DNA from: Glycomyces terrestris | Lineage (GTDB): Bacteria > Actinomycetota > Actinomycetes > Mycobacteriales > Micromonosporaceae | DNA: 64,000 nucleotides | Assembly: GCF_003933745.1 (NCBI RefSeq) | Contig: NZ_RSEB01000006.1 | Coordinates: 186,001-250,000, forward strand | Direction of reading: 5' to 3' | In this document: positions 1 to 64,000 of the stretch, piece by piece | How positions within the stretch are numbered: position 1 is the stretch's first letter | Layout of the letters: every line of letters starts with the position of its first letter | Notes under the pieces: model-generated | Told to the model about the DNA's origin: nothing | The model's database searches: none | What the model saw: only the letters and a program-made list of their open reading frames with translations | Translations under genes and position numbers: made by a program

Positions 1-847
1 GGAACACCAGCGTCACGGTGGGCAGGAGCGCGTTCGGCACCGCGTGCCGGTCGCGCACCTGGTCGTCCCGCAGGCCCTTGGCCCGTGCCGTCGTCAGGTA
101 GTCCGAGCCGATCTCGTCCAGGATGGACGAGCGCATGATCATGAGGTACCCGGCGTACACCACGGCCGTGTAGGTGAGCACCGGCAGCACCAGGTGGTGG
201 GCGATGTCGAGCGCCTGCGGCCAGAACTGCGGCGGCGTGCTCGGCGAGCGCATCCCGTTGACCGGGAAGATCCCCAGGTACCGCGCGAAGACGAGGATGA
301 CGATCATGCCGAGCCAGAACGTGGGCGCCGAGTACAGGAGCAGGCCGGCCGCGACGTGCCCGCGGTCGTAGCGGCTGCCCTGCCGCCAGCCGGTGCGGGT
401 GCCGATCCAGAAGCCGAGCAGGACGGCGAGCACCATGCCGGTGCCGGAGAGCAGGATCGTGGCCGGCAGCCGCTCGACGATGAGGTCGAAGATCGGGCGC
501 CGGTACTGGAACGAGTCCCCGAGGTCCATGGTGAGCGTTCCGATGATGTAGTCCCAGAACTGCTCCCACATGGGCCGGTCGAGGCCGAGCTCGGCCCGGA
601 GCGCGGCGCGCTCCTCGGGCGAGACGGGCCGCTCCTTGGTGAGCTGGTCGATCGGGTCCCCGGCGATGAGCCGGAAGATGAAGAACGACGAGAACAGCAC
701 CAGCAGGAGCGACACGGCGGCGCCGGCGACGTGCTTGCAGAGGTACCGCCCGAACCCGTTCGCGACGCGCCCGGGGCGGCGCCCCGCGGACGGGGCGGCG
801 CCGGAGGGCGCCGCCGCGTCCGCGGGGGTCGGACCGTCGGCCGTCAT
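1..847 (-). CDS. Peptide/nickel-type ABC transporter permease (DppB-like), 3' end outside window
   Basis: Inner-membrane permease of a dipeptide/oligopeptide/nickel-type importer. The visible 282 residues begin with an Ala/Pro-rich cytoplasmic tail of about 35 residues. A first transmembrane helix ending in FFIFRLIAGDP follows, then the family motif around LRAELGLDRPMWEQF, several further helices, and the permease coupling loop SDYLTTARAKGLRDDQV near the cut end. The ATG overlaps the stop of the binding-protein gene (ATGA, 844-847), so the two are translationally coupled; further transporter genes presumably lie to the left. The C-terminus (about 40-60 residues) is missing because the window ends. 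The class is clear, the substrate is not. Confidence 0.93.
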   Translation of the reverse strand, partial: MTADGPTPADAAAPSGAAPSAGRRPGRVANGFGRYLCKHVAGAAVSLLLVLFSSFFIFRLIAGDPIDQLTKERPVSPEERAALRAELGLDRPMWEQFWDYIIGTLTMDLGDSFQYRRPIFDLIVERLPATILLSGTGMVLAVLLGFWIGTRTGWRQGSRYDRGHVAAGLLLYSAPTFWLGMIVILVFARYLGIFPVNGMRSPSTPPQFWPQALDIAHHLVLPVLTYTAVVYAGYLMIMRSSILDEIGSDYLTTARAKGLRDDQVRDRHAVPNALLPTVTLVF

Positions 848-2655
848 TCGCGCTCGTCCGCGGTCTTCCTGCGCCGCAGCGCGAACACGACGGCGCCGGC
901 CACGACCACGACCGCGGCGCCCGCGACGGCGATCCACACCCAGGCCGGCGTCCCGGCCTCCTCGGCTGCGCCGACCGGCTGCGCGGTGACGTACGACCAC
1001 GCGTAGCCCTGCTGGCCGGTGATCATGCCGCCGTCGCTGGGCTGGAGCGTCATGCCGGTGATCTTGTCGCTGTTGTACGCCTCGAGCACGTTCTGGTAGT
1101 ACAGGTAGATCACGGGCGTGTCCTCGTAGAGCATCCGCTGCTGCTCCTTGATGAGCGCGGCGCGCGCGTCCGGGTCGGACTCGACCTTCTGCTGCTCGTG
1201 GAGCGCGTCGAACTCGGGGTTGCAGTAGTTGTTCTCGCTGGAGCGCTCGGTGCCGTCGGTCAGGGTCGGCAGGACCGCGCAGGTGTGCATGCCGAGCTGC
1301 TCGGTCGGGTTGGGGCCGACGCCCCAGCCGGAGAAGGCGATGTCGAACTCGCCCAGGTAGGCCATGTCGTTCAGGGTGCCCTGCTCGATGGCCTCGGGCT
1401 TGATCTCCAGGCCGAGTTCGGTCCACCACTCGGTCACGAACTGCACCACGGTCGCGTAGTCGGTGTTGTCGGCGTGCTGGAAGAACCGGAAGCTCAGCCG
1501 CTCGCCGGTGCCCGGCATGGTCCGGATCCCGTCCTCGCCGCGCACGTACCCGGCCTCGTCGAGGAGGGCGTTCGCCGCGTCGATGTCGAACTCCAGCAGG
1601 GAGTCCCCGCCGTCCCAGTGGTACTGCTCGAAGATCTCGGGGATGATCGAGGTCGCGGGCTGGCCGTTGCCGTCGAGGACCCGGTCGACCAGGGCCGCCT
1701 TGTCGATCGCCATGTGCATGGCCTGGCGGACGATCGGGTCCTTGAGCGCGGGGTGCCCGTCGCCGAACGCGGTGCCGTCCTGCGTCACCGAGTTGTAGTT
1801 GAGGGTGAGCGAGACGTACCGGCGGCCCTGCGCGTTGTTGACGGTGATGCCGTCCTGGCCGTCGAGGGCCTCGATCTGGGCCGGGTTGAGGCCGTTCACG
1901 ATGTCGACCTCGCCGGCTTCGAGCGCGGCCACGGCCGCGTCGGTCTCGGTGTAGTAGTCGAAGACGATCTCGTCGAACCCGGGCGCGCCGTCCCAGTAGT
2001 GCTCGTTGGCCTCGAGCCGGATGAACTCGTCGGTCTCGAACTCGGTGACCTGGAACGGTCCGGAGCCGACCAGCGGCAGCTGGTTCGCGTCGTCGGCCGA
2101 CGGGTCCGGATACTGCGACCAGATGTGCTCGGGCACGATGAACACCTCGCGGGTGAGCACGTCCCACGGCGACGGCTGCGCGAGCGTGAGCACGAACGTG
2201 GTGTCGTCCGGCGCCTCGGCGCTCACCAGGTTCCCGGCGAAGTCGATGTTCCAGTCGCGAATGGCCTGGTTCTCGATGAGGAGGTCGTAGGTGTAGGCGA
2301 CGTCCTGCGCGGTGAGGGGCTCGCCGTCGGACCATTCGGCGCCTTCGCGGATCTGGAACGTCCAGGTGAGACCGTCCTCGGACTCCTCCCATTCGGTCGC
2401 CAGGCCCGGCACCGGCTCGTAGTCGGTGCCCATGCGCACGAGCGTCTCGTACGTCATCATGCTCGTGTTGTAGGTGATGACGAACCGCCGCTTGAACGGG
2501 TTGAAGGTGTCGACCTCCTGGTTCGTGGCGATGAGCAGGGAGTCCGTCTGCTCCTCTTGGGCCGCGCCGGGCGCGGCGACGGCCAGCGCTCCGGCCGACA
2601 TCAGGAGCGCGGCCGCGGCGGAGAGGAGCCGCCGCGTCAGGGCATGGGGATTCAT
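844..2655 (-). CDS. ABC transporter substrate-binding protein, family 5, with C-terminal membrane anchor
   Basis: Family-5 (oligopeptide/dipeptide/nickel) extracellular binding protein, 603 residues. A Sec signal peptide (arginines then an Ala/Leu core, probable cleavage after AAPGAA) is followed by the family start LLIATNQEVDTFNPF. It has the typical bilobal body, including WSDGEPLTAQDVAYTYDLL. There is no lipobox cysteine. Instead, residues about 568-592 form a hydrophobic helix (VWIAVAGAAVVVVAGAVVFAL) followed by RRRK, so the protein is probably held to the membrane by its C-terminus. The first 30 residues and the tail are Ala/Gly/Val-rich. It is first in the operon, with the permease overlapping by 4 bp. 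Start ATG is supported by the signal peptide. Confidence 0.93.
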   Translation of the reverse strand: MNPHALTRRLLSAAAALLMSAGALAVAAPGAAQEEQTDSLLIATNQEVDTFNPFKRRFVITYNTSMMTYETLVRMGTDYEPVPGLATEWEESEDGLTWTFQIREGAEWSDGEPLTAQDVAYTYDLLIENQAIRDWNIDFAGNLVSAEAPDDTTFVLTLAQPSPWDVLTREVFIVPEHIWSQYPDPSADDANQLPLVGSGPFQVTEFETDEFIRLEANEHYWDGAPGFDEIVFDYYTETDAAVAALEAGEVDIVNGLNPAQIEALDGQDGITVNNAQGRRYVSLTLNYNSVTQDGTAFGDGHPALKDPIVRQAMHMAIDKAALVDRVLDGNGQPATSIIPEIFEQYHWDGGDSLLEFDIDAANALLDEAGYVRGEDGIRTMPGTGERLSFRFFQHADNTDYATVVQFVTEWWTELGLEIKPEAIEQGTLNDMAYLGEFDIAFSGWGVGPNPTEQLGMHTCAVLPTLTDGTERSSENNYCNPEFDALHEQQKVESDPDARAALIKEQQRMLYEDTPVIYLYYQNVLEAYNSDKITGMTLQPSDGGMITGQQGYAWSYVTAQPVGAAEEAGTPAWVWIAVAGAAVVVVAGAVVFALRRRKTADERE

Positions 2656-2824
2656 GGGGTGCAGGTCCTCGCATTCGGTTCCGGGCGCCAGTGCCCGCGG
2701 CGCGCACCGCGGCCGCGGCCTGGAATGTACCGGACAGCATGACGGAACTCTTCTCGAGTTGTCAACGATGTGAAGAAAGTTTTCATTGCTGCAATATGGG
2801 GCGCCCGCGAACCCCGAAAACCAT

Positions 2825-2843
2825 GAGAACCCCCTGCGTTCTC
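2825..2843. promoter_or_regulatory. Inverted repeat upstream of aspT-aspD-aspT
   Basis: GAGAAC-N7-GTTCTC lies 42 bp before the GTG start of the first transporter and just before a possible -10 (TAGATT, 2847-2852). It could be an operator for the aspartate operon. No regulator gene is adjacent, so the binding protein is unknown. Confidence 0.35.
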
Positions 2844-2885
2844 CAGTAGATTCAGCTGGCTACCGAGAGTGATGAGGAGACTGCG

Positions 2886-4583
2886 GTGTGGAGCTGGCTT
2901 GAGGACGCGTTCACCGCGCACCCCGAGATCGCGATCTTCCTCGCCCTCGGCCTCGGCTTCCTCGTCGGCAAGCTCAAGATCAAGGGCATCGCCCTCGGCC
3001 CCGTCACCGGCACCCTCCTCGCCGGCGTCCTCGTCGGCATCGTCTTCACCGGCGTCGACATCCCCGACCTCGTCAAGACCGTCGCCTTCGTCGCCTTCCT
3101 CTTCGCCCTCGGCTACAACGTCGGCCCCCAGTTCTTCGCCGGCCTCAAAGGCGACGGCCTCAAGCAGGTCCTCCTCGCCGTCGTCAACTGCGTCGTCGGC
3201 CTCCTCATCGTCATCGCCCTCGCCAAGGCCCTCGGCTACGGCCCCGGCTGGGGCGCCGGCCTCCTCGCCGGCGGCCTCACCCAGTCCGCCGTCATCGGCG
3301 TCGCCGACTCCGCCATCGCCGCCCTCCCCGGCCTCAGCGCCGACGAGGTCGAGGAACTCGAGTCCCAGGTCGCCGTCGGCTACGCCGTCTGCTACCTCTT
3401 CGGCACCGCCGCCGCCGCGTTCTTCCTCTCCTCCCTCGCCCCGCGCATGCTCGGCTCCAAGAGCCTCGCCGCCGACGCCCACGAGATGGAGCAGCGCCTC
3501 GGCGTCGCCCGAGAACCCGGCATCAGCCCCGCCTACTACTCCATCGTCCGCCGCTCCTACCGCGTCACCGGCGGCTCCGCCGTCGGCCGCACCGTCGGCG
3601 ACCTCGAACGGCGCGCCCTCGACCTCGGCCACCGCATCATGTTCCACGACCTGCGCCGCGGCACCGCCGTCCAGCCGACCAGGCCCGCCACCGTCCTCCA
3701 GGCCGGCGACGTCGTCACCCTCGCCGCCCGCCGCCCCGACCTCGTCGCCCTCAGCGTCGACCAGTGGGGCGAGGAGGTCGACGACGAGGAGCTCCTCGAC
3801 TACCGCGTCGAGACCCTCCCCATCGTCGTCACCGGCAAGAAGCTCGCCGGACAGCGGATCGGACCCGCCTTCGCCGAGCACGCCCCCCGCCTGTTCGTCA
3901 CCAAGCTCGTCCGCGGCGGCCACGAGATCCCCTGGAGCGACGACACCGTCATCCACGCCGGAGACGAGATCACCGTCCAGGGCGGCAAGGAGGAGGTCGA
4001 AGCCGCCGTCGGCGACCTCGGCTACCCCAACCGCGCCTCCGACGCCACCGACATGAGCTACGTCGGCCTCGGCATCGTCCTCGGCGCCCTCATCGGCGTC
4101 CCCACCATCGCCGTCGCCGGCGCCGACATCGGCCTCACCACCTCCGGCGGCGCCCTCATCATGGGCCTGGTCTTCGGCTGGCTCCGCGCCAAGTCGCCCA
4201 CCTTCGGGCGGTTCCCGCCCGCCGCCAACTGGATGCTCTCCACCGGCGGCCTGTGCATGTTCGTCGGCATCGTCGGCATCACGGCCGGCCCCGACTTCAT
4301 CGACGGCGTCAAGTCCGAGGGCCTCGTCCTCGTCTTCGCCGGCCTCGTCGTCACCCTCCTCCCCATGCTCGTGACCATGTACCTCGCCAAGTGGCTCTTC
4401 AAGATCCCCGTCCCGGTCAACCTCGGCATCACCGCCGGCGCCAACACCACCACCGCCTCCATCGGCGCCATCACCGACACCGCCAGGAGCCAGGTCCCCG
4501 TCCTCGGCTACACGATCCCCTACGCCATCGGCAACGTCCTGCTCACGATCTGGGGCGCGGTCATCGTGGCCGTCCTCGCCTGA
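2886..4583 (+). CDS. aspT: Aspartate:alanine exchanger family transporter (AspT-like), first copy
   Basis: Membrane transporter of 565 residues with AspT/YidE/YbjL architecture (TC 2.A.81). About five N-terminal helices (residues 12-190) are followed by two cytosolic TrkA-C/RCK_C domains (about 205-385). A second half of helices then runs from about 390 (MSYVGLGIVLGALIG) to the end. The repeat-half signatures LAGGLTQSAVIG and GANTTTASIGAITD are visible. In lactic acid bacteria AspT exchanges aspartate for alanine and, with aspartate 4-decarboxylase, builds a proton gradient; here the neighbouring aspD makes the same role likely. Start GTG is chosen because GAGGAG lies 8 nt upstream. Codons are almost uniformly C-ended. 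Stop is 19 bp before aspD. Confidence 0.9.
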   Translation: MWSWLEDAFTAHPEIAIFLALGLGFLVGKLKIKGIALGPVTGTLLAGVLVGIVFTGVDIPDLVKTVAFVAFLFALGYNVGPQFFAGLKGDGLKQVLLAVVNCVVGLLIVIALAKALGYGPGWGAGLLAGGLTQSAVIGVADSAIAALPGLSADEVEELESQVAVGYAVCYLFGTAAAAFFLSSLAPRMLGSKSLAADAHEMEQRLGVAREPGISPAYYSIVRRSYRVTGGSAVGRTVGDLERRALDLGHRIMFHDLRRGTAVQPTRPATVLQAGDVVTLAARRPDLVALSVDQWGEEVDDEELLDYRVETLPIVVTGKKLAGQRIGPAFAEHAPRLFVTKLVRGGHEIPWSDDTVIHAGDEITVQGGKEEVEAAVGDLGYPNRASDATDMSYVGLGIVLGALIGVPTIAVAGADIGLTTSGGALIMGLVFGWLRAKSPTFGRFPPAANWMLSTGGLCMFVGIVGITAGPDFIDGVKSEGLVLVFAGLVVTLLPMLVTMYLAKWLFKIPVPVNLGITAGANTTTASIGAITDTARSQVPVLGYTIPYAIGNVLLTIWGAVIVAVLA

Positions 4584-4602
4584 CCACGAAAGGGAACCGA
4601 CC

Positions 4603-6222
4603 ATGACCACGGTGGACCGCGACGAACAGCGCCGGCTCGAAGGGCTCAGCCCCTTCGAGCTCAAGAACCGCCTCATCGAACTCGCCGGCGAGAACGAGAA
4701 GGCCAACGCCCTCGCCATGGTCAACGCCGGCCGCGGCAACCCCAACTGGACCGCGACCGCGCCCCGCGAGGCGTTCTTCCTCCTCGGCCAGTTCGCCGTC
4801 ACCGAGACCCGCCGCGACTGGGACGAGTTCGAGTCCTTCGGCGGCATGCCCCAGAGCGAGGGCATCGCCCAGCGCCTCGACGACTACCTCAAGGCCAACG
4901 CCGCCGCGCCCGGGGCCTCCGCGCTGGCCTCCTATGTCGCCCACGGCGTCGACGTCCTCGGCTTCGACGCCGACGACTGGGTCGGCGAGCTCGCGGACGC
5001 GATCATCGGCGATCACTACCCGGTCCCCGACCGGATGCTCGTCCACGCCGAGCAGGTCGTGCACGCCTACCTCGCCGCCGAGATGGGCGGCGCCCCGAAG
5101 GGCGGCTGGGACCTGTACGCCGTGGAGGGCGGCACCGCCGCGATGTGCTACCTCTTCGACTCCGCGCAGGTCAACGGCCTGCTCCACCGCGGCGACCGGG
5201 TCGCCCTCATGGTGCCGATCTTCACGCCCTACCTGGAGATCCCGCTGCTGGACCGGTACGCCTTCGACATCGTCCCGATCGCGGCCACGACCACCGGCGA
5301 GACGGGCGTGCACACCTGGCAGTACCCGGACGAGGAGATCGACAAGCTCAAGGACCCGTCCATCAAGGCGCTGTTCCTGGTCAACCCCTCGAACCCGCCG
5401 TCGGTGAAGCTCGCCGAGCCGACCCTGGAGCGCATCCGGGACATCGTGGCGAACCACAACCCGGGCCTGACGATCATCACCGACGACGTCTACGGCACCT
5501 TCACCGACGGGTTCACCTCGCTCATGTCGAGCCAGGCGGCCAACACGATCGGCGTGTACTCCTTCTCGAAGTACTTCGGCTGCACCGGCTGGCGCCTCGG
5601 CGTCATCGCCGTCGCGAAGGACAACGTGTTCGACCAGCGGATCGCCGCCCTGGAGGAGACCCGCACCGCGGCGCTGCGCGAGCGGTACGCCTCGATCACG
5701 CTGGAGCCCGAGAAGCTCAAGTTCATCGACCGGATCGTGGCCGACTCGCGCGACGTGGCGCTCAACCACACCGCGGGCCTGTCGACGCCGCAGCAGGTCC
5801 AGATGGCCCTGTTCGCGCTCCACTGCCTCACCGACGCCGAGGGCGCCTACAAGCGCGACTGCCGGGCCGTCATCGCGCGCCGCCTGAAGCAGCTCGTGGA
5901 GGGCCTGGACGTGCCCTACCCCGAGGACCCGGAGGCCGCGCACTACTACGTCGAGCTCGACCTGCTCTCGTGGGCCGAGCGCAACTGGGGCGCGGCGTTC
6001 GCCGACTGGATGCAGGCGAACTACGAGCCGGTGGACCCGGTCTTCCGCCTGGCCCAGGAGGAGTCGGTGGTCCTGCTCAACGGCGGCGGCTTCGACGGCC
6101 CCGAGTGGTCGGTCCGCGTCTCGCTCGCGAACCTCCGCATGGACGCCTACCAGCGGATCGGCGCGGCCCTGCGCCGCATCGGCGAGGAGTACCACGAGGC
6201 GTTCCAGGCCTCCAGGCGCTAG
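4603..6222 (+). CDS. aspD: Bifunctional aspartate transaminase / aspartate 4-decarboxylase
   Basis: PLP enzyme of fold type I, 539 residues, matching the usual length of L-aspartate beta-decarboxylase (aspartate to alanine plus CO2). The N-terminal region (LSPFELKNRLIELA, NAGRGNPNW) is typical of this subfamily. The cofactor lysine is K323 in YSFSKYFGCTGWRLG; the Asp that contacts the pyridine nitrogen sits in IITDDVYGTF, and NPSNPPS precedes it. It is flanked on both sides by AspT-type exchangers with 19 bp and 12 bp gaps, so the three genes form one operon. Decarboxylation consumes a cytosolic proton; coupled to aspartate/alanine exchange it can generate proton motive force or resist acid. 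AGGGAACC precedes the ATG. Confidence 0.94.
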   Translation: MTTVDRDEQRRLEGLSPFELKNRLIELAGENEKANALAMVNAGRGNPNWTATAPREAFFLLGQFAVTETRRDWDEFESFGGMPQSEGIAQRLDDYLKANAAAPGASALASYVAHGVDVLGFDADDWVGELADAIIGDHYPVPDRMLVHAEQVVHAYLAAEMGGAPKGGWDLYAVEGGTAAMCYLFDSAQVNGLLHRGDRVALMVPIFTPYLEIPLLDRYAFDIVPIAATTTGETGVHTWQYPDEEIDKLKDPSIKALFLVNPSNPPSVKLAEPTLERIRDIVANHNPGLTIITDDVYGTFTDGFTSLMSSQAANTIGVYSFSKYFGCTGWRLGVIAVAKDNVFDQRIAALEETRTAALRERYASITLEPEKLKFIDRIVADSRDVALNHTAGLSTPQQVQMALFALHCLTDAEGAYKRDCRAVIARRLKQLVEGLDVPYPEDPEAAHYYVELDLLSWAERNWGAAFADWMQANYEPVDPVFRLAQEESVVLLNGGGFDGPEWSVRVSLANLRMDAYQRIGAALRRIGEEYHEAFQASRR

Positions 6223-6234
6223 AGGAGCCGATCG

Positions 6235-7920
6235 ATGGACTGGATCGAGTCGACACTGGAGTCGACGCCCGAGATCGCGCTGTTCCTGTGCCTAGCGCTC
6301 GGCTTCGCCGTGGGGCGGGTGAAGATCTGGAAGATCTCGCTCGGCGGCGTCGCGGGCACGCTCATCGTGGCGATCTTCCTCGGCATGTTCGCCGACATCG
6401 AGCTGAACGACCAGGTGAAGACGATCGCGTTCGCGCTGTTCATCTTCACCCTGGGCTACATCTCGGGGCCGACGTTCTTCGCCAGCCTCAACCGCAGGAG
6501 CCTGCGGTACGCCACGTTCACCGGCATCGAGGTCGTCTCCGTCCTGGCGATCACGGCCGCGGCGGTCCTCATCATGGACCTCGACGTCGGCACCGCCGCG
6601 GGCCTGCTCGCGGGCGGCGCCACCGAGTCCGCGGCCGTGGGCACCGCGACCGACGCGATCGGGCGCCTGGACCTGTCGGCCGACGAGATCGCGACGCTCC
6701 AGGCGAACGTCGGCACCGCGTACTCGATCTCGTACATCTGCGGCCTCATCACGATCGTGCTGCTGTCGAGCCAGTTCTTCCCGCTCATCATGCGCGTGAA
6801 CCTGCGCGAGGAGGCCGCGAAGCTCTGGAAGCGGCTCGGCGGCGCGGCCGACGACGCCACCGCCGCGCCCGCGGCCCCGGCGATCGTGGGCCGCGAGTAC
6901 CTCGTCTCGGCCGCCGCGGGGAAGACGGTGGCCGAGTTGCAGGCCGACCTCGGCGAGGCCACCGTCGAGGAGGTGTTCCGTGAAGGGGCCCAGGTGAAGG
7001 TGGAGCCGGGGGTGCGGCTCGCCGAGGGCGACCGGGTCCTCCTCGTCGGCCGCCGCGAGGCCCTGGTCGGCGCCGCCGGCCGCATCGGCGCCGAAGTGGA
7101 CCTCGACGAGTCCATGGGCATGAGCCTCGACCTCGCCGACGTCGTCGTCACCCGCAAGGGCTACACGGCCGCGACGCTGGGGGACATCCGGCGCGAGTTC
7201 GCCGAGGAGCGCCAGGGCGTGTTCCTCCAGCGGATCACCCGCGGCGACCACGAGCTGCCCGTCCAGCCCAAGACGCTCATCCAGCGCGGCGACACGCTGC
7301 GCCTGGCAGGCGCCACGCGGGACATGCAGCGGGTGGTCCCCATGATCGGCTTCCGCGTCGACCCGAAGGTCACCTTCGACATGGTGTTCATCGCGGTTGG
7401 CGTCGTCCTCGGCTTCCTCATCGGCCTGCTGGTGTGGACCGTGGGGACGATCCCGCTCACGCTCGGCACCGGCGGCGGCTGCCTCCTGGCCGGCCTGCTG
7501 TTCGGCTGGATCCGCTCGAAGCGGCCCACGTTCGGCCAGTACGACTCGGGCGCCGCGGACGTGATCAAGACGCTCGGCCTGGCGACCTTCATCTGCGCGG
7601 TCGGCCTGTCCTCGGGCCCGCAGGCGGTGAAGCTGGTGGAGCAGTTCGGGGTCGGCCTGCCGATCGCGGGCGTGGCGATGACCGCGATCCCGGCGTTCGT
7701 CTCGCTGTTCGTGGCCTGGAAGGTCATGAAGCTGCCGGCGCCGCTGACGCTCGGCGCGGTTACCGGCCAGCAGTGCTCCACGCCCGGCGTCACCGCCGTC
7801 CAGGGCGCCGCGGGCAACGCGACGCCGCTCATGGCCTACACGATCGTCTACGCGTTCTCGAACGTCGTCCTGCCGCTGCTGGGCCCGATCGTGGTGGCCA
7901 TGGCGCACGCGATCGGCTAG
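6235..7920 (+). CDS. aspT: Aspartate:alanine exchanger family transporter (AspT-like), second copy
   Basis: A 561-residue paralogue of the transporter at 2886-4583 with the same order: helices (about 10-185), two RCK_C domains (about 215-375), helices (about 380-561). Matching signatures are LAGGATESAAVGTATD and TGQQCSTPGVTAVQGAAGN, but identity to the first copy looks only moderate, so this is not a recent duplication. AGAGGAG lies 6-7 nt before the ATG, and the start is 12 bp after the aspD stop. Known AspT systems have a single transporter gene. The two copies may form a heteromer, act under different conditions, or differ in substrate. Its TAG stop shares CTAG with the stop of the convergent lactonase gene. 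Confidence 0.9.
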   Translation: MDWIESTLESTPEIALFLCLALGFAVGRVKIWKISLGGVAGTLIVAIFLGMFADIELNDQVKTIAFALFIFTLGYISGPTFFASLNRRSLRYATFTGIEVVSVLAITAAAVLIMDLDVGTAAGLLAGGATESAAVGTATDAIGRLDLSADEIATLQANVGTAYSISYICGLITIVLLSSQFFPLIMRVNLREEAAKLWKRLGGAADDATAAPAAPAIVGREYLVSAAAGKTVAELQADLGEATVEEVFREGAQVKVEPGVRLAEGDRVLLVGRREALVGAAGRIGAEVDLDESMGMSLDLADVVVTRKGYTAATLGDIRREFAEERQGVFLQRITRGDHELPVQPKTLIQRGDTLRLAGATRDMQRVVPMIGFRVDPKVTFDMVFIAVGVVLGFLIGLLVWTVGTIPLTLGTGGGCLLAGLLFGWIRSKRPTFGQYDSGAADVIKTLGLATFICAVGLSSGPQAVKLVEQFGVGLPIAGVAMTAIPAFVSLFVAWKVMKLPAPLTLGAVTGQQCSTPGVTAVQGAAGNATPLMAYTIVYAFSNVVLPLLGPIVVAMAHAIG

Positions 7921-8807
7921 AGCCGGAAGGCCCCGTTCGTGTTCAGCATGAGCGAGTACACGGAGTCGGTGGCGGTGATGAACAGCCGGTTGCGCTTGGG
8001 GCCGCCGAAGACCAGGTTGGACACCGCCGGCTGCGGCACCGGGAGCGTCGCCAGGAGGGTCCCGTCGGGGTCGAAGCAGCGCACCCCGCCGGCCGCGGCC
8101 CACACGCGGCCCTCCACGTCGACGCGCAGGCCGTCGAAGTGCCCGCCGGGGGACTCGGCGAAGACCTCGCCGCCGCGGAGGCCGGCGCCCTCGACCGCGA
8201 AGGACCGGATGTGGCCGCCGGCGGTGTCGGCGATGTAGAGGGTCCGCTCGTCGGGGGAGAAGGCGAGTCCGTTGGGCCGCTGGAAGTCGTCGGCGACGCG
8301 CGCGACCTCGCCGGTGCCCGGGTCGATGCGGTACACGTGGCAGCCGTCGATCTCCTGCTCCGCCCGGATCCCTTCGTAGTCGCTGGTGATGCCGTAGGGC
8401 GGGTCGGTGAACCAGACCGCGCCGGTCGAGTCGACCACGACGTCGTTGGGGCTGTTGAACCGCTTGCCGTCCCAGCGGTCCGCGAGCACGGTGACCGAGC
8501 CGTCGAGCTCGGTCCGGGTCACGGCCCGCCGCCCCTGCTCGCAGGAGACGAGGCGGCCCTGCCGGTCGAGGGTGTGGCCGTTCGTGTACCCGGCGGGGGA
8601 GCGGAAGACGCTCACCGAGCCGTCGGTCTCGTCCCAGCGCAGCATCCGGTCGTTCGGGATGTCGCTGAACAGCAGGTACTTCCCGTGCGGCACGTACACC
8701 GGGCCCTCGACCCACCGGCCGCCGGAGTACAGGCACTCGAGGTAGTCGTCCCCGGCCACCTTGAAGAGGGCGTCGTGCACCTCGAAACTCGCGAGCGTCT
8801 TGCTCAC
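7917..8807 (-). CDS. SMP-30/gluconolactonase/LRE family protein
   Basis: Six-bladed propeller hydrolase of the SMP-30/gluconolactonase family, 296 residues, no signal peptide. Motifs: EGPVYV near residue 34 (metal-binding Glu), NSPNDVVVDSTGAVWFTDPPYG (about 118-139), RPNGLAFSPDERTLYIAD (about 170-187) and HFDGLRVDVEGRVW (about 211-224), which supply the usual divalent-metal and substrate residues. Family members open sugar lactones such as gluconolactone. The gene is divergent from the IclR regulator at 9043, with a perfect 20-bp palindrome between them, so it may belong to that regulator's regulon. The physiological lactone is unknown. Confidence 0.88.
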   Translation of the reverse strand: MSKTLASFEVHDALFKVAGDDYLECLYSGGRWVEGPVYVPHGKYLLFSDIPNDRMLRWDETDGSVSVFRSPAGYTNGHTLDRQGRLVSCEQGRRAVTRTELDGSVTVLADRWDGKRFNSPNDVVVDSTGAVWFTDPPYGITSDYEGIRAEQEIDGCHVYRIDPGTGEVARVADDFQRPNGLAFSPDERTLYIADTAGGHIRSFAVEGAGLRGGEVFAESPGGHFDGLRVDVEGRVWAAAGGVRCFDPDGTLLATLPVPQPAVSNLVFGGPKRNRLFITATDSVYSLMLNTNGAFRL

Positions 8808-8860
8808 CGGAACCTCCTGTCGCAGTGGTGCCGCCGCGCGGCCACGCCGCCCAATCTACG

Positions 8861-8880
8861 GGATCGAACATGTTCGATCC
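8861..8880. promoter_or_regulatory. Perfect 20-bp palindrome upstream of the SMP-30 gene
   Basis: GGATCGAACATGTTCGATCC is a perfect dyad lying 54-73 bp upstream of the lactonase start and about 160 bp before the iclR start. Its length and symmetry suit a dimeric repressor. It differs from the GCATT-N4-AATGC elements near iclR and glpF, so either a different protein or a second IclR-type site is involved. Confidence 0.55.
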
Positions 8881-8969
8881 TCGCTCTCCGGGGTGAGGTG
8901 TCCCCGTCCCCTCATCCGGACGGGTGTGGTGTCGGTCCCGGTCTGGTCGGCAAGGGCCGATAGTGTTTA

Positions 8970-8983
8970 GCATTGTCGAACGC
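8970..8983. promoter_or_regulatory. Putative IclR/GylR operator upstream of iclR
   Basis: GCATTGTCGAACGC, preceded by GTTTA. The element is repeated almost exactly, as a true palindrome, in front of glpF at 9966-9979 (where AAAC follows, giving the same flank in inverted orientation). The shared motif implies that the regulator encoded between the two sites binds both and autoregulates. Confidence 0.6.
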
Positions 8984-9042
8984 GGCAATCTCAAGACACA
9001 CCCGGGCCGCGATCGGGACGGGACGGGAACGGAGGCGGGCGG

Positions 9043-9807
9043 ATGGCCAAGCACATCCAGTCGCTGGAGCGCGCGGCCGCGATGCTGCGGCTGCTCGCGG
9101 GCGGCGAGCGGCGCCTCGGCCTGTCGGACATCGCCTCGGCGCTCGGCCTGGCCAAGGCCACCGCGCACGGCATCCTGCGGACCCTCCAGCACGAGGGCTT
9201 CGTGGAGCAGGACCCCGGCTCGGGCCGCTACCAGCTGGGCGCCGAGCTGCTGCGCCTGGGCACCACCTACCTCGACGTCCACGAGCTGCGCGCCCGCGCG
9301 CTGGTGTGGACCGACGACCTGGCCCGCTCGGGCGGCGAGGCGGTCTACCTCGGGGTGGTCCACCAGCAGGGCGTCCTCATCGTCCACCACGTCTTCCGGC
9401 CCGACGACAGCCGCCAGGTCCTGGAGGTCGGCGCCATGCAGCCGATGCACTCGACCGCGCTCGGCAAGGTGCTCACCGCGTTCGACCCGGTCGCGCATGC
9501 CGAGCTCGTGGAGGCGAAGCGCGAGCCGTTCACCTCGCGCACGCTCGTGGAGCTGCCCGAGATCGAGCGGGTCCTGGAGCGCACCCGCTCCCAGGGCTAC
9601 GCCACCGACCTCGACGAGACCTGGGAGGGCGTGGCCTCGGTGGCCGCGCCGATCTTCGACCGGCACCGCCTCGCGGTGGGCGCGGTCGGCATTACCGGCG
9701 CCGTCGAGCGCGTGTGCAGGGACGGCGACCTGCGGCCCGAGCTCGTCGCGGCCGTCCGCGACACCGCGCGCTCGGTCTCGCGCGACCTCGGGGCCAAACC
9801 CTTCTAG
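9043..9807 (+). CDS. IclR family transcriptional regulator, probable glycerol-operon regulator (GylR-like)
   Basis: A 254-residue IclR-type regulator. An N-terminal winged helix (about residues 6-66: IQSLERAAAMLRLLAGG, LSDIASALGLAKATAHGILRTL) is followed by the IclR effector domain (about 75-250), with MHSTALGKVLTAFDP and AAPIFDRHRLAVGAVGITGAV. It lies immediately upstream of glpF-glpK-glpD in the same orientation, as gylR does in Streptomyces, where a glycerol-related ligand relieves repression. Near-identical sites (GCATT-N4-AAYGC) occur before this gene and before glpF, which supports autoregulation plus control of the operon. It may also control the divergent lactonase gene. Confidence 0.88.
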   Translation: MAKHIQSLERAAAMLRLLAGGERRLGLSDIASALGLAKATAHGILRTLQHEGFVEQDPGSGRYQLGAELLRLGTTYLDVHELRARALVWTDDLARSGGEAVYLGVVHQQGVLIVHHVFRPDDSRQVLEVGAMQPMHSTALGKVLTAFDPVAHAELVEAKREPFTSRTLVELPEIERVLERTRSQGYATDLDETWEGVASVAAPIFDRHRLAVGAVGITGAVERVCRDGDLRPELVAAVRDTARSVSRDLGAKPF

Positions 9808-9920
9808 CGGTACGCCCGATTCCTCCACTTTGCTGCGGGCCGCGTGTGGTCCTGCTATGCCTGTCTTGCAGGCGTTTCGCATGGTTCGAGGATTGGAATG
9901 TGGCGGTCGTCACATATCTA

Positions 9921-9949
9921 TTGACGTGCAGGTCGGCGAGGAGAACACT
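9921..9949 (+). promoter_or_regulatory. glpFKD promoter
   Basis: TTGACG (9921-9926), 17-bp spacer, AACACT (9944-9949). The predicted transcription start near 9956 is just upstream of the palindromic operator at 9966-9979, an arrangement suited to repression by blocking early transcription. Confidence 0.5.
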
Positions 9950-9965
9950 TTGCGTACGTCGGTCG

Positions 9966-9979
9966 GCATTGTCGAATGC
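9966..9979. promoter_or_regulatory. Palindromic operator of the glycerol operon
   Basis: GCATT-GTCG-AATGC, a perfect 5-4-5 inverted repeat followed by TAAAC, about 105 bp before the glpF start. It nearly matches the element at 8970-8983 in front of the adjacent IclR gene. Confidence 0.6.
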
Positions 9980-10084
9980 TAAACGGCTTCAGCGTTCGCT
10001 GCGCCCGCCGACGCGAACAACAAGCCCTCGAAACGAGGACGGCGCCCCCGGCTCCGCTCTCGGGCACGGACAAAGGAGTCGCAA

Positions 10085-10858
10085 GTGTCCAGCACAGACA
10101 TCATCATCGGCGAGGTCGTCGGCACGGCCCTGCTGATCCTGCTCGGCGGCGGCGTGTGCGCCGCCGTCACCCTCAAGAAGTCCAAGGCCCAGAACGCCGG
10201 CTGGCTCGCGATCACCTTCGGGTGGGGCTTCGCCGTGCTCACCGCCGCCTACGTCGCCGCCGGCGTCTCCGGCGCCCACCTCAACCCCGCGGTCACCATC
10301 GGCCTCGCCGTCACCGGCGGCACCCCCTGGGACCAGGTCCCGCTCTACATCGGCTCCCAGATGGTCGGCGCGATGCTCGGCGCCTTCCTCGTCTGGGTCG
10401 CCTACTACGGCCAGTTCCAGGCCCACATGGCCGACCTCGCCGCCCAGCCCGAGGCCGCCGAAGGCCCCGACGACGCCAAGGCCGGCCCGGTCCTCGGCAT
10501 CTTCTCCACCGGCCCCGAGGTCCGCAACGCCGCCATGAACCTCGCGACCGAGGTCATCGGCACCTTCGTCCTCCTCATCGCCATCCTCACCCAGGGCCTC
10601 AACGGCTCCGGCGAAGGACTCGGCACCCTCGGCGTCCTCATCACCGCCCTCGTCGTCGTCTCCATCGGCCTCTCCCTCGGCGGCCCCACCGGCTACGCCA
10701 TCAACCCCGCCCGCGACCTCGGCCCCCGCATCGTCCACGCCCTCCTGCCGCTCAAGCACAAGGGACGCTCCGACTGGGGCTACGCGTGGGTCCCCGTCGT
10801 CGGCCCCGTCGTCGGCGCCGTCCTCGCCGGTCTGCTCTACAACGTTGCCTTCGCCTAG
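10085..10858 (+). CDS. glpF: Glycerol uptake facilitator (aquaglyceroporin)
   Basis: MIP-family channel, 257 residues, six helices with two half-helix loops. Both NPA boxes are present: HLNPAVTIG at about residues 60-68 and [12 protein letters not shown] at about 203-214. The Asp after the second NPA (NPARD) marks the aquaglyceroporin rather than the water-only branch. It admits glycerol by facilitated diffusion for trapping by GlpK, encoded next. The loop between residues about 115 and 150 is longer and more acidic than in E. coli GlpF. Start GTG is supported by AAAGGAG seven nt upstream. First gene of glpF-glpK-glpD. Confidence 0.95.
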
Positions 10859-10913
10859 CCATGACGACACAATCGACCTATTCCGCCTCGACAACGATGT
10901 TTTGGAGCGCACC

Positions 10914-12443
10914 ATGACCGACTCGCACAGCGGCCCGTTCATCGCGGCCATCGACCAGGGCACCACCTCCTCGAGGTGCATCATCTTCGACCGCGACGGC
11001 CGCATCGTCGCCGTCGACCAGAAGGAGCACGCCCAGATCTTCCCCAAGCCGGGCTGGGTCGAGCACGACGCCGCGGAGATCTGGCGCAACGTCCAGGAGG
11101 TCGTCGCCGGCGCCATGGTCAAGGCCGGCGCCCGCCGCGACGACATCCTGTCGATCGGCATCACCAACCAGCGCGAGACCACCATGCTGTGGGACAAGCA
11201 CACCGGCCAGCCCGTCCACAACGCCATCGTCTGGCAGGACACCCGCACCGACCAGCTCTGCAAGCAGCTCGGCGGCGACGCCGGCCAGGACCGCTGGCGC
11301 CGCGAGACCGGCCTGCCCCTCGCCGCCTACTTCGCCGGCCCCAAGATCGCCTGGCTCCTCGACAACGTCGACGGCCTCCGCGAGAAGGCCGAGGCCGGCG
11401 ACCTCCTGTTCGGCACCATGGACTCCTGGGTCATCTGGAACCTCACCGGCGGCACCGAGGGCGGCGTCCACGTCACCGACGTCACCAACGCCTCCCGGAC
11501 CCTCCTCATGAACCTCGAGGACCTGTCCTGGAACGCCGACATCGCCGCCGAGATGGGCGTCCCGCTCCAGGTCCTGCCCGAGATCCGCTCCTCCTCCGAG
11601 ATCTACGGCGAGGTCACCGGCGGCACCCTCGGCCAGCTCCTCGGCGGCGTCCCCGTCGCCTCCGCCCTCGGCGACCAGCAGGCCGCCCTGTTCGGACAGA
11701 CCTGCTTCTCCACCGGCGAGGCCAAGTCCACCTACGGCACCGGCACGTTCATGCTCATGAACACCGGCGAGAAGCTCATCCACTCCGAGTCGGGCCTGCT
11801 CACCACCGTCGGCTACCGCATCGGCGACCAGGACCCGGTCTACGCCCTCGAAGGCTCCATCGCCGTCACCGGCTCGCTCGTCCAGTGGATGCGCGACCAG
11901 ATGGGGCTCATCAGCACCGCCGCCGAGATCGAGACGCTCGCGCTCTCGGTCGAGGACAACGGCGGCGCCTACTTCGTGCCGGCGTTCTCCGGGCTGTTCG
12001 CCCCCTACTGGCGCTCCGACGCCCGCGGCGTGATCGCCGGCCTCACCCGGTACGTCACCAAGGCCCACATCGCCCGCGCCGTCCTGGAGGCCACCGCCTG
12101 GCAGACCCGCGAGATCACCGACGCCATGACCAAGGACTCCGGCGTCGAGCTCTCCGCGCTCAAGGTCGACGGCGGCATGACCTCCAACAACCTCCTCATG
12201 CAGTTCCTCGCCGACGTCCTCGACGCCCCGGTCGTGCGCCCGATGGTCGCCGAGACCACCTGCCTCGGCGCCGCCTACGCGGCCGGGCTCGCCGTCGGCT
12301 TCTGGAACTCCACCGACGACCTGCGCGCCAACTGGCGCCGCGCCGCCGAGTGGACCCCCGACATGGACCCGGACCTGCGGGACCGCGAATACAAGAACTG
12401 GCTCAAAGCCGTCGAGCGCACCATGGGCTGGCTCGAGGACTAG
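10914..12443 (+). CDS. glpK: Glycerol kinase
   Basis: FGGY-family kinase, 509 residues, the usual length. The N-terminal phosphate-binding motif [16 protein letters not shown], the substrate region [15 protein letters not shown] and IVWQDTRT, and the second-domain ATP motif [15 protein letters not shown], then [16 protein letters not shown], are all intact. It converts glycerol to sn-glycerol 3-phosphate. The ATG at 10914 is preferred over upstream in-frame starts because the conserved N-terminus begins only 10 residues in, and a GGAG lies upstream. It follows glpF after 55 bp and precedes glpD by 38 bp. Confidence 0.97.
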
Positions 12444-12481
12444 CCGCCAGGCAAGGAACACAAGGGAATGAGGAGTCGGCC

Positions 12482-14113
12482 ATGACCACCTTGCAGCACC
12501 TCCCCGCGAACTGGGAGGGCCCGACCGCGGTCCGCTTCACCGAGCGGGCCGACCGGGCCGAGCAGCGCCAGAACCTGTCCAACACGACGTTCGACCTGCT
12601 CGTCATCGGCGGCGGCATCCTGGGCATCTCCACCGCCTGGCACGCCGCCCAGTCGGGACTGCGGGTGGCCCTGGTCGACTCCGGCGACTTCGCCGGGGCC
12701 ACCTCCTCGGCCTCCTCCAAGCTCCTCCACGGCGGACTGCGCTACCTCCAGACCGGCGCGGTCAAACTCGTCGCGGAGAACCACTTCGAACGCCGCGCCG
12801 TCACCCGCCAGGTGGCGCCGCACCTCTCCCGCCCGCTCACCTTCTACCTGCCCATCTACAAGAACGGCCCCCACGGCGCCGCCAAGATGGGCGCCGGCGT
12901 CTTCGCCTACTCCGCGCTCTCGGCCTTCGGCGACGGCGTCGGCCACCTGCTCAACCCGGTCAAGGCCCGCATGGCCGTGCCCGAACTGCGCATCGACGAC
13001 CTCAAGGCCGTCGCCGTCTACGGCGACAGCCAGATGAACGACGCCCGCATGGCCCTCATGACCGTCCGCGCCGCCGCGGACGCCGGCGCCGTCGTCCTCA
13101 ACCACGCCGAGGTCACCGGCCTGCGCTTCACCGCGAAGCAGGGCACCAGGTCCCGCGTCAGCGGCGCCGAGCTCCGCGACCGCCTCACCGGCGCGGAGTT
13201 CGGCGTCGACGCCCGCGTCGTCCTCAACGCCACCGGCCCCTGGGTCGACCACCTGCGCCGCATGGAGGACGCCGGCGCCGACCCCTCGATCCGCCTCTCC
13301 AAGGGCGCCCACCTCGTCCTCAAGCGCACCTCCCACTGGCAGGCCGCGCTGGCGACGCCGATCGACAAGTACCGCATCACGTTCGCGCTGCCGTGGGAGG
13401 ACATGCTCCTGCTCGGCACCACCGACGAGGAGTACGAGGGCGACCCCGGCGAGGTCGCGGTGAACGAGCGGGACATCGCGCAGATCCTCGACGAGGCCGG
13501 CCACTCGGTGCGCTCCGAGCAGCTGCGCCGCGAGCTCATCACGTACGCGTTCGCGGGCCTGCGGGTCCTGCCGGGCGGGCCGGGCAGCACCGCGAAGGCC
13601 AAGCGCGAGACCGTGGTGACCGAGGGCCGCGGCGGGATGCTCTCGGTGGCGGGCGGCAAGTGGACCACGTTCCGCCACATCGGACGGACCGTGATGAAGA
13701 AGCTCGCGGCGATGCCCGGGTACACGCTCGGCGCCGACATGGAGCCGATGCGGAACCTGCCGCGGCGGCTGCCGCTGCCGGGCATCGCGAACCCGCACGC
13801 CGTGCAGCACCGGCTCCTCTCCGACGGCGGCGCGCCGCTGCCGAACCTCGGCGAGGACACCGCGAAGCACCTCGCGACCCACTACGGCTCCATCGCCTTC
13901 GACATCGCCCGCCTCGCGGGAGAGCACCCGGAGCTCGCCGAGCGCGTCCACCCGGACGCCCCTGAGATCTGGGCCCAGGTGGTCTACGCGCGCGACATGG
14001 AGTGGGCCGAGACGCCCGACGACGTCCTCCGCCGCCGCACCACCCTCACCATCCGCGGCCTCGACACGCCCGAGATCCGCACCCGCGTCCAATCGCTGCT
14101 CGACCAGCGCTGA
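12482..14113 (+). CDS. glpD: Aerobic glycerol-3-phosphate dehydrogenase
   Basis: FAD enzyme, 543 residues. An N-terminal tail of about 30 residues is followed by the dinucleotide fold DLLVIGGGILGISTAWHAA (about 39-57) and the family signature SSASSKLLHGGLRYLQTG, then GGKWTTFRHIGRTVM and a C-terminal DAO_C domain. It oxidises glycerol 3-phosphate to dihydroxyacetone phosphate and passes electrons to the quinone pool at the membrane, completing the glpFK pathway. By eye, codon choice changes from mainly C-ended to mainly G-ended (CTG, GCG, CCG) from about 13,340 onward. Followed by a strong terminator. Confidence 0.96.
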   Translation: MTTLQHLPANWEGPTAVRFTERADRAEQRQNLSNTTFDLLVIGGGILGISTAWHAAQSGLRVALVDSGDFAGATSSASSKLLHGGLRYLQTGAVKLVAENHFERRAVTRQVAPHLSRPLTFYLPIYKNGPHGAAKMGAGVFAYSALSAFGDGVGHLLNPVKARMAVPELRIDDLKAVAVYGDSQMNDARMALMTVRAAADAGAVVLNHAEVTGLRFTAKQGTRSRVSGAELRDRLTGAEFGVDARVVLNATGPWVDHLRRMEDAGADPSIRLSKGAHLVLKRTSHWQAALATPIDKYRITFALPWEDMLLLGTTDEEYEGDPGEVAVNERDIAQILDEAGHSVRSEQLRRELITYAFAGLRVLPGGPGSTAKAKRETVVTEGRGGMLSVAGGKWTTFRHIGRTVMKKLAAMPGYTLGADMEPMRNLPRRLPLPGIANPHAVQHRLLSDGGAPLPNLGEDTAKHLATHYGSIAFDIARLAGEHPELAERVHPDAPEIWAQVVYARDMEWAETPDDVLRRRTTLTIRGLDTPEIRTRVQSLLDQR

Positions 14114-14158
14114 CAGAAGCTTTACTCCGCACACACGAGGCAGGCAACCGCCTCGGAG

Positions 14159-14197
14159 GGCGGGACGGGGTCTGAGGGGTCCCCGTCCCGCCTTTTT
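14159..14197 (+). terminator. Rho-independent terminator of the glycerol operon
   Basis: GGCGGGACGGGG / CCCCGTCCCGCC stem with a loop of about ten bases, followed directly by TTTTT (14193-14197). It is the clearest T-tailed terminator in the window. Confidence 0.85.
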
Positions 14198-14225
14198 CCT
14201 CGCTACGCGGGCCGGCCCGGCGACC

Positions 14226-14456
14226 CCTGTCGGACCCCCGCGGCACCCTTGCAACCGGGGGCTCCGCGAATCGAACCTTGCTCACCTCTGGCGGCACGTT
14301 TCGGCCGCCCGCCGAACGTCGCACCCCCGGGGCATCGTTGAAGCCGGGGGCGACCGCGAACTGAGCCCCGCTCACCTCTGGCGGCACACCTCAGCCGTCA
14401 ACGGACTGTCGCACTCCCAAGGCATCGTTGAAGCCGGGGGCGACCGCGAATCGAGC
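14226..14456. repeat. Degenerate 90-bp tandem repeat, about 2.6 copies
   Basis: Two full units start with CTCACCTCTGGCGGCAC at 14281 and 14371. Both contain GGCATCGTTGAAGCCGGGGG and CGACCGCGAA (14331-14360 and 14421-14450), an exact 90-bp period. A more diverged partial copy precedes them (from about 14226). The stretch 14114-14479 between the convergent glpD and HTH-regulator genes holds only the terminator and this repeat. The period is a multiple of three, so reading frames stay open on the minus strand, but no start with a ribosome site or recognisable domain was seen. I treat it as non-coding. Confidence 0.75.
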
Positions 14457-14479
14457 GATCCTCGCGAACCCCGCTCGGC

Positions 14480-15025
14480 TCACTCCCGCCCCGCGTCCGG
14501 GTGGATCGCCATGAACAGCGAGTACGGCCGGGCGTCCGGGCCCGGCTGCATCGCCGCGAGGTCGTCGAACAGCACCTTGAACCGGGCCGTGACCTCCTGG
14601 TACTGCGCCTCGTTGAGCCGCATGCCGAGCCGCCCCACGTTCACCTTCGCGGGGTCGCCCAGCTCCGCCACCTCGGTCCGGAACGCGTCCATCATGGCCG
14701 TCGACAGGTCCGACCAGTACTCCTCGCCCAGCCGCAGCGCCCACGACTTCCGCGTCGCCAGGTACGGGATCTCGCGCGCCCCCCGCGCCCCGATCCGCTC
14801 CTCCTGCGGCGCCAGGAACCCCGTCTCCACGAGCTTGCGCACGTGGTGCAGCACCGTCGCCGGGTTCGACCCCAGCCGCAGGGCGATCTCCTTGTTCGTC
14901 AGCGCCTGGTCCAGGCACAGCCGCAGGATCCGCAGGCGCACCGCCGAGGCCACGGCCTTCGCTTCGGCCTCGGTCGCCAGCGGCCGGTCGTCCTTGAAGC
15001 CCTCTGATCTGCGCTGCTCTGCCAC
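14480..15025 (-). CDS. Winged-helix (ArsR/HTH_20-type) transcriptional regulator
   Basis: A 181-residue regulator with an ArsR-like winged helix at about residues 22-95 (VRLRILRLCLDQALTNKEIALRLGSNPATVLHHVRKLVETGFL), then ARGAREIPYLATRKSWAL and an alpha-helical C-terminal half probably used for dimerisation or ligand sensing. No metal-binding cysteine pair is present. It is divergent from an MFS transporter; the 82-bp gap holds a promoter overlapped by inverted repeats, so it most likely represses that pump. The ligand is unknown. Confidence 0.85.
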   Translation of the reverse strand: MAEQRRSEGFKDDRPLATEAEAKAVASAVRLRILRLCLDQALTNKEIALRLGSNPATVLHHVRKLVETGFLAPQEERIGARGAREIPYLATRKSWALRLGEEYWSDLSTAMMDAFRTEVAELGDPAKVNVGRLGMRLNEAQYQEVTARFKVLFDDLAAMQPGPDARPYSLFMAIHPDAGRE

Positions 15026-15071
15026 GCCCCCATCTTAGGGCGCGCGTCCGCTCCTCGGCTCCGATGTCCGA

Positions 15072-15100
15072 TTGACATTTCCCAACCGATTGGAAATACT
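15072..15100 (+). promoter_or_regulatory. MFS gene promoter with overlapping operator
   Basis: TTGACA (15072-15077), 17-bp spacer, AATACT (15095-15100). Within it lies ATTTCC-N9-GGAAAT (15077-15097), and CGATTG-N8-CAATCG spans 15087-15106. A regulator bound here would block the polymerase. Transcription should start at about 15107-15108, i.e. on the ATG. Confidence 0.6.
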
Positions 15101-15107
15101 CAATCGC

Positions 15108-16406
15108 ATGATCTCCCTCGGCGATCCCGACGCCGTCGCGCCCGAGAAACGCGACCGCCTCGGCCTCCTCCGCGACCACGACTTCCGCGACCTCTTCCTC
15201 TCCACCACCGTCGCCCAGGTCGGGTACCAGATCACCTCACTCGCACTCCCGCTCGCGGCGGTCATCGCCCTCGACGTCAGCGAGTTCGAGGTCGGCGTCC
15301 TCTCCTCGATGACGATGATCGCCTTCCTGCTCATCGGCCTCCCCGCCGGCGCGTGGGTCGACCGCATGCGCCGCCGCCGCGTCCTCATCGTCAGCGACGT
15401 CGTGCGCGCCGCCGTCCTCTTCACCGTCCCCGTCGCCTGGTGGACCGACACCCTCACCATCTGGCAGCTCTACGCCGTCGCCCTCCTCATCGGCGTCTTC
15501 ACCGTCTTCTTCGACGTCTCCTACCAGAGCTACCTGCCCCACCTCGTGGGCCGCGACAAGCTCGTCGAAGGCAACGCCAAACTCGAGACCGTCCGCTCCA
15601 CCGCCCAGCTCGGCGGCCCCGTCCTCGCCGGCCAGCTCATCGAATGGCTCACCGCCCCCGTCGCGATGGCCTTCGACGCCGCCGCCATGGGCGCCTCCGC
15701 CCTCTTCCTCCTGCGCATCAAGCGCCGCGAGCCCAAGCCCGAGGTCGCCCGGGATTCCCGCATCGCCGCCGAGATCAAGGACGGCCTCACGTTCGTGCTC
15801 GGCCACCGCATCCTCGCCTCGATCGTCGCCTGCACCGGCTCCTGGAACCTCTGGATGGGCGCGTTCATGGCCATGATCGTGGTCTTCCTCCCGCGCGACA
15901 TGGGCATGACGCCCGGCGAGATCGGCCTGTTCTTCGCGCTCTTCGGCGTCGGCGGCGTCGCCGGCGCGTTCGCGGTCGGCCCCGCCACCCGCTGGCTCGG
16001 GCAGGGCCGCGTCGTCTGGGTCTCGGTCGCCGTCACCTCGCCGTGGATCCTGCTCATCCCCGCGGCCGAACCGGGCTGGCGGGTCTGGGTCGGCGCGGTC
16101 GCGATGGCCTTCGTCGGCATCGGCGGCGTCGTCTACAACGTCACCCAGGTCAGCTTCCGCCAGCGCCTCACCCCGGACAACATGCTCGGCCGCATGAACG
16201 CGACGATCCGCTTCGTCGTGTTCGGCGCCTACGCGGTCGGCTCGATCATCGGCGGCGTCCTCGGCCAGTACCTCGGCGCCCGCACCACGCTCTGGATCGC
16301 CGCGGCCGGGATCTGCACCGCGTTCCTCCCGGTGTTCTTCTCGCCCTTGCGGAACCTGCGCACCCTGCCGGAGCCCGAACCGGAGCCCGCGGGGGCGGCC
16401 GCCTAG
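15108..16406 (+). CDS. MFS transporter
   Basis: Major facilitator superfamily efflux-type protein, 432 residues, 12 predicted helices in two halves (first about residues 30-200, second about 225-410), with the A-like motif GAWVDRMRRRRVLI after helix 2. It resembles MFS_3/enterobactin-exporter-like drug pumps of actinobacteria. An in-frame TTG at 15072 exists, but it is the -35 hexamer of a good promoter, so ATG 15108 (leaderless) is the better start. It is divergent from the winged-helix regulator that probably controls it. Substrate unknown. Confidence 0.88.
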   Translation: MISLGDPDAVAPEKRDRLGLLRDHDFRDLFLSTTVAQVGYQITSLALPLAAVIALDVSEFEVGVLSSMTMIAFLLIGLPAGAWVDRMRRRRVLIVSDVVRAAVLFTVPVAWWTDTLTIWQLYAVALLIGVFTVFFDVSYQSYLPHLVGRDKLVEGNAKLETVRSTAQLGGPVLAGQLIEWLTAPVAMAFDAAAMGASALFLLRIKRREPKPEVARDSRIAAEIKDGLTFVLGHRILASIVACTGSWNLWMGAFMAMIVVFLPRDMGMTPGEIGLFFALFGVGGVAGAFAVGPATRWLGQGRVVWVSVAVTSPWILLIPAAEPGWRVWVGAVAMAFVGIGGVVYNVTQVSFRQRLTPDNMLGRMNATIRFVVFGAYAVGSIIGGVLGQYLGARTTLWIAAAGICTAFLPVFFSPLRNLRTLPEPEPEPAGAAA

Positions 16407-16419
16407 CGGCCGCCCCCGC
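16389..16419 (+). terminator. Perfect stop-codon-spanning hairpin at the end of the MFS gene
   Basis: A 14-bp perfect inverted repeat (GCGGGGGCGGCCGC / GCGGCCGCCCCCGC) with loop CTA. The TAG stop (16404-16406) uses two loop bases and the first base of the right arm. No T tract follows. It may act as a terminator or protect the mRNA 3' end. Confidence 0.5.
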
Positions 16420-16428
16420 ACCAGCCGG

Positions 16429-16488
16429 GCCCGCCCGGCCGCGAACCCCTCTCGCCTCGGAGAGGGCGCCTGCCGCGGCCGGGCGGGC
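16429..16488. terminator. Bidirectional terminator between convergent MFS and DUF4267 genes
   Basis: A 15-bp perfect stem (GCCCGCCCGGCCGCG at 16429-16443 with its complement at 16474-16488) encloses a second hairpin (CCCTCTC-GCCTCG-GAGAGGG). It is symmetric and lacks T tracts, so it could serve both strands. Confidence 0.6.
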
Positions 16489-16507
16489 TCTCGTTGCGTC
16501 CGGCCGC

Positions 16508-16918
16508 TCAGGCCGCGGCCTCGGACCGCTTGGCGCGCTTCGCGACCGAGAGCTGGAGCAGGCCGATGAGGACGACTCCGACCGCGGTGGCGTAGTGGAC
16601 GCCGAGCGCCGCCGCGGCGCTGCCGCCGTGGACGAGGATGAGCGTGCCGTCGCCGATCGGGATGAGCGCGGTGGCGAGCAGGGCCCAGCCGAGCGCGCGG
16701 CGCTCGCGGATCAGCAGCAGCACCAGGAGCACCACGGCCGAGCCGAGGTCGCGCGCGCCCTTGACACTGAGGAACTCGGCCGCCTCGCCGGTGGGCCAGT
16801 GTGCGAAGCCCATGCTCGGCGCGACCGCGCCGGGCGTCAGGAGGTACTGGAGGCCGAACGAGAAGACGAAGAGGACGCTGAGCACGGTGAGGGCGTCGGC
16901 GGTGATGCGGCGGGCCAT
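16508..16918 (-). CDS. DUF4267 domain-containing small membrane protein
   Basis: A 136-residue protein with four hydrophobic helices (about 8-28, 54-74, 78-96, 104-124) and the DUF4267 pattern MGFAHWPTGEAAEFLSVKGARDLGSA at about 36-61, ending in a basic tail. Family function is unknown. It is divergent from a TetR gene, and the gap carries two copies of CTAGC-N3-GCTAG, so it is the likely target of that repressor. AAGGAG precedes the ATG on the minus strand. Confidence 0.78.
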   Translation of the reverse strand: MARRITADALTVLSVLFVFSFGLQYLLTPGAVAPSMGFAHWPTGEAAEFLSVKGARDLGSAVVLLVLLLIRERRALGWALLATALIPIGDGTLILVHGGSAAAALGVHYATAVGVVLIGLLQLSVAKRAKRSEAAA

Positions 16919-16951
16919 GGGGGACTCCTTGATTCACGGGGGCTAGGAAAT

Positions 16952-16964
16952 CTAGCGTTGCTAG
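16952..16964. promoter_or_regulatory. TetR operator copy 1
   Basis: CTAGC-GTT-GCTAG, 34 bp upstream of the DUF4267 start. Identical half-sites recur 50 bp away at 17002-17014. Confidence 0.65.
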
Positions 16965-17001
16965 GAACATGAACGACGCTAACATAACCATGCTCGGATG
17001 T

Positions 17002-17014
17002 CTAGCGGTGCTAG
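17002..17014. promoter_or_regulatory. TetR operator copy 2, overlapping the tetR -10
   Basis: CTAGC-GGT-GCTAG overlaps the -10 TAGGAT (17012-17017), which lies 6 nt before the tetR ATG. Binding would shut off a leaderless tetR transcript (autorepression). Confidence 0.65.
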
Positions 17015-17023
17015 GATCGCTGC

Positions 17024-17593
17024 ATGGCAACCCAGCAGCGCCGCGAACGCGAACGCGCCCAGCGAGAGACGCTCATCGTCACCGCCGCCCGCGAGATGGC
17101 CGAGACCGACGGCTGGCCCGCGGTCACCATCCGGCGGCTCGCCGAGCGCATCGAGTACAGCCAGCCGGTCCTCTACAGCCACTTCGCCGGCCGCGGCGCG
17201 ATCATCGACGCCGTGGCCCTCCAGGGCATCGCCGAGCTCACCGAGGTCTTCCGCGCGGCGCGGGCCGGGGCCGCGCCCGGCGGGGAGCTCGCCGCCGTCG
17301 TCCAGGCCTACCTCGACTTCTCGACCGCGCACCCGGCCCTGTTCGAGGCGATCTTCACCCTCGCCGAAGGACTGCCGTTCGGCGCCGACGCCCCCGAGAC
17401 CCTCAAGGCCGCCTTCGCCGAGCTGTTCGCGGTCTTCGCGCCGCTCGCGGGCGACCGCGACCCCGACGCCCTCACCGAAGTCGGCTGGGCCGCGGTCCAC
17501 GGCCTCGCGGCCCTCGACCGCGACGGCCGCCTCCGCCCCGACCTCCGCGAGCAGCGCATGGCCGTCCTGCTGGGCCTGTTCGCGAAGGACTGA
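17024..17593 (+). CDS. TetR/AcrR family transcriptional regulator
   Basis: A 189-residue one-domain repressor. It has an N-terminal HTH at about residues 12-58 (RETLIVTAAREMAETDGWPAVTIRRLAERI, YSQPVLYSHFAGRGAIIDAV) and a helical ligand domain of the TetR_C_33/WHG type. It sits divergent to the DUF4267 gene with twin palindromic operators between them. The start ATG lies 6 nt after a TAGGAT -10, so the mRNA is probably leaderless. Ligand unknown. Confidence 0.88.
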   Translation: MATQQRRERERAQRETLIVTAAREMAETDGWPAVTIRRLAERIEYSQPVLYSHFAGRGAIIDAVALQGIAELTEVFRAARAGAAPGGELAAVVQAYLDFSTAHPALFEAIFTLAEGLPFGADAPETLKAAFAELFAVFAPLAGDRDPDALTEVGWAAVHGLAALDRDGRLRPDLREQRMAVLLGLFAKD

Positions 17594-17652
17594 ACCCGCC
17601 GCGGACGGACCCGCCTGCCGGTCCGTACAGTTGGGCGACTCACGGAGGATTC

Positions 17653-18513
17653 ATGGACGGCGACTTCCCAGTGCAGCGCTTCGAGGAGCACCGCGACCAC
17701 CTGCGCGCGGTGGCCTTCCGCATGCTCGGCAGCGCCGCCGAGGCCGACGACGCGGTCCAGGAGACCTGGATGCGCTTCGCCCGCACCGACACCGGCGACG
17801 TCGAGAACCTCCGCGGCTGGCTCACCACCGTCGTCTCGCGGGTCTGCCTCAACCTCCTTCGCTCCCGCCGGACCCGCCGCGAGGACGCGCTCGACGACGC
17901 CCTCCACGCGCCCGCCGACGCCCGCGGCCCCGAGGACCAGGCCGTCATGGCCGACGCGGTCGGCCACGCCCTCCAGGTCGTCCTCGACTCGCTGAACCCG
18001 GCCGAACGGGTCGCGTTCGTCCTCCACGACCTCTTCGGCGTCCCCTTCGACCGCATCGCCCCGGTCCTCGACCGCACCCCCGAGGCGGTCCGCCAGCTCG
18101 CCAGCCGCGCCCGCCGCCGCGTCGACCGCAGCCGCGACGGCGACGCCGCTCCCGAAGCGCCGCTGGAGAAGACCGTCGTCGAGGCGTTCCTCGCCGCCGC
18201 CCGCGACGGCCGCTTCGAGGACCTCCTCGAAGTCCTCGACCCCGGCATCGTGGTCGTCGCCGACGACACCGCGGTCGCCACCGGCTTCGCCGCCCGCGAG
18301 GTCATCGGCGCGAAGGAGGTCGCCGCGATCTTCAACGGCCACGCCGCCGCCGCGGAACTGGTCCTGGTCGACGGCCACGTCGGCGCCATGTGGGCACCCG
18401 GCGGCACGCCGCGCGCGGTCCTCGACGTCACCGTCGAGGGCGGCCGCATCACCGCGATCGCCATCATGAACGACCCGGCGACGCTCGCCGCCCTCGACCT
18501 CTCCCCGCTCGCG
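17653..18513 (+). CDS. ECF41-like (SigJ-type) sigma factor with SnoaL-like C-domain; no own stop codon
   Basis: Extracytoplasmic sigma factor. Region 2 spans about residues 8-75 (FRMLGSAAEADDAVQETWMRF, LRGWLTTVVSRVCLNLLRSRR) and region 4 about 107-160 (LNPAERVAFVLHDLFGVPFDRIAPVL). A SnoaL/NTF2-like domain of the ECF41 group follows (about 175-285), ending with NDPATLAAL, equivalent to the conserved NPDKL. About 286 residues is the full expected length. The frame has no stop there: it stays open to 20,739, antisense across the beta-galactosidase gene, so the end given here is where homology stops. It has a GGAGG site and a TACAGT -10 (17625-17630). No typical ECF41 oxidoreductase partner is adjacent. 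Confidence 0.75.
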
Positions 18514-20628
18514 TTACCGCTCGCGGAGCACCTTCACGTCCCACGGCCCCAGCGGGACCGCGGCCCCGGCCGCATACGCCGAGCCGTCGAGGAGGTCGAC
18601 CGCCGCGGCCGGCAGCGCGACCTCGGCCTCACCCCAGGACCAGTTGTGCACGAACCGGATCACCGACCCGTCGCCCGCGACGCCGCTCGTCGCCGTCACG
18701 CTCGGCTCGGCCGGCCGCCACCGGTCCGCCGGCGCGATCCACTCGAACAGCGACTTCGCGAACGCGTCGTTCGGCACCGTCCCCACGTACGTGACGCGGC
18801 CCAGCCCGTGGTCCTGCGTCGCCGCCGCCGTGAACCTGCCGTAATGCGGGTGCACGTACTCGGCCAGCGCCTCCGCGCCCTCCAGGTACACCCCGTCGGC
18901 CCACTTCAGCGCCGCCGCGTCCGGGCCCAGCTCCAGTCCCGAGCCCTCGGCCGCGCGCACCTCGACCGCCTCGGCCAGGTTCGCGAACTCCTCGTACCAG
19001 ACTCCGGCCGCTTCGTGCAGCCGCGCGGGTTTGACTTCGAGGCGGGCGCGGGCCTCCTGGTCGGCGTAGGCGGTGCGCGGGCCGATCACGAGGTGTCCGC
19101 CCGCGGCGGCGTACTGGTCCAGCCAGTCCAGCAGGTCGTCGTCGGCGGTGTAGATTCCGGCCGCTACGAGCACCGGGTACTGGGCGGCCGCGTCCTCTGG
19201 GGACCCGAGTTGCTCGGTGTGGATGATGCGTGCTTGGAGTCCGGCGTCGAAGGCGCCCTTGTAGAACGGCCCGGTGATCGACTCGAACGAGCGCCGGTCG
19301 GGCCCGCCCGCGGCGTCGGCGAGCGAAGGCTGCGCCGCGAGGGCCCATTCGCTCTCCTTGGAGTACAGGACGGCGACGTCGGCGTGGGGGACCAGTCCCT
19401 CGATCGCCGCACCGGCCCTGCGGAGCTCCGCGCCGAGCTGCGCGAGTTCGCGGTAGACGCGGCCGGGGCGCTGGCTGTGGGGGAGGATGCCGCCCCAGTA
19501 CGTCTCGGTGCCGAAGTGGAGGGTGTGCCAGTGCCAGTATTCGATCATCCTGGCTCCGCGCGAGACCAGGGCCCACGCCGCCTGCCGCCACTGCCCCTCG
19601 TACGCCGGCTCGTTCGTCCACGGCCCGCCGATCGCCTGCGCGTTCGTCTCGGTGACCAGGAACGGCTCCTGCCGGGAGGAGTACATCCGGTCCGCGGAGT
19701 GGTAGAGCGCCCATGTGCCCTGCGTGTTCCAGTGCGCGGCGTCGCCCGCGCTGTCGTGCGGCAGCGCGAACGCGTCCTGCATGCGGTAGTAGGGGTTTCC
19801 GGCCGTGACGGTGAGCCGCGCGGCGAGCGCGCGGTCGTCGACCGCCGGGCGCGGGTACGAGATGCAGGTGGTCACGAACTGGTCCTCGCGGGCGTACTCG
19901 CGTGCGATGTCGGCCTGCCAGGCGATGAACTCGGTGGTCAGTTCGGTCTGGAAGCGCCGCCATGCCTGTTCGTACTGCGGTTGCGCGTTGCCGTCGGGGC
20001 GCCACAGGTCGGCCCAGGTGGAGAGCCGGTGGGACCAGTACACCAGGCCCCATTCGCGGTTCAGCGTCTCCACGTCCCCGTATGTGTGTCGGAGGTGGTC
20101 GGTGAAGCGCTGGAACACGCCCTCGTTGTGGAACAGCTGGAGTCCCGGTTCGTTGTCGACCTGGAAGCCGATCACCGCCGGGTGGTCGGCGTAGCGGTCG
20201 AGGATCTTGCGGATGACGCGTTCGGCGTGGAAGCGGAAGGCCGGGTGGGTGTAGTCGACCTCTTGGCGCCCGCCCCAGGCGATCCGCTGCCCTGTGCGGT
20301 GTTCGCCGGCGATCTCGGGGTACAGGCGCGCCAGCCACGGGGGGACCGCGTAGGTCGGGGTTCCCAGGATCACGCCGATGCCGTGCTCTTGGGCCCCGTC
20401 CAGGACCGGCTGGAGCCAGTCGAGGTCGAAGCGGCCGGGCTCGGGTTCCCAGGTGCTCCAGACCGATTCGCCGACCCGGATCACGGAGAACCCGGCCCCG
20501 GCCATGAGGTCGAGGTCCTCCTCGAGGCGGCGCTTGGCGCGCTCGGTGTCGAAGCCGTCCAGGACGTCGGGCTGGTACTCGTAGTAGTAGGCGGCGCCGA
20601 ACAAGATCGGCTGGGGCCACTCGGACAT
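18514..20628 (-). CDS. Beta-galactosidase, glycoside hydrolase family 42
   Basis: A cytosolic 704-residue GH42 enzyme. The N-terminal TIM barrel begins GAAYYYEYQP and contains VIRVGESVWSTWEPEPGRFDLDWL, and VIGFQVDNEPG, where the Asn-Glu pair carries the acid/base Glu. The nucleophile region is FLVTETNAQAIGGPW. The middle trimerisation domain (SVIRFVHNW downstream) and a small C-terminal beta domain (VPLGPWDVKVL) complete it. No signal peptide, so substrate arrives through the ABC importer encoded upstream. AGGAGACC precedes the ATG. It is the last gene of the lacI-ABC operon. It hydrolyses beta-galactosides; the natural sugar is unknown. Confidence 0.93.
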   Translation of the reverse strand: MSEWPQPILFGAAYYYEYQPDVLDGFDTERAKRRLEEDLDLMAGAGFSVIRVGESVWSTWEPEPGRFDLDWLQPVLDGAQEHGIGVILGTPTYAVPPWLARLYPEIAGEHRTGQRIAWGGRQEVDYTHPAFRFHAERVIRKILDRYADHPAVIGFQVDNEPGLQLFHNEGVFQRFTDHLRHTYGDVETLNREWGLVYWSHRLSTWADLWRPDGNAQPQYEQAWRRFQTELTTEFIAWQADIAREYAREDQFVTTCISYPRPAVDDRALAARLTVTAGNPYYRMQDAFALPHDSAGDAAHWNTQGTWALYHSADRMYSSRQEPFLVTETNAQAIGGPWTNEPAYEGQWRQAAWALVSRGARMIEYWHWHTLHFGTETYWGGILPHSQRPGRVYRELAQLGAELRRAGAAIEGLVPHADVAVLYSKESEWALAAQPSLADAAGGPDRRSFESITGPFYKGAFDAGLQARIIHTEQLGSPEDAAAQYPVLVAAGIYTADDDLLDWLDQYAAAGGHLVIGPRTAYADQEARARLEVKPARLHEAAGVWYEEFANLAEAVEVRAAEGSGLELGPDAAALKWADGVYLEGAEALAEYVHPHYGRFTAAATQDHGLGRVTYVGTVPNDAFAKSLFEWIAPADRWRPAEPSVTATSGVAGDGSVIRFVHNWSWGEAEVALPAAAVDLLDGSAYAAGAAVPLGPWDVKVLRER

Positions 20629-20696
20629 GCGGTCTCCTTCGGGTGGTGGTGGCAGGCGCCGGGCCGGGCGCCGCGATGCGCCCGGCCCGGCCGCGC

Positions 20697-21662
20697 TCAC
20701 TGCTTGACGCTCCCGGAGACCAGGCCGGTCGTCCAGTAGCGCTGGAGGAACAGGAAGGCGATGATCAGCGGGAAGATCGAGACGAGCGATCCGGTGATCA
20801 CGAGCGGCACGTAGTCGCCGCTCGCCCCGCCCGAGCTGGACGCCTGGCCCTGCCAGTTGGCGAGGCCCACGGTGACCGGGTACAGGTCCGGGTCGTTGAG
20901 CATGATGAGCGGCAGGAAGTAGTTGTTCCAGGTCGACACCAGCATGAACAGGAAGACCGTCGCGAGCGCGGGCGTCAGGAGCCTGCCGGTGACCTGGAAG
21001 AAGATCCTGAAGTCGCCCGCGCCGTCGATCCGGCCCGACTCGATGAGGCTGTCGGGGACGGCGCTGTCGGTGTAGACCCGCATGAAGTACAGCCCGAACG
21101 GGTGGATCGCCATGGACGGCAGGATGATCGCCCACGGCGTGTCCGTGAGTCCGATCTGGCTGAACAGCAGGTAGATCGGGATCGCCAGGGCCGTCGCGGG
21201 CACCGCCATCGCGCCGAGGACCCCCATGAACATGGCCTGGTTGCCCCGGAACCGGTACTTCGCGAACCCGTACCCGCCGAGCGCGGCGAGGAACGTGCCG
21301 CCCACGGCCGAGGCGACCGCGTACAGGAGGGAGTTCCCGAACCAGACGGTGAACGCGCCGCCGTCCTGCGTGAACGTGTTCCCGAGGTTCGTGAACAGGT
21401 TGTTGTGCCCGGCGAACCAGAGCCCGAACGTGGAGAACAGGTCCCCGGTGCTCTTGGTGCTCGCCACGACGAGCCAGAACAGCGGCAGCAGGAAGTACGC
21501 GGCGGCCGCGAGCATCCCCACCGTGAGGAGCGTGCTCCGCTTCGAGCGGCGCTTGCGGCCCCGGCCGCCGCGGACCTCGCGGCGGCCCTCGCCCTCGCGG
21601 GGCGGCTGCGCGGCGGCGGCCGGCTCGTCGGGTGCTTCAGGGTTGGCGATGGCGGCGCTCAT
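20697..21662 (-). CDS. Carbohydrate ABC transporter permease (MalG-type)
   Basis: A 321-residue CUT1 inner-membrane permease. A basic, Ala/Arg-rich N-terminal tail (about 45 residues) precedes six helices. The EAA coupling loop reads SLIESGRIDGAGDFRIFFQVTGRLLTP (about 210-236), and the family motif TWNNYFLPLIML follows. The ATG overlaps the stop of the upstream MalF-type gene (TCATGA). It forms a heterodimer with that permease and imports the sugar bound by the lipoprotein at 22585-23946. No ATPase gene is in the operon, so a shared MsiK-like ATPase elsewhere is likely, as in other actinomycetes. Confidence 0.92.
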   Translation of the reverse strand: MSAAIANPEAPDEPAAAAQPPREGEGRREVRGGRGRKRRSKRSTLLTVGMLAAAAYFLLPLFWLVVASTKSTGDLFSTFGLWFAGHNNLFTNLGNTFTQDGGAFTVWFGNSLLYAVASAVGGTFLAALGGYGFAKYRFRGNQAMFMGVLGAMAVPATALAIPIYLLFSQIGLTDTPWAIILPSMAIHPFGLYFMRVYTDSAVPDSLIESGRIDGAGDFRIFFQVTGRLLTPALATVFLFMLVSTWNNYFLPLIMLNDPDLYPVTVGLANWQGQASSSGGASGDYVPLVITGSLVSIFPLIIAFLFLQRYWTTGLVSGSVKQ

Positions 21663-22588
21663 GACCGGCTCCTGCGGTTGGTGGCGAGCATGAAGACGTA
21701 CGAGCCGGCCATGATGACGAAGCCGAGCACGAACGAGACGGCGGCCGCGTAGTTGTACTCCTGGCCGACGAACGCGAGGTTGTACGCGTAGAGGTTGGGC
21801 GTGTAGTCGGCGACGATGACGTTCGGCGCCAGGGTCCGCATGATGCTCGGCTCGTTGAACAGCTGGAAGCTGCCGATGACCGAGAAGACCATGCACAGGA
21901 CGATCGCGGGCCGCAGCAGCGGGATCTTGATCGACCAGGCCGTGCGCCACGGCCCGGCGCCGTCCACCGAGGCCGCCTCGTACAGCTCGGTCGGGATCGC
22001 CCGCAGCGCCGCGTACAGCAGGATCATGTTGTACCCGGTGAACTCCCACGTGACGATGTTCGCGATCGACCCGAGCATGAGGTCGGCGCCGAGGAAGTCC
22101 GGCGCGGTGGCGCCGATCCGCTCGGCGAGCTGCGCGAGGGGCCCGAAGTCGGGCCCGTACAGGAAGCCCCACATGAGCGCGGCGACGACGCTCGGCACTG
22201 CGTAGGGCATGAAGATCGCCAGCCGGATCGTCCTCGACAGGCGCAGCAGCGCGGTGTCCAGCGCGAGCGCGAAGAACAGCGCCAGCGCCATCATGAGCGG
22301 CACCTGGATCAGGAAGAACAGGCCGACGCGGCCGAGGCCCTGGATGAGCCGCGGGTCGGTGAAGGCCCGCGTGTAGTTGTCGAGGCCGACGAAGACGTTC
22401 CCGCCGATCATCTGCTCCCGGAAGAGGCTGAACCAGGCCGCGTACGCGAGCGGCACCAGGAACATCGCCGTGAAGGCGACCATGAACGGCGCGACGAACA
22501 GGTACCCCGTCCTGGCGTACCGGGGCCCCTTGCCGCCCTTGGCGGTCCGGGGCGCGGCCGCGGCGCGCGGCGCGGTGTCGGCGCTCAT
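21659..22588 (-). CDS. Carbohydrate ABC transporter permease (MalF-type)
   Basis: A 309-residue CUT1 permease with an N-terminal GYLFVAPFMVAFTAMFLVPLAYAAWFSLF helix, six helices in all, and the coupling loop TELYEAASVDGAGPWRTAWSIKIPLLRP (about 215-242). It overlaps by 4 bp with both neighbours (ATGA at 22585-22588 and 21659-21662), so the binding protein and both permeases are translationally coupled. It pairs with the MalG-type permease downstream. Confidence 0.92.
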   Translation of the reverse strand: MSADTAPRAAAAPRTAKGGKGPRYARTGYLFVAPFMVAFTAMFLVPLAYAAWFSLFREQMIGGNVFVGLDNYTRAFTDPRLIQGLGRVGLFFLIQVPLMMALALFFALALDTALLRLSRTIRLAIFMPYAVPSVVAALMWGFLYGPDFGPLAQLAERIGATAPDFLGADLMLGSIANIVTWEFTGYNMILLYAALRAIPTELYEAASVDGAGPWRTAWSIKIPLLRPAIVLCMVFSVIGSFQLFNEPSIMRTLAPNVIVADYTPNLYAYNLAFVGQEYNYAAAVSFVLGFVIMAGSYVFMLATNRRSRS

Positions 22589-23946
22589 GAGCCCTCCTCG
22601 TTCCCGACGACGGTGAACCCCTGGAGCCGGGCGTACTCGGTGATGCGGTCCTGCCAGGCGGCGAGGGCCGCGTCGGTGTCGGCGCCCTCCGCGACGGCGG
22701 TGCCGACGGTGGCGCCGTAGTCGGCGTACACCTGGTCCTGGAACGGCGACCACTGGAAGTCCGGCGAGACCGTCTCGCTGATCTGCGCGAAGACCTCGTT
22801 CACCCGCTGGCCGCCGTAGAACTCGAGTTCGAGTCCGGTGAACTCGGGGTCCTCCAGGAGCGCCTTGGTGGGCGGGAACAGGAACTGCTCGGTCGCCATC
22901 GCCTTGGTGCACTCGGGGTCGGTGTTGATGAACTGCGCGAAGACCGCGGCCTGGATCGGGTGCGCGGTCTGGTTGAAGACCGCGCTCGTGGACCCGCCCC
23001 AGTTCCCGGCGGCCTGCGCGCCGGGCTCCCACTGCGGCAGGGGCGCGGCCCGCCACTTCCCGCTCGTGGACGCCGCGGTCGACTGGAGGAACACCGGTCC
23101 CCATGCGGCGGTGAGCCAGGTGGCGTACTTGCCGCGGTTCGCGGCCTGGTACCACTGGTCGGAGAAGTCCGGGTCGGTGGAGACGACGCCCTCGGCGACG
23201 AGCCCGGCCCAGTAGTCGGTGACGCGCTTGGCGTCCGCGGAGGTGACGTCCACGTGGAGGTCGGGGCCCTCGGAGCCGCCGAACGGGTCGGCGCCGGCCT
23301 GCCAGAGCGCCCCCGCGAAGTACGGGCCCTGGCTGGGCGGGAAGTTCGTCAGGTACGCCTCGGGGTCGGCCGCGTGGAGGGTCCGGGCGGCGTCGGCGAA
23401 CGCGTCCCACGTCTCGGGGACCTCGATGCCGTGCGCCTCGAACAGGTCGGCGCGGTAGAGCATCCCCATCGGACCGGTGTCCTGCGGGATCGCCCACACC
23501 TCGCCGCCGGGGCCCGTGACCTGCGCCCACACCCAGTCCACGAACTGGTCCTCGAGCTCGCCGGCGCCGTAGGGCCGCAGGTCGAGCAGGTGGTTCGTGA
23601 TCGAGAAGGACGGGATCAGCTGGTACTCGACCTGGGCGACGTCGGGCGCGCCGCGCCCGGCCCGCAGCGCGGTGCGGATCTTCGCGTAGTGGCCCGCGCC
23701 CTGCGCGGCGTTCACGACGTCCACCTTGACGTCCGGATAGGCCTCCTCGAAGAGGGCGACCTGCTTCTCGATCCCGGGCACCCAGGTCCAGAAGTTCAGT
23801 TCGGTCGGCGTGCGCATGGCCGCGGCGATCTCGGCCTCGCTCACGTGTTCGGGCGGGTCGACGGGCGGGCGGGCGCACGCGGCGAACGCGAGCGGGGCCG
23901 CGAGCGCGGCGCCCAGCCCGGTCCGCCGTCTGAAGCGGGGATTCAT
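22585..23946 (-). CDS. Sugar ABC transporter substrate-binding lipoprotein, family 1
   Basis: A 453-residue extracellular solute-binding protein. A twin-arginine-like basic start (NPRFRRRTG), a hydrophobic stretch and a lipobox-like LAFAAC put the lipid-anchored cysteine near residue 24. The body has TELNFWTWVPGIEKQVALFEEAYPDVKV, PDVAQVEYQLIP and WAIPQDTGPMGMLYRADLF, typical of CUT1 binding proteins. It lies between lacI and the permeases with ATGA overlaps on both sides. It probably captures a galactoside hydrolysed by the GH42 enzyme of the operon. Confidence 0.92.
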   Translation of the reverse strand: MNPRFRRRTGLGAALAAPLAFAACARPPVDPPEHVSEAEIAAAMRTPTELNFWTWVPGIEKQVALFEEAYPDVKVDVVNAAQGAGHYAKIRTALRAGRGAPDVAQVEYQLIPSFSITNHLLDLRPYGAGELEDQFVDWVWAQVTGPGGEVWAIPQDTGPMGMLYRADLFEAHGIEVPETWDAFADAARTLHAADPEAYLTNFPPSQGPYFAGALWQAGADPFGGSEGPDLHVDVTSADAKRVTDYWAGLVAEGVVSTDPDFSDQWYQAANRGKYATWLTAAWGPVFLQSTAASTSGKWRAAPLPQWEPGAQAAGNWGGSTSAVFNQTAHPIQAAVFAQFINTDPECTKAMATEQFLFPPTKALLEDPEFTGLELEFYGGQRVNEVFAQISETVSPDFQWSPFQDQVYADYGATVGTAVAEGADTDAALAAWQDRITEYARLQGFTVVGNEEGS

Positions 23947-25025
23947 CGGTCGTCCTTTCCTGGCTCCTCGTCGAGCCGGTGCGGAGGCGGTGCGGTGGAT
24001 CGGCGGACCACGAGCCGGTGCGGGTCCGGTGACGGGCGGGACGGCTCCGGCGCGCCGTCGGGCGCGCCGGAGAGCCGCCGCAGGAGGAGGCCGAGGCTGA
24101 GCACGGCGTCGGTCTCGAACTGCTGGCGGACGGTGGTCAGCGGCGGCGTCAGGTACGCGGCCGCGGGGATGTCGTCGAACCCGGTGACGCTCACCCGCTC
24201 CGGCACCGGGACGCCCGCCTCGGTGCACGCGCGGATGAGCCCGAGCGCCATGTCGTCGTTCGCGCAGGCCACGGCCGTGACGCCCGGCTCGCGCAGGAGC
24301 CGTCGCCCGGCCTCGTACCCGGAGGCCGGCGTCCAGTCGCCCTCGAGCGGCTCGGGCGGCTCGATCCCGCGCGCCTCGTGGGCGGCCCGCCAGCCGGCGG
24401 CGCGCTCGCGGGCGGCGAACCAGGAGGCGGGCCCGGCGACGTGCCAGACCCGCTCGTGCCCGAGGTCGAGGAGGTGCTCGACCGCTTCGCGGAACCCGTC
24501 GGTGTTGAAGTCGCCCTGGAGCAGGTTCTCGGCCTGCGGCACGCTGCGGCCGACGCTGTAGAGCGGCACGTCCGGGTCGGTCCGCAGCTCGACGCCCTCG
24601 TCGATCGGCTCGGAGAGGATGATCGCGTCCACGCCCTGGCGCAGCAGCCACTCGACGGCGTCGCCGACCGAGTCCGGCTGCCCTTCCAGGGTGTTCGCGA
24701 CGATGACCGAGAGCCCGGCCGCGCGGGTAGCGCGCTCTATCGCGACTTGGAGCGAGGCGGGGCCGTACAGCGCGGTCCCCAGCGCCACCACGCCGATGCG
24801 CCCGAACCGGCCCGTGATGAGCGCCCGCGCGGCCGTGTTCGGCCGGTACCCCAGTTCGCGCGCGGCCCGCAGCACCTTCTCGCGCACGCGCTCGGAGACG
24901 TACGGCTCGCCGTTCACCACGCGCGAGACCGTCTTCTGCGAGACCCCGGCCAGTCGGGCCACGTCGGTCATGCCGGGCGGGCGCCGCCGCGCCGGGGTCC
25001 CGCCGGGGGGAGTCGAGGGGGCCAT
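23943..25025 (-). CDS. LacI family transcriptional regulator
   Basis: A 360-residue repressor. The HTH lies at about residues 19-65 (MTDVARLAGVSQKTVSRVVNGEPYVSERVREKVLRAARELGYRPNTAARAL), followed by a periplasmic-binding-like effector domain (RIGVVALGTALYGP, RVSVTGFDDIPAAAYLTPPLTTVRQ). It is first in the operon lacI-binding protein-permeases-GH42, and its ATGA overlap with the next gene means that it shares the transcript it controls. A palindrome ACGTTG-T-CAACGT sits on the predicted transcription start. A galactoside is the likely inducer. Confidence 0.92.
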   Translation of the reverse strand: MAPSTPPGGTPARRRPPGMTDVARLAGVSQKTVSRVVNGEPYVSERVREKVLRAARELGYRPNTAARALITGRFGRIGVVALGTALYGPASLQVAIERATRAAGLSVIVANTLEGQPDSVGDAVEWLLRQGVDAIILSEPIDEGVELRTDPDVPLYSVGRSVPQAENLLQGDFNTDGFREAVEHLLDLGHERVWHVAGPASWFAARERAAGWRAAHEARGIEPPEPLEGDWTPASGYEAGRRLLREPGVTAVACANDDMALGLIRACTEAGVPVPERVSVTGFDDIPAAAYLTPPLTTVRQQFETDAVLSLGLLLRRLSGAPDGAPEPSRPSPDPHRLVVRRSTAPPPHRLDEEPGKDDR

Positions 25026-25046
25026 GGGGGCTCCTGCCGTCTGACT

Positions 25047-25059
25047 ACGTTGTCAACGT
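25047..25059. promoter_or_regulatory. LacI operator of the galactoside operon
   Basis: ACGTTG-T-CAACGT, a perfect odd-centred palindrome, 22 bp before the lacI start. It covers the predicted transcription start. Confidence 0.65.
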
Positions 25060-25061
25060 GA

Positions 25062-25091
25062 AACGTAGGTCACACTCGCGTGCCCTGTCAA
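25062..25091 (-). promoter_or_regulatory. Promoter of the lacI-ABC-GH42 operon
   Basis: On the minus strand TTGACA (25091-25086), 18-bp spacer, TACGTT (25067-25062). The operator lies directly downstream. Confidence 0.6.
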
Positions 25092-25115
25092 GACATCACC
25101 GGCGAAAGCCGGAAA

Positions 25116-26501
25116 CTACCCGAAATCCTGCCCGAAGCCGCGCTCCGCGGCCGCCGACCACGGCGGATCGGCCGACTCCACCTCCGGCTCGGCCGCCGCG
25201 AGCTCCCCGAGCCGCACCGGCGACGCGATCCGCCGCCGCGCGAACGCCGTGTCGCCCAGGCCCGCCAGCACCGCCGCGTTCCGCCCGCACACTCGGCCCT
25301 GGCACAGCCCCAGGCCCGCGCCGCTCGCCAGCTTCAGCGGCCGCACCCCGCCGACGTCCCGCTCCTCGACCGCCGCCCGCAGCCGCCGCAGGTCGACCTC
25401 CTCGCACCGGCACACGACCGTGTCCTCCCGCAGCCAGCCCGTCCAGCCCGACCGCACCGGGAACGCCGCCGCCAGCGCCGCCGCGAACCGCCGCCCCGCC
25501 CGCACCCGCGCCATCGCGCCCAGCGGCGGCTCCACCACGGCCCCGAGCCGCTTCGCGGCCGCCGCCCCGGCCACCGCGCCCTCCGACGCCGCCAGCTCGG
25601 CCCCGCCGATCCCCGTCAACTCCCCGGCCGCGAACACCCCCGGCACCGACGTGCCCTGCGCCGCGTCCACCGCCACGAACCCGCCCTCGATCCGGCACCG
25701 CGCCGCCACCGCGAGCTCCAGCTGCGGCGTGAACCCGAACCCGACCGCCACCGCGTCGACCTCGACCCGCCGCTCCGAACCCGGCACCGGCGCCCACTCC
25801 CGGTCCAGCCGCGCCAGCGTCACCGCCTCGACCTGCCGCGACCCGTGCGCCTCCACGACCGCCGTCCGCCGGCGGTACGGCACCCGGTGCCGCGCCAGCA
25901 GCCCCGCGTACCGCGCCAGCTCCGGAATCCGCCGCCCGCCCGCGGCCGCCCCCGCCGGGTCCGACAGCCAGGCCGACACCGGCGCGTTCGCCTCCGCGAC
26001 CGCCACCACCCGCGCCCCGGCCGCCGCCAGCGACGCCGCCACCGGCAGCAGGAACGGCCCCGTCCCGCCCACCAGCACCCGGTCGCCCACCGCGACCCCC
26101 TGGCCCTTCGCCATCGCCTGCGCCGCACCGGCGGTGAACACCCCCGGCAGGTCCCAGCCCGGGAACGGCAGCGCCCGGTCGAACGCGCCCGTCGCCAGCA
26201 CCAGCGCCCGCGTCTCCAGCACCCGCCCCGTCCGCGACGGATCGTCCGCGGCCCCGATCCGCAGGTGCACCCGGTGCCCGCCCGCGACCGGCTCCACCGC
26301 CCACACCGTCGCGTTCGGCACGTGCTCCACCTGGAACGGCAGCGTGAACCGGTCCCCGCGCGCGAGCGCGTCCTGCCGGAAGAACTGCCCGCCGAGCTTC
26401 GGCGCCGCGTCCACGAGCACGACCTCGACCCCGAGCGCCGCCGCGGCCGTCGCCGCCGCCAGCCCCGCCGGGCCGGCCCCGACCACCACGATCCGGTTCA
26501 C
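25116..26501 (-). CDS. FAD/NAD(P)-dependent oxidoreductase subunit, HcnB/OoxA-like, with BFD-type [2Fe-2S] domain
   Basis: A 461-residue flavoprotein. The N-terminal dinucleotide fold IVVVGAGPAGLAAATAAAALG (about 4-24) precedes GGQFFRQD, a second nucleotide fold near RVLVGGTGPFLLPVAASLAAAGARVVAVAEA, and FAAGELTGIGGAELAASEGAVAGAAAA. The C-terminal BFD-like cluster domain has CRCEE and LCQGRVCGR cysteines. This matches the alpha subunit of the HcnABC, opine/octopine oxidase and D-hydroxyproline dehydrogenase group. GTG start overlaps the preceding small ferredoxin-like gene (GTGA). It probably passes electrons from the DAO-type subunit encoded at 26778-27965. Confidence 0.86.
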   Translation of the reverse strand: MNRIVVVGAGPAGLAAATAAAALGVEVVLVDAAPKLGGQFFRQDALARGDRFTLPFQVEHVPNATVWAVEPVAGGHRVHLRIGAADDPSRTGRVLETRALVLATGAFDRALPFPGWDLPGVFTAGAAQAMAKGQGVAVGDRVLVGGTGPFLLPVAASLAAAGARVVAVAEANAPVSAWLSDPAGAAAGGRRIPELARYAGLLARHRVPYRRRTAVVEAHGSRQVEAVTLARLDREWAPVPGSERRVEVDAVAVGFGFTPQLELAVAARCRIEGGFVAVDAAQGTSVPGVFAAGELTGIGGAELAASEGAVAGAAAAKRLGAVVEPPLGAMARVRAGRRFAAALAAAFPVRSGWTGWLREDTVVCRCEEVDLRRLRAAVEERDVGGVRPLKLASGAGLGLCQGRVCGRNAAVLAGLGDTAFARRRIASPVRLGELAAAEPEVESADPPWSAAAERGFGQDFG

Positions 26502-26755
26502 GACGGCAGCTCCGCCCCGGACTGCGGCCGGATGTCGTCCCCGTCTGCCACCACGCGCTGGCACGCCCGCACATCGGGCACCCCGTTCACCTTCACCAGG
26601 CAGTCGAAGCACGTCCCGATCCCGCAGAACAGCCCGCGCGGCCGCCCCGAGCCCCGTGTCGTCCGCCACGACCGGACCCCGAGCCCGGTCAGCACCCCGG
26701 CGACCGTCTGGCCCTCCCGGGCCTCGACCTCCTCGCCGTCCCAGACCACCCTCAC
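26498..26755 (-). CDS. Small 2Fe-2S ferredoxin-type subunit, HcnA-like
   Basis: An 85-residue subunit with a ubiquitin-like 2Fe-2S fold (WDGEEVEAREGQTVAGVLTGLGV). The three cysteines of GLFCGIGTCFDCLVKVNG plus a fourth in VRACQRVV ligate the cluster. It is the gamma/A subunit of HcnABC or D-hydroxyproline dehydrogenase-type complexes. The GTG start is 22 bp after the DAO-type gene and its stop overlaps the next gene. Confidence 0.86.
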   Translation of the reverse strand: MRVVWDGEEVEAREGQTVAGVLTGLGVRSWRTTRGSGRPRGLFCGIGTCFDCLVKVNGVPDVRACQRVVADGDDIRPQSGAELPS

Positions 26756-26777
26756 GCCAGCACCCGCCTCGCTCCAG

Positions 26778-27965
26778 TCATGCCTTGATCTGCGCCATCA
26801 GCGCCGGCCGGTCCACCCGGAACGGCACCGGGTCCACCTCGGGCCGCCGCCCGTCCATCAGGTCCGCGAGCATCCGCCCCGTGCCCGGCGCCAGCCCGAC
26901 CCCCGCGCCCTCGTGCCCGCTCGCGTGCCACAGGCCCGGAATCCGCGGGTCCCGCCCGATGACCGGCAGGTGGTCGGGCGTGTACGGGCGGAACCCGCCG
27001 TACGCGCGCATGACCGGCACCCGCTCCAGGACCGGGAACAGCCGCACCGCGCCGCGCGCCAGGCGCCGCAGCACCTCGACCTCCAGCGACTCGTCGAACC
27101 CGGTGCGCTGGCGACTCGATCCGATGAGGACGGTCCCGGTGGGGGTGGACTCGACCACCGGTGAGACCTGGAGGTCCACGTCGCCGCTGGCGACGGACGC
27201 GACGTAGTCGGCGGCGTAGACCTTGCGGGCCACGAGCGGCGGGAGCGGCGCGGTCACCAGGACCATGCCGCGGCGCGGCAGGACCTCGATCGGCGCGCCC
27301 GCGGTGATCGAGAAGTGCCCGGCCCACGGGCCGCACGCGTTCACGACCGCGCCGCACGGGACCGCCTCGCCGCCGACGCGCACGCCCGCGACCTTGCCGC
27401 CCTTGACGATGAGCCCTTCGACCGCGGTGCCGCCGCACACGGCCCCGCCGCGGGCGCGGACGGCCGCCAGGAGCGCGGTCGCCGCGAGCACCGGCTGCAC
27501 CTGCGCGTCCCCGGGGTAGTGGGCCGCGGCCGTGATCGCCGTCGTCAGATGCGGTTCGAGGGCGCGGGCCGCGGCCTGCCCGAGGTCGCGCACCTCGACG
27601 CCGGCTTCGCGCTGCGCCTCGGTGATGATGCGCAGCGGGGTGATCGAGTCCTGGTCGGTGGCGACCACCAAGCCGCCCTTGGCCTCCCATTCGACGTCGG
27701 CGAGCGCCTCGCCGAGCTCGCCGCGGAGGGACTCCAGCAGCTCCGGCCAGCGGCGCCGGGAGGCCAGCGCCAGGTCGAGTTCGGGTCCGGGGGCCTTGTC
27801 GGAGAGGAGCACGTTGCCTTCGCCGGCGGCGGTGGTCGCCCCGGCGGGCGCGCCGCGGTCGACCACGAGCACGCGTCGGCCGCTCGCGCTCAGGGCCTCG
27901 GCGCAGGCGGCGCCGATGATCCCGGCGCCCACGACGACGACGTCGGCGGACTCGATCGGACTCAC
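26778..27965 (-). CDS. FAD-dependent D-amino-acid/opine oxidase-type subunit (HcnC/DadA-like)
   Basis: A 395-residue DAO-fold flavoenzyme. VVVVGAGIIGAACAEALSASGRRVLVVDRG (about 9-38) binds FAD; WEAKGGLVVATD, NACGPWAG and MRAYGGFRPYTPDHLPVIG complete the fold, ending HASGHEGAGVGLAPGTG. It resembles the catalytic subunit of HcnABC, opine oxidases and D-hydroxyproline dehydrogenase, oxidising the C-N bond of an amino or imino acid. The substrate cannot be decided here; no hydroxyproline-catabolism neighbours were seen. First gene of the operon. GTG start; upstream TACTGT -10 at 27996-27991. Confidence 0.86.
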   Translation of the reverse strand: MSPIESADVVVVGAGIIGAACAEALSASGRRVLVVDRGAPAGATTAAGEGNVLLSDKAPGPELDLALASRRRWPELLESLRGELGEALADVEWEAKGGLVVATDQDSITPLRIITEAQREAGVEVRDLGQAAARALEPHLTTAITAAAHYPGDAQVQPVLAATALLAAVRARGGAVCGGTAVEGLIVKGGKVAGVRVGGEAVPCGAVVNACGPWAGHFSITAGAPIEVLPRRGMVLVTAPLPPLVARKVYAADYVASVASGDVDLQVSPVVESTPTGTVLIGSSRQRTGFDESLEVEVLRRLARGAVRLFPVLERVPVMRAYGGFRPYTPDHLPVIGRDPRIPGLWHASGHEGAGVGLAPGTGRMLADLMDGRRPEVDPVPFRVDRPALMAQIKA

Positions 27966-28311
27966 CCCCGTCCTGACTTCAGGCCGGGGGACAGTATGCC
28001 CGATCCGGCCCTGAATATTCGTGTTCCGGCGTCAATGCGCGTGCCCCGCCGGGAACCCGACCACCGCCGGCCGCAGCGCCCTGCGGGCCCCGACGCGCCG
28101 CGCCCTCGTGGAGCGGATCGACGCGGTCGCCCGGTCCGGGCTCGCCCACGGCGTCACCGTCCTCGGCTGCGGGCTGCCCGAACTCCCGCAGGCCGCCCGG
28201 TGCGTCGGTGGTGTGCGCCCACGGCAGCTCGGTGACCGGGACGACCGGCGCGTCCGCTCATGCGCCACACGCGCATGGTGTGCGCCAGCCCTGACGGTGG
28301 AACCCGGGCCC
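27966..28311. other. Intergenic stretch with promoter hairpin and possible gene remnant
   Basis: A near-perfect 26-bp inverted repeat (CCCCCG-N14-CGGGGG, 27965-27990) covers the ribosome-binding region of the oxidase operon, just after its TACTGT -10. From about 28060 to 28240 the plus strand can be read as a protein-like segment (ALVERIDAVARSGL, GVTVLGCGLPELPQ) with no start site, ribosome site or complete domain. It may be a decayed fragment. No other feature was recognised. Confidence 0.4.
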
Positions 28312-28347
28312 CGGCGGGGCGGGGCGCCGCGGCGCCCCGCCCCGCCG
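28312..28347. terminator. 36-bp perfect palindrome after the reductase gene
   Basis: Seventeen-bp arms (CGGCGGGGCGGGGCGCC and its complement) around GC, beginning 3 bp past the TCA stop of the minus-strand reductase gene. It has no T tract. It probably acts as a terminator for that gene. Confidence 0.6.
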
Positions 28348-28349
28348 TC

Positions 28350-29240
28350 TCAGGCCAGGATCGTGTCCAGCGGCGACGCCGCGATGCCGAACGCCGCGCG
28401 GAAGTCGCCGTCGTCAATGATGAACGGCCGCGACGACATGTACGCCATCTCCGCGAACTCGCCCCACAACGGGTCGGTGAACGCGAGGAGGGCCGCCTCC
28501 CGCTCGGTCAGCTCCTCCAGCCGCGGCTCGGGGGCGCCGCGGAGCTCGGCCAGGCGGGTCGCGACCTCGCGGACCGTGGCGGTGAGCACCGGGGCGTGCC
28601 ACGCCCGGCCCCACGCGGTCTCGCTGCGCGCCAGCGCGACGAGCGCGGCGGCGGCGTCCTCGGTGTACGTGAACGAGTGCTGAGCGTCCGGGTTGCCGTC
28701 CACGAGCGCCAGCTCTCCCTTGAGGACGTTGGGTTCGACCATGAGGTTGAACGGCGAGTACGCGCCCGGCCCGAGGAACTGGCCGGCGCGCAGTTCGGTG
28801 ACGCGCAGGCGCCCCTCGTCGTGGGCGGCCTTCGCGCGCCGCCACAGCTCGGCCCGGACCTTCCCCTTGCGGGTCGTCGGCTCCATCGGGGTCCGCTCGG
28901 TCACCGGGGATGCCGGGCGGTACCCGTAGAGGTTGCCGAGCATCACGTAGTCGGCGCCGGCCTTCTCGGCCGCGGTGAGGATCGAGTCGAACAGCGGAGG
29001 CATCGCTTCCGGCCAGGTGTGGTACGCGGTCATGGCCGCGTTGAAGACGGTGTCCGCGCCTTGGACGGCGTCGATGAGGGCCGGAGTGTCGGCGGCGTCG
29101 AGCGCGATCCGCTCGATCCCGGGGTGCTCCGGGCCGCCGCCGCTGCGGGAGATCACGCGGACCCGGTCGCCGCTCTCGGCCAGCCGCCGCGCGGCCGCGG
29201 CCGCGACGGCGCCTCGTCCGACGATGACGCGCTCTGTCAT
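28350..29240 (-). CDS. NAD(P)-binding epimerase/reductase
   Basis: A 296-residue extended/atypical short-chain dehydrogenase. The nucleotide motif is VIVGRGAVAAAAARRLAESGDRVRVISR (GxGxxxxxxA-type), then NAAMTAYHTWPE and MLGNLYGY, with Tyr in the catalytic region but no clear YxxxK. Reading RAGQFLGPGAYSPF and FTYTEDAAAALVALA further supports an NAD-dependent epimerase/dehydratase fold. It is divergent from a GlxA-type regulator (128 bp gap), which may control it. Substrate unknown. Confidence 0.82.
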   Translation of the reverse strand: MTERVIVGRGAVAAAAARRLAESGDRVRVISRSGGGPEHPGIERIALDAADTPALIDAVQGADTVFNAAMTAYHTWPEAMPPLFDSILTAAEKAGADYVMLGNLYGYRPASPVTERTPMEPTTRKGKVRAELWRRAKAAHDEGRLRVTELRAGQFLGPGAYSPFNLMVEPNVLKGELALVDGNPDAQHSFTYTEDAAAALVALARSETAWGRAWHAPVLTATVREVATRLAELRGAPEPRLEELTEREAALLAFTDPLWGEFAEMAYMSSRPFIIDDGDFRAAFGIAASPLDTILA

Positions 29241-29367
29241 GGGTTGCTCCGATTCGCTGGTGTCCGTAGTGGAAGGAACGCGGTGGGCCCGACCGCGGCT
29301 CCAATCCTGCGCCGCGCCGCGCGGGTAGCCTAGTGGCCTGAACGCCAGACTCCCCAAGGATTCAGCC

Positions 29368-30315
29368 ATGCATCGCATCGCGGTTCTCGCCGTCCCGCCC
29401 GTCAAGGCCTTCGACCTGTCGATGCCCTCCACCCTGTTCGAGGACGCCGCCATCGAAGGGCGGCCCTGCTACGACATCACGGTCTGCACGCCCGAACCCG
29501 GCGTCATCGCGGCCTCCGGCGGCATCGGCGTCGTCGTCACCGCCGGCCTCGAGGCCCTGGACGCGGCCGACACGGTCGTCGTCCCCTCCACCGGGGCCCG
29601 CCACGATCCGCCCGAGGCGGTCCTCGACGCGCTCCGAGACGCCGCCGCCGCGGGGAAGCGGATCGCCTCCATCTGCTCCGGCGCGTTCGTCCTCGCCCGC
29701 GCCGGCCTCCTCGACGGCCGCCGCGCCACCACCCACTGGGCGCTCGCCGACGAGCTCCGCCGCGCCCGCCCCGCGGTCGAGGTCGACCCGAACGTGCTGT
29801 TCGTCGACGAGGGCCCGATCGTGACCGGCGCGGGCTCCACCGCCGGGATCGACCTGTGCCTCCACCTCATCCGCACCGACTACGGCGCGGCCGTGGCGAA
29901 CGCGGTCGCCCGCGCCGCCGTCGCCACCCCGGTGCGCCAGGGCGGCCAGGCCCAGTTCGTCGAGACGCCCCTGCCGCCCGACACCGGCTCGCCCCTCGCC
30001 GAGGCCCGCGTGTGGGCGCTCGGGCGCCTCGACCGCCCCATCTCACTCGACGACCTCGCCCGCGAGGCCCGCGTCAGCGTCCGGACCCTCGCGCGCCGCT
30101 TCACCGCCGAGACCGGCATGACCCCGTTCCAGTGGCTCCTCCAGCAGCGCCTCCACCGCGCCCGCGAGCTCCTGGAGGCCACCGACCACACGGTCGACCA
30201 GGTGGCGCGGCGCAGCGGCTTCGGCTCCGCCGAGTCGCTGCGCCAGCACTTCACCCGCCACATCGGACTGACGCCGAGCGCCTACCGGGCCTCGTTCACC
30301 CGCTCCCCGGCCTGA
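29368..30315 (+). CDS. GlxA family transcriptional regulator (DJ-1/PfpI + AraC HTH)
   Basis: A 315-residue regulator. The N-terminal DJ-1/PfpI domain (about 1-180) has the nucleophile-elbow ICSGAFVLARAGLLDGRRATTHW, with Cys near residue 112. A C-terminal AraC double HTH (about 212-312) contains LDDLAREARVSVRTLARRFTAETGMTPFQWLLQQRLHRARELLE and VARRSGFGSAESLRQHFTRHIGLTPSAYR. Such proteins usually activate divergent metabolic genes. Its 3' end overlaps the convergent ribosomal protection gene by 34 bp. Confidence 0.9.
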   Translation: MHRIAVLAVPPVKAFDLSMPSTLFEDAAIEGRPCYDITVCTPEPGVIAASGGIGVVVTAGLEALDAADTVVVPSTGARHDPPEAVLDALRDAAAAGKRIASICSGAFVLARAGLLDGRRATTHWALADELRRARPAVEVDPNVLFVDEGPIVTGAGSTAGIDLCLHLIRTDYGAAVANAVARAAVATPVRQGGQAQFVETPLPPDTGSPLAEARVWALGRLDRPISLDDLAREARVSVRTLARRFTAETGMTPFQWLLQQRLHRARELLEATDHTVDQVARRSGFGSAESLRQHFTRHIGLTPSAYRASFTRSPA

Positions 30316-32216
30316 CCGCCGCGGTGCGGCGGCGGACCGTAGACCGGGCGGTACTCGGCGAACTCGGTCGTGAACAGCGCCAGCCCCTCGGTCAGGCCCG
30401 GCAGGCTGCGCTCGACGCCGTGGACCGCCTCCGTCGGCATGAACCCCGAGACGTACCCGGTGGTCGTGGTCGAGAACTGTCCCTTGATGTTCGCGCGCGC
30501 CTCGCCCAGCCGCTTGAGGACGGCGTTCCCCGTCCCCGCCGGAAACTCCACGTGGAAGCTGTTCACCGGCTCGCACACCGCCGTGCCCGCCTCGCGGAGC
30601 ATCACGTCGAGCAGGTACTTCGTCGTGTCCCGGAAGTGCGCGGCCGTGCTCGTGCGCCCGATGTACCCGGTGGCCGTCAGCCACACCCGGCAGTCGGTGA
30701 CCGCCCAGCCGTACAGGCCCCGGCGCAGGTACTCGTACACGCCCTCCTCGACAGCGTTCCGCAGCGCCCGCGTCAGCGAGCCCCGCTCCACCTCGAGCCC
30801 GTAGTGCAGGCCCGAACCCGGCTCGCCCGGCTCCAGCCGCAGCCCCACGGTCGCGACGTTCGTCGTCTGCTGCCACGGCCCCATCTCGTGCAGCGCCGCG
30901 ACGGCGCGCAGCGGCCGCTCGACGTGGATCGCGCGCGTCTCCTCGAACTCGACGCCGATCCCGAACTCCTCGTCCAGGAGCGAGGCCACGACCTCCTTCT
31001 GGACCTCCCCGTACAGGCGCACCGCCATCTCCTCGGACAGCTCGTCCAGGTGCGGGTCCACCAGCGGGTCGCGCTCGGCCAGGCTCAGCAGCGCCCGGTT
31101 GAGCGGCACGCGGTCGTTCGGGTCGGCCGGGCGCACCACGGTCTCCAGCGTCGGCGGCGTGAACAGGCCGCCGGTCGCCAGGCCGTCAGGGGAGCCGATC
31201 GCATCCCCGATGCGGATGTCGCTGAGCCCCTTGACCTTCGCGATCGCGCCCGGTCCGGCCTCGCCCGGGACGGTGGCCGTGCCGTGGTCGAAGACCTCCA
31301 CCGCGGTCACCTTGCCCTCGTGCGCCTCGACCGCGCCGAACTCGCCGCGGCGGTACGCCGTCAGCACGTCCCGCGGCGCGATCCGGCCCGCGCTCACCCG
31401 CACGTACGCGACCTTCTGGTGGTGGTGCTCCACCTTGAACACCGTGCCGCGGGCCTCCGCGTCCGGGTCCCCTTGCGGCACCGGCAGGTAGCGGCGGATC
31501 CCCTCGGTCAGGGCCGCCACGCCCGCGCCGGTCACGGCCGACCCGAAGTACACCGGGTGCGCGGCCCCGGCCCGCACCTGCGCGGCCAGCTCGGTGTCGT
31601 AGTCGAGCGACTCCGGTCGCTCCAGGTACGCCGCGAGGAATTCGTCCGAGCCCGCCGACAGCAGGTCCGCGGCCCGGTCGGCGAACGCGCGCTCGCCGAA
31701 CCCGAACGGCACGGCCTGCGCCTCGGCCGACCCGATCGCGCGCACGGTGCCCATCGGCAGCAGCCGCGGGCTCAGCTTCTCGGCCAGGTCCTCCAGCAGG
31801 TCCGCCTCGCGGGCGCCGCGGCGGTCGATCTTGTTGACGAACAGGAGCGTCGGCACGCCAAGGCGCTCCAGGGTGCGGAACAGGACCCGCGTCTGGGCCT
31901 GCACGCCCTCGACCGCGGAGACCACCAGGACCGCGCCGTCGAGGACGCGCAGCGCGCGCTCGACCTCGGCGATGAAGTCGGTGTGGCCGGGCGTGTCGAT
32001 GAGGTTGACGGTGGTGCCGCCCAAGCGGAACGCGACGACGGCCGACTGGATCGTGATCCCGCGGCGGCGCTCCAGCTCCATCGAGTCGGTCTGCGTGCTC
32101 CCGGAGTCGACGCTCCCGACGCGGTCGATGATCCCCGCGTCGAACAGCAGCCGCTCGGTCAGGCTGGTCTTACCGGCGTCGACGTGGGCGAGAATCCCCA
32201 GATTCAGAAAAGGCAA
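30282..32216 (-). CDS. Tetracycline-resistance-type ribosomal protection protein, Otr(A)/Tet(M) family
   Basis: A 644-residue translational GTPase related to EF-G. G1 is ILAHVDAGKTSL, followed by GSTQTDSMELERRRGITI, G3 DTPGHTDF, and G4 NKID. The length, opening and C-terminal PGLTEGLALFTTEFAEYRPVYG resemble Streptomyces Otr(A), which dislodges tetracycline from the ribosome. TTG start with GAGGA six nt upstream; an out-of-frame 35-codon ORF overlaps this start (see 32170-32277). Chromosomal actinobacterial homologues may serve purposes other than drug resistance; no antibiotic gene cluster is visible here. Confidence 0.88.
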   Translation of the reverse strand: MPFLNLGILAHVDAGKTSLTERLLFDAGIIDRVGSVDSGSTQTDSMELERRRGITIQSAVVAFRLGGTTVNLIDTPGHTDFIAEVERALRVLDGAVLVVSAVEGVQAQTRVLFRTLERLGVPTLLFVNKIDRRGAREADLLEDLAEKLSPRLLPMGTVRAIGSAEAQAVPFGFGERAFADRAADLLSAGSDEFLAAYLERPESLDYDTELAAQVRAGAAHPVYFGSAVTGAGVAALTEGIRRYLPVPQGDPDAEARGTVFKVEHHHQKVAYVRVSAGRIAPRDVLTAYRRGEFGAVEAHEGKVTAVEVFDHGTATVPGEAGPGAIAKVKGLSDIRIGDAIGSPDGLATGGLFTPPTLETVVRPADPNDRVPLNRALLSLAERDPLVDPHLDELSEEMAVRLYGEVQKEVVASLLDEEFGIGVEFEETRAIHVERPLRAVAALHEMGPWQQTTNVATVGLRLEPGEPGSGLHYGLEVERGSLTRALRNAVEEGVYEYLRRGLYGWAVTDCRVWLTATGYIGRTSTAAHFRDTTKYLLDVMLREAGTAVCEPVNSFHVEFPAGTGNAVLKRLGEARANIKGQFSTTTTGYVSGFMPTEAVHGVERSLPGLTEGLALFTTEFAEYRPVYGPPPHRGGQAGERVNEAR

Positions 32217-32277
32217 TGTCGGTCCTCAGGAAAGAGTTCGGCTGGATTCGCTGGGTGAACTCCGTAGTCCGGCGCAT
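32170..32277 (-). CDS. Possible leader ORF overlapping the ribosomal protection gene
   Basis: An ATG-started 35-residue frame (begins MRRTTEFTQRIQPNSF) preceded by GAGAGGGG. It runs through the TTG start of the ribosomal protection gene in another frame and ends 44 bp inside it. Classical tet(M) is preceded by a short leader peptide used in attenuation, which makes this frame worth noting, but nothing proves that it is translated. Confidence 0.35.
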   Translation of the reverse strand: MRRTTEFTQRIQPNSFLRTDIAFSESGDSRPRRRR

Positions 32278-32388
32278 GTCGGACCCCTCTCAGACTGGTT
32301 TCGGACCGTACCCCGGCGACGCTAGGCCCGCCCGCCCGTTCCCGCAACCGGTTTTCGCCGCGGGCGCGCCCGCGTTAGGCTCCGCACC

Positions 32389-33579
32389 ATGGCCACCAGA
32401 GAGCGCGCGCTCGAGCGAATCCTCACCCCCCGCGAGGTCGCCGCCGCCAACCGCCTGCACCGGACCTGGCTCGAAGCCCGCGCGCCGCTCCCGGTCATGT
32501 CCGGCTTCGGCGTCTGGCCCCTGCTCAGCGTCCTCGCCACCGGCGCCGTCGGCGACACCCGCAGCCAGCTCCTCACCGCCGCCGGGCTCACCCCCGAACG
32601 CGCCGCCCGGATCCCCGCCGCCCTCGCGGAGGCGTTCGCCGAGACCGAGTCGATCCGCCTCGCGATCGCCGTCTGGGCCGGCTCCCGGATCACCCTCGAC
32701 CCGGACTGGACCGCCGGCCTCCCGGTCGACGCCGTCGGCACCCTCACCGGCGACACCGCCGCCGACAAGGCCGCCCTCGACGCCTGGGCCGCGCGCGCCA
32801 CCCGGGGCCTCATCGACCGGATGCCCGTCGACCTCTCCCAGCCCGTGGACCTCCTCCTCGCCTCCGCCCTCTCCGTGACCACCAAATGGATCACCCCCTT
32901 CCGCGACCTGCGGCGCACCTTCACCACCGGCCCCTGGTCCCGGCTCGGCCCCGTGCGCGGCCTCGCGGCCACCCTCCCCGGCGACCGCCTCCGCGTCGGC
33001 GACCACCTCTCGGTGCTCACGCTCCCCGGCGACGGCGACATCGACGTGCTCCTCGGCCTCGGCCCCGCCGACCGCGCCCCCGGACTCGTCCTCGGCAGCC
33101 TCGTCGCGACCGACCCCGCATCGCTCGCCCCGGCCGCCGACCTCGCCGTCGGCGACCGCGCCATCGGCGTCGAGGTCACCGAGCAGCGCACCGCCCGGCC
33201 CCAGCAGGGCCCCGAAGTCGACGTCGAGACCGTCCGCTTCGACCTCGCCTCCGACCTCGACCTCCTCGACGCCCACCGCGCCCTCGGCCTCACCCTCGCC
33301 GCCGACCGCGACCGGGCCCGGTTCGACCGCATGGCCGCCCAGCCCGTCAACGTGAGCCAGGCCCGCCAGTCCTGCCGGGCCGTCTTCTCCGCCACCGGCT
33401 TCGAGGCCGCCGCGGTCACCGCGATCGCCATGGCCCGGGCCGCCGGGGTCCCGAAGCTCAACCACCGCCGCAAACGCGTCCTCATCACCTTCGACCGGCC
33501 CTTCGCCTTCCTCGTCCGCCACCGACCCACCGGCCTCAACCTGTTCGCGGGCTGGGTCGACGAACCGGAGACCGCATGA
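32389..33579 (+). CDS. Serpin-like protein, first of tandem pair
   Basis: A 396-residue protein with a divergent serpin pattern and no signal peptide. Residues about 40-70 (GVWPLLSVLATGAVGDTRSQLLTAAGL) match helix B/C of serpins. LLLASALSVTTKWITPF (about 157-173) matches the strand containing the conserved N-x-KxxW-xxPF segment. ATGFEAAAVTAIAM (about 338-351) matches the reactive-loop hinge TEAAAATA. ITFDRPFAFLVRHRPTGLNLFAGWV (about 366-390) matches the C-terminal signature. The reactive loop is short and Arg/Lys-rich. A TAGGCT -10 lies 7 nt before the ATG (leaderless). The second gene overlaps by 4 bp. Serpins inhibit serine or cysteine proteases; the target is unknown. Confidence 0.75.
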   Translation: MATRERALERILTPREVAAANRLHRTWLEARAPLPVMSGFGVWPLLSVLATGAVGDTRSQLLTAAGLTPERAARIPAALAEAFAETESIRLAIAVWAGSRITLDPDWTAGLPVDAVGTLTGDTAADKAALDAWAARATRGLIDRMPVDLSQPVDLLLASALSVTTKWITPFRDLRRTFTTGPWSRLGPVRGLAATLPGDRLRVGDHLSVLTLPGDGDIDVLLGLGPADRAPGLVLGSLVATDPASLAPAADLAVGDRAIGVEVTEQRTARPQQGPEVDVETVRFDLASDLDLLDAHRALGLTLAADRDRARFDRMAAQPVNVSQARQSCRAVFSATGFEAAAVTAIAMARAAGVPKLNHRRKRVLITFDRPFAFLVRHRPTGLNLFAGWVDEPETA

Positions 33580-34775
33580 CCACCGCCCTCCACGACGCCC
33601 TCACCCCCGCCGACGTCGCCGCCGCCAACGCCCTCACCCGGCACTGGATCACCTCCCGAGACGAGATCACCGGCGCCGCATCAGGACTCGGCGTCTGGCC
33701 CCTCCTCGCGATGCTCGCCACCGGAGCGGTCGGCGAGACCAGGACCGAACTCCTCACCGCCCTCGGCCTCGACGCCGACCGCGCCGCCGCGCTCCCGCGA
33801 GCCCTCCTCGACGGCGTGCGCTCCTCCCGCGCCCTCAACGTCGCCCTCGGCGTCTGGTCCGGTCCGGACGTGGTCCTCGACCCCGACTGGGCCGCGACCC
33901 TCCCTGCCGGCACGGTCGGCTCCCTCACCGGCGACAACGCCGCCGACAAGGCCCGCCTCGACGACTGGGCCGCCGCGAACACCGACGGCCTCATCGACGC
34001 GATGCCGATCGACCTCGACGCCCCCGAACCGATCGAACTCCTCCTCGCCAGCGCCCTCTTGGTCCGCACCAAGTGGATCACCGAGTTCGAGGACTACTCG
34101 TACAGTCCGTTCCGCTCCGGACCGTGGTCGAACCTCGACAACGCCCAGATCCTCCGCGCCGTCTACAACGACGAGGTCCTGCGCATCACCGACAGCGCCA
34201 CCGTCCTCACCGTCCGCGGCCGAGACGACATCGACGTCCTCCTCGGCCTCGGCGACCCCGAGCTCTCGCCGCACGAGGTGATCCACACCCTGATCGACGC
34301 CGTCGACCCCGCCTGGGGCCGAGCCGCGACCGAACTCCGACTGGGGGAGCAGGCCGTAGGGGTCACGGTGAGCGAGTACATCGCTTACTCACCGCAGACC
34401 GGCCCGGAGATCGCGGCCACCACAGTCGCCTTCGACATTCAGGACGAACTCGACCTGATCCCGGACGCCCCTGCACTCGGCCTCGTGCTCCCGAGCGACC
34501 GCGACAGGGCTCAGTTCGACCGCCTCACGGCCAAGAGACTCTATGTCAGCCAGGCGAAGCAGTCATGCACGGCGAAGTTCAGCGCCACCGGTTTCGAGGC
34601 CGCGGCCGTCACCGCCTTCGGCATGGCCATGGCCGGCGGGATGTTCGACCCCACGCAGTACCTCCACCTGCGCCACAACGTGACCTTCGACCGGCCCTTC
34701 GCCTATCTCGCGGTCCACCGCCCGACCGGCCTCGTCCTCGTCGCCGGCTGGGTGACGACCCCGGCGTCGGCCTAG
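33576..34775 (+). CDS. Serpin-like protein, second of tandem pair
   Basis: A 399-residue paralogue of the preceding protein, translationally coupled to it by ATGA (33576-33579). Signatures recur in the same order: GVWPLLAMLATGAVGETRTELL, LLLASALLVRTKWITEF, QSCTAKFSATGFEAAAVTAFGMAMAGG (hinge) and VTFDRPFAYLAVHRPTGLVLVAGWV. The reactive-loop segment after the hinge (GGMFDPTQYLHL) is quite different from that of the first copy, as expected if the two target different proteases. No signal peptide, so both appear cytosolic. After about 34,330 the codons are less C-biased than upstream. Confidence 0.75.
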   Translation: MTTALHDALTPADVAAANALTRHWITSRDEITGAASGLGVWPLLAMLATGAVGETRTELLTALGLDADRAAALPRALLDGVRSSRALNVALGVWSGPDVVLDPDWAATLPAGTVGSLTGDNAADKARLDDWAAANTDGLIDAMPIDLDAPEPIELLLASALLVRTKWITEFEDYSYSPFRSGPWSNLDNAQILRAVYNDEVLRITDSATVLTVRGRDDIDVLLGLGDPELSPHEVIHTLIDAVDPAWGRAATELRLGEQAVGVTVSEYIAYSPQTGPEIAATTVAFDIQDELDLIPDAPALGLVLPSDRDRAQFDRLTAKRLYVSQAKQSCTAKFSATGFEAAAVTAFGMAMAGGMFDPTQYLHLRHNVTFDRPFAYLAVHRPTGLVLVAGWVTTPASA

Positions 34776-34829
34776 CGGCGGTGAGGAGGCGCCCGCCCCC
34801 GCGCCGGCCTCGCCGCCGCCGAGCAGACC

Positions 34830-35471
34830 TCAACCGGCGGTCTCCTCCAGCGGCGCCGCGTGCCAGGACCAGTCCGGACCCCGCCGCGCGAAGCCCTCCA
34901 GCTCGCCTCTCCCCGTGGCCCACAGCAGCGTCCGCCACGGATCGGTGTCCAGGGGCGCCTCCGGGAACAACCGGGCCAGCGCCGGCGCCACCAGATCCTC
35001 CGGCGCCTCGAAGTCCACCCCCAGCCCCTGCGTCAGGTCGAACGCGTGCGCCAGGGTCTCGACCACGCCCATGGCCGCGAAGCCCTCCGGGTCGGCCACG
35101 CCCCAGATGTGCCAGGCCCGCTCCGCGGGGCCGCGGGCGTCCACGGTGACCGCGACCAGGCCGCCCATCATCGTGAGCACCTCGATGCCGGCCGCGGGCC
35201 CCTCGGTCCGGTCGAAGTGGATCGGCAGCGGCAGGTCGCCGGGCCGCTCCCACAGGATCGTCGGCGTGCCCGGCATCCACGGCACGGGCGCCGACAGCCG
35301 CAGCGCATAGGAGAACAGGCCGTTGTGCAAGTGCGCCAAGGCGTCCCAGCAGGACGCCTCCATGGGTCCGGCCTGGTTCGACCAGGCCTCCTCGGCGCCC
35401 TCGCCGAGCGCGACCGCGGTGATCGCGACCGCCTCGATGACGTGGTCGCCGGTGACGGGGGTTCGAGTCAT
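34830..35471 (-). CDS. DinB/MDMPI-fold protein (maleylpyruvate isomerase family)
   Basis: A 213-residue four-helix protein of the mycothiol-dependent maleylpyruvate isomerase/DinB superfamily. WDALAHLHNGLFSYALRL (about 42-59) provides the first metal His, and VVETLAHAFDLTQGLG (about 143-158) the HxxxD-like second site. The family uses or binds mycothiol, consistent with mshC in this window. It follows the ABC exporter genes on the same strand after 43 bp and could be cotranscribed with them. Function unknown. Confidence 0.75.
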   Translation of the reverse strand: MTRTPVTGDHVIEAVAITAVALGEGAEEAWSNQAGPMEASCWDALAHLHNGLFSYALRLSAPVPWMPGTPTILWERPGDLPLPIHFDRTEGPAAGIEVLTMMGGLVAVTVDARGPAERAWHIWGVADPEGFAAMGVVETLAHAFDLTQGLGVDFEAPEDLVAPALARLFPEAPLDTDPWRTLLWATGRGELEGFARRGPDWSWHAAPLEETAG

Positions 35472-35514
35472 GCCGACAACCTAACCGCTCAACGGCATCG
35501 ATGGAAGTCGATTC

Positions 35515-37257
35515 TCAATCGCCCTGCCACGCATGCCACAGCCCCGCGTACACCCCGCCCGCCGCCAGCAGCTCCTCGTGCGTCCCCGCCTCGGCGATCC
35601 GGCCGCCCTCGACCACCGCGATCCGGTCGGCCGAGCGCGCGGCCTGGAGCTGGTGGGCGATCGCGATGACCGTGCGGCCCGCCAGCGCCGCGGCCAGCGC
35701 CGCCTCCACGTTCCCCGCGCTGGCGGGGTCGATCCCGGCGGTGGCCTCGTCGAGGATCACGATGTCGGGGTCGGCGATGACGACCCGCGCGAGCGCGATC
35801 TGCTGCGCCTCGGCTGTCGTCAGCTTCCGGTGCTCCTCGCCGAGCATCACGTCGAGGCCCTCCTCGAGCGCCCAGCGGGCGTCGACGCGCCGCAGCGCCT
35901 CCCGCAGCCGCTCGTCGCCCGCGTCGGGCGCGGCCAGGATCAGGTTGTCCCGCAAGGAGGCCGTGAACACGTAGTGCTCCTGCGTGACCAGGACGACGTG
36001 CCGCCGCAGCTCCTCCACGCCGATGTCGTACACGGGCACCCCGCCGAGGGTCGCGTTCCCGGTGCGCGGCCGGTCGATGCCGGCCAGGAGCCGCGCGATC
36101 GTGGACTTCCCGGCCCCGGAGGGCCCGACCACGACGAGGCGCTCGCCCGGCGCGGGGTGGAGGCTGAGCCCGTGGAGCACGTCGGGGCCGTCGCCGTACC
36201 CGAACGTGACCCCGTCGAGGCGCAGCCGTGCGCCCTCGGGCCTGGCGTCCCGCGGCTCCTCGGGGATGAGGTTGACGCCCTCGATGCGCGCGAGCGCGGC
36301 CGCGCCCTGCTGGAACTCGCCGAGCTGCGTCATGATCCCGTTGGTGGGGTTCGCGATCCGCACGGTGACGGTGATGGCGGCGATCGCGGTGCCGAGCGTG
36401 AGCCCGCCCTGGAAGTACCAGATGCCGGCCGCGAGGGTGACGAGGACGAGCTGGCCGCGGTTGATCATGAGCAGCAGGGTGAAGAAGTTCGTCTGGAGCC
36501 GCACCACCCGCAGCATCTTGTCCATCATGGACTGTCCGCGGGCGTACCCGAGCTCGCGCCGCTCCTCCTGCATCGCGAGCGACTCGACGGTCCGCGCGCC
36601 CGCGCCCGAGGCGCTGATCGTCTCGGCCGCCTCGCTCATGGCCGCCCGCTGCTCCAGGAACGCCGGCGCCGCGCGCCGCAGGTACCGGCGGGCGCTCAGG
36701 TACAGCGGCGGCACCGTCACCAGCGCGACCAGGCCCAGCAGGGGACTGGCGACGAACGTGGCGACGTACAGCACGACCACCTCGATGACGAGGGTCGCGA
36801 CCGTGGGCCCGTTGTCGCGCAGCATGTCCGCGACGACGTTCACGTCGGAGGCGGTCCGGGTGCCGAGGTCGCCGCGCCCGGCGCGCTCGACCTGCACGAG
36901 CGGGAGCGAGAGGACCCGCTCCACGACCGATTCGCGCAGCCGCGCCGCGGCGCGCTCGCCGAACCGGTACCCGGCGAGGCGCCCGAGCCGGCTGAGCACG
37001 AACTGGACGCATACGCAGGCGAGGATCACCGCGCACACGAGGTGCACCTGCCCGGTGGTCCAGTCCGCGGCGATGCCGTCGACGACCTTCCCGAGCAGGA
37101 TCGGGACCGACACGCTGAACGCTGCGGCGCCGAAGTACAGCAGCAGGACCGCGGAGGCGCGGCCCGGGTCGGCGGCCAGGAGCCGCCCCACGGCCCGGCG
37201 GACCGCGGCGGGCCCGGCGACCGGCAGCCGCCCTCGGACGGTCTCCATGGTGCTCAT
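35515..37257 (-). CDS. ABC exporter half-transporter, subunit with intact Walker motifs
   Basis: A 580-residue fusion of an exporter-type six-helix membrane domain (about 30-320) and a nucleotide-binding domain (about 345-575). Walker A VVVGPSGAGKSTIARLL and Walker B DIVILDEATAGID are intact. The signature, normally LSGGQ, reads LTTAEAQQ, and the H-loop IAIAHQL is present. It resembles the StrV/StrW-type heterodimeric exporters of actinomycetes. Its partner is encoded 20 bp upstream and supplies the normal LSGGQ. Substrate unknown. Confidence 0.9.
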   Translation of the reverse strand: MSTMETVRGRLPVAGPAAVRRAVGRLLAADPGRASAVLLLYFGAAAFSVSVPILLGKVVDGIAADWTTGQVHLVCAVILACVCVQFVLSRLGRLAGYRFGERAAARLRESVVERVLSLPLVQVERAGRGDLGTRTASDVNVVADMLRDNGPTVATLVIEVVVLYVATFVASPLLGLVALVTVPPLYLSARRYLRRAAPAFLEQRAAMSEAAETISASGAGARTVESLAMQEERRELGYARGQSMMDKMLRVVRLQTNFFTLLLMINRGQLVLVTLAAGIWYFQGGLTLGTAIAAITVTVRIANPTNGIMTQLGEFQQGAAALARIEGVNLIPEEPRDARPEGARLRLDGVTFGYGDGPDVLHGLSLHPAPGERLVVVGPSGAGKSTIARLLAGIDRPRTGNATLGGVPVYDIGVEELRRHVVLVTQEHYVFTASLRDNLILAAPDAGDERLREALRRVDARWALEEGLDVMLGEEHRKLTTAEAQQIALARVVIADPDIVILDEATAGIDPASAGNVEAALAAALAGRTVIAIAHQLQAARSADRIAVVEGGRIAEAGTHEELLAAGGVYAGLWHAWQGD

Positions 37258-37277
37258 GCGTTCTCCATCGAAGGGGC

Positions 37278-38924
37278 TCAGGCGCTGTGCGAGGCGAGGC
37301 GGCGGTAGGCGGCGTCGGCGAGGAGCTCGGCGTGGGTCCCGAGGGCGTGGACCTTGCCGTCGACCATCCACGCGACCCGGTCGGCGTGCGCGAGCCACAG
37401 CGGCGAGGCGGTGACCACGAGCGTGGCCCGCCCGGCGCGGGCCGCCGCGACGCGGGAGGCGATGAGCGACTCGGTGTGGGCGTCGACCGCGGACGTCGGC
37501 TCGACCGCGAGCAGCGTCTCCGGTTCGGCCGCAAGGGCCCGCGCCAGGCGCAGCCGCTGCCGCTGCCCGCCCGAGAGGTTCCGGCCGCCCTCCTCGACGA
37601 CGAGGTCCATGCCCTGCGAGGCCAGGTCGTCGGCGCACGCGGCCGCGACCGCCTGCCGCGCCCGGGCCTCGGGCACCCGCAGCGTCGCCGCGAGCGTCCC
37701 GGTGAACAGGTAGTCCTCGTCGGTGAGGAGCATGATCCGCGAGCGCACCTCGGCGAGCGCGTACTCCGCGAGCGGCCGCCCGCCCCAGACCGTCTCGGAG
37801 TCCCGGTAACGCGCGAGCCGCTCGCACGCCGCGGCGGCCGGCGCGGTCTCGGCGGTGACGACCACGGTCAGGCCCGAGACCGGCACGGCCAGACCGGATT
37901 CGGGGTCGCGCAGCTCGCCGCGCCCGCCGCGGGCCGTGCCGTCGTCGGCGAGGTCGGGCTCGATGCGGAGTACCCGCACGATCCGCTTGGCCGCCACCCA
38001 GGCCGCGACCAGGTACTGCGAGGTGCCCACGAAGTTCCCCGAGACGGCGATGAAGATCGTCGCGAAGCTGAACGCCGAGGCCAGGCCGCCGATGGTGATC
38101 GCCCCGTCGGCGGCCAGGAGCGCGCCGACCCAGGTGATGACCGCGACGAACACGATCGGCATCGAGTGCCGCAGGGCGTGGATCCACGAGCTCGGCCCGG
38201 CGACCTCGTACCCCTTGCGGCGCAGCTCGTCCGAGCGCTCCCGGTACCGGGCGGCGAACAGCACGTCGCCGCCGATGCCGCGCAGGACCCGCAGGCCGCC
38301 GACGATGTCGGCCGCGTGCGCGGACAGGTCGCCGATCCGGGCCCGGTAGTCCGACTGGCTGGCCTGGAGCCGGCCGAGGAGCGGCCCGGCGATGACGGCG
38401 GTGACGAGGCTGCCGCTGATGATGACGACGCCGAGCAGCGGGTGGATCGACCACACCAGGGCCGCGCCGACGAGGAACATCACGAGCGTGTTGAAGAAGA
38501 ACCCGGCGTCGTTCACTGCCCGGGCCGCGCGCCTCGCGTCCTCGCTCGGCAGGTTGAGGAGCTCCCCGGAGGAGACGCGGTCGCGCACGGCCGGCCCGGC
38601 CGTGTTCAGCCGGTCGGTGAGGTCGCGCACGAGCTGGCGCTGGTTGCGGGCCTCGACGGTCGAGAACTGCCGGAACCCGTTGGCCCACAGGATCGGTTGC
38701 AGCACCACCAGGGCGGCGGCGACGCCGAGCCAGGCCGCGAGGTCGCGCGGCGAGCGCGCGATGAACCCCTCGTCGATCACCTTCCCGACGACCCACAGCT
38801 GCGGCATCGAGGTGCAGGAGGCCCCCGCGTAGAAGAGGAAGCCGAGCGCCAGCCGCGCCTTGTGGGGCCGCGCCTGCCTGAGGAACAGCCGCATCGGGGT
38901 GAGCGGCGGGGGTGCTGGGGGCAT
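37278..38924 (-). CDS. ABC exporter half-transporter, subunit with degenerate Walker motifs
   Basis: A 548-residue membrane domain plus nucleotide-binding domain. The position of Walker A reads GLTVVVTAETAPAAAACERLA, with no GxxGxGKS/T. Walker B is TLLAVEPTSAVD (no catalytic Glu after an Asp). LSGGQRQRLRLARALA is perfect. It cannot bind ATP normally by itself but completes the site formed by the other subunit's Walker A/B. It is upstream of the partner gene in a two-gene operon. The start at 38924 (ATG) begins just before the first helix. Confidence 0.88.
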   Translation of the reverse strand: MPPAPPPLTPMRLFLRQARPHKARLALGFLFYAGASCTSMPQLWVVGKVIDEGFIARSPRDLAAWLGVAAALVVLQPILWANGFRQFSTVEARNQRQLVRDLTDRLNTAGPAVRDRVSSGELLNLPSEDARRAARAVNDAGFFFNTLVMFLVGAALVWSIHPLLGVVIISGSLVTAVIAGPLLGRLQASQSDYRARIGDLSAHAADIVGGLRVLRGIGGDVLFAARYRERSDELRRKGYEVAGPSSWIHALRHSMPIVFVAVITWVGALLAADGAITIGGLASAFSFATIFIAVSGNFVGTSQYLVAAWVAAKRIVRVLRIEPDLADDGTARGGRGELRDPESGLAVPVSGLTVVVTAETAPAAAACERLARYRDSETVWGGRPLAEYALAEVRSRIMLLTDEDYLFTGTLAATLRVPEARARQAVAAACADDLASQGMDLVVEEGGRNLSGGQRQRLRLARALAAEPETLLAVEPTSAVDAHTESLIASRVAAARAGRATLVVTASPLWLAHADRVAWMVDGKVHALGTHAELLADAAYRRLASHSA

Positions 38925-39085
38925 GGGACGCAAGCTTACCTGCCGACCGGCTGTCCGGCATCCGCCGGTGCGGCGCACCCTCCTCTCGAGTGCGCACCCG
39001 TTCCAACCTGCGGTGATTCCGTTTGGGACGGAAGCGGAGGGGAACACCCCTGTCCAACGTCGACTACCGAAGTGGAGGAGTGGTC

Positions 39086-39388
39086 ATGCCTTACGTAGCG
39101 ACGCGGCACAACTCGGTGATCGCCCACATCATCTCGATCGTGTTCGGGCTCATCGCGTTGATCATCCTGCTGCACCTCGCCTTCGTGCTGCTCGAGGCCA
39201 ACGCCGGCAACCCCTTGGTGGCGTTCATCGCCGACCTGGCCAACTGGTTCTCATGGCTGTTCCGTGACATGTTCACCATCGACGACCCGAAGGTGCGGGC
39301 CGTCGTGAACTACGGTCTGGCCGCCCTGGTCTACCTGGCGATCGGCGGCATCCTGACGGGTGTCGGCCACCGCTGGCGGACCGCATAG
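39086..39388 (+). CDS. Small membrane protein of unknown function
   Basis: A 100-residue protein with hydrophobic segments at about residues 12-34 (IAHIISIVFGLIALIILLHLAFVLL) and 75-92 (GLAALVYLAIGGILTGVG), plus a shorter hydrophobic patch near 45-57 (FIADLANWFSWLF). The ATG at 39086 is chosen over an upstream in-frame ATG (39023) because GGAGG lies 6-10 nt before it and the hydrophobic region starts soon after. Monocistronic, followed by a hairpin. Not recognised. Confidence 0.7.
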   Translation: MPYVATRHNSVIAHIISIVFGLIALIILLHLAFVLLEANAGNPLVAFIADLANWFSWLFRDMFTIDDPKVRAVVNYGLAALVYLAIGGILTGVGHRWRTA

Positions 39389-39411
39389 CGAAGCGCGACT
39401 CCGACGGCCCC

Positions 39412-39446
39412 ACGGGCCGCGCCCCCGCTGAAGGGGCGCGGCCCGT
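39412..39446 (+). terminator. Terminator-like hairpin after the small membrane protein gene
   Basis: ACGGGCCGCGCCCC / GGGGCGCGGCCCGT, 14-bp perfect stem, seven-base loop, no T tract. Confidence 0.55.
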
Positions 39447-39472
39447 CGGACCCCTGGCATAGGGTCGGGCGC

Positions 39473-40030
39473 ATGGGCGTGAACTGGCGCGAGGCCGTGC
39501 TCGGGCAGCTGGAGTTCTACTGGGACTTCCACCTGCGGCCGCGGCTGGCGGGACTGACCGACGACGAGTACCTCTGGGAACCGGTCGAAGGCTGCTGGAG
39601 CCTCCGCCCGGACGGCTCCGGCGCCCTCGTCATGGACGAGGCCGAGCGCGAGCCCGTGCCGCCACCGGTCACCACGATCGCCTGGCGCATGGCCCACGTG
39701 GGCCGCGACGTCCTCGGCGTCCGCGCCCGCGCGTTCTTCGGCCCCCACGAGGGATTCGAGGACGCCGGCATGTTCGACCGCCGCCTGTGGCCCGAGCCGC
39801 TCCCGGCCACCGCCGACGGCGCGATCGCGATGCTCGAAGGGGCCGTGGACCACTGGCGCGGCGCCGTCGCCGCGATGAGCGACGAGGCGTTCGCGGCGCC
39901 GCTCGGCCCCAAGGGCGAGCCCTACGACCGCGACCCGATGGGCGCCCTGCTCCTCCACCTCAACCGGGAGACCATGGCCCACGGCGCCGAGATCTGCCTC
40001 CTGCGCGACCTCTACCGCGCCCGCTTCTGA
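39473..40030 (+). CDS. DinB family protein
   Basis: A 185-residue DinB-superfamily four-helix protein. It opens with LGQLEFYWDFHLRPRLAGLTDDEYLWEPVEGCWSLRP, then TIAWRMAHVGRDVLGVRA (His in HV) and LLHLNRETMAHGAEICLLRDLY, giving the usual His triad for a divalent metal. Members include thiol-dependent transferases; the reaction here is unknown. A TAGGGT -10 lies 7 nt before the ATG and no ribosome site is present, so the mRNA is probably leaderless. Confidence 0.82.
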   Translation: MGVNWREAVLGQLEFYWDFHLRPRLAGLTDDEYLWEPVEGCWSLRPDGSGALVMDEAEREPVPPPVTTIAWRMAHVGRDVLGVRARAFFGPHEGFEDAGMFDRRLWPEPLPATADGAIAMLEGAVDHWRGAVAAMSDEAFAAPLGPKGEPYDRDPMGALLLHLNRETMAHGAEICLLRDLYRARF

Positions 40031-40034
40031 CGAC

Positions 40035-40068
40035 GAGGCGGGGCCCGGCTCCGGCCGGGCCCCGCCTC
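40035..40068 (+). terminator. Terminator-like hairpin after the DinB gene
   Basis: GAGGCGGGGCCCGG / CCGGGCCCCGCCTC, 14-bp perfect stem with a six-base loop, 4 bp after the TGA. Confidence 0.6.
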
Positions 40069-40070
40069 CT

Positions 40071-40275
40071 GGGTCGTGTTTGCGAATTCGGTTTCCAGTC
40101 GAGGATGATCGCGACTTGGATGGTGGCCTCGTATCGGACGGCGAGTCTGTCGAACCTGGTCGAGACCGCGCGGTGGCGCTTGAGGCGGCCGATGGTCCGC
40201 TCGGCGCCGGTCGGTGCCGGCGCTGGCGGGGCTGCCCCAACGGCGGTGCGAAGCGCCGCAACGGGTCCGGGGACT
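40071..40275 (-). mobile_element. Remnant of the 3' end of an IS5-type insertion sequence
   Basis: On the minus strand a truncated frame encodes GAERTIGRLKRHRAVSTR and FDRLAVRYEATIQVAIILDW, the typical C-terminus of IS5-family DDE transposases (the ERT...RF..LAVRYE block). No upstream catalytic domain is present. The end toward 40071 reads GGGTCGTGTTTGCGAA, which matches the terminus of the small element at 40690-40816. This stretch occupies most of the gap between the DinB gene and the gene at 40328. The left boundary of homology is approximate. Confidence 0.65.
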
Positions 40276-40327
40276 GTCGGGCCCGCCGCATAGGATCGGG
40301 GCACGGGCGAGGGGAGAGGGAGGCCGC

Positions 40328-40693
40328 ATGGTCACGGGAATGCTGATCGCGGAGAGCCTGCGCGTCGGGGCCGAGCTGAACGTGGTGCCGCTGCACGTCA
40401 CCCGCATCTGGCGCGGCGACGTCGGGTCGCCCCCGGCCGGGCAGCCGAAGGTGTGGACGGTCCTCCACTTCGAGGCCGACGACGATAGCGCCGCGCGGCT
40501 GGGCGAGTCGCTCGCGAAGGCCCTCGACGAAGGCCCCTGGTATGTCGACTTCAACACGGCCGACGAGAAGTTCGTGGTCTTCGCCGGGAAGGTCTTCAGC
40601 TACCGGAGCGGCGACGAGGCCGGCCGTGCCGCCGCCCTCGGCCACGCCGCGACGATCGGCATCCCCGAGGACCAGATGGACTGGAGCGTCTAG
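40328..40693 (+). CDS. Hypothetical protein
   Basis: A 121-residue soluble protein, not recognised. It opens MLIAESLRVGAELNVVPLHVTRIWRGD and contains PKVWTVLHFEADDDSAARLGESLAKALDEGPWYVDFNTADEKFVVFAGKVFSY, suggesting an alpha/beta fold with a strand-rich middle. The ATG has GAGAGGGAGG just upstream; a TAGGAT (40291-40296) at the edge of the IS remnant may be its -10. The TAG stop forms the left CTAG of the MITE-like element that follows. Confidence 0.6.
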   Translation: MVTGMLIAESLRVGAELNVVPLHVTRIWRGDVGSPPAGQPKVWTVLHFEADDDSAARLGESLAKALDEGPWYVDFNTADEKFVVFAGKVFSYRSGDEAGRAAALGHAATIGIPEDQMDWSV

Positions 40694-40816
40694 GTCGTGT
40701 TGTCGGTCGGATCCCCGCGGCGGGACAGACTTGCCAAGGAAGCCTCCTGTTTATGAACCTTGTTGCGGAACAACAGATTCAACAGGAGGCTTCCTCAGTT
40801 CGTAAACACGACCTAG
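40690..40816. mobile_element. MITE-like element with nested hairpins, embedded in two stop codons
   Basis: CTAGGTCGTGTT at 40690-40701 and AACACGACCTAG at 40805-40816 are exact inverted repeats. Inside, AGGAAGCCTCCTGTT (40737-40751) pairs with AACAGGAGGCTTCCT (40781-40795), and TTGTT-GCGG-AACAA forms a central hairpin. Each outer CTAG contains the TAG stop of a convergent gene (40328-40693 and kce). The right end, read inward (GGTCGTGTTTACGAA), nearly equals the end of the IS5-type remnant at 40071. This suggests a non-autonomous derivative with CTAG as target duplication. It may also act as a bidirectional terminator. Confidence 0.7.
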
Positions 40817-41652
40817 TCGGCGTCGCGCATCCGCAGCAGCTTGCGCGCCTCCACGGTCGTGATCGCCGGGCGCTGCGCCAGCGCCGCGGCCGCCGCCGCG
40901 CGGGCGACCAGCTGGTCGTTGCCCGTCACGGCCTGGCGCCGCGCGAACGACACCGTGTCCTCCATGCCCACGCGCAGGTGCCCGCCGTGGGCGAGCGCGG
41001 CGAACATGACCGGCAGCGTGGTGCGCCCGATCCCGGTGGCGGAGAACGTGGTCCCCTCCGGCAGGTAGCGGCGGACCCCTTCGGCGAACGCCGTCACCGT
41101 CGAGGCGTCCCCCGCGGCCCCGCCGGGCACGCCGAGCACGAAGTCGACGTGCACGTGCTCGCCGAACGGCAGCCCGTGCCGGTCGAGCAGGCGCTCCAGC
41201 GCCGCGAGGTGCCCGAGGTCGAACAGCTCGTACTCGGGCACGACCGCGAGCTCCCGCATCCGCTCGTGCAGGCGGACCACGAACTCCCAGCGGTTGGTGA
41301 ACACGTCGTCGCCGAAGTTCACCGTGCCCATCGTGCAGGAGGCCATGTCCGGTTCGGCGTCGAGGACCGCGAGGCGGGCCTCCTCGCCGTCGCGGACCGA
41401 ACCGCCCGTGGAGAGCTGCACGATCAGGTCCGTGGCGTCCTTGAGGGCCGCGACGGCGTCGCGCAGCCGCACCGGGTCCAGCGTCGGCTTCGCGTCGTCG
41501 TCGCGCAGGTGCACGTGGATGATCGACGCGCCCGCCCGCTCGCACGCCACGGCCGCGGCGACCAGCTCGTCGAGCGTCACCGGCAGGGCCGGGACCTCGG
41601 CCTTGTCGACCTCGGCCCCGGTGGGCGCCACCGTGATCAGGGTTCCGGTCAT
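40813..41652 (-). CDS. kce: 3-keto-5-aminohexanoate cleavage enzyme (BKACE family)
   Basis: A 279-residue TIM-barrel beta-keto-acid cleavage enzyme. HVHLRDDDAKPTLDP (about 47-61) provides the metal-binding His pair; STGGS, YELFDLGHLAALERLL, GEHVHVDFVLGVPGG and FSATGIGR follow, with VGMEDT near the C-terminus. In lysine fermentation Kce condenses 5-amino-3-oxohexanoate with acetyl-CoA and cleaves it to acetoacetate plus 3-aminobutyryl-CoA. BKACE members differ in substrate, but the coupling here to kamA (4-bp ATGA overlap) and the divergent kdd-kamDE-kal operon makes this role convincing. Its stop lies in the MITE-like element. Confidence 0.93.
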   Translation of the reverse strand: MTGTLITVAPTGAEVDKAEVPALPVTLDELVAAAVACERAGASIIHVHLRDDDAKPTLDPVRLRDAVAALKDATDLIVQLSTGGSVRDGEEARLAVLDAEPDMASCTMGTVNFGDDVFTNRWEFVVRLHERMRELAVVPEYELFDLGHLAALERLLDRHGLPFGEHVHVDFVLGVPGGAAGDASTVTAFAEGVRRYLPEGTTFSATGIGRTTLPVMFAALAHGGHLRVGMEDTVSFARRQAVTGNDQLVARAAAAAALAQRPAITTVEARKLLRMRDAD

Positions 41653-43127
41653 ACGAGGTCCGCGGCCTCGTGCTGGGCCGCCGAGGCCCGCCGGGACCGG
41701 ACCGCCGCGGCGTCCCCGGCCTCCTTGACCTCCCTGGGGGCGTGCATGTTCGCCCACCACTGCTGGCCGGCCTTCGGCAGCGTGTCGATCGGGTCGTAGA
41801 ACGGGTAGCGGCGGGTGAGCGCGTCGGGGTCGTCGGCCTCGATCGAGGTCCGGTAGTTCTTCGTCCAGTACGAGATGCCCAGCTCCCGGTCGTACTCGGA
41901 GAGCTGGTGCACCCAGCGCTTGCCGACCATCGGCACGTCGCAGATGATCCGCGGCGTCGCGTACCCGGGCAGGTAGCCCATGATCGCGGTCTGGAGCTCC
42001 TGCGCCTGCGCGACCGAGGTCCGCCAGTGCTCGGCGTTGGGGATCATGTCGCACATGTAGAAGTAGTACGGCAGGATGTTCGCCTCGCCCTGGAGCGCGA
42101 AGCACAGGTCGAGCAGGTCGGCCTGGGTGTCGTTGACGCCGCGCATGAGCACGCCCTGGTTGCGCACGTCGCGCACGCCCGCGTCGAGCATCGCCGCCGC
42201 GGCCCGCGCCACCGCCGGGGTCACCGAGTTGACGTGGTTGACGTGGGTGTGGATCGCGAGGTTCACGCCCTGCCCGGCCGCGCGCTTCGCGACCCGAGCC
42301 ATGCCGTCGACGACCTCCTCCTGGAGCCAGTGCTGCGGCAGCCCCATGAGCGCCTTGGTCGCCAGGCGGATATCGCGGATGGTCTCGACGTCCAGGAGCC
42401 GGTCGAGGAACGCCTCCAGCTGCTTCCACGGCAGGTTCGCCACGTCGCCGCCGGAGACGACCACGTCCCGCACGCCCGGGTGGGCCCGGAGGTAGTCGAG
42501 GATCGCCGTCTGCCGGTCGACGGGCTTGAGCGACAGCCGCCGCTTGTCCACGGTGGGGGTGGAGTTGCCGACCAGGTCCATGCGGGTGCAGTGCCCGCAG
42601 TACTGCGGGCAGGTCGACAGGAGCTCGGCGAGGACCTTCGTGGGGTAGCGGTGGGTCAGGCCCTCGACCGCCCACATGTCGTGCTCGTGCAGCGAGTCGC
42701 GCGCCGCGAAGGGGTGGGAAGGCCAGTCGGTGCGCCGGTCGGAGGCGACGGGGAGCATGTAGCGGCGCACGGGGTCGGCGTAGAACGCGTCCGTCCACGA
42801 GCCCGCGCCGGTCTCCTCGACCGCCGGGACCATCGTGTTGAGCATCTGCGGCGGCAGCAGCATCGACATCGTCGCGCTCTGCGCGATGTCGGCCTCCAGA
42901 TCCTCGTAGAAGGACTCGTGGAGCCGGTCGCCGAGCACGGCCCGCAGCTGCTTCACGTTCTTCACGCAGTGCACGCGCTGCCACTGCGCCGAGGCCCAGT
43001 CGGCCTCGGTCACGCCGGCCCAGCCGGGGAACCGGGTCCAGTCCGGCTCGACCAGCTCGCGCCGCCGGTACTGGTACGGCTGCTCGATCATCTTGGGCAT
43101 TGTCGCCTCGAATGGTCGATCGGCCAC
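41649..43127 (-). CDS. kamA: Lysine 2,3-aminomutase
   Basis: A 492-residue radical-SAM, PLP-dependent enzyme. The cluster motif STCPQYCGHCTR gives C173, C177 and C180 (CxxxCxxC), with GGDVANLPW and the conserved N-terminal MIEQPYQYRRREL. It converts L-lysine to L-beta-lysine, the first step of the pathway encoded around it. A GTG at 43127 is chosen as start because GGAGG lies 7 nt upstream; an internal ATG (MPKM) ten codons later is possible. It is cotranscribed with kce. The C-terminal about 25 residues are Ala-rich. Alternative roles in beta-lysine-containing natural products exist, but kce and kamDE argue for catabolism. Confidence 0.95.
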   Translation of the reverse strand: MADRPFEATMPKMIEQPYQYRRRELVEPDWTRFPGWAGVTEADWASAQWQRVHCVKNVKQLRAVLGDRLHESFYEDLEADIAQSATMSMLLPPQMLNTMVPAVEETGAGSWTDAFYADPVRRYMLPVASDRRTDWPSHPFAARDSLHEHDMWAVEGLTHRYPTKVLAELLSTCPQYCGHCTRMDLVGNSTPTVDKRRLSLKPVDRQTAILDYLRAHPGVRDVVVSGGDVANLPWKQLEAFLDRLLDVETIRDIRLATKALMGLPQHWLQEEVVDGMARVAKRAAGQGVNLAIHTHVNHVNSVTPAVARAAAAMLDAGVRDVRNQGVLMRGVNDTQADLLDLCFALQGEANILPYYFYMCDMIPNAEHWRTSVAQAQELQTAIMGYLPGYATPRIICDVPMVGKRWVHQLSEYDRELGISYWTKNYRTSIEADDPDALTRRYPFYDPIDTLPKAGQQWWANMHAPREVKEAGDAAAVRSRRASAAQHEAADLV

Positions 43128-43189
43128 GTTCTCACCTCCATGTCCGGGATGTTCGGCCCGGGGAAACGTCGCGGCGGGGGTAGACCGCC

Positions 43190-43218
43190 TTGTGACGAGG
43201 ATAACCTTCCGTTACAGT
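43190..43218 (+). promoter_or_regulatory. Promoter of the kdd-kamDE-kal operon
   Basis: TTGTGA (43190-43195), 17-bp spacer, TACAGT (43213-43218), 62 bp before the kdd ATG, in the 153-bp gap shared with the divergent kamA-kce operon. No clear ribosome site precedes kdd beyond AGAAGGG. Confidence 0.5.
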
Positions 43219-43280
43219 TGCTCGCTAGGTCTCGCATATTGAGATTCGATCAACTCCGTATCACCAGAAGGGCGGCAACG

Positions 43281-44330
43281 ATGTCGACAGGCTCACCCGT
43301 CGGATCGCACCGAGTCGTCAGCCCCGCCGGGTCCCTGCCACAAGCGGCCGACCGGCTCGACCCCGACCCCGAGATCGCCGACGACGAGGTCCGCGTCAGC
43401 GTCGAGCGCCTCAACCTCGACGCGGCCTCCTACCGGCAGCTCCACACCAAGCACGGCGGCGACGGCGACGCCATCCGCGCCGAGGTCCTCGCGATCGTCG
43501 CCGAGCGCGGCAAGATGCAGAACCCCGTCACCGGCTCCGGCGGCATGCTCATCGGCACCGTCGACGCCGTCGGCCCCCGCTCGCCGCTCGGCCTCAAACC
43601 CGGCCAGAAGATCGCCACCCTCGTCTCCCTCACCCTCACCCCGCTGCGCATCACCGACCGGTTGGAGCGCTGGGACGGCAGGTCCGAGCAGGTCCCCGCA
43701 GCCGGTACCGCCATCCTCTTCGGCCGTTCCATCGCCGCCCCGATCCCCGACGACATGCCCGAAGCCCTCGCGCTCGCCGTCTTCGACGTGTGCGGCGCCC
43801 CCGCCCTCGTCCGCCGCGTCGTCTCCCGCCGCTCCCACTCGGGCCCCACGGTCGCGGTCCTCGGCGCCGCCGGCAAGTCCGGCTCCCTCTCCCTCGCCGC
43901 CGCCAAGGACGCCCGCGCCGCCAAGGTCGTCGCCGTCGTCCGCGACCAGATCGAGGCCGCTCAGATGCGCCGCCTCGGACTCGCCGACGAGATCGCCGTC
44001 GCCGACGCCACCGACCCGCTCCAGCTCTCCCGCGCGGTGAACGAGGCCCTCGGCGGCCGCGGCGCCGACGTCACCGTCGTCTGCGTCGACGTCCCCGGCT
44101 GCGAGCACGGCGCCATCCTCGCCACCGCGACCGGCGGCACCGTCGTGTTCTTCTCCATGGCCACCTCCTTCCCGCAGGCCGCCCTCGGCGCCGAAGGGCT
44201 CGCCGCCGACGTCGAGATGCTCATCGGCAACGGCTACGTCCCCGGCCACGCCGACTACGCCCTCCACCTCATGAACGCCCGCCCGCGCCTCAAAGAGCTG
44301 TTCACCGCCCGCGTCGGAAAGCAGGACTGA
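43281..44330 (+). CDS. kdd: L-erythro-3,5-diaminohexanoate dehydrogenase
   Basis: A 349-residue MDR-like NAD(P) enzyme. The N-terminal substrate domain contains NLDAASYRQLHTKHGGD and GKMQNPVTGSGGMLIGTVDAVG. The nucleotide fold begins TVAVLGAAGKSGSLSLAAAKDARAAKVVAVV (about 194-224), followed by VCVDVPGCEHGAIL. It oxidatively deaminates 3,5-diaminohexanoate to 5-amino-3-oxohexanoate plus ammonia with NAD+. It is first of the plus-strand operon, with the kamD ATG one base beyond its stop. N-terminal sequence and length agree with the clostridial and Cloacimonas enzymes as I know them. Confidence 0.94.
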   Translation: MSTGSPVGSHRVVSPAGSLPQAADRLDPDPEIADDEVRVSVERLNLDAASYRQLHTKHGGDGDAIRAEVLAIVAERGKMQNPVTGSGGMLIGTVDAVGPRSPLGLKPGQKIATLVSLTLTPLRITDRLERWDGRSEQVPAAGTAILFGRSIAAPIPDDMPEALALAVFDVCGAPALVRRVVSRRSHSGPTVAVLGAAGKSGSLSLAAAKDARAAKVVAVVRDQIEAAQMRRLGLADEIAVADATDPLQLSRAVNEALGGRGADVTVVCVDVPGCEHGAILATATGGTVVFFSMATSFPQAALGAEGLAADVEMLIGNGYVPGHADYALHLMNARPRLKELFTARVGKQD

Positions 44331-44331
44331 C

Positions 44332-45918
44332 ATGACCGGACCGCTCCTGCCGCTCGACGCCGGACTCGTCGCCCGGGCCCGCGCGCTCGCCGCCGAGGCC
44401 GCCCAGCCCGTCGTGGACCTCGCCCGCAGCCACACCACCGTCTCCGTCGAACGCGCCACCCTCCGCCTCGCCGGCCTCACCGGCGCCGACCCCGACGGCA
44501 TCCCCTGGGTCAACCGCCTCGCCGACGCCGTCCAAGCGCAGGTCGGCATCGAGCACGGCATCGCCCTGCCGGTCTTCCACGCGCTCAAGGACTTCCCCGA
44601 CCTCGAACGCCTCGCCCACGCCGCCGCCGCGGGCGGCGTCCGCTTCGCGCTCCCGGACGGCCGCGCCGCGCGAGCGGCCCGCGACCGCGCGAGCAGCGCC
44701 GTCGGCGCCGGCTTCGACCGCATCGACGCCTCCCGCGCCACCCGCTCGCAGCTCGTCGCCGAGATCGGCGACCCGCCCCAGCGCCCCTGGATCTACCTCA
44801 TCGTCGCCACCGGCGACATCTACGAGGACATCCCGCAGGCCCAGGCCGCCGCGAAGGCCGGCGCCGACGTCATCGCCGTCATCCGCTCCACCGGGCAGTC
44901 CCTCCTGGACTACGTCCCCGAAGGCGCCACCCGCGAGGGCTTCGCCGGCACCTACGCCACCGGCGAGAACTTCCGGCTCATGCGCGCCGCCCTGGACGAG
45001 ACCTCCCGCGAGGTCGGCCGCTACATCCGCCTCACCAACTACGCGTCCGGGCTCTGCATGCCCGAGATCGCCGCGCTCGCCGGCATGAACCGGCTCGACA
45101 TGATGCTCAACGACTCCATGTACGGCATCCTGTTCCGCGACATCAACCCCATCCGCACCTTCGTGGACCAGCGCTTCAGCCGCCAGGTCCACGCCCGCGC
45201 CGGCATCATCATCAACACCGGCGAGGACAACTACCTCACCACCGCGGACGCGGTCGAGGCCGCGCACACCGTCACCGTCTCCCAGCTGCTCAACGAGCGC
45301 TTCGCCCACGAGGCCGGGCTCCCCGACGAACTGCTCGGCCTCGGGCACGCCTTCGAGATCAACCCCGAAGTGCCCGAGTCGTTCCGGCTCGAACTCGCGC
45401 ACGCGCTCCTGGCCCGCCAGCTGTTCCCCGACGCGCCGCTCAAGTGGATGCCGCCGACCAAGCACATGACCGGCGACGTGTTCCGCGGCAACCTCCTCGA
45501 CGGCTTCTTCAACCTCGCCGGGGTCATGACCGGGCAGTCGATCCTCCTGGTGGGCATGATGACCGAAGCGGTCGTCACCCCGTGGCTCTCCGACCGCGAC
45601 ATCGCCCTCCAGAACGTCCGCTACGTCCTCAGCGCCTGCGCCGGCCTCGCCGAGGACTTCCACCCGCCCGCCGACGGCTTCATCGCCACGCGCGCGAACC
45701 ACGTCCTCGGCGAAGCGGTCGACCTCCTCGAACGCATCCGCGACGACGGCCTCCTCAACGCCATCGCCGACGGCACCTTCGGCATCATGAAGCGCCCCGC
45801 CGACGGCGGCCGCGGCCTCGACGGCGTCGCGAAGCGCGCCGACGACTACTGGAACCCGGCCGTCGCGATCCTCGACCAAGGAAGCACCGCCCCGATCCCG
45901 GACGGAGACCCCGCATGA
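44332..45918 (+). CDS. kamD: Lysine 5,6-aminomutase alpha subunit
   Basis: A 528-residue PLP/adenosylcobalamin TIM-barrel subunit. Signatures: RSHTTVSVERATLRLAGL, TGDIYEDIPQAQAAAKAGADVIAVIRSTGQSLLDYVPEG, TNYASGLCMPEIAALAG, INPIRTFVDQRFSRQVHARAGIIINTGEDNYLTT, and KWMPPTKHMTGD. With KamE it moves the terminal amino group of L-beta-lysine (or D-lysine) from C6 to C5. Its stop overlaps the kamE start (ATGA). Confidence 0.96.
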   Translation: MTGPLLPLDAGLVARARALAAEAAQPVVDLARSHTTVSVERATLRLAGLTGADPDGIPWVNRLADAVQAQVGIEHGIALPVFHALKDFPDLERLAHAAAAGGVRFALPDGRAARAARDRASSAVGAGFDRIDASRATRSQLVAEIGDPPQRPWIYLIVATGDIYEDIPQAQAAAKAGADVIAVIRSTGQSLLDYVPEGATREGFAGTYATGENFRLMRAALDETSREVGRYIRLTNYASGLCMPEIAALAGMNRLDMMLNDSMYGILFRDINPIRTFVDQRFSRQVHARAGIIINTGEDNYLTTADAVEAAHTVTVSQLLNERFAHEAGLPDELLGLGHAFEINPEVPESFRLELAHALLARQLFPDAPLKWMPPTKHMTGDVFRGNLLDGFFNLAGVMTGQSILLVGMMTEAVVTPWLSDRDIALQNVRYVLSACAGLAEDFHPPADGFIATRANHVLGEAVDLLERIRDDGLLNAIADGTFGIMKRPADGGRGLDGVAKRADDYWNPAVAILDQGSTAPIPDGDPA

Positions 45919-46661
45919 GCCGCATCGTCCGCCCCTACGGCGACACCACCGGCGACGGCATGGTGCAGCTGTCCTTCACCCTGCCCGTCCCGCACGACAA
46001 GCGCGCCGAGGGCGCCGCCCTCCAGCTCGCCGCCAAGATGGGCATCGACGGCGCGATGCTCGTGCACGCCAAGCCCATCGGCGAGTCCTACACGTTCTTC
46101 GTCGTCTACGGCGCCAGCACCCACCTCGTCAACCTCGACGAGGTCCAGGTCGTCGAGCGCGACTATCCGCACCTGAGCCCCAAGGAGGTCAACGACGCCG
46201 TCCGCGAGAAGCTCGGCCGCAAGCTCACCGTCGTCGGCGCCTGCATCGGGACCGACGCCCACACCGTCGGCATCGACGCGATCCTCAACATCAAGGGCGT
46301 CGCGGGGGAGAAGGGCCTGGAGTACTACCGCGAACTGCGCGTGGTCAACCTCGGCGCCCAGGTCGCCGTCCCCGACCTCGTCAACCGCGCCGTGGACGAA
46401 GGCGCCGACGCCGTCCTCGTCAGCCAGGTCGTGACCCAGAAGGACGCCCACCTCCACAACACCCGCGAGATGTCGGCCGCGTTCCGCGAGGCGCTCCCGC
46501 CCGGCAAGCGCCCGCTCCTGGTCGTCGGCGGCCCCCGCTTCGACGAGTCCGCCGCCGCCGACCTCGGCGTCGACCGGATCTTCAGCCGCGGCACCATGCC
46601 CTCCGACGTCGCCTCCTACCTCGTCCACCGCCTCGTCTTCACCAACCGGGAGACCGCATGA
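45915..46661 (+). CDS. kamE: Lysine 5,6-aminomutase beta subunit, B12- and PLP-binding
   Basis: A 248-residue subunit. A base-off cobalamin motif DAHTVG supplies His116 as lower axial ligand, and Lys127 in LNIKG is the residue that holds PLP; the 11-residue spacing equals that of the clostridial enzyme (His133/Lys144). The N-terminal dimerisation domain (MVQLSFTLPVPHDKRAEGAALQLAAKMGI) and the Rossmann B12 domain (ADAVLVSQVVTQKDAHLHN, GGPRFDES, GVDRIFSRGTMPSDVASYLVHRL) are intact. It overlaps kamD and kal by 4 bp each. Confidence 0.96.
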   Translation: MSRIVRPYGDTTGDGMVQLSFTLPVPHDKRAEGAALQLAAKMGIDGAMLVHAKPIGESYTFFVVYGASTHLVNLDEVQVVERDYPHLSPKEVNDAVREKLGRKLTVVGACIGTDAHTVGIDAILNIKGVAGEKGLEYYRELRVVNLGAQVAVPDLVNRAVDEGADAVLVSQVVTQKDAHLHNTREMSAAFREALPPGKRPLLVVGGPRFDESAAADLGVDRIFSRGTMPSDVASYLVHRLVFTNRETA

Positions 46662-47038
46662 CCGACCACAACGGCGCCACGGTGACCCACCGCCGCTACA
46701 TCCCCTACTCGCACGCCCACTACGGCGGGAACCTCGTCGACGGCGCCTACGGGCTCGGCCTCTTCGGCGACGTCGCCACCGAGCTGTGCATCCTCACCGA
46801 CGGCGACGAGGGCCTCTTCGCCTCCTACTCAGACGTCCAGTTCAAGGCCCCCGTCCGGGCCGGCGACGTCGTCGAGGCCACCGCGGTCGTCGTCCGCACC
46901 GGCACCCGCTCCCGCACCGTCGAGTTCACCCTCACCGTCGTCTGCCGCGCCGAGCCCGAGCGCGGCGACTCGGCCGCCCGGGTCCTCGCCGAGCCCATCG
47001 TCGCCACCACGGCGACCGGCACCGTCGTGGTCCCGTGA
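46658..47038 (+). CDS. kal: 3-aminobutyryl-CoA ammonia-lyase
   Basis: A 126-residue hot-dog-fold enzyme. RRYIPYSHAHYGGNLVDGAYGLGLFGDVATELCILTDGDEGLFASYSDVQFKAPVRAGD carries the family pattern. It eliminates ammonia from L-3-aminobutyryl-CoA to give crotonyl-CoA, the exit point of this pathway into butyrate or beta-oxidation metabolism. Start overlaps the kamE stop (ATGA) and its stop overlaps the GTG of the next gene (GTGA). Confidence 0.93.
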   Translation: MTDHNGATVTHRRYIPYSHAHYGGNLVDGAYGLGLFGDVATELCILTDGDEGLFASYSDVQFKAPVRAGDVVEATAVVVRTGTRSRTVEFTLTVVCRAEPERGDSAARVLAEPIVATTATGTVVVP

Positions 47039-48363
47039 CCGACGTGATCGTCTGCGTCGACGTCGGCTCCACCTACACCAAGGCTGCCGCCGTCGACGCG
47101 GACACCGGCGCGCTCGCCGGCGCCGCCTCGCACCCGACCACGCTCGGCACCGACGTCATGGACGGCCTCCGGGCCGCCGTCGACGCCGCCCTCCCCAAGG
47201 GCGCCAAAGCGATCGACACGCTCGTCTGCTCCTCCGCGGGCGGCGGCCTGCGCCTCGCCGTCATCGGCAACGAGCCCCTGGTCACCGCGCGCGCCGCCTA
47301 CCGGGCCGGCCTGAGCGCCGGCGCCCGCGTGGTCGACGTGCGCGCCGGGACCCTCGCCGCCGGCGACTTCGCGGCCCTCGCCGCCGCCCGGCCCGACGTG
47401 ATCCTCCTGGCCGGCGGCACCGACGGCGGCGACGAGACCGTCCTGCGCGCCCACGCCGCCGGCCTCGCCGCCTCCGGCCTCCGCACCCCGGTCGTCCTGG
47501 CGGGCAACGCGCGCGCCAGCGCCGACGTGACCGCCGTCCTGGAGTCCGCCGGCGTCCCGGTCACCGCCGTCGGGAACGTCCTCCCGCGCATCGGCGCCCT
47601 CGACCCCCTCCCGGCCCGCACCGCGCTCCGCGAGGTCTTCCTGCGCCACGTCATCGCCGGCAAGCACCTCTCCGCCAGCGCCGACTTCACCCGCATGGTC
47701 AAGGCCGCCACCCCCGACGCCGTCCTGACCGGCGTGGAACTGCTCGCCGAGCGCACCGGCGACCTCCTCGTGGTCGACGTCGGCGGCGCCACCACCGACG
47801 TCTACTCCGTCCTCACCCCCGACGCCGAACTCCAGGGCCCGCGCGCCGAGGTCGCCGGGACCGCCTGGCGCTCAAGGACCGTCGAAGGCGACCTCGGCGT
47901 CCGACACACCGCCGTCGGCATCGCCGAGGCCGCCGCCGACGAGGACCTGGCCGCCGACCCGGACCTGCCCGAGGCCGCCCGCCGCCGCGCCGCCGACCCC
48001 GCCTTCCGGGCCGGCGACGACCGCGAACGCGCCCTCGACCGGGAGCTGAGCGCGCTCGCCGCCCGCATCGCCGTCCGCCGCCACGCCCGCGGCGAGCGCA
48101 TCGGCGGCCCCACCGAACCGCTGCGCGGCGGCAAGGACCTCGCCGCCGTCGGCACCGTCGTCGGCTCCGGCGGCGTCCTGCGCCGCGACCCCGGGGCCGC
48201 CGACTGGCTGCGCGAGGCCGTCGGCGCCGACACCTCCGGCGGCGTGCGGCCGCCGAAGGACGCCCGCTTCACCGTCGACGCCGACTACCGCCTCGCCCCC
48301 GCCGGGCTCCTCGCCGCCGCCGGCCGCGGCGACCTGGCCGCGCGCCTGCTCGCCGACCTGTAG
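47035..48363 (+). CDS. MutL-like ATPase, probable aminomutase reactivase
   Basis: A 442-residue actin/HSP70-fold ATPase of the glutamate mutase MutL family. CVDVGSTYTKAAAVD (about 7-21) is phosphate-1, VVDVGGATTDVYSV (about 244-257) is phosphate-2, and VGSGGVLRRDPGA lies near the end. These proteins sit beside B12-dependent amino-acid mutases and are thought to exchange damaged cofactor. Being last in the operon and overlapping kal, it most likely serves KamDE. The residue stretch 290-360 is Ala/Asp/Arg-rich and low in complexity. A second, MutS-like, partner gene is not present in the window. Confidence 0.85.
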   Translation: MTDVIVCVDVGSTYTKAAAVDADTGALAGAASHPTTLGTDVMDGLRAAVDAALPKGAKAIDTLVCSSAGGGLRLAVIGNEPLVTARAAYRAGLSAGARVVDVRAGTLAAGDFAALAAARPDVILLAGGTDGGDETVLRAHAAGLAASGLRTPVVLAGNARASADVTAVLESAGVPVTAVGNVLPRIGALDPLPARTALREVFLRHVIAGKHLSASADFTRMVKAATPDAVLTGVELLAERTGDLLVVDVGGATTDVYSVLTPDAELQGPRAEVAGTAWRSRTVEGDLGVRHTAVGIAEAAADEDLAADPDLPEAARRRAADPAFRAGDDRERALDRELSALAARIAVRRHARGERIGGPTEPLRGGKDLAAVGTVVGSGGVLRRDPGAADWLREAVGADTSGGVRPPKDARFTVDADYRLAPAGLLAAAGRGDLAARLLADL

Positions 48364-48372
48364 CGGCCCCTC

Positions 48373-48401
48373 GACCGCCCGGCGGCGCCTGCCGGGCGGT
48401 C
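48373..48401 (+). terminator. Terminator-like hairpin after the lysine operon
   Basis: GACCGCCCGGC / GCCGGGCGGTC stem with a seven-base loop, 10 bp after the MutL-like gene's TAG. Confidence 0.6.
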
Positions 48402-48499
48402 ATGTGCGCGTGAAGCCGCAGGCCGCACCGGGCGCGGCGCGGTTCGGCCCCCGGTGCTGTACGGTTCGGTGCGTATCCCACACAAAAGGAGTGATCGCA

Positions 48500-48985
48500 G
48501 TGGACGTGGAGCGCACCGAGCTGCCCGGTATCGGCGTGCGGTTCGAATTCGAGACGAAGCGGCACGTGCGCCTCGGGATCGTCGCCCACCGGGAGGGCCG
48601 CCGCGACTTCATCATCTACGACCCCGACGATCCGGACTCGATGCTCGACTGCATCGTGTTCTCCGCCGACGAGTCCGCCGCGATCGGCGAGCTCCTCGGC
48701 GGCGCCCGCATCGTCGAGAAGCTCAACCGGCTTCACCACGAGATCGACAACCTCGTGTCCCAGCAGCTCAAGGTCGGCGCCACCAGCCCCTACGCCGAGC
48801 GGCCCCTCGGCGACACCCGCGCCCGCACCCGCACCGGCGCCTCCATCGTCGCGATCGTGCGCGCCGACGGCGTCGAGACCGGCCCGCCGCCCTCGGCGAT
48901 CCTCCACGTCGGGGACCGGCTCGTGACCATCGGGACGCAGGAAGCGGTCGAAGGCGTGGACAAGATCCTGCGCGGGATCGAGTAA
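48500..48985 (+). CDS. Cation:proton antiporter regulatory subunit (KhtT-like, TrkA-C domain)
   Basis: A 161-residue cytosolic subunit. The N-terminal half (RTELPGIGVRFEFETKRHVRLGIVAHREGRRDFIIYD) matches the KhtT family and the C-terminal RCK_C domain (about 88-160) contains GASIVAIVRADGVETGPPPSAILHVGDRLVTIGTQEAVEGV. GTG at 48500 fits AAAGGAG eight nt upstream. Its TAA overlaps the ATG of the antiporter gene (TAATG). In Bacillus KhtT gates the KhtU K+/H+ antiporter in response to c-di-AMP and pH; the same is inferred here. Confidence 0.86.
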   Translation: MDVERTELPGIGVRFEFETKRHVRLGIVAHREGRRDFIIYDPDDPDSMLDCIVFSADESAAIGELLGGARIVEKLNRLHHEIDNLVSQQLKVGATSPYAERPLGDTRARTRTGASIVAIVRADGVETGPPPSAILHVGDRLVTIGTQEAVEGVDKILRGIE

Positions 48986-50175
48986 TGCACGGAACCGTCG
49001 AGCTCCTCCTCGAACTCGGCCTCCTCGTAGGAGCCCTCGGCCTCCTCGGAGCCATCGCCGGCAAGGCCGGCATCTCAGCCATCCCGCTCTACCTCATCGC
49101 CGGACTCGCCTTCGGGCACGGCGGCATCTACGAGATGCACGCGATCACCGGCTTCCTCGACGTCGGCGCCGAAGTCGGCGTCGTCCTCCTCCTGTTCACC
49201 CTCGGCCTCGAGTACACCCCGCGCGAACTGCTCGGCACGATGAAGACCTCCTGGCTCGGCGCCGTGGTCGACCTCGTGCTCAACGCCGCCCCCGGCGTCG
49301 CGTGCGCGCTCCTCCTCGGCTGGGGCCCGATCGCCGCCGTCGTCTTCGGCGGCGTCACGTACGTGTCCTCCTCGGGCATCATCGCGAAGGTCCTCACCGA
49401 CCTCGGCTGGCTCGGCAACCGCGAGACCCCCACGGTCCTCGCGCTGCTGGTCGCCGAGGACATGATCATGGCCCTGTACCTGCCGATCCTCACCACCCTC
49501 CTCGCCGGCCTCGCGTTCGCGCAGGCCGCCTCGGGCCTGGGGATCGCGCTGCTGGCCGTCGCCGGCGCGTTCGTGGTCGCCTCCCGCTTCGGCGGCCTCC
49601 TCTCGCGGTTCCTCGAGTCCCCGAACGACGAGATCCTGCTGCTCAAGGTCATGGGCATCGTCCTGGTCATCGCCGGCCTCGCCGAGCAGGTCCACGTCTC
49701 GGCCGCCGTCGGCGCGTTCATCGTCGGCATGGCGCTCTCCGGCGAGGTCTCGCGCCAGGCCGAGGAGACGCTGGAGCCGCTGAAGAACCTGTTCGCGGCG
49801 ATCTTCTTCGTCAACTTCGGCCTGGAGACCGACCCGTCGGCGCTCCCGCCGGTGCTGCCGGTCGCGATCGCGCTCGCGGTCGTCACGATCGCCACGAAGT
49901 TCGCCACGGGCTGGTGGGCCGCCGGAAGGAGCGGCTCGGCGTTCACCGGCAAGCTCAGAGCCGGGCTCGTCCTGCTGCCGCGGGGCGAGTTCTCGATCGT
50001 CATCGCCGGACTCGGCGTCGCGGCCGGCCTCGACTCGCAGCTCGGGTCGGTGGCCGCGGCGTACGTGCTCATCCTCGCGGCCGTGGGCCCGCTCGCCCCG
50101 CGCCTGGCGGGCCCGATCGTCGCCAAGCGCCGCAAGAAGGCCCGCGCGAAGCGCCTCGCGGAGGCCGCCGTGTGA
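48985..50175 (+). CDS. CPA2-family cation:proton antiporter (KhtU-like)
   Basis: A 396-residue antiporter with about 12 helices: LLGAIAGKAGISAIPLYLIAGLAFG, VGVVLLLFTLGLEYTPREL, VTYVSSSGIIAKVLTDLGWLGNRETPTVLALLVAEDMIM, AVGAFIVGMALSG and GEFSIVIAGLGVAAG. The Glu-Asp pair in the helix LLVAEDMIM lies where CPA2 proteins hold the ion-binding acid. It exchanges K+ or Na+ for protons and is partnered with the RCK_C subunit encoded just before. The extreme C-terminus is basic. Confidence 0.9.
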   Translation: MHGTVELLLELGLLVGALGLLGAIAGKAGISAIPLYLIAGLAFGHGGIYEMHAITGFLDVGAEVGVVLLLFTLGLEYTPRELLGTMKTSWLGAVVDLVLNAAPGVACALLLGWGPIAAVVFGGVTYVSSSGIIAKVLTDLGWLGNRETPTVLALLVAEDMIMALYLPILTTLLAGLAFAQAASGLGIALLAVAGAFVVASRFGGLLSRFLESPNDEILLLKVMGIVLVIAGLAEQVHVSAAVGAFIVGMALSGEVSRQAEETLEPLKNLFAAIFFVNFGLETDPSALPPVLPVAIALAVVTIATKFATGWWAAGRSGSAFTGKLRAGLVLLPRGEFSIVIAGLGVAAGLDSQLGSVAAAYVLILAAVGPLAPRLAGPIVAKRRKKARAKRLAEAAV

Positions 50176-50180
50176 CCGCC

Positions 50181-50239
50181 GGTGGCGGGAGCGCGCGGTC
50201 GCCGGCGGGGCCGGAGTGAAGACTGCGACTCCCGCCACC
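50181..50239 (+). terminator. Long-loop inverted repeat after the antiporter gene
   Basis: GGTGGCGGGAG (50181-50191) pairs with CTCCCGCCACC (50229-50239), with a 37-base GC-rich loop. It is a possible terminator. Confidence 0.4.
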
Positions 50240-50280
50240 GCACGGTGCGAACCGTTATGCGGGCTTGATACAACTCAGGG

Positions 50281-51603
50281 ATGGCTGAAACCGCGAACCC
50301 GCCCCGCCCCGAAGACGAGGTCGTCGACATCGCCCGCGACCTGATCCGCATCGACACGACGAACACCGGCGACAACGCGACCGCGAAGGGGGAGCGCGCC
50401 GCCGCCGAGTACGTCGCCGCGATGCTCGCCGAAGTCGGCCTCGAACCGAAGATCTACGAGTCGGCCCCCGGCCGCGCCTCCGTCGCGTGCCGCTTCCCCG
50501 GCGCCGACCCCTCCCGCGGGGCCCTCCTCGTCCACGGCCACCTCGACGTCGTCCCCGCCGAGGCCGGCGAGTGGTCCGTCCACCCCTTCAGCGGCGAGAT
50601 CAAGGACGGCTACCTCTTCGGCCGCGGCGCGGTCGACATGAAGGACTTCGACGCCATGCTCATCGCGCTCGTGCGCGACTGGAAGCGCACCGGGAAGGTC
50701 CCCCCGCGCGACCTCGTCCTGCTCTTCACCGCCGACGAGGAGGCCGGCTCCGACTACGGCGCCCGCTTCATGGTCGAGGAGCACCCCGAGGTCTTCGAAG
50801 GCGTCACCGAAGCGGTCGGCGAGGTCGGCGGCTTCTCCATGACCCTCCCGAACGACCTGCGCGTCTACGTCGTCCAGACCGCCGAGAAGGGCCTCGACTG
50901 GCTCCGCCTGCGCGCCTCCGGCCGCCCCGGCCACGGCTCGATGCTCCACGACGACAACGCCGTCACCCGCCTCGCCCGCGCCGTCGCCAACATCGGCGGG
51001 CACGAGTTCCCGGTCGAGATGACCCCCACCGTCCGCCAGTTCCTGGAGTCGGTCTCCGAGCTCACCGGCGTCGAGTTCGACCCCGCGAACCCCGACGAGG
51101 CCGTCGCCAAGCTCGGCCCGATCGCCCGCCTCGTCGGCGCGACCCTCCGCAACACCGCGAACCCGACCCGCCTGAACGCCGGGTACAAGACGAACGTCAT
51201 CCCCTCCGCCGCCGAGGCCGTCATCGACTGCCGGTCCCTGCCCGGCCGCAACGACGAGCTCGAGGCCACCCTCAAGGAGCTCGCCGGCGCCGGCATCGAC
51301 TTCGAGTACGAGATCCGCCAGCCCGGCTACGAGACCTCCTTCGACGGCGCCCTCGTCGACGCCATGGCCGAGGCCATCCGCCTCGCCGACCCCGGCGCCC
51401 GCACCGTCCCGTACATGCTCTCGGGCGGCACCGACGCCAAGGCGTTCGCCACCCTCGGCATCCGCTGCTTCGGCTTCGCGCCCCTCCAGCTCCCCGCCGA
51501 CCTCGACTTCACCGCCCTGTTCCACGGCATCGACGAGCGCGTCCCGATCTCGGGCCTCCAGTTCGGCGTCGACGTCATGGACCGCTTCGTCTCCCGGTCC
51601 TAG
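50281..51603 (+). CDS. M20 family metallopeptidase/deacylase
   Basis: A 440-residue di-zinc hydrolase. LLVHGHLDVVPAEAGEWSVHPFSGEIKDGYLFGRGAVDMKDF gives the His and bridging Asp of the M20 site. LLFTADEEAGSDYGARFMVEEHP supplies the catalytic Glu pair, and GRPGHGSMLHDDNAVTRLA lies in the dimerisation lid. It resembles M20/ArgE/DapE/succinyl-diaminopimelate-desuccinylase-like peptidases with broad substrates. A TACAAC hexamer ends 6 nt before the ATG (leaderless). Confidence 0.9.
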   Translation: MAETANPPRPEDEVVDIARDLIRIDTTNTGDNATAKGERAAAEYVAAMLAEVGLEPKIYESAPGRASVACRFPGADPSRGALLVHGHLDVVPAEAGEWSVHPFSGEIKDGYLFGRGAVDMKDFDAMLIALVRDWKRTGKVPPRDLVLLFTADEEAGSDYGARFMVEEHPEVFEGVTEAVGEVGGFSMTLPNDLRVYVVQTAEKGLDWLRLRASGRPGHGSMLHDDNAVTRLARAVANIGGHEFPVEMTPTVRQFLESVSELTGVEFDPANPDEAVAKLGPIARLVGATLRNTANPTRLNAGYKTNVIPSAAEAVIDCRSLPGRNDELEATLKELAGAGIDFEYEIRQPGYETSFDGALVDAMAEAIRLADPGARTVPYMLSGGTDAKAFATLGIRCFGFAPLQLPADLDFTALFHGIDERVPISGLQFGVDVMDRFVSRS

Positions 51604-51610
51604 CGATTCC

Positions 51611-51650
51611 GGCCCCGGGCCGGTGAGCACGCTCACGGGCCCGGGCCCCG
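51611..51650 (+). terminator. Terminator hairpin after the peptidase gene
   Basis: GTGAGC-AC-GCTCAC (51623-51636) flanked by imperfectly pairing GGCCCCGGGCC and GGGCCCGGGCC arms, 8 bp past the TAG. Confidence 0.5.
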
Positions 51651-51658
51651 CCGTGCTC

Positions 51659-51688
51659 TGGACAGCCGCTCCCGGACCGGCTTACAAT
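51659..51688 (+). promoter_or_regulatory. Promoter of the ABC-F gene and its leader
   Basis: TGGACA (51659-51664), 18-bp spacer, TACAAT (51683-51688). Transcription should start within a few bases of the leader ATG at 51697 and about 155 nt before the ABC-F start. Confidence 0.6.
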
Positions 51689-51696
51689 CGTCCGCG

Positions 51697-51717
51697 ATGT
51701 TGATTTTCTTCTCCTAG
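51697..51717 (+). CDS. Leader peptide MLIFFS upstream of the ABC-F gene
   Basis: ATG TTG ATT TTC TTC TCC TAG: a six-residue hydrophobic peptide starting 8 nt after a TACAAT -10. Very short leaders of this kind, such as the MsrD leader MYLIFM, precede antibiotic-inducible ABC-F and methylase genes and stall drug-bound ribosomes. The stop region (GAAGCAG, 51717-51723) can pair with CTGCTTC (51831-51837), immediately before the ABC-F ribosome-binding site (GGAGG, 51839-51843). Translation is inferred, not shown. Confidence 0.6.
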   Translation: MLIFFS

Positions 51718-51843
51718 AAGCAGCCAGGTCGCCGCGTCGAGCCCCGCTCCGCCCGACCGCAACGGCACGCCTCCTCACATGCAGCCCTGAGCTTCGCATC
51801 CGCGTGCCCGCACTTCCCGTTCTTCCCCGACTGCTTCCGGAGG
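51717..51843 (+). promoter_or_regulatory. Candidate attenuator leader of the ABC-F mRNA
   Basis: The 130-nt untranslated stretch between leader peptide and ABC-F start can form a long-range stem (GAAGCAG with CTGCTTC) abutting the Shine-Dalgarno GGAGG. CGCCTCC near 51769-51775 can also pair with GGAGGGCG, the Shine-Dalgarno itself. This suits induction by a stalled ribosome that prevents sequestering. Confidence 0.4.
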
Positions 51844-51849
51844 GCGCGC

Positions 51850-53466
51850 ATGCTCCGCCACGTACATCTGTCCCTTGTAGACGTCTCCAAGCGCTACGCC
51901 GACCACCTCGTCCTCGACCGGGTCTCCTTCGCCGTCAAGCCCGGCGAACGCCTCGGCGTCGTCGGCGACAACGGCTCCGGCAAGTCCACCCTGCTCCGGC
52001 TCCTCGCGCGGACCGAGGAGCCCGACAACGGCGACCTCACCGTCGCCTCCCCCGGAGGCGTCGGCTACCTGCCGCAGCAGCTCGACCTGCCCGAGGACCG
52101 CACCGTCGCCGACGCGATCGACCTCGCCCTGGCCGACCTCCGCGAGATCGAGGCCGCCATGCGCGAGACCGAGCAGGCGCTCGCCGACGACCCGCGGGCC
52201 GCCGAGACCTACGCCGGCCTCCTCGCGCGCTTCGAGGCCCGCGACGGCTGGGACGCCGACCTCCGCGTCGACCTGGCCCTGGCCGCCCTCGGCCTGCCCG
52301 GGCTCGACCGCGCCCGCCCGCTCGGGACCCTCTCGGGCGGCGAGCGCTCCCGCCTCATGCTGGCCGCGACCCTCGCGTCCCGCCCGGCCCTGCTCCTGCT
52401 CGACGAGCCGTCCAACGACCTCGACGACGACGCCGTCGCCTGGCTCGAAGCCCAGCTGCGGGACTGGTCCGGCACCGTCGTGGCCGTCACCCACGACCGG
52501 GCCTTCCTCGAGGCCGTCACCACCACCATGATCGAGGTCGCCGACCGCAAGGCCCGCCGCTACGGCAACGGCTACGCCGGCTACCTCACCGCGAAGGAGA
52601 CCGAACGCCGCCAGGCCCAGGCCGCCTACGAGCAGTGGACCGCCGAGGTCGCCCGCCAGCAGGGCATCGTCGACCACAACGCCGGCCGCGCCGGCGCCAT
52701 CCCGCGCAAGCTCCCGATGGCGAACATGTCCACCGGGGCCTTCCGGTCCCGCAGCCGCAGCCACGGTGCCCAGAGCCGCATCAAGGTCGCCAAGCAGCAG
52801 CTCGAACGCCTGCGCGCCAACGCCGTCGCGCCGCCGCCCGAACCGCTCCGCTTCGAGCCGGCGCTGGCCGCGGCCACCGCCGCGACCGACGCGCCCGCGC
52901 TGCGGCTCCGCGGCGTCCGCGTCGGCGACCGGCTCAAGGTCCCCGAGCTGACCGTGGCGCGCGGCGAGCGCGTCCTCGTCACCGGGCCGAACGGCGCCGG
53001 CAAGACCACGCTCATGCGGGTCCTCGCCGGCGAGCTCGCGCCCGACGAGGGCGAGGCCGAGCGCACCGGCGCGGTCGGCCACCTGCGCCAGCTCGCCGGG
53101 CCCGGCTCGGGCCGCACGTCCGTCCTGCGGGCCTTCGCCGCGGGCCGCGCCGGCACGCTCGAGGAGCACGCCGAGGCGCTGCTCGCCCTGGGGCTGTTCG
53201 CACCCGAGCAGTTCGGGAAGGAGGTCGCGGCCCTGTCCACGGGCCAGCGCCGCCGCCTCGAACTCGCCCGGCTCGTGTCCCGCCCGGTCGACGTCCTCCT
53301 CCTGGACGAGCCGACGAACCACCTGTCGCCGGTCCTCGCCGAGGAGCTCCAGGAGGCCCTGGCCTCCTACACCGGCACGGTGGTCCTGGTCAGCCACGAC
53401 CGCCGGCTCCGGGCCTCCTTCGCGGGCCGGCGCCTGGAGATGGACTCCGGCGCGATCGCCGCCTGA
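51850..53466 (+). CDS. ABC-F family ribosomal protection ATPase
   Basis: A 538-residue protein with two nucleotide-binding domains and no membrane helices. The first has GDNGSGKSTLLRLLA, LSGGERSRLMLAATL and LLLLDEPSNDLD; the second has GPNGAGKTTLMRVLA, LSTGQRRRLELARL and VLLLDEPTNHLS. The interdomain linker (about 240-320) contains KETERRQAQAAYEQWTAEVARQQ and RSRSHGAQSRIKVAKQQLERL, corresponding to the P-site tRNA-interaction motif. Such proteins expel antibiotics from, or rescue, the ribosome. The short leader peptide upstream favours the antibiotic-resistance branch. ATG 51850 follows GGAGG by six nt. Confidence 0.92.
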   Translation: MLRHVHLSLVDVSKRYADHLVLDRVSFAVKPGERLGVVGDNGSGKSTLLRLLARTEEPDNGDLTVASPGGVGYLPQQLDLPEDRTVADAIDLALADLREIEAAMRETEQALADDPRAAETYAGLLARFEARDGWDADLRVDLALAALGLPGLDRARPLGTLSGGERSRLMLAATLASRPALLLLDEPSNDLDDDAVAWLEAQLRDWSGTVVAVTHDRAFLEAVTTTMIEVADRKARRYGNGYAGYLTAKETERRQAQAAYEQWTAEVARQQGIVDHNAGRAGAIPRKLPMANMSTGAFRSRSRSHGAQSRIKVAKQQLERLRANAVAPPPEPLRFEPALAAATAATDAPALRLRGVRVGDRLKVPELTVARGERVLVTGPNGAGKTTLMRVLAGELAPDEGEAERTGAVGHLRQLAGPGSGRTSVLRAFAAGRAGTLEEHAEALLALGLFAPEQFGKEVAALSTGQRRRLELARLVSRPVDVLLLDEPTNHLSPVLAEELQEALASYTGTVVLVSHDRRLRASFAGRRLEMDSGAIAA

Positions 53467-53474
53467 CCTGCCGG

Positions 53475-54311
53475 TCAGCGGTGGGCCATCACCAGTTCCC
53501 GTGCGGCCGAGGCGCACTGCGAGGCGTACTCGGCCGGCGGGAACCCGATGAGGTCCTTGAAGTCGTGCGTGAAGTGGGCCTGGTCCGTCCAGCCGAGCTC
53601 GGCCGCCAGCCGGGCCAGGTCCGCGCCCGGGTCGGCCGCGAGCCGGTCGGCCGCGTCGTGGAGCCGGTACCGGCACAGCAGCGCCTTCGGGCCCAGCCCG
53701 ATGTACGCCTGGAACAGCCGCTGGAGCGCCTTCGGCGTCGTGAAGCACCGCGCCGCCACCTGGTCGACCCGCGTGAGCGACCGGTCCTCGAGCATCACCG
53801 CGACGATCCGCAGCAGCTCCCCGTACCGCTCGTCCTCCCGCTCGGGCATCCGCTCCAGCAGGAACCGCGACACCAGGTCCGCCGCGCGCTCGTCGCCGCC
53901 GCCCATGACGGCCGCGTTCAGCTCGTCCGCGGCGGGCCCGAAGAACCGGGCCGCCCCGGCGACCCAGTCGGCGACCGCGGCCGCCTCGACCCCCGTGAAC
54001 GCCGTGAACCCGCCGGGCCGGAACTTCGCCCCGAACACCCGGCCCGCGCCGGCGAGCGGATGCCGCGACACCGCCAGCCCCGGGCCGTGCACCTCTGCGC
54101 CGAGCCCCGGCATGAAACTCAGGTTCACGCACGGGTGGGGGACCACCACCGACTCGTACCGCGTCCCCTCCGGCAGGTCCCAGCGCACCGACCAGAACCG
54201 CTCCACGTACCGGCCCAGCGGCCCCGACACCGGGAACCGCCGCAGGTCGATGTGCCGGGCCGCCTCCTGCGGCCGCAGTATGCCCTTGTCGCTCGCCGTC
54301 GGTCCCGTCAT
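53475..54311 (-). CDS. AraC family transcriptional regulator (DUF6597-type sensor domain)
   Basis: A 278-residue regulator. The N-terminal sensor domain (about 20-150) contains LGRYVERFWSVRWDLPEG, VVVPHPCVNLSFMPG and FGAKFRPGGFTAF, the common actinobacterial DUF6597 pattern. The C-terminal AraC HTH (about 170-265) contains VDQVAARCFTTPKALQRLFQAYIGLGPKALLCRYRL and LAAELGWTDQAHFTHDFKDLIGFPPAEY. It is divergent from the VOC-family gene (76 bp gap), which it may regulate, and convergent with the ABC-F gene. Confidence 0.86.
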   Translation of the reverse strand: MTGPTASDKGILRPQEAARHIDLRRFPVSGPLGRYVERFWSVRWDLPEGTRYESVVVPHPCVNLSFMPGLGAEVHGPGLAVSRHPLAGAGRVFGAKFRPGGFTAFTGVEAAAVADWVAGAARFFGPAADELNAAVMGGGDERAADLVSRFLLERMPEREDERYGELLRIVAVMLEDRSLTRVDQVAARCFTTPKALQRLFQAYIGLGPKALLCRYRLHDAADRLAADPGADLARLAAELGWTDQAHFTHDFKDLIGFPPAEYASQCASAARELVMAHR

Positions 54312-54387
54312 GCCCCCGAATCTAACCCCGCCCACCGACGTCGCGTTTTTACAAGCGCCCGCCCCCGCCCGCGGCGAGACTGGGGGC

Positions 54388-54870
54388 ATGAGCGAATCCA
54401 AGGTGAACCCGATCCCCGCCGGCTACCACTCGATCACGCCGTTCATCGTCGTCAAGGACGGCGCCAAGGCGATCGACTGGTACGGCGAGGTGTTCGGCGC
54501 ACAGGTCCTGACCCGCAACGACATGCCCGACGGCACCGTCGCGCACTGCGAGCTCCAGATCGGCGACTCGATCCTCCAGCTCGGCGACGTCAACCCCGCC
54601 TGGGGTATGGCCGAACCCGACCCCGAGCAGATCACCGCCTCGCTCGTCCTCTACGTCGAGGACTGCGACGCGGTCTACGCCAAGGCCGTCGAGGCCGGCG
54701 CCGTCGTCCGCGAGGAGCCCGCCGTGTTCCTCACCGGCGACCGGTACGCCTCCATCGCCGACCCGTTCGGCCGCCGCTGGTCGATCATGACCCGCGTCGA
54801 GGACGTCTCCCGCGAGGAGGGCGAGCGCCGCGTCGACGAGTGGATCGCCTCCATGGGCGGCCAGGAGTAG
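54388..54870 (+). CDS. VOC family (glyoxalase/PhnB-like) protein
   Basis: A 160-residue two-repeat beta-alpha-beta-beta-beta protein. YHSITPFIVVKDGAKAIDWYGEVFGAQVLTRNDMPDG, HCELQIGDSILQLGD, and SLVLYVEDCDAVYAKAVEAGAVV, with RYASIADPFGRRWSIMT near the C-terminus, match PhnB-like glyoxalase/bleomycin-resistance proteins. The reaction cannot be assigned. Probably controlled by the divergent AraC regulator. Confidence 0.85.
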   Translation: MSESKVNPIPAGYHSITPFIVVKDGAKAIDWYGEVFGAQVLTRNDMPDGTVAHCELQIGDSILQLGDVNPAWGMAEPDPEQITASLVLYVEDCDAVYAKAVEAGAVVREEPAVFLTGDRYASIADPFGRRWSIMTRVEDVSREEGERRVDEWIASMGGQE

Positions 54871-54878
54871 CCGGACCC

Positions 54879-54905
54879 GCCGCAGGCGGCGAGTCCGCCT
54901 GCGGC
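54879..54905. terminator. Bidirectional terminator between VOC and aldo/keto reductase genes
   Basis: GCCGCAGGCGG-CGAGT-CCGCCTGCGGC, 11-bp perfect stem, ending directly at the convergent reductase stop. Confidence 0.7.
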
Positions 54906-55880
54906 TCAGTAGCTCTCGGGATACCCCACGGTCGGCGCCGACACGTCGTCGAGCGCCAAGCGGATCTCCGGGGGCAGGAACAGCTGCTCGGCCGCGAGCG
55001 AGGCCCGCAGCTGCGTCGCGTTCCGCGCGCCCACGATCGCCGAGGCCACGCCCGGCTGGTCCCGCACCCACGCCAGCGCCACCTCCAGCGGGCTCACCCC
55101 GAGCCCCTCGGCCGCCGTCGCGCACGCCTCCACGATCCCCGCCGACCGCTCGTCCAGGTACGCGCCCGCGAACCGCGACCACTGCGCCGACACCGCCCGC
55201 GAGTCCGCCGGCCGCCCGAACCGGTACTTGCCCGTCAGCACGCCCCGGCCCAGCGGCGACCACGCCAGCACCCCCAGCTCCATCGCCAGGCACGCCGGCA
55301 GCACCTCCCGTTCGACCCCGCGCTGGAGCAGCGAGTACTCGACCTCGCTCGCGACGATCGGCGTCCGCCCCGGCCACGCCGCCTGCCACGCGTACGCGCG
55401 CGCCGTCTGCCAGCCCGTGTGGTTCGACAGGCCCACGTACCGGACCTTCCCGCTCGACACCGCCCCGTCGAGCACCGACATCGTCTCCTCCAGCGGCGTG
55501 TCCGGGTCGTACACGTGCAGGATCCACAGGTCGATGTAGTCGGTCCCGAGGCGCCGCAGCGACCCCTCCAGCGACCGCATGAGCCATCCCCGCGAGGTGT
55601 CCCGCTTGCGCGGGGCCCCGTCGGTGCGCACGCCGGCCTTCGTCGCGATGTGCAGCTCCGAGCGCGCGACCACCTTCCCGATGAGCTGCCCGATCGCCGC
55701 CTCCGCCATGCCCTGCCCGAACACGTCGGCGGTGTCCACGAGCGTGCCGCCGGCCTCCACGAACGTCTGGAGCTGCGCGGCCGCGTCCTCAAGGCCCGCT
55801 TCGTCAGTGGTCCACGTCATGGTCCCCAGGCCGAGGGAGGAGACCTCGATGCCGCTGCGTCCAAGTGGTCGGCGTTCCAT
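54906..55880 (-). CDS. Aldo/keto reductase
   Basis: A 324-residue NADPH-dependent TIM-barrel reductase. LGLGTMTW opens the fold, with LVDTADVFGQGMAEAAIGQLI (catalytic Asp; the usual Tyr of DTAxxYG is Phe here), SELHIATKAGV (Lys), YIDLWILHVYDP (His) and a nucleotide-binding C-terminus GVASAIVGARNATQL. The Phe in place of the catalytic Tyr deserves a check. It resembles the YajO/YgjR-like branch. Start ATG gives the typical MERRPLGRSGIEVSSLGLG. Confidence 0.88.
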   Translation of the reverse strand: MERRPLGRSGIEVSSLGLGTMTWTTDEAGLEDAAAQLQTFVEAGGTLVDTADVFGQGMAEAAIGQLIGKVVARSELHIATKAGVRTDGAPRKRDTSRGWLMRSLEGSLRRLGTDYIDLWILHVYDPDTPLEETMSVLDGAVSSGKVRYVGLSNHTGWQTARAYAWQAAWPGRTPIVASEVEYSLLQRGVEREVLPACLAMELGVLAWSPLGRGVLTGKYRFGRPADSRAVSAQWSRFAGAYLDERSAGIVEACATAAEGLGVSPLEVALAWVRDQPGVASAIVGARNATQLRASLAAEQLFLPPEIRLALDDVSAPTVGYPESY

Positions 55881-55997
55881 GGGTTCACAAGGTACCTCCA
55901 ACGTGATTCGCGGGAAAGCCTCAGGTGCGCATGAGACCTCGCTCCCGATCGCACCGGCGCTGGCCGCCCGGCCGGATTCCGAAATAGGATCGCGGGC

Positions 55998-57239
55998 ATG
56001 GAATCCTGGACCGCACCGCACGTACCCGCCCTGCCCGGCCACGGCCCCGCCCTGCGCCTGCACGACACCGCGACCGCGGGCCCGCGCGAGACGGTCGCCC
56101 CCGACGCCGAGCGCGCCACCATGTACGTGTGCGGCATCACCCCCTACGACGCGACGCACCTGGGCCACGCGGCCACCATGATCACGTTCGACCTCGTGCA
56201 CCGCTACTGGCTCGACCAGGGCATCGACGTGCACTACGCGCAGAACGTGACCGACGTCGACGAGCCGCTGTTCGAGCGCGCCGAGCGCGACGGCACCGAC
56301 TGGCAGGTCCTCGGCCTGCGCGAGACCGCCCTCTACCGCGAGGACATGGAGGCCCTCCAGGTCCTCCCGCCCCGCCACTACATCGGCGCGGTCGAGTCCA
56401 TCCCGTCCGTCGGCAAGGCCGTCGCCCAGCTGCTGGAACAGGGCGCCGCCTACCGGCACGAGTCCGGCGACGTCTACTACGCCGTCGCGGCCGACCCGTT
56501 CTTCGGCGCCGAGTCGAACTACGACCGCGCCACGATGCTCTCCTACGCCCGCGAGCGCGGCGGCGACCCCGACCGCGAGGGCAAGCGCGACCCGCTCGAC
56601 CCGATCCTGTGGAACGCCCCGCGCGAGGGCGAGCCGTCCTGGGACACCGAGGCCGGCCCCGGCCGCCCCGGCTGGCACATCGAGTGCGCCTGCATCGCCC
56701 TGGACTACCTCGGCGAGCAGATCGACGTCCAGGGCGGCGGCTCCGACCTGATCTACCCCCACCACGAGATGTCGGCCGCGCACGCCCAGTCCCTGACCGG
56801 CAAGCGGCCCTTCGCGAACGCGTACGTGCACACCGGCATGATCGGCCTCGACGGCGAGAAGATGTCGAAGTCCCTCGGGAACCTCGTGTTCGTCTCCAAG
56901 CTCCGCGCCGAGGGCGTCGACCCCTCCGCGGTGCGCCTGGCCCTCATGGCCCAGCACTACCGGTCCGACCGGCAGTGGAGCGCCGCCGTCCTCGCCGAGG
57001 CCGAACTGCGCCTGGGCCGCTGGCGCGAGGCCGCCTCCCGCGAGCTCGCCGTCCCCGCCGGGTCGGTCCTGACGGCCGTCCGCGAGCGCCTCGCCGACGA
57101 TCTCGACACCCCCGGCGCACTCTCCGTGATCGACGCCTGGGCCGAGGAGACCCTTGCCGCAGGTGGCGAGGACCCTTCGGCTCCGGCCCTCGCCCGCGAC
57201 ACGATCGGAGGATTGCTCGGCATAGACTGCACGCGCTGA
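55998..57239 (+). CDS. mshC: Cysteine--1-D-myo-inosityl 2-amino-2-deoxy-alpha-D-glucopyranoside ligase
   Basis: A 413-residue cysteinyl-tRNA-synthetase-like enzyme. [24 protein letters not shown] contains the zinc Cys and the HIGH-like [18 protein letters not shown] and [19 protein letters not shown] follow, and KMSKSLGN is the KMSKS loop. It ligates cysteine to GlcN-Ins in mycothiol synthesis, an actinobacterial hallmark. A TAGGAT -10 lies 7 nt before the ATG (leaderless). It is followed by a separate promoter for the hoxX homologue. Confidence 0.96.
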
Positions 57240-57268
57240 TTGTGCGAAATGCCGAGTATCGGTACGCT
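57240..57268 (+). promoter_or_regulatory. Promoter of the hoxX homologue
   Basis: TTGTGC (57240-57245), 17-bp spacer, TACGCT (57263-57268), starting right at the mshC stop. Confidence 0.45.
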
Positions 57269-57284
57269 TTTCACTGAGCGTGGC

Positions 57285-57308
57285 CGACTCCCCATCCTCC
57301 TGGAGTCG
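57285..57308 (+). promoter_or_regulatory. Hairpin enclosing the hoxX ribosome-binding site
   Basis: CGACTCC (57285-57291) pairs with GGAGTCG (57302-57308). The right arm contains the only plausible Shine-Dalgarno (GGAG) before the TTG start at 57311, so the site would be masked when folded. Confidence 0.45.
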
Positions 57309-57310
57309 AA

Positions 57311-58966
57311 TTGAAGATCCTGCTGCTGGCGTCCGGTTTCAACGGGCTGACTCAGCGTGTCTGGTGCGCCCTCCGCGAGCAGGGGCACGACGTCGGCGTG
57401 GAACTCGCCCCGGCCCACGAGGCCCCCGAGTCGCTGACCGCCGCGGTGGAGCGGGTCGACCCCGACCTCATCCTGTGCCCCTTCCTCAAGCACCGCGTCC
57501 CCGAGGACGTGTGGCGCCGCTGGACCACCGTCATCGTCCACCCCGGCCCGGTGGGCGACCGGGGCCCCTCCTCGCTCGACCACGCCCTCCTCGGGCAGAG
57601 CCCGCGCTGGGGCGTCACCGCCCTCTCGGCGGTCGAGGAGATGGACGCGGGCCCGGTCTGGGCCTCCTTCACGTTCGACGTCCCCGAGGGCATCACCAAG
57701 TCCGCGCTCTACAACAGCCGCGTCGCCGACGCCGCCATGGACTGCGTCGCCGCCGTCGTCCGCAAGGTCGCCGCGGGGGAGCGGCCCAAACCCGCCGACG
57801 AGCACCCGCGCGCCGTCCCCGGCACCGGCGAACTCCCGCTGCTGCGCCGCCCCGCGTTCGCGCTCGACTGGCGCGCCCCCGCCGCCGAGCTCGCCCGCCG
57901 CATCGCCGCCGCCGACGGCGCCCCCGGCGCGCCCGCCGAGCTCAACGGCCAGACCTACTGCCTCTTCGACGCCGCCGTCGCCGACGAGCACACCGGCGCC
58001 GAACCGGGCGCGATCGTCGGCCGCGACGCCGAGGCCCTCGCCTTCGCCACCGGCCGCGGCATCCTCTGGGTCGGCTACGCCGCCACCCTCGACCGCCGCC
58101 GCGGCCCCAAGCTCCCCGCCGCGATGGTCATCGACCCCAAGGACGCCCCCTTCAAGGCCGCGCCCGCCGCCATCGCCGAGACGGCCTACCGCCGCGAAGG
58201 CGACATCGGCTACCTCCGGATCCGCTCCTACAACGGCGCCATGCACACCGAGCAGTGCCGCCGCCTCACCCAGGCGGTCGGGAAGGCCCTCGCCGAGGAC
58301 ACCCGCATCCTCGTCCTCACCGGCACCGAGCACGCCTTCTCCAACGGCATCCACCTCGGCGTCATCGACGCCGCCCCCGACCCCGCCGCCGAGGCGTGGG
58401 ACAACATCAACGCCATCGACGACCTGTGCGAGGCGATCGCGGGCGCCGACCAGCTCACCGTCGCCGCGTTCACCGCGAACGCCGGCGCCGGCGGCGTCAT
58501 GGCCGGGCTGTGCGCCGACGTCACCGTCGCCCGCGACGGCGTCGTCCTCAACCCCTACTACGACATGGGCATCTACGGCTCCGAGCTGCACACCTGGTCG
58601 GTCGCCGACCGCATCGGGGAGCAGGCCGCCGCGCGCCTCCTCGGCGACAAGCTCCCCGTCTCGGCCGCCGAGGCCGCCCGCATGGGCCTCATCGGCGCCG
58701 TCGGGCCCCGCGACTGGGAGGAGTTCCAGCGCTGGCTGCGCGCGGTCGCGATCGGCTACAACGAGCCGGTCACGCGCGGGCGGATGTTCGCCGCGAAGGC
58801 CCGCCGCCGCGCCGACTCGAAGCCGATGTCGTACTACCGCACGATCGAGCTGGCCGAGATGGCCCGCGACATGTTCGACGACCGGCACGGCTTCCACGGC
58901 AAGCGCCGCGCCTTCCTGGGCAAGTCGGCCCCGGCCGAGACGCCAGCGAAACTGCGCTTCAGTTGA
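57311..58966 (+). CDS. hoxX: HoxX-like protein (formyltransferase + enoyl-CoA hydratase fusion)
   Basis: A 551-residue fusion. The N-terminal formyltransferase-like half (about 1-265) begins MKILLLASGFNGLTQRVWCAL and includes VIVHPGPVGDRGPSSLDHALL (formyl-THF site). The C-terminal crotonase-like half (about 285-535) includes RILVLTGTEHAFSNGIHLG, NAGAGGVMAGLCADVTVA, and MGIYGSELHTWSVADRIG. HoxX makes CO from a one-carbon unit for the active site of some O2-tolerant NiFe hydrogenases. No hydrogenase or other maturation gene is in the window. TTG start; promoter TTGTGC-N17-TACGCT; its ribosome site lies in a hairpin (57285-57308). Confidence 0.87.
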   Translation: MKILLLASGFNGLTQRVWCALREQGHDVGVELAPAHEAPESLTAAVERVDPDLILCPFLKHRVPEDVWRRWTTVIVHPGPVGDRGPSSLDHALLGQSPRWGVTALSAVEEMDAGPVWASFTFDVPEGITKSALYNSRVADAAMDCVAAVVRKVAAGERPKPADEHPRAVPGTGELPLLRRPAFALDWRAPAAELARRIAAADGAPGAPAELNGQTYCLFDAAVADEHTGAEPGAIVGRDAEALAFATGRGILWVGYAATLDRRRGPKLPAAMVIDPKDAPFKAAPAAIAETAYRREGDIGYLRIRSYNGAMHTEQCRRLTQAVGKALAEDTRILVLTGTEHAFSNGIHLGVIDAAPDPAAEAWDNINAIDDLCEAIAGADQLTVAAFTANAGAGGVMAGLCADVTVARDGVVLNPYYDMGIYGSELHTWSVADRIGEQAAARLLGDKLPVSAAEAARMGLIGAVGPRDWEEFQRWLRAVAIGYNEPVTRGRMFAAKARRRADSKPMSYYRTIELAEMARDMFDDRHGFHGKRRAFLGKSAPAETPAKLRFS

Positions 58967-59014
58967 AATCGGGAGTGCGTTGACAGGCCGCGTCCCACCT
59001 GGTGGACTGGAGGC

Positions 59015-59908
59015 ATGTTCGAAGAAGGACAGTACTTCGCGCCGGTCAACACCGACGCCGACGGCACGGTCGTCGTGGAGCTGGGTGAGACCCACCCGGG
59101 CTTCGCGGACGCCGAATACCGCGAACGGCGCAACGCCATCGCGGCACTCGCATTGGACTGGAGGCCCGGCCTACCCATGCCGACGGTCGACTACACCGAT
59201 GCCGAGCACGAGATATGGCGGCTGGTCAGTGCGGAACTGGCCGTCAAGCACCAGGCCCTGGCCGCACACGACTACCTCGACGGTGCCGAGCGCCTCAAGC
59301 TCCCCGCCGACCACATCCCGCAGCTCCACGAGGTCTCCGAGCTGCTGGAGCCCCTGACCGGGTTCAGCTACCTGCCCGCGGCGGGGCTGGTGCCGCTGCG
59401 CGACTTCTACGGCGTGCTCGCCGACGGGAAGTTCCACGCGACCCAGTACATCCGCCACCACTCGGTGCCGCTGTACACGCCGGAGCCGGACGTGATCCAC
59501 GAGGTCATCGGCCACGCCAACGCCCTCGCCGCGCCCCGCTTCGCCGCCCTGTACCGCGCCGCCGGGGACGCGGCCCGCCGCGTGCACTCCGAGGACGCGC
59601 TCGAGTTCGTCTCCCGCGTCTTCTGGTTCACCCTCGAGTTCGGGGTGATCAGCGAGCCGGACGGCCTCAAGGCGTACGGCGCGGGCATCCTCTCCTCGTA
59701 CGGGGAGATCGACGAGTTCCGGGACATGACGATCCTGCCGCTCGACCTGGTCACCATGGGCACCATCGACTACGACATCACGCACTACCAGGACAAGCTG
59801 TTCGACGCGGGGTCGATGGACCGGCTGGAGGACGTCGTCGGCGAGTTCTGGGAGACGTGCGACGACGACATGATCGAGCGGCTCAAGGCGGACGCGAAGG
59901 CCGCCTAG
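59015..59908 (+). CDS. phhA: Phenylalanine 4-monooxygenase
   Basis: A 297-residue aromatic amino acid hydroxylase, single domain as in other bacteria. The iron ligands are H162 and H167 in VIHEVIGHANAL and E208 in FWFTLEFG; LTGFSYLPAAGLVPLRDFY and ATQYIRHHSVPLYTPEPD precede them. It converts phenylalanine to tyrosine with O2 and a reduced pterin, which implies aerobic metabolism. TTGACA at 58980 with a weak TGGACT -10 precedes it. Its TAG shares CTAG with the convergent PPOX gene. Confidence 0.94.
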   Translation: MFEEGQYFAPVNTDADGTVVVELGETHPGFADAEYRERRNAIAALALDWRPGLPMPTVDYTDAEHEIWRLVSAELAVKHQALAAHDYLDGAERLKLPADHIPQLHEVSELLEPLTGFSYLPAAGLVPLRDFYGVLADGKFHATQYIRHHSVPLYTPEPDVIHEVIGHANALAAPRFAALYRAAGDAARRVHSEDALEFVSRVFWFTLEFGVISEPDGLKAYGAGILSSYGEIDEFRDMTILPLDLVTMGTIDYDITHYQDKLFDAGSMDRLEDVVGEFWETCDDDMIERLKADAKAA

Positions 59909-60543
59909 TACAGCTGCTTGGCGTAGGTCTCGCCGTAGTACTCGACGAGCTCGTCGAGGGTCTTGTCCACGTCCTGGGTCTCCTTGACCATCTGCGCGTG
60001 GCTCGGCAGGGCGTCGGGCGCCCACGTCTCGGGCTTCCAGATGCCCGACCGCATCGACGCCTTGCCGCAGTGGAAGAAGATCGTGTCGATCTCGACCACG
60101 AGCGCGAGCACCGGCCGGTGGCCCTTGACGACCATGTCCGCGAAGAAGGGCGCGTCCGAGACCACTCGGGCGCGCCCGTTGATCCGCAGCGTCTCGCGCC
60201 GCCCCGGAATGAGCGAGAGCAGGCCGACGTGCGGGTTCGCGAGCACGTTGTGGTACCCGTCGACCCGGTGGTTGCCCTTGCGCTCGGGGATCGCGACCGT
60301 GCGGTCGTCCAGCACGTGCACGAGGTGCCCGGCCGGGTCGCCCTTGGGGGAGGCGTCGCAGTTGCCCTCGGCGTCGGCGGTCGCCACCACGACGTAGGGG
60401 GAGGCCGCGAGCCACTCGCGGTCCCGCTCATGGAGCCGCGGCCGCTCCTTCTGCGCCGCTTGGGGTTTCACCTCACCGACGATCTCCCGGAGCTTCTGGG
60501 GGTCGGTCACTTCGGTCCACGTGCGGGCGTCCACGGCGTCCAT
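59905..60543 (-). CDS. PPOX-class (pyridoxamine-phosphate-oxidase-like) flavoprotein
   Basis: A 212-residue split-barrel FMN protein. YVVVATADAEGNCDASPKGDPAGHLVHVLDDRTVAIPERKGNHRVDGYHNVLANPHVGLLSLIPG carries the FMN-binding pattern of the MSMEG_1061-like PPOX group, followed by ETLRINGRARVVSD and HCGKASMRSGIWKPE. Substrate unknown. ATG 60543 is preferred over 60570 because GGAAGGGA lies just before it and the upstream extension is only Pro-rich. Stop overlaps the phhA stop. Confidence 0.86.
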   Translation of the reverse strand: MDAVDARTWTEVTDPQKLREIVGEVKPQAAQKERPRLHERDREWLAASPYVVVATADAEGNCDASPKGDPAGHLVHVLDDRTVAIPERKGNHRVDGYHNVLANPHVGLLSLIPGRRETLRINGRARVVSDAPFFADMVVKGHRPVLALVVEIDTIFFHCGKASMRSGIWKPETWAPDALPSHAQMVKETQDVDKTLDELVEYYGETYAKQLY

Positions 60544-60723
60544 ATCGGTCCCTTCCGGCGGGGGTGCCATTCCGACCCGATGCTACGCCCGGCCCGGAAC
60601 GCGGGCAACCGTCTTCAACGCGCGCGGCGTCCCGTTCCGGCCGCTGTGATCTTGACCCGCCACCCTGCCCATCCTGTGAAACCGACTTCCCACGACGCGG
60701 CACGCGCAAGTACCCTTGACCGC

Positions 60724-63700
60724 GTGTCTGAGCAGAGCATCTTCCTCGAAACCCTGAAGCGCCGCGTCGTCATCGCCGACGGGGGCATGGGCACGATGCT
60801 CCAGACCTTCGACCCGACGATGGAGGACTACGACGGCCACGAGGGCCTCTCCGACATCCTGTGCCTGACCAGGCCCGACATCGTCCTCGGCATCCACGAC
60901 GCCTACCTCGCGGCCGGCGCCGAGTGCGTCGAGACCAACAGCTTCAACGCCAACTACGGCGGCCTGGTCGAATACGGCCTCGAAGCCCGCGCCCGCGAGC
61001 TCGCCCGCGCGGCCGCCTCCCTCGCCCGCCGCAAGGCCGACGAGTACGCCACCCCCGAATGGCCCCGCTTCGTCCTCGGCTCCATGGGCGGCGGCACCCG
61101 CCTGCCCACCCTCGGCCACGCCCCGTTCGCGCTCCTGCGCGACCACTACGAGGAGTGCTCCGCCGGCCTCATCGAAGGCGGCGCCGACGCCCTCCTGGTC
61201 GAGACCGCCCAGGACCTCCTCCAGGCCAAGGCCGCCGTCATCGGCGCCAAGCGCGCCAACGCCGCCCTCGGCACCAGCGTCCCGATCATCGCCCAGGTCA
61301 CCGTCGAGACCACCGGCACCATGCTCGTCGGCGGCGAGATCGGCGCCGCCCTCACCAGCCTCGCCGCCCTCGGCATCGACCTCATCGGCCTCAACTGCGC
61401 CACCGGGCCCGACGAGATGAGCGAGTCCATCCGCTACCTCTCCCGGCACTCGCCCGTGCCCATCTCGGTCATGCCGAACGCCGGCCTGCCCGTCCTCGGC
61501 CCGAACGGCGCCGTCTACCCGCTCACCCCCGAGGAGCTCGCCGACGCCCACGAGGAGTTCGTCAAGAACTTCGGCGTCAACCTCGTCGGCGGCTGCTGCG
61601 GCACCACCCCCGACCACATCCGCGCCGTCCGCGAGCGCCTCGGCGGCGCCGACCTCATCGCCCCCAGGGAGCGCACCCCCGTCCTCGAAGCGGGCGCCTC
61701 CTCCTCGTACCACCACGTCCCCTACCGCCAGGACGCCTCCATCCTCAACGTCGGCGAGCGCACCAACGCCAACGGCTCCAAGGCCTTCCGCGACGCCATG
61801 CTCGCCGCCGACTACGACCGCTGCGTCGAGATCGCCCGCGAGCAGGCCGGCGGCGGCTCCCACCTCCTCGACCTCTGCGTCGACTACGTCGGCCGCGACG
61901 GCGCCGAGGACATGAAGGTCCTCGCCTCCCGCTTCGCCACCGCCTCCACCCTCCCGATCATGCTCGACTCCACCGAGCCGAACGTGGTCGAAGCCGGCCT
62001 CGAGGCCCTCGGCGGCAAGTGCATCGTCAACTCCGTCAACTTCGAGGACGGCGACGGCCCGAACTCCCGCTACCAGCGCATGATGCCCCTCGTCGCCGAG
62101 CACGGCGCCGGCGTCGTCGCCCTCTGCATCGACGAGGAGGGCCAGGCCCGCGACCGCGAATGGAAAGTGGGAGTCGCCGCCCGCCTCATCGACGACCTCA
62201 CCGGCACCTGGGGCATGCGCATCGAGGACATCTTCGTCGACGCCCTCACCTTCCCCATCTCCACCGGCCAGGAGGAGACCCGCCGCGACGGGCTCGAGAC
62301 CATCGAGGCCATCCGCGAGATCGCCCGCCGCTACCCCGGCGTCAACTTCACCCTCGGCATCTCCAACATCTCCTTCGGCCTCAACCCCGCCGCCCGCCAG
62401 GTCCTCAACTCCGTGTTCCTCAACGAATGCGTCGAAGCGGGCCTGACCAGCGCCATCGTCCACGCCTCCAAGATCCTGCCCATGGCCTCCATCCCCAAGG
62501 AACAGCAGCAGGTCGCCCTCGACATGGTCTACGACCGCCGCACTGCGGACTACGACCCGCTCCAGCGCCTCATCGAGATCTTCGACGGCGTCAGCCTCGC
62601 CGGCTCCAAGGAGGCCCGCGCCGAAGCCCTCGCCGCCCTCCCGCTCGGCGAGCGCCTCGCCCAGCGCATCATCGACGGCGACAAGAACGGCATGGACACC
62701 GACCTCGACGAGGCCCTCGCCGAAGGCAGGCGCCCGCTCGACATCATCAACGACCACCTCCTCGAAGGCATGAAGGTCGTCGGCGACCGCTTCGGCTCCG
62801 GCCAGATGCAGCTCCCGTTCGTCCTCCAGTCCGCCGAGGCCATGAAGTTCGCCGTCGCCCACCTCGAACCCCACATGGACAAGGCCGACTCCACCGACAA
62901 GGGCACCATCGTCCTCGCCACCGTCCGCGGCGACGTCCACGACATCGGCAAGAACCTCGTCGACATCATCCTGTCCAACAACGGCTACACCGTCGTCAAC
63001 CTCGGCATCAAGCAGCCCATCAACGCCATCCTCGACGCCGCCGAGGAGCACCGGGCCGACGTCATCGGCATGAGCGGCCTCCTCGTCAAGTCCACGGTCA
63101 TCATGAAGGACAACCTCGCCGAGATGATGGCCCGCTCGATGCACACGCGCTGGCCGGTCCTCCTCGGCGGCGCCGCGCTCACCCGCGCCTACGTCGAGGA
63201 CGACCTGCGCGAGATGTTCGAAGGCGGCGAAGTCCACTACGCGCGCGACGCGTTCGAGGGCCTCGACCTCATGAACAAGGTCATGACCGCCCGCCGCACC
63301 GGCGTCCCCATCGTCGACGCGGAGAAGGAGGCGAAGATCGCCCTGCGCCGCGAACGCCGCGCCAAGCAGGCCACGCTCGTCGCCGACACCCTCCCCGACC
63401 TCGACGACACCTCGGTGCGCTCCGACGTCGCCACCGACGTCGAGATCCCCGTCCCGCCCTTCTACGGCTCCCGCGTCGTCAAGGGCGTCCAGACCTCCGA
63501 GTACGCCGCCCTGCTCGACGAGCGCGCCACCTTCCTCGGCCAGTGGGGCCTCAAGCCGACCCGCGGCGACGACGGCCCCTCCTACGAGGAGCTCGTCGAG
63601 ACCGAGGGCCGCCCCCGCCTGCGCTACTGGCTCGACCGCCTCGCCACCGACAACGTCATCGAGGCGAAGGTCGCCTACGCGTACTTCCCGGCCTACGCCG

Positions 63701-64000
63701 AAGGCAACACCCTCGTCGTCCTCGACGAGAACGGCCACGCCGAACGCGCCCGCTTCACCTTCCCGCGCCAGCGCCAAGGCCGGCGCCTGTGCCTCGCGGA
63801 CTTCTTCCGCGCCAAGGACGGCGAGCAGCTCGACGTCCTCGGCATGCAGCTGGTCACCCTCGGCTCCAAGGTCTCCGAGTACACCAACGAGCTGTTCCAG
63901 GCCAACGCCTACCGCGACTACCTCGAAGTGCACGGCCTCACCGTGCAGCTCACCGAGTCCCTCGCCGAGTACTGGCACCGCCGCATGCGCCGCGAATGGG
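60724..64000 (+). CDS. metH: Cobalamin-dependent methionine synthase, 3' end outside window
   Basis: The first 1,092 residues of MetH. The homocysteine domain begins VVIADGGMGTMLQ, with zinc cysteines C225 (LNCATG) and C291/C292 (GGCCGT). The pterin domain has ILNVGERTNANGSKAFRDAM. The cobalamin domain has GDVHDIGKN, with axial His739, and the start of the reactivation domain (about 905 onward) has YGSRVVKGVQ and EYWHRRMRREW at the window edge. About 50-130 residues are missing. It makes methionine from homocysteine using methyl-THF. GTG start, 7 nt after TACCCT (leaderless). No room or consensus for a cobalamin riboswitch was seen upstream. Confidence 0.97.
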   Translation, partial: MSEQSIFLETLKRRVVIADGGMGTMLQTFDPTMEDYDGHEGLSDILCLTRPDIVLGIHDAYLAAGAECVETNSFNANYGGLVEYGLEARARELARAAASLARRKADEYATPEWPRFVLGSMGGGTRLPTLGHAPFALLRDHYEECSAGLIEGGADALLVETAQDLLQAKAAVIGAKRANAALGTSVPIIAQVTVETTGTMLVGGEIGAALTSLAALGIDLIGLNCATGPDEMSESIRYLSRHSPVPISVMPNAGLPVLGPNGAVYPLTPEELADAHEEFVKNFGVNLVGGCCGTTPDHIRAVRERLGGADLIAPRERTPVLEAGASSSYHHVPYRQDASILNVGERTNANGSKAFRDAMLAADYDRCVEIAREQAGGGSHLLDLCVDYVGRDGAEDMKVLASRFATASTLPIMLDSTEPNVVEAGLEALGGKCIVNSVNFEDGDGPNSRYQRMMPLVAEHGAGVVALCIDEEGQARDREWKVGVAARLIDDLTGTWGMRIEDIFVDALTFPISTGQEETRRDGLETIEAIREIARRYPGVNFTLGISNISFGLNPAARQVLNSVFLNECVEAGLTSAIVHASKILPMASIPKEQQQVALDMVYDRRTADYDPLQRLIEIFDGVSLAGSKEARAEALAALPLGERLAQRIIDGDKNGMDTDLDEALAEGRRPLDIINDHLLEGMKVVGDRFGSGQMQLPFVLQSAEAMKFAVAHLEPHMDKADSTDKGTIVLATVRGDVHDIGKNLVDIILSNNGYTVVNLGIKQPINAILDAAEEHRADVIGMSGLLVKSTVIMKDNLAEMMARSMHTRWPVLLGGAALTRAYVEDDLREMFEGGEVHYARDAFEGLDLMNKVMTARRTGVPIVDAEKEAKIALRRERRAKQATLVADTLPDLDDTSVRSDVATDVEIPVPPFYGSRVVKGVQTSEYAALLDERATFLGQWGLKPTRGDDGPSYEELVETEGRPRLRYWLDRLATDNVIEAKVAYAYFPAYAEGNTLVVLDENGHAERARFTFPRQRQGRRLCLADFFRAKDGEQLDVLGMQLVTLGSKVSEYTNELFQANAYRDYLEVHGLTVQLTESLAEYWHRRMRREW

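Follow-up and report, generated by a model that had tools for sequence, protein, structure and literature searches.

The cluster of lysine aminomutase genes in the 64,000-nucleotide stretch of Glycomyces terrestris DNA analysed here (the window) is likely to represent a lysine degradation module of air-living actinomycetes, by which lysine is converted to acetoacetate and crotonyl-CoA. This reading draws on the observed identity of the genes, their catalytic residues, their conserved linkage and the co-occurrence of an unlinked kce gene. According to the predicted enzyme activities, KamA would convert L-lysine to L-beta-lysine, and KamDE, which depends on adenosylcobalamin and PLP, would convert the latter to 3,5-diaminohexanoate. 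The NAD-dependent KDD would form 3-keto-5-aminohexanoate, from which KCE would produce acetoacetate and 3-aminobutyryl-CoA with the use of acetyl-CoA, and KAL would release ammonia from 3-aminobutyryl-CoA to give crotonyl-CoA, a compound that could enter beta-oxidation. In addition, an amidohydrolase of the epsilon-lysine acylase type may supply KamA with lysine released from N-epsilon-acyl-lysine.

The preliminary description had listed kamA, kce, kdd, kamD, kamE and kal, and all six are found at positions 40813-47038, with a further gene for a GlmL/MutL-type protein, covered by the end coordinate of that description but not named in it, extending to 48363. The minus strand carries kce (40813-41652) and kamA, which encodes a divergent lysine 2,3-aminomutase-like radical SAM protein and has two candidate starts (41649-43100 or 41649-43127, the gene calls placing the 43127 start upstream). 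The plus strand carries kdd for L-erythro-3,5-diaminohexanoate dehydrogenase (43281-44330), kamD (44332-45918), kamE (45915-46661), kal for 3-aminobutyryl-CoA ammonia lyase (46658-47038) and, at the operon end, the GlmL/MutL-type gene (47035-48363). The kamA and kdd genes stand head to head around a shared divergent promoter region (43101-43280), an arrangement present in 74 of the 81 loci holding both genes, the window included. The gap of 153 bp described earlier holds from the 43127 start and becomes 180 bp from the 43100 start. Within it, a 27-base block at 43189-43215 is invariant at 26 of its 27 positions across the window and the nine nearest loci, and this block, with its palindrome TAAC-N5-GTTA at 43202-43214, is a candidate operator; the module may be inducible. 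The identity of the locus and the grouping of its genes are beyond chance, because the same genes occur in all nine nearest loci (eight Glycomyces records and one MAG) and the block in the gap is nearly invariant. In a different sample of 13 regions, five have an Lrp/AsnC-type gene close to kamA; one of these calls was made by scan and the others by BLAST cluster. Neither a cobalamin riboswitch nor any other Rfam RNA was detected in the window at gathering score, and no tRNA was found as an insertion mark.

Four of the six pathway enzymes score above the curated NCBIfam cut-offs. KDD passes NF052381 with 260 bits (cut-off 200) and matches 7dl3 (E 9e-69), KamD passes NF052384 with 683 bits (cut-off 600) and matches 1xrs_A (E 7.9e-161), KamE passes NF052385 with 347 bits (cut-off 280) and matches 9q1a_A (E 4.2e-66), and KAL passes NF052388 with 194 bits (cut-off 160) and matches 4mtu (E 9.5e-19). 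The DxHxxG motif of KamE with H116 and K127 is retained in 81 of 81 sequences, and the 11-residue spacing between this His116 and Lys127, as given in the preliminary description, is exact. The GlmL/MutL-type protein, whose gene is present in 56 of the 80 closest KamA loci, scores 425 bits against PF13941 and 243 bits against TIGR01319 (cut-off 204), and is probably a reactivation chaperone for the 5,6-aminomutase KamDE. KamA and KCE fall below their cut-offs with catalytic residues kept, and the earlier claim of a complete enzyme set is borne out by the sequence.

For KCE, NF052387 is still the best model at 267 bits, short of the cut-off of 382, and the Kce structure 2y7d is the best solved relative, with a full-length alignment (E 5.5e-59). 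Among the 80 closest KamA loci, kce is joined to the kam cluster in the Glycomyces group alone; in the relatives examined outside this group it is encoded away from the cluster. The unlinked kce tracks the pathway: it occurs at 44-100% identity in 13 of 15 genomes with kamD, the remaining two having matches at 39 and 34%, and none of the 23 genomes without kamD has a kce of at least 44% identity, the best match being 38% and 16 genomes showing no match at 1e-10. The absence of kce from 13 kam regions had suggested that KCE and the amidohydrolase might substitute for each other; this was rejected, as 15 of 15 kamD genomes match both genes somewhere.

KamA scores 168 bits against TIGR03820, the equivalog model of the lysine 2,3-aminomutase AblA (cut-off 525), and also misses the wider KamA subfamily model TIGR00238 (163 of 199 bits). 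Its sole PDB sequence match is the lysine 2,3-aminomutase of Clostridium subterminale SB4 (2a5h; E 7.1e-41), to which it is about a quarter identical and than which it is longer. The same entry is the best structural match of the predicted KamA structure (Foldseek E 1.4e-15, TM 0.52 by query), a model of moderate confidence (mean pLDDT 64) that contributes the fold only. An enzyme acting on a different amino acid might be suspected from the low score to the lysine model, from an identity of 27% to the classical KamA of locus L032, and from a PLP-lysine loop (DVPxVGK) one residue shorter than the DAPGGGGK of L032. Such a change of substrate is nevertheless highly improbable: the lysine model is the best one, ahead of the glutamate and arginine models (121 bits each), the neighbouring genes follow a product logic of beta-lysine degradation, and R134, D293 and D330, which we take to be the substrate contacts of lysine 2,3-aminomutase, have equivalents in 104 of 104 KamA sequences. 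The Cys triad, R173, D351 and D388 are kept in all 104 aligned sequences and K394 in 103, the exception reflecting a one-column shift in L032; together these are presumably the radical-SAM cysteines and the substrate and PLP residues. Counted from the start at 43100, the cysteines are C164/C168/C171, and from that at 43127 they are C173/C177/C180, the latter numbering being that of the preliminary description, which was correct. Judging from these sequence features, KamA is predicted to convert lysine to beta-lysine.

The search of related genomes suggested in the preliminary description identified kdd-kamD-kamE-kal in 67 of the 80 closest KamA loci. The hosts of the related loci include Glycomyces, Micromonospora and Amycolatopsis, all of which are aerobes. 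The kam set is a recurring module of actinomycetes, probably for lysine degradation, and no oddity of this genome; the earlier surprise at its presence here is not supported, because it recurs in many actinomycetes of aerobic genera. Radical SAM and adenosylcobalamin enzymes also occur outside anaerobes. Ten of the 80 loci carry KamA and the amidohydrolase only, and neither kamD nor kdd was found in the genomes of these ten. At the phylum level, divergent KamA was identified in 45 of 396 genomes, of which 34 have no KamD match (13 of 24 among the good-quality ones), and therefore KamA cannot everywhere serve this pathway alone. These genomes would be consistent with KamA making beta-lysine for biosynthesis of a natural product or osmolyte, the rest being secondary. 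In the same direction points locus L193 (genome G193), where a KamA of the same clade adjoins an adenylation-type ligase and is followed, about 1.6 kb on, by a protein of 2149 residues and by another, truncated gene that BLAST clustering places with it. For the present locus a biosynthetic role appears quite improbable, given that kamA overlaps kce and faces kdd-kamD-kamE-kal, that the scanned neighbours at 30282-51603 show no biosynthetic cluster, and that none of the 13 genomes tested, this one included, gave a match to AblB, which acetylates beta-lysine in the osmolyte route, with the control positive in 5 of 14. The AblAB route to N-epsilon-acetyl-beta-lysine as an osmolyte was rejected on this AblB result.

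Of the 80 KamA loci, 55 combine kdd and kamD with the amidohydrolase gene, and in every one of these 55 it is placed between the other two and shares their strand; in the full loci L098, L105 and L131 it is not nearby. In the present genome it lies apart from the kam locus, at G000:C10:776757-778232, behind an amino-acid ABC transporter and adjoining lnt. Among 91 aligned amidohydrolases, each of five metal ligands (H, H, H, H, D) is kept in 89 to 91, and the same five occur in the Streptomyces epsilon-lysine acylases SmELA, ScELA, SamELA and SgELA (EC 3.5.1.17; PMC10699109, PMC11511702). SmELA is reported as YtcJ-like and H177 as the oxyanion-hole residue, and the accessible parts of these papers do not give a natural role for the enzymes. 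The H177 column holds His in 5 of 91 amidohydrolases, with the residue present at 177 in L139, a Streptomyces-like protein that has all six published SgELA residues at the published numbers (57.1 vs 56.9 kDa); direct SgELA numbering fits L139 and does not fit seven of eight orthologues. Identity to L139 is 47-59% for 14 proteins (13 kam- or kamA-linked and the own-genome copy), whereas the identity is no more than 34-37% for the five proteins compared from genomes f9 and f50. By its metal ligands the amidohydrolase resembles an epsilon-lysine acylase, which would make N-epsilon-acyl-lysine its substrate, and with such a gene in the operon of most relatives, N-epsilon-acyl-lysine is probably a starting compound of the module alongside free lysine.

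The linkage may partly be an inherited position, since the amidohydrolase is associated with lnt and also occurs without kamD. It is present in 11 of 11 tested kamD-free genomes, and lnt lies beside it in 3 of 8 checked loci without kamD (L141, L142 and L144), as in the own genome; among the 55 full loci, 32 also have lnt in the region covered. That the amidohydrolase is a mere passenger of an old amidohydrolase-lnt block, with no role in lysine breakdown, is a somewhat doubtful explanation: its place between kdd and kamD is constant, lnt was not found in the stretch of 23 of the 55 loci (for example L071, L074, L121 and L123), some of which are cut by contig ends, and in other families the gene is directly behind kamA (L199) or within about 7 kb of it (L195-L197). 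Moreover, it belongs to the same family as the epsilon-lysine acylases, enzymes that release the substrate of KamA.

A 2007 paper is said to have dealt with the last genes of lysine fermentation. The fermentation of anaerobes proceeds through KamA, KamDE, Kdd, Kce and Kal or Kat, with a variant given in PMC3149608. The present locus has the same six enzymes in an equal chemical order, and four of them (KamD, KamE, KDD and KAL) score above the cut-offs of the models for lysine fermentation. It differs in its divergent KamA clade and divergent KCE, in the unlinked kce of relatives outside the Glycomyces group, in the acylase-like gene within the operon of most loci, in the aerobic hosts and in that no CoA transferase was found in this genome. 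A fermentative use restricted to oxygen-poor conditions, as in clostridia, would agree with the shared enzymes and with the Cys triad of KamA, which belongs to a type of cluster that is sensitive to oxygen, but is unlikely in these aerobic genera. CoA_trans (PF01144), the sole profile covered in the search for acetoacetate activation, had no match in the one genome of this host (0 of 1), and therefore the route to butyrate through AtoAD, as used by clostridia, seems to be missing, although genes of this kind are present in 4 of 4 relatives. This result fits an oxidative fate of the products, in line with the earlier suggestion that they are not fermented. The degradation module would operate under oxic conditions. 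The aerobic context previously drawn from the window stands for glpD (12482-14113) and phhA (59015-59908), and at 55998-57239 for a ligase that belongs to the MshC/cysteinyl-tRNA synthetase family; the accompanying claim of mycothiol synthesis is a presumed function of this ligase. In a search for lysine 6-aminotransferase none of 12 genomes exceeded the cut-off, which is no proof of absence given that none of 14 control genomes did so either, and the PF16552 profile had no match anywhere and so carries no information. Among the titles and abstract openings listed from the open-licence literature, none reports the pathway in aerobic actinomycetes, which does not prove the absence of a publication, and the accessible parts of PMC3149608, PMC2667541 and PMC5133246 do not mention it.

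We tentatively raise the possibility of an actinobacterial two-enzyme core, in which an epsilon-lysine acylase and the divergent KamA would convert N-epsilon-acyl-lysine to beta-lysine in air. The B12 cassette kdd-kamDE-kal, together with the unlinked kce, would be one optional finish, and beta-lysine might have a different fate in Amycolatopsis, Saccharomonospora and many KamD-free lines. Turnover of acetylated proteins is a possible source of N-epsilon-acyl-lysine for such a core. Genomes that have KamA and lack KamD raise the question of the purpose of beta-lysine. If the degradation module works as read, a pathway known from anaerobic fermentation would recur among aerobic actinomycetes as a route for lysine. 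It would place the industrial epsilon-lysine acylases in a physiological context and make KamA and KamDE available for study from hosts that live in air.

The region at 40813-48363 contains seven genes according to the gene calls for the window and profile scans. Two of them, kce and kamA, are encoded on the minus strand; the plus strand carries kdd, kamD, kamE and kal, together with a gene of GlmL/MutL type. KamD, KamE, KDD and KAL passed their NCBIfam cut-offs, but KamA scored 168 bits where 525 are required, and KCE 267 where 382 are. The closest solved structures were lysine 5,6-aminomutase subunits for KamD and KamE, 3,5-diaminohexanoate dehydrogenase for KDD, beta-alanyl-CoA ammonia lyase for KAL, Kce for KCE and lysine 2,3-aminomutase for KamA. 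The lysine aminomutase gene set of the preliminary description is confirmed as an observation; alignment places H116 and K127 of KamE as given there, the KamA cysteines agree if counted from the upstream start, and the window also contains an MshC-like ligase gene, glpD and phhA. A B12-dependent methionine synthase gene is present at 60724-63999 and extends past the window end, so cobalamin is probably used by the organism. Elsewhere, a class I/II aminotransferase-fold gene (539 aa) lies between two Asp-Al_Ex antiporter genes at 2886-7920, an arrangement that we take to be an aspartate-alanine exchanger with aspartate 4-decarboxylase, and a ribosomal-protection GTPase at 30282-32216 is nearest to Otr(A), below cut-off (699 of 900 bits).

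An alignment of 104 KamA sequences shows no variation in the Cys triad or at the positions equivalent to R134, D293 and D330, and the PLP lysine is aligned in 103; the exception is the classical KamA of locus L032, displaced by a single column since the DVPxVGK loop of the divergent clade has one residue fewer than the DAPGGGGK of L032. In lysine 2,3-aminomutase R134, D293 and D330 contact the substrate and K337 is the PLP lysine. The first match of the predicted KamA structure (mean pLDDT 64) was 2a5h, the clostridial enzyme.

The kam module is wide in breadth and not isolated to this genome. At least 582 stretches encoding a relative of the divergent KamA were found in a collection with one genome per species (84,980 species), and the best 80 were retained, a sample biased to close relatives. 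The nine nearest loci (84-95% identity; eight from Glycomyces records, one from an actinomycete MAG), termed here the Glycomyces group, carry kdd, kamD, kamE, kal and kce without the amidohydrolase gene found in other loci, and kce adjoins kamA in all nine; the window itself is therefore probably from a Glycomyces. The four genes kdd, kamD, kamE and kal occur with the amidohydrolase at 55 of the 80 loci and alone at three; KamA is accompanied by the amidohydrolase alone at ten and by none of these genes at one (L066), and the kdd side of the remaining two, L080 (kdd, amidohydrolase) and L097 (kdd), is cut short by a contig end. A GlmL-type gene is present at 56 of these best 80 loci. In an evenly drawn phylum sample of 396 genomes, own genome counted, 21 matched the KamD model, 15 above cut-off, and three sub-cut-off matches (~145 bits) look like ornithine aminomutase. 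The divergent KamA clade is present in 45 of the 396, with a KamD match in 11; when these 45 are restricted to genomes of 90% completeness or more and 5% contamination or less, 24 remain, 11 with a match and 13 without. No description of the module was found in the open-licence literature searched.

kce was not found within 13 kam regions fetched from other genomes. A whole-genome search nevertheless gave a KCE match in all 15 genomes with kamD (including G213, whose KamD is incomplete where the contig stops), at 44-100% identity in 13 and at 34 and 39% in G187 and G034, respectively. For comparison, 23 kamD-free genomes were taken non-randomly (ten of the KamA-plus-amidohydrolase type, 13 from listed no-match rows); 16 had no match at 1e-10, and seven did, at 38% at best, three of these spanning only ~110 residues. 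This split indicates that the unlinked kce tracks the kam pathway. In two relatives kce adjoins ygfZ.

The genes kamA and kdd are arranged head to head at 74 of the 81 loci with both, window counted, and lie on one strand at the other seven, from more distant genomes. In a block at 43189-43215 that contains TAAC-N5-GTTA, 26 of the 27 positions do not vary across the window and the Glycomyces group. Scans of neighbouring genes recognised no regulator gene beside the operon in the window. In a separate sample of 13 regions, 12 of them from genomes without a KamD match, five have an Lrp/AsnC-type gene near kamA (one scanned, the other four in the same BLAST cluster).

The products acetoacetate and crotonyl-CoA would suit beta-oxidation. 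A search for CoA_trans genes gave none in the own genome (99.46% complete), whereas four of four relatives have such genes; the clostridial butyrate exit therefore seems to be missing in the former and not in the latter. In the ten genomes with KamA and amidohydrolase only, neither kamD, kdd nor AblB was found, with positive controls included for the first two. At L193 (8719-10107) a same-clade KamA adjoins an adenylation-type ligase, and a protein of 2149 residues is encoded ~1.6 kb further; this may be a natural-product cluster for beta-lysine. In family f15, six regions with KamA only (L189-L192, L194, L200) share neighbours including phosphoesterases, a transketolase and GGDEF/EAL proteins, and a carbon-nitrogen hydrolase occurs in three of them; among these neighbours, grouped by BLAST with one member of each cluster scanned, no beta-lysine enzyme was recognised. 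In three f50 genomes (L195-L197) a UPF0047/YjbQ-type protein (one cluster member scanned) immediately follows kamA.

The amidohydrolase belongs to PF07969 in all three proteins scanned, and lies between kdd and kamD on the same strand at all 55 loci with all three genes among the best 80 of at least 582. At L201 (1749-7472, genome G085) three unassigned genes (400, 689 and 813 aa) separate it from kdd. The position of the amidohydrolase gene may be partly inherited, as the gene also occurs in kamD-free genomes (11 of 11 tested), lnt adjoins it in three of eight kamD-free loci checked, and for 32 of the 55 full loci lnt lies within the retrieved stretch. The own-genome copy (G000, contig C10, 776757-778232) is located between lnt and an ABC transporter for amino acids; the binding protein of this transporter comes closest to the Lys/Arg/Orn type, below cut-off at 166 of 256 bits.

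PMC10699109 lists H76, H78, H330, H365 and D431 as metal ligands of the Streptomyces epsilon-lysine acylase SgELA, together with H177, and reports that SmELA was classed with YtcJ-like amidohydrolases; PMC11511702 gives 56.9 kDa for SgELA. The L139 orthologue, from what looks like a Streptomyces genome, has all six residues at the SgELA numbers and a mass of 57.1 kDa. By direct numbering the other seven of eight orthologues are out of register, probably because their N-termini vary in length; when 91 sequences were aligned, the five metal ligands were kept in 89 to 91, and His at the H177 column in only five. L139 shares 75-79% identity with four further sequences from its genus, close to the 75.6-79.8% that PMC10699109 reports for SgELA against three more enzymes from Streptomyces. 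Its identity is 47-59% to 14 actinomycete proteins, own copy included, and 34-37% to five from f9 and f50 genomes. What is surprising about the pathway is less its presence in this genome than how widespread the module is, the divergence of its KamA and the link with an acylase-type gene. These comparisons indicate, with moderate confidence, that the amidohydrolase is an epsilon-lysine acylase supplying KamA.
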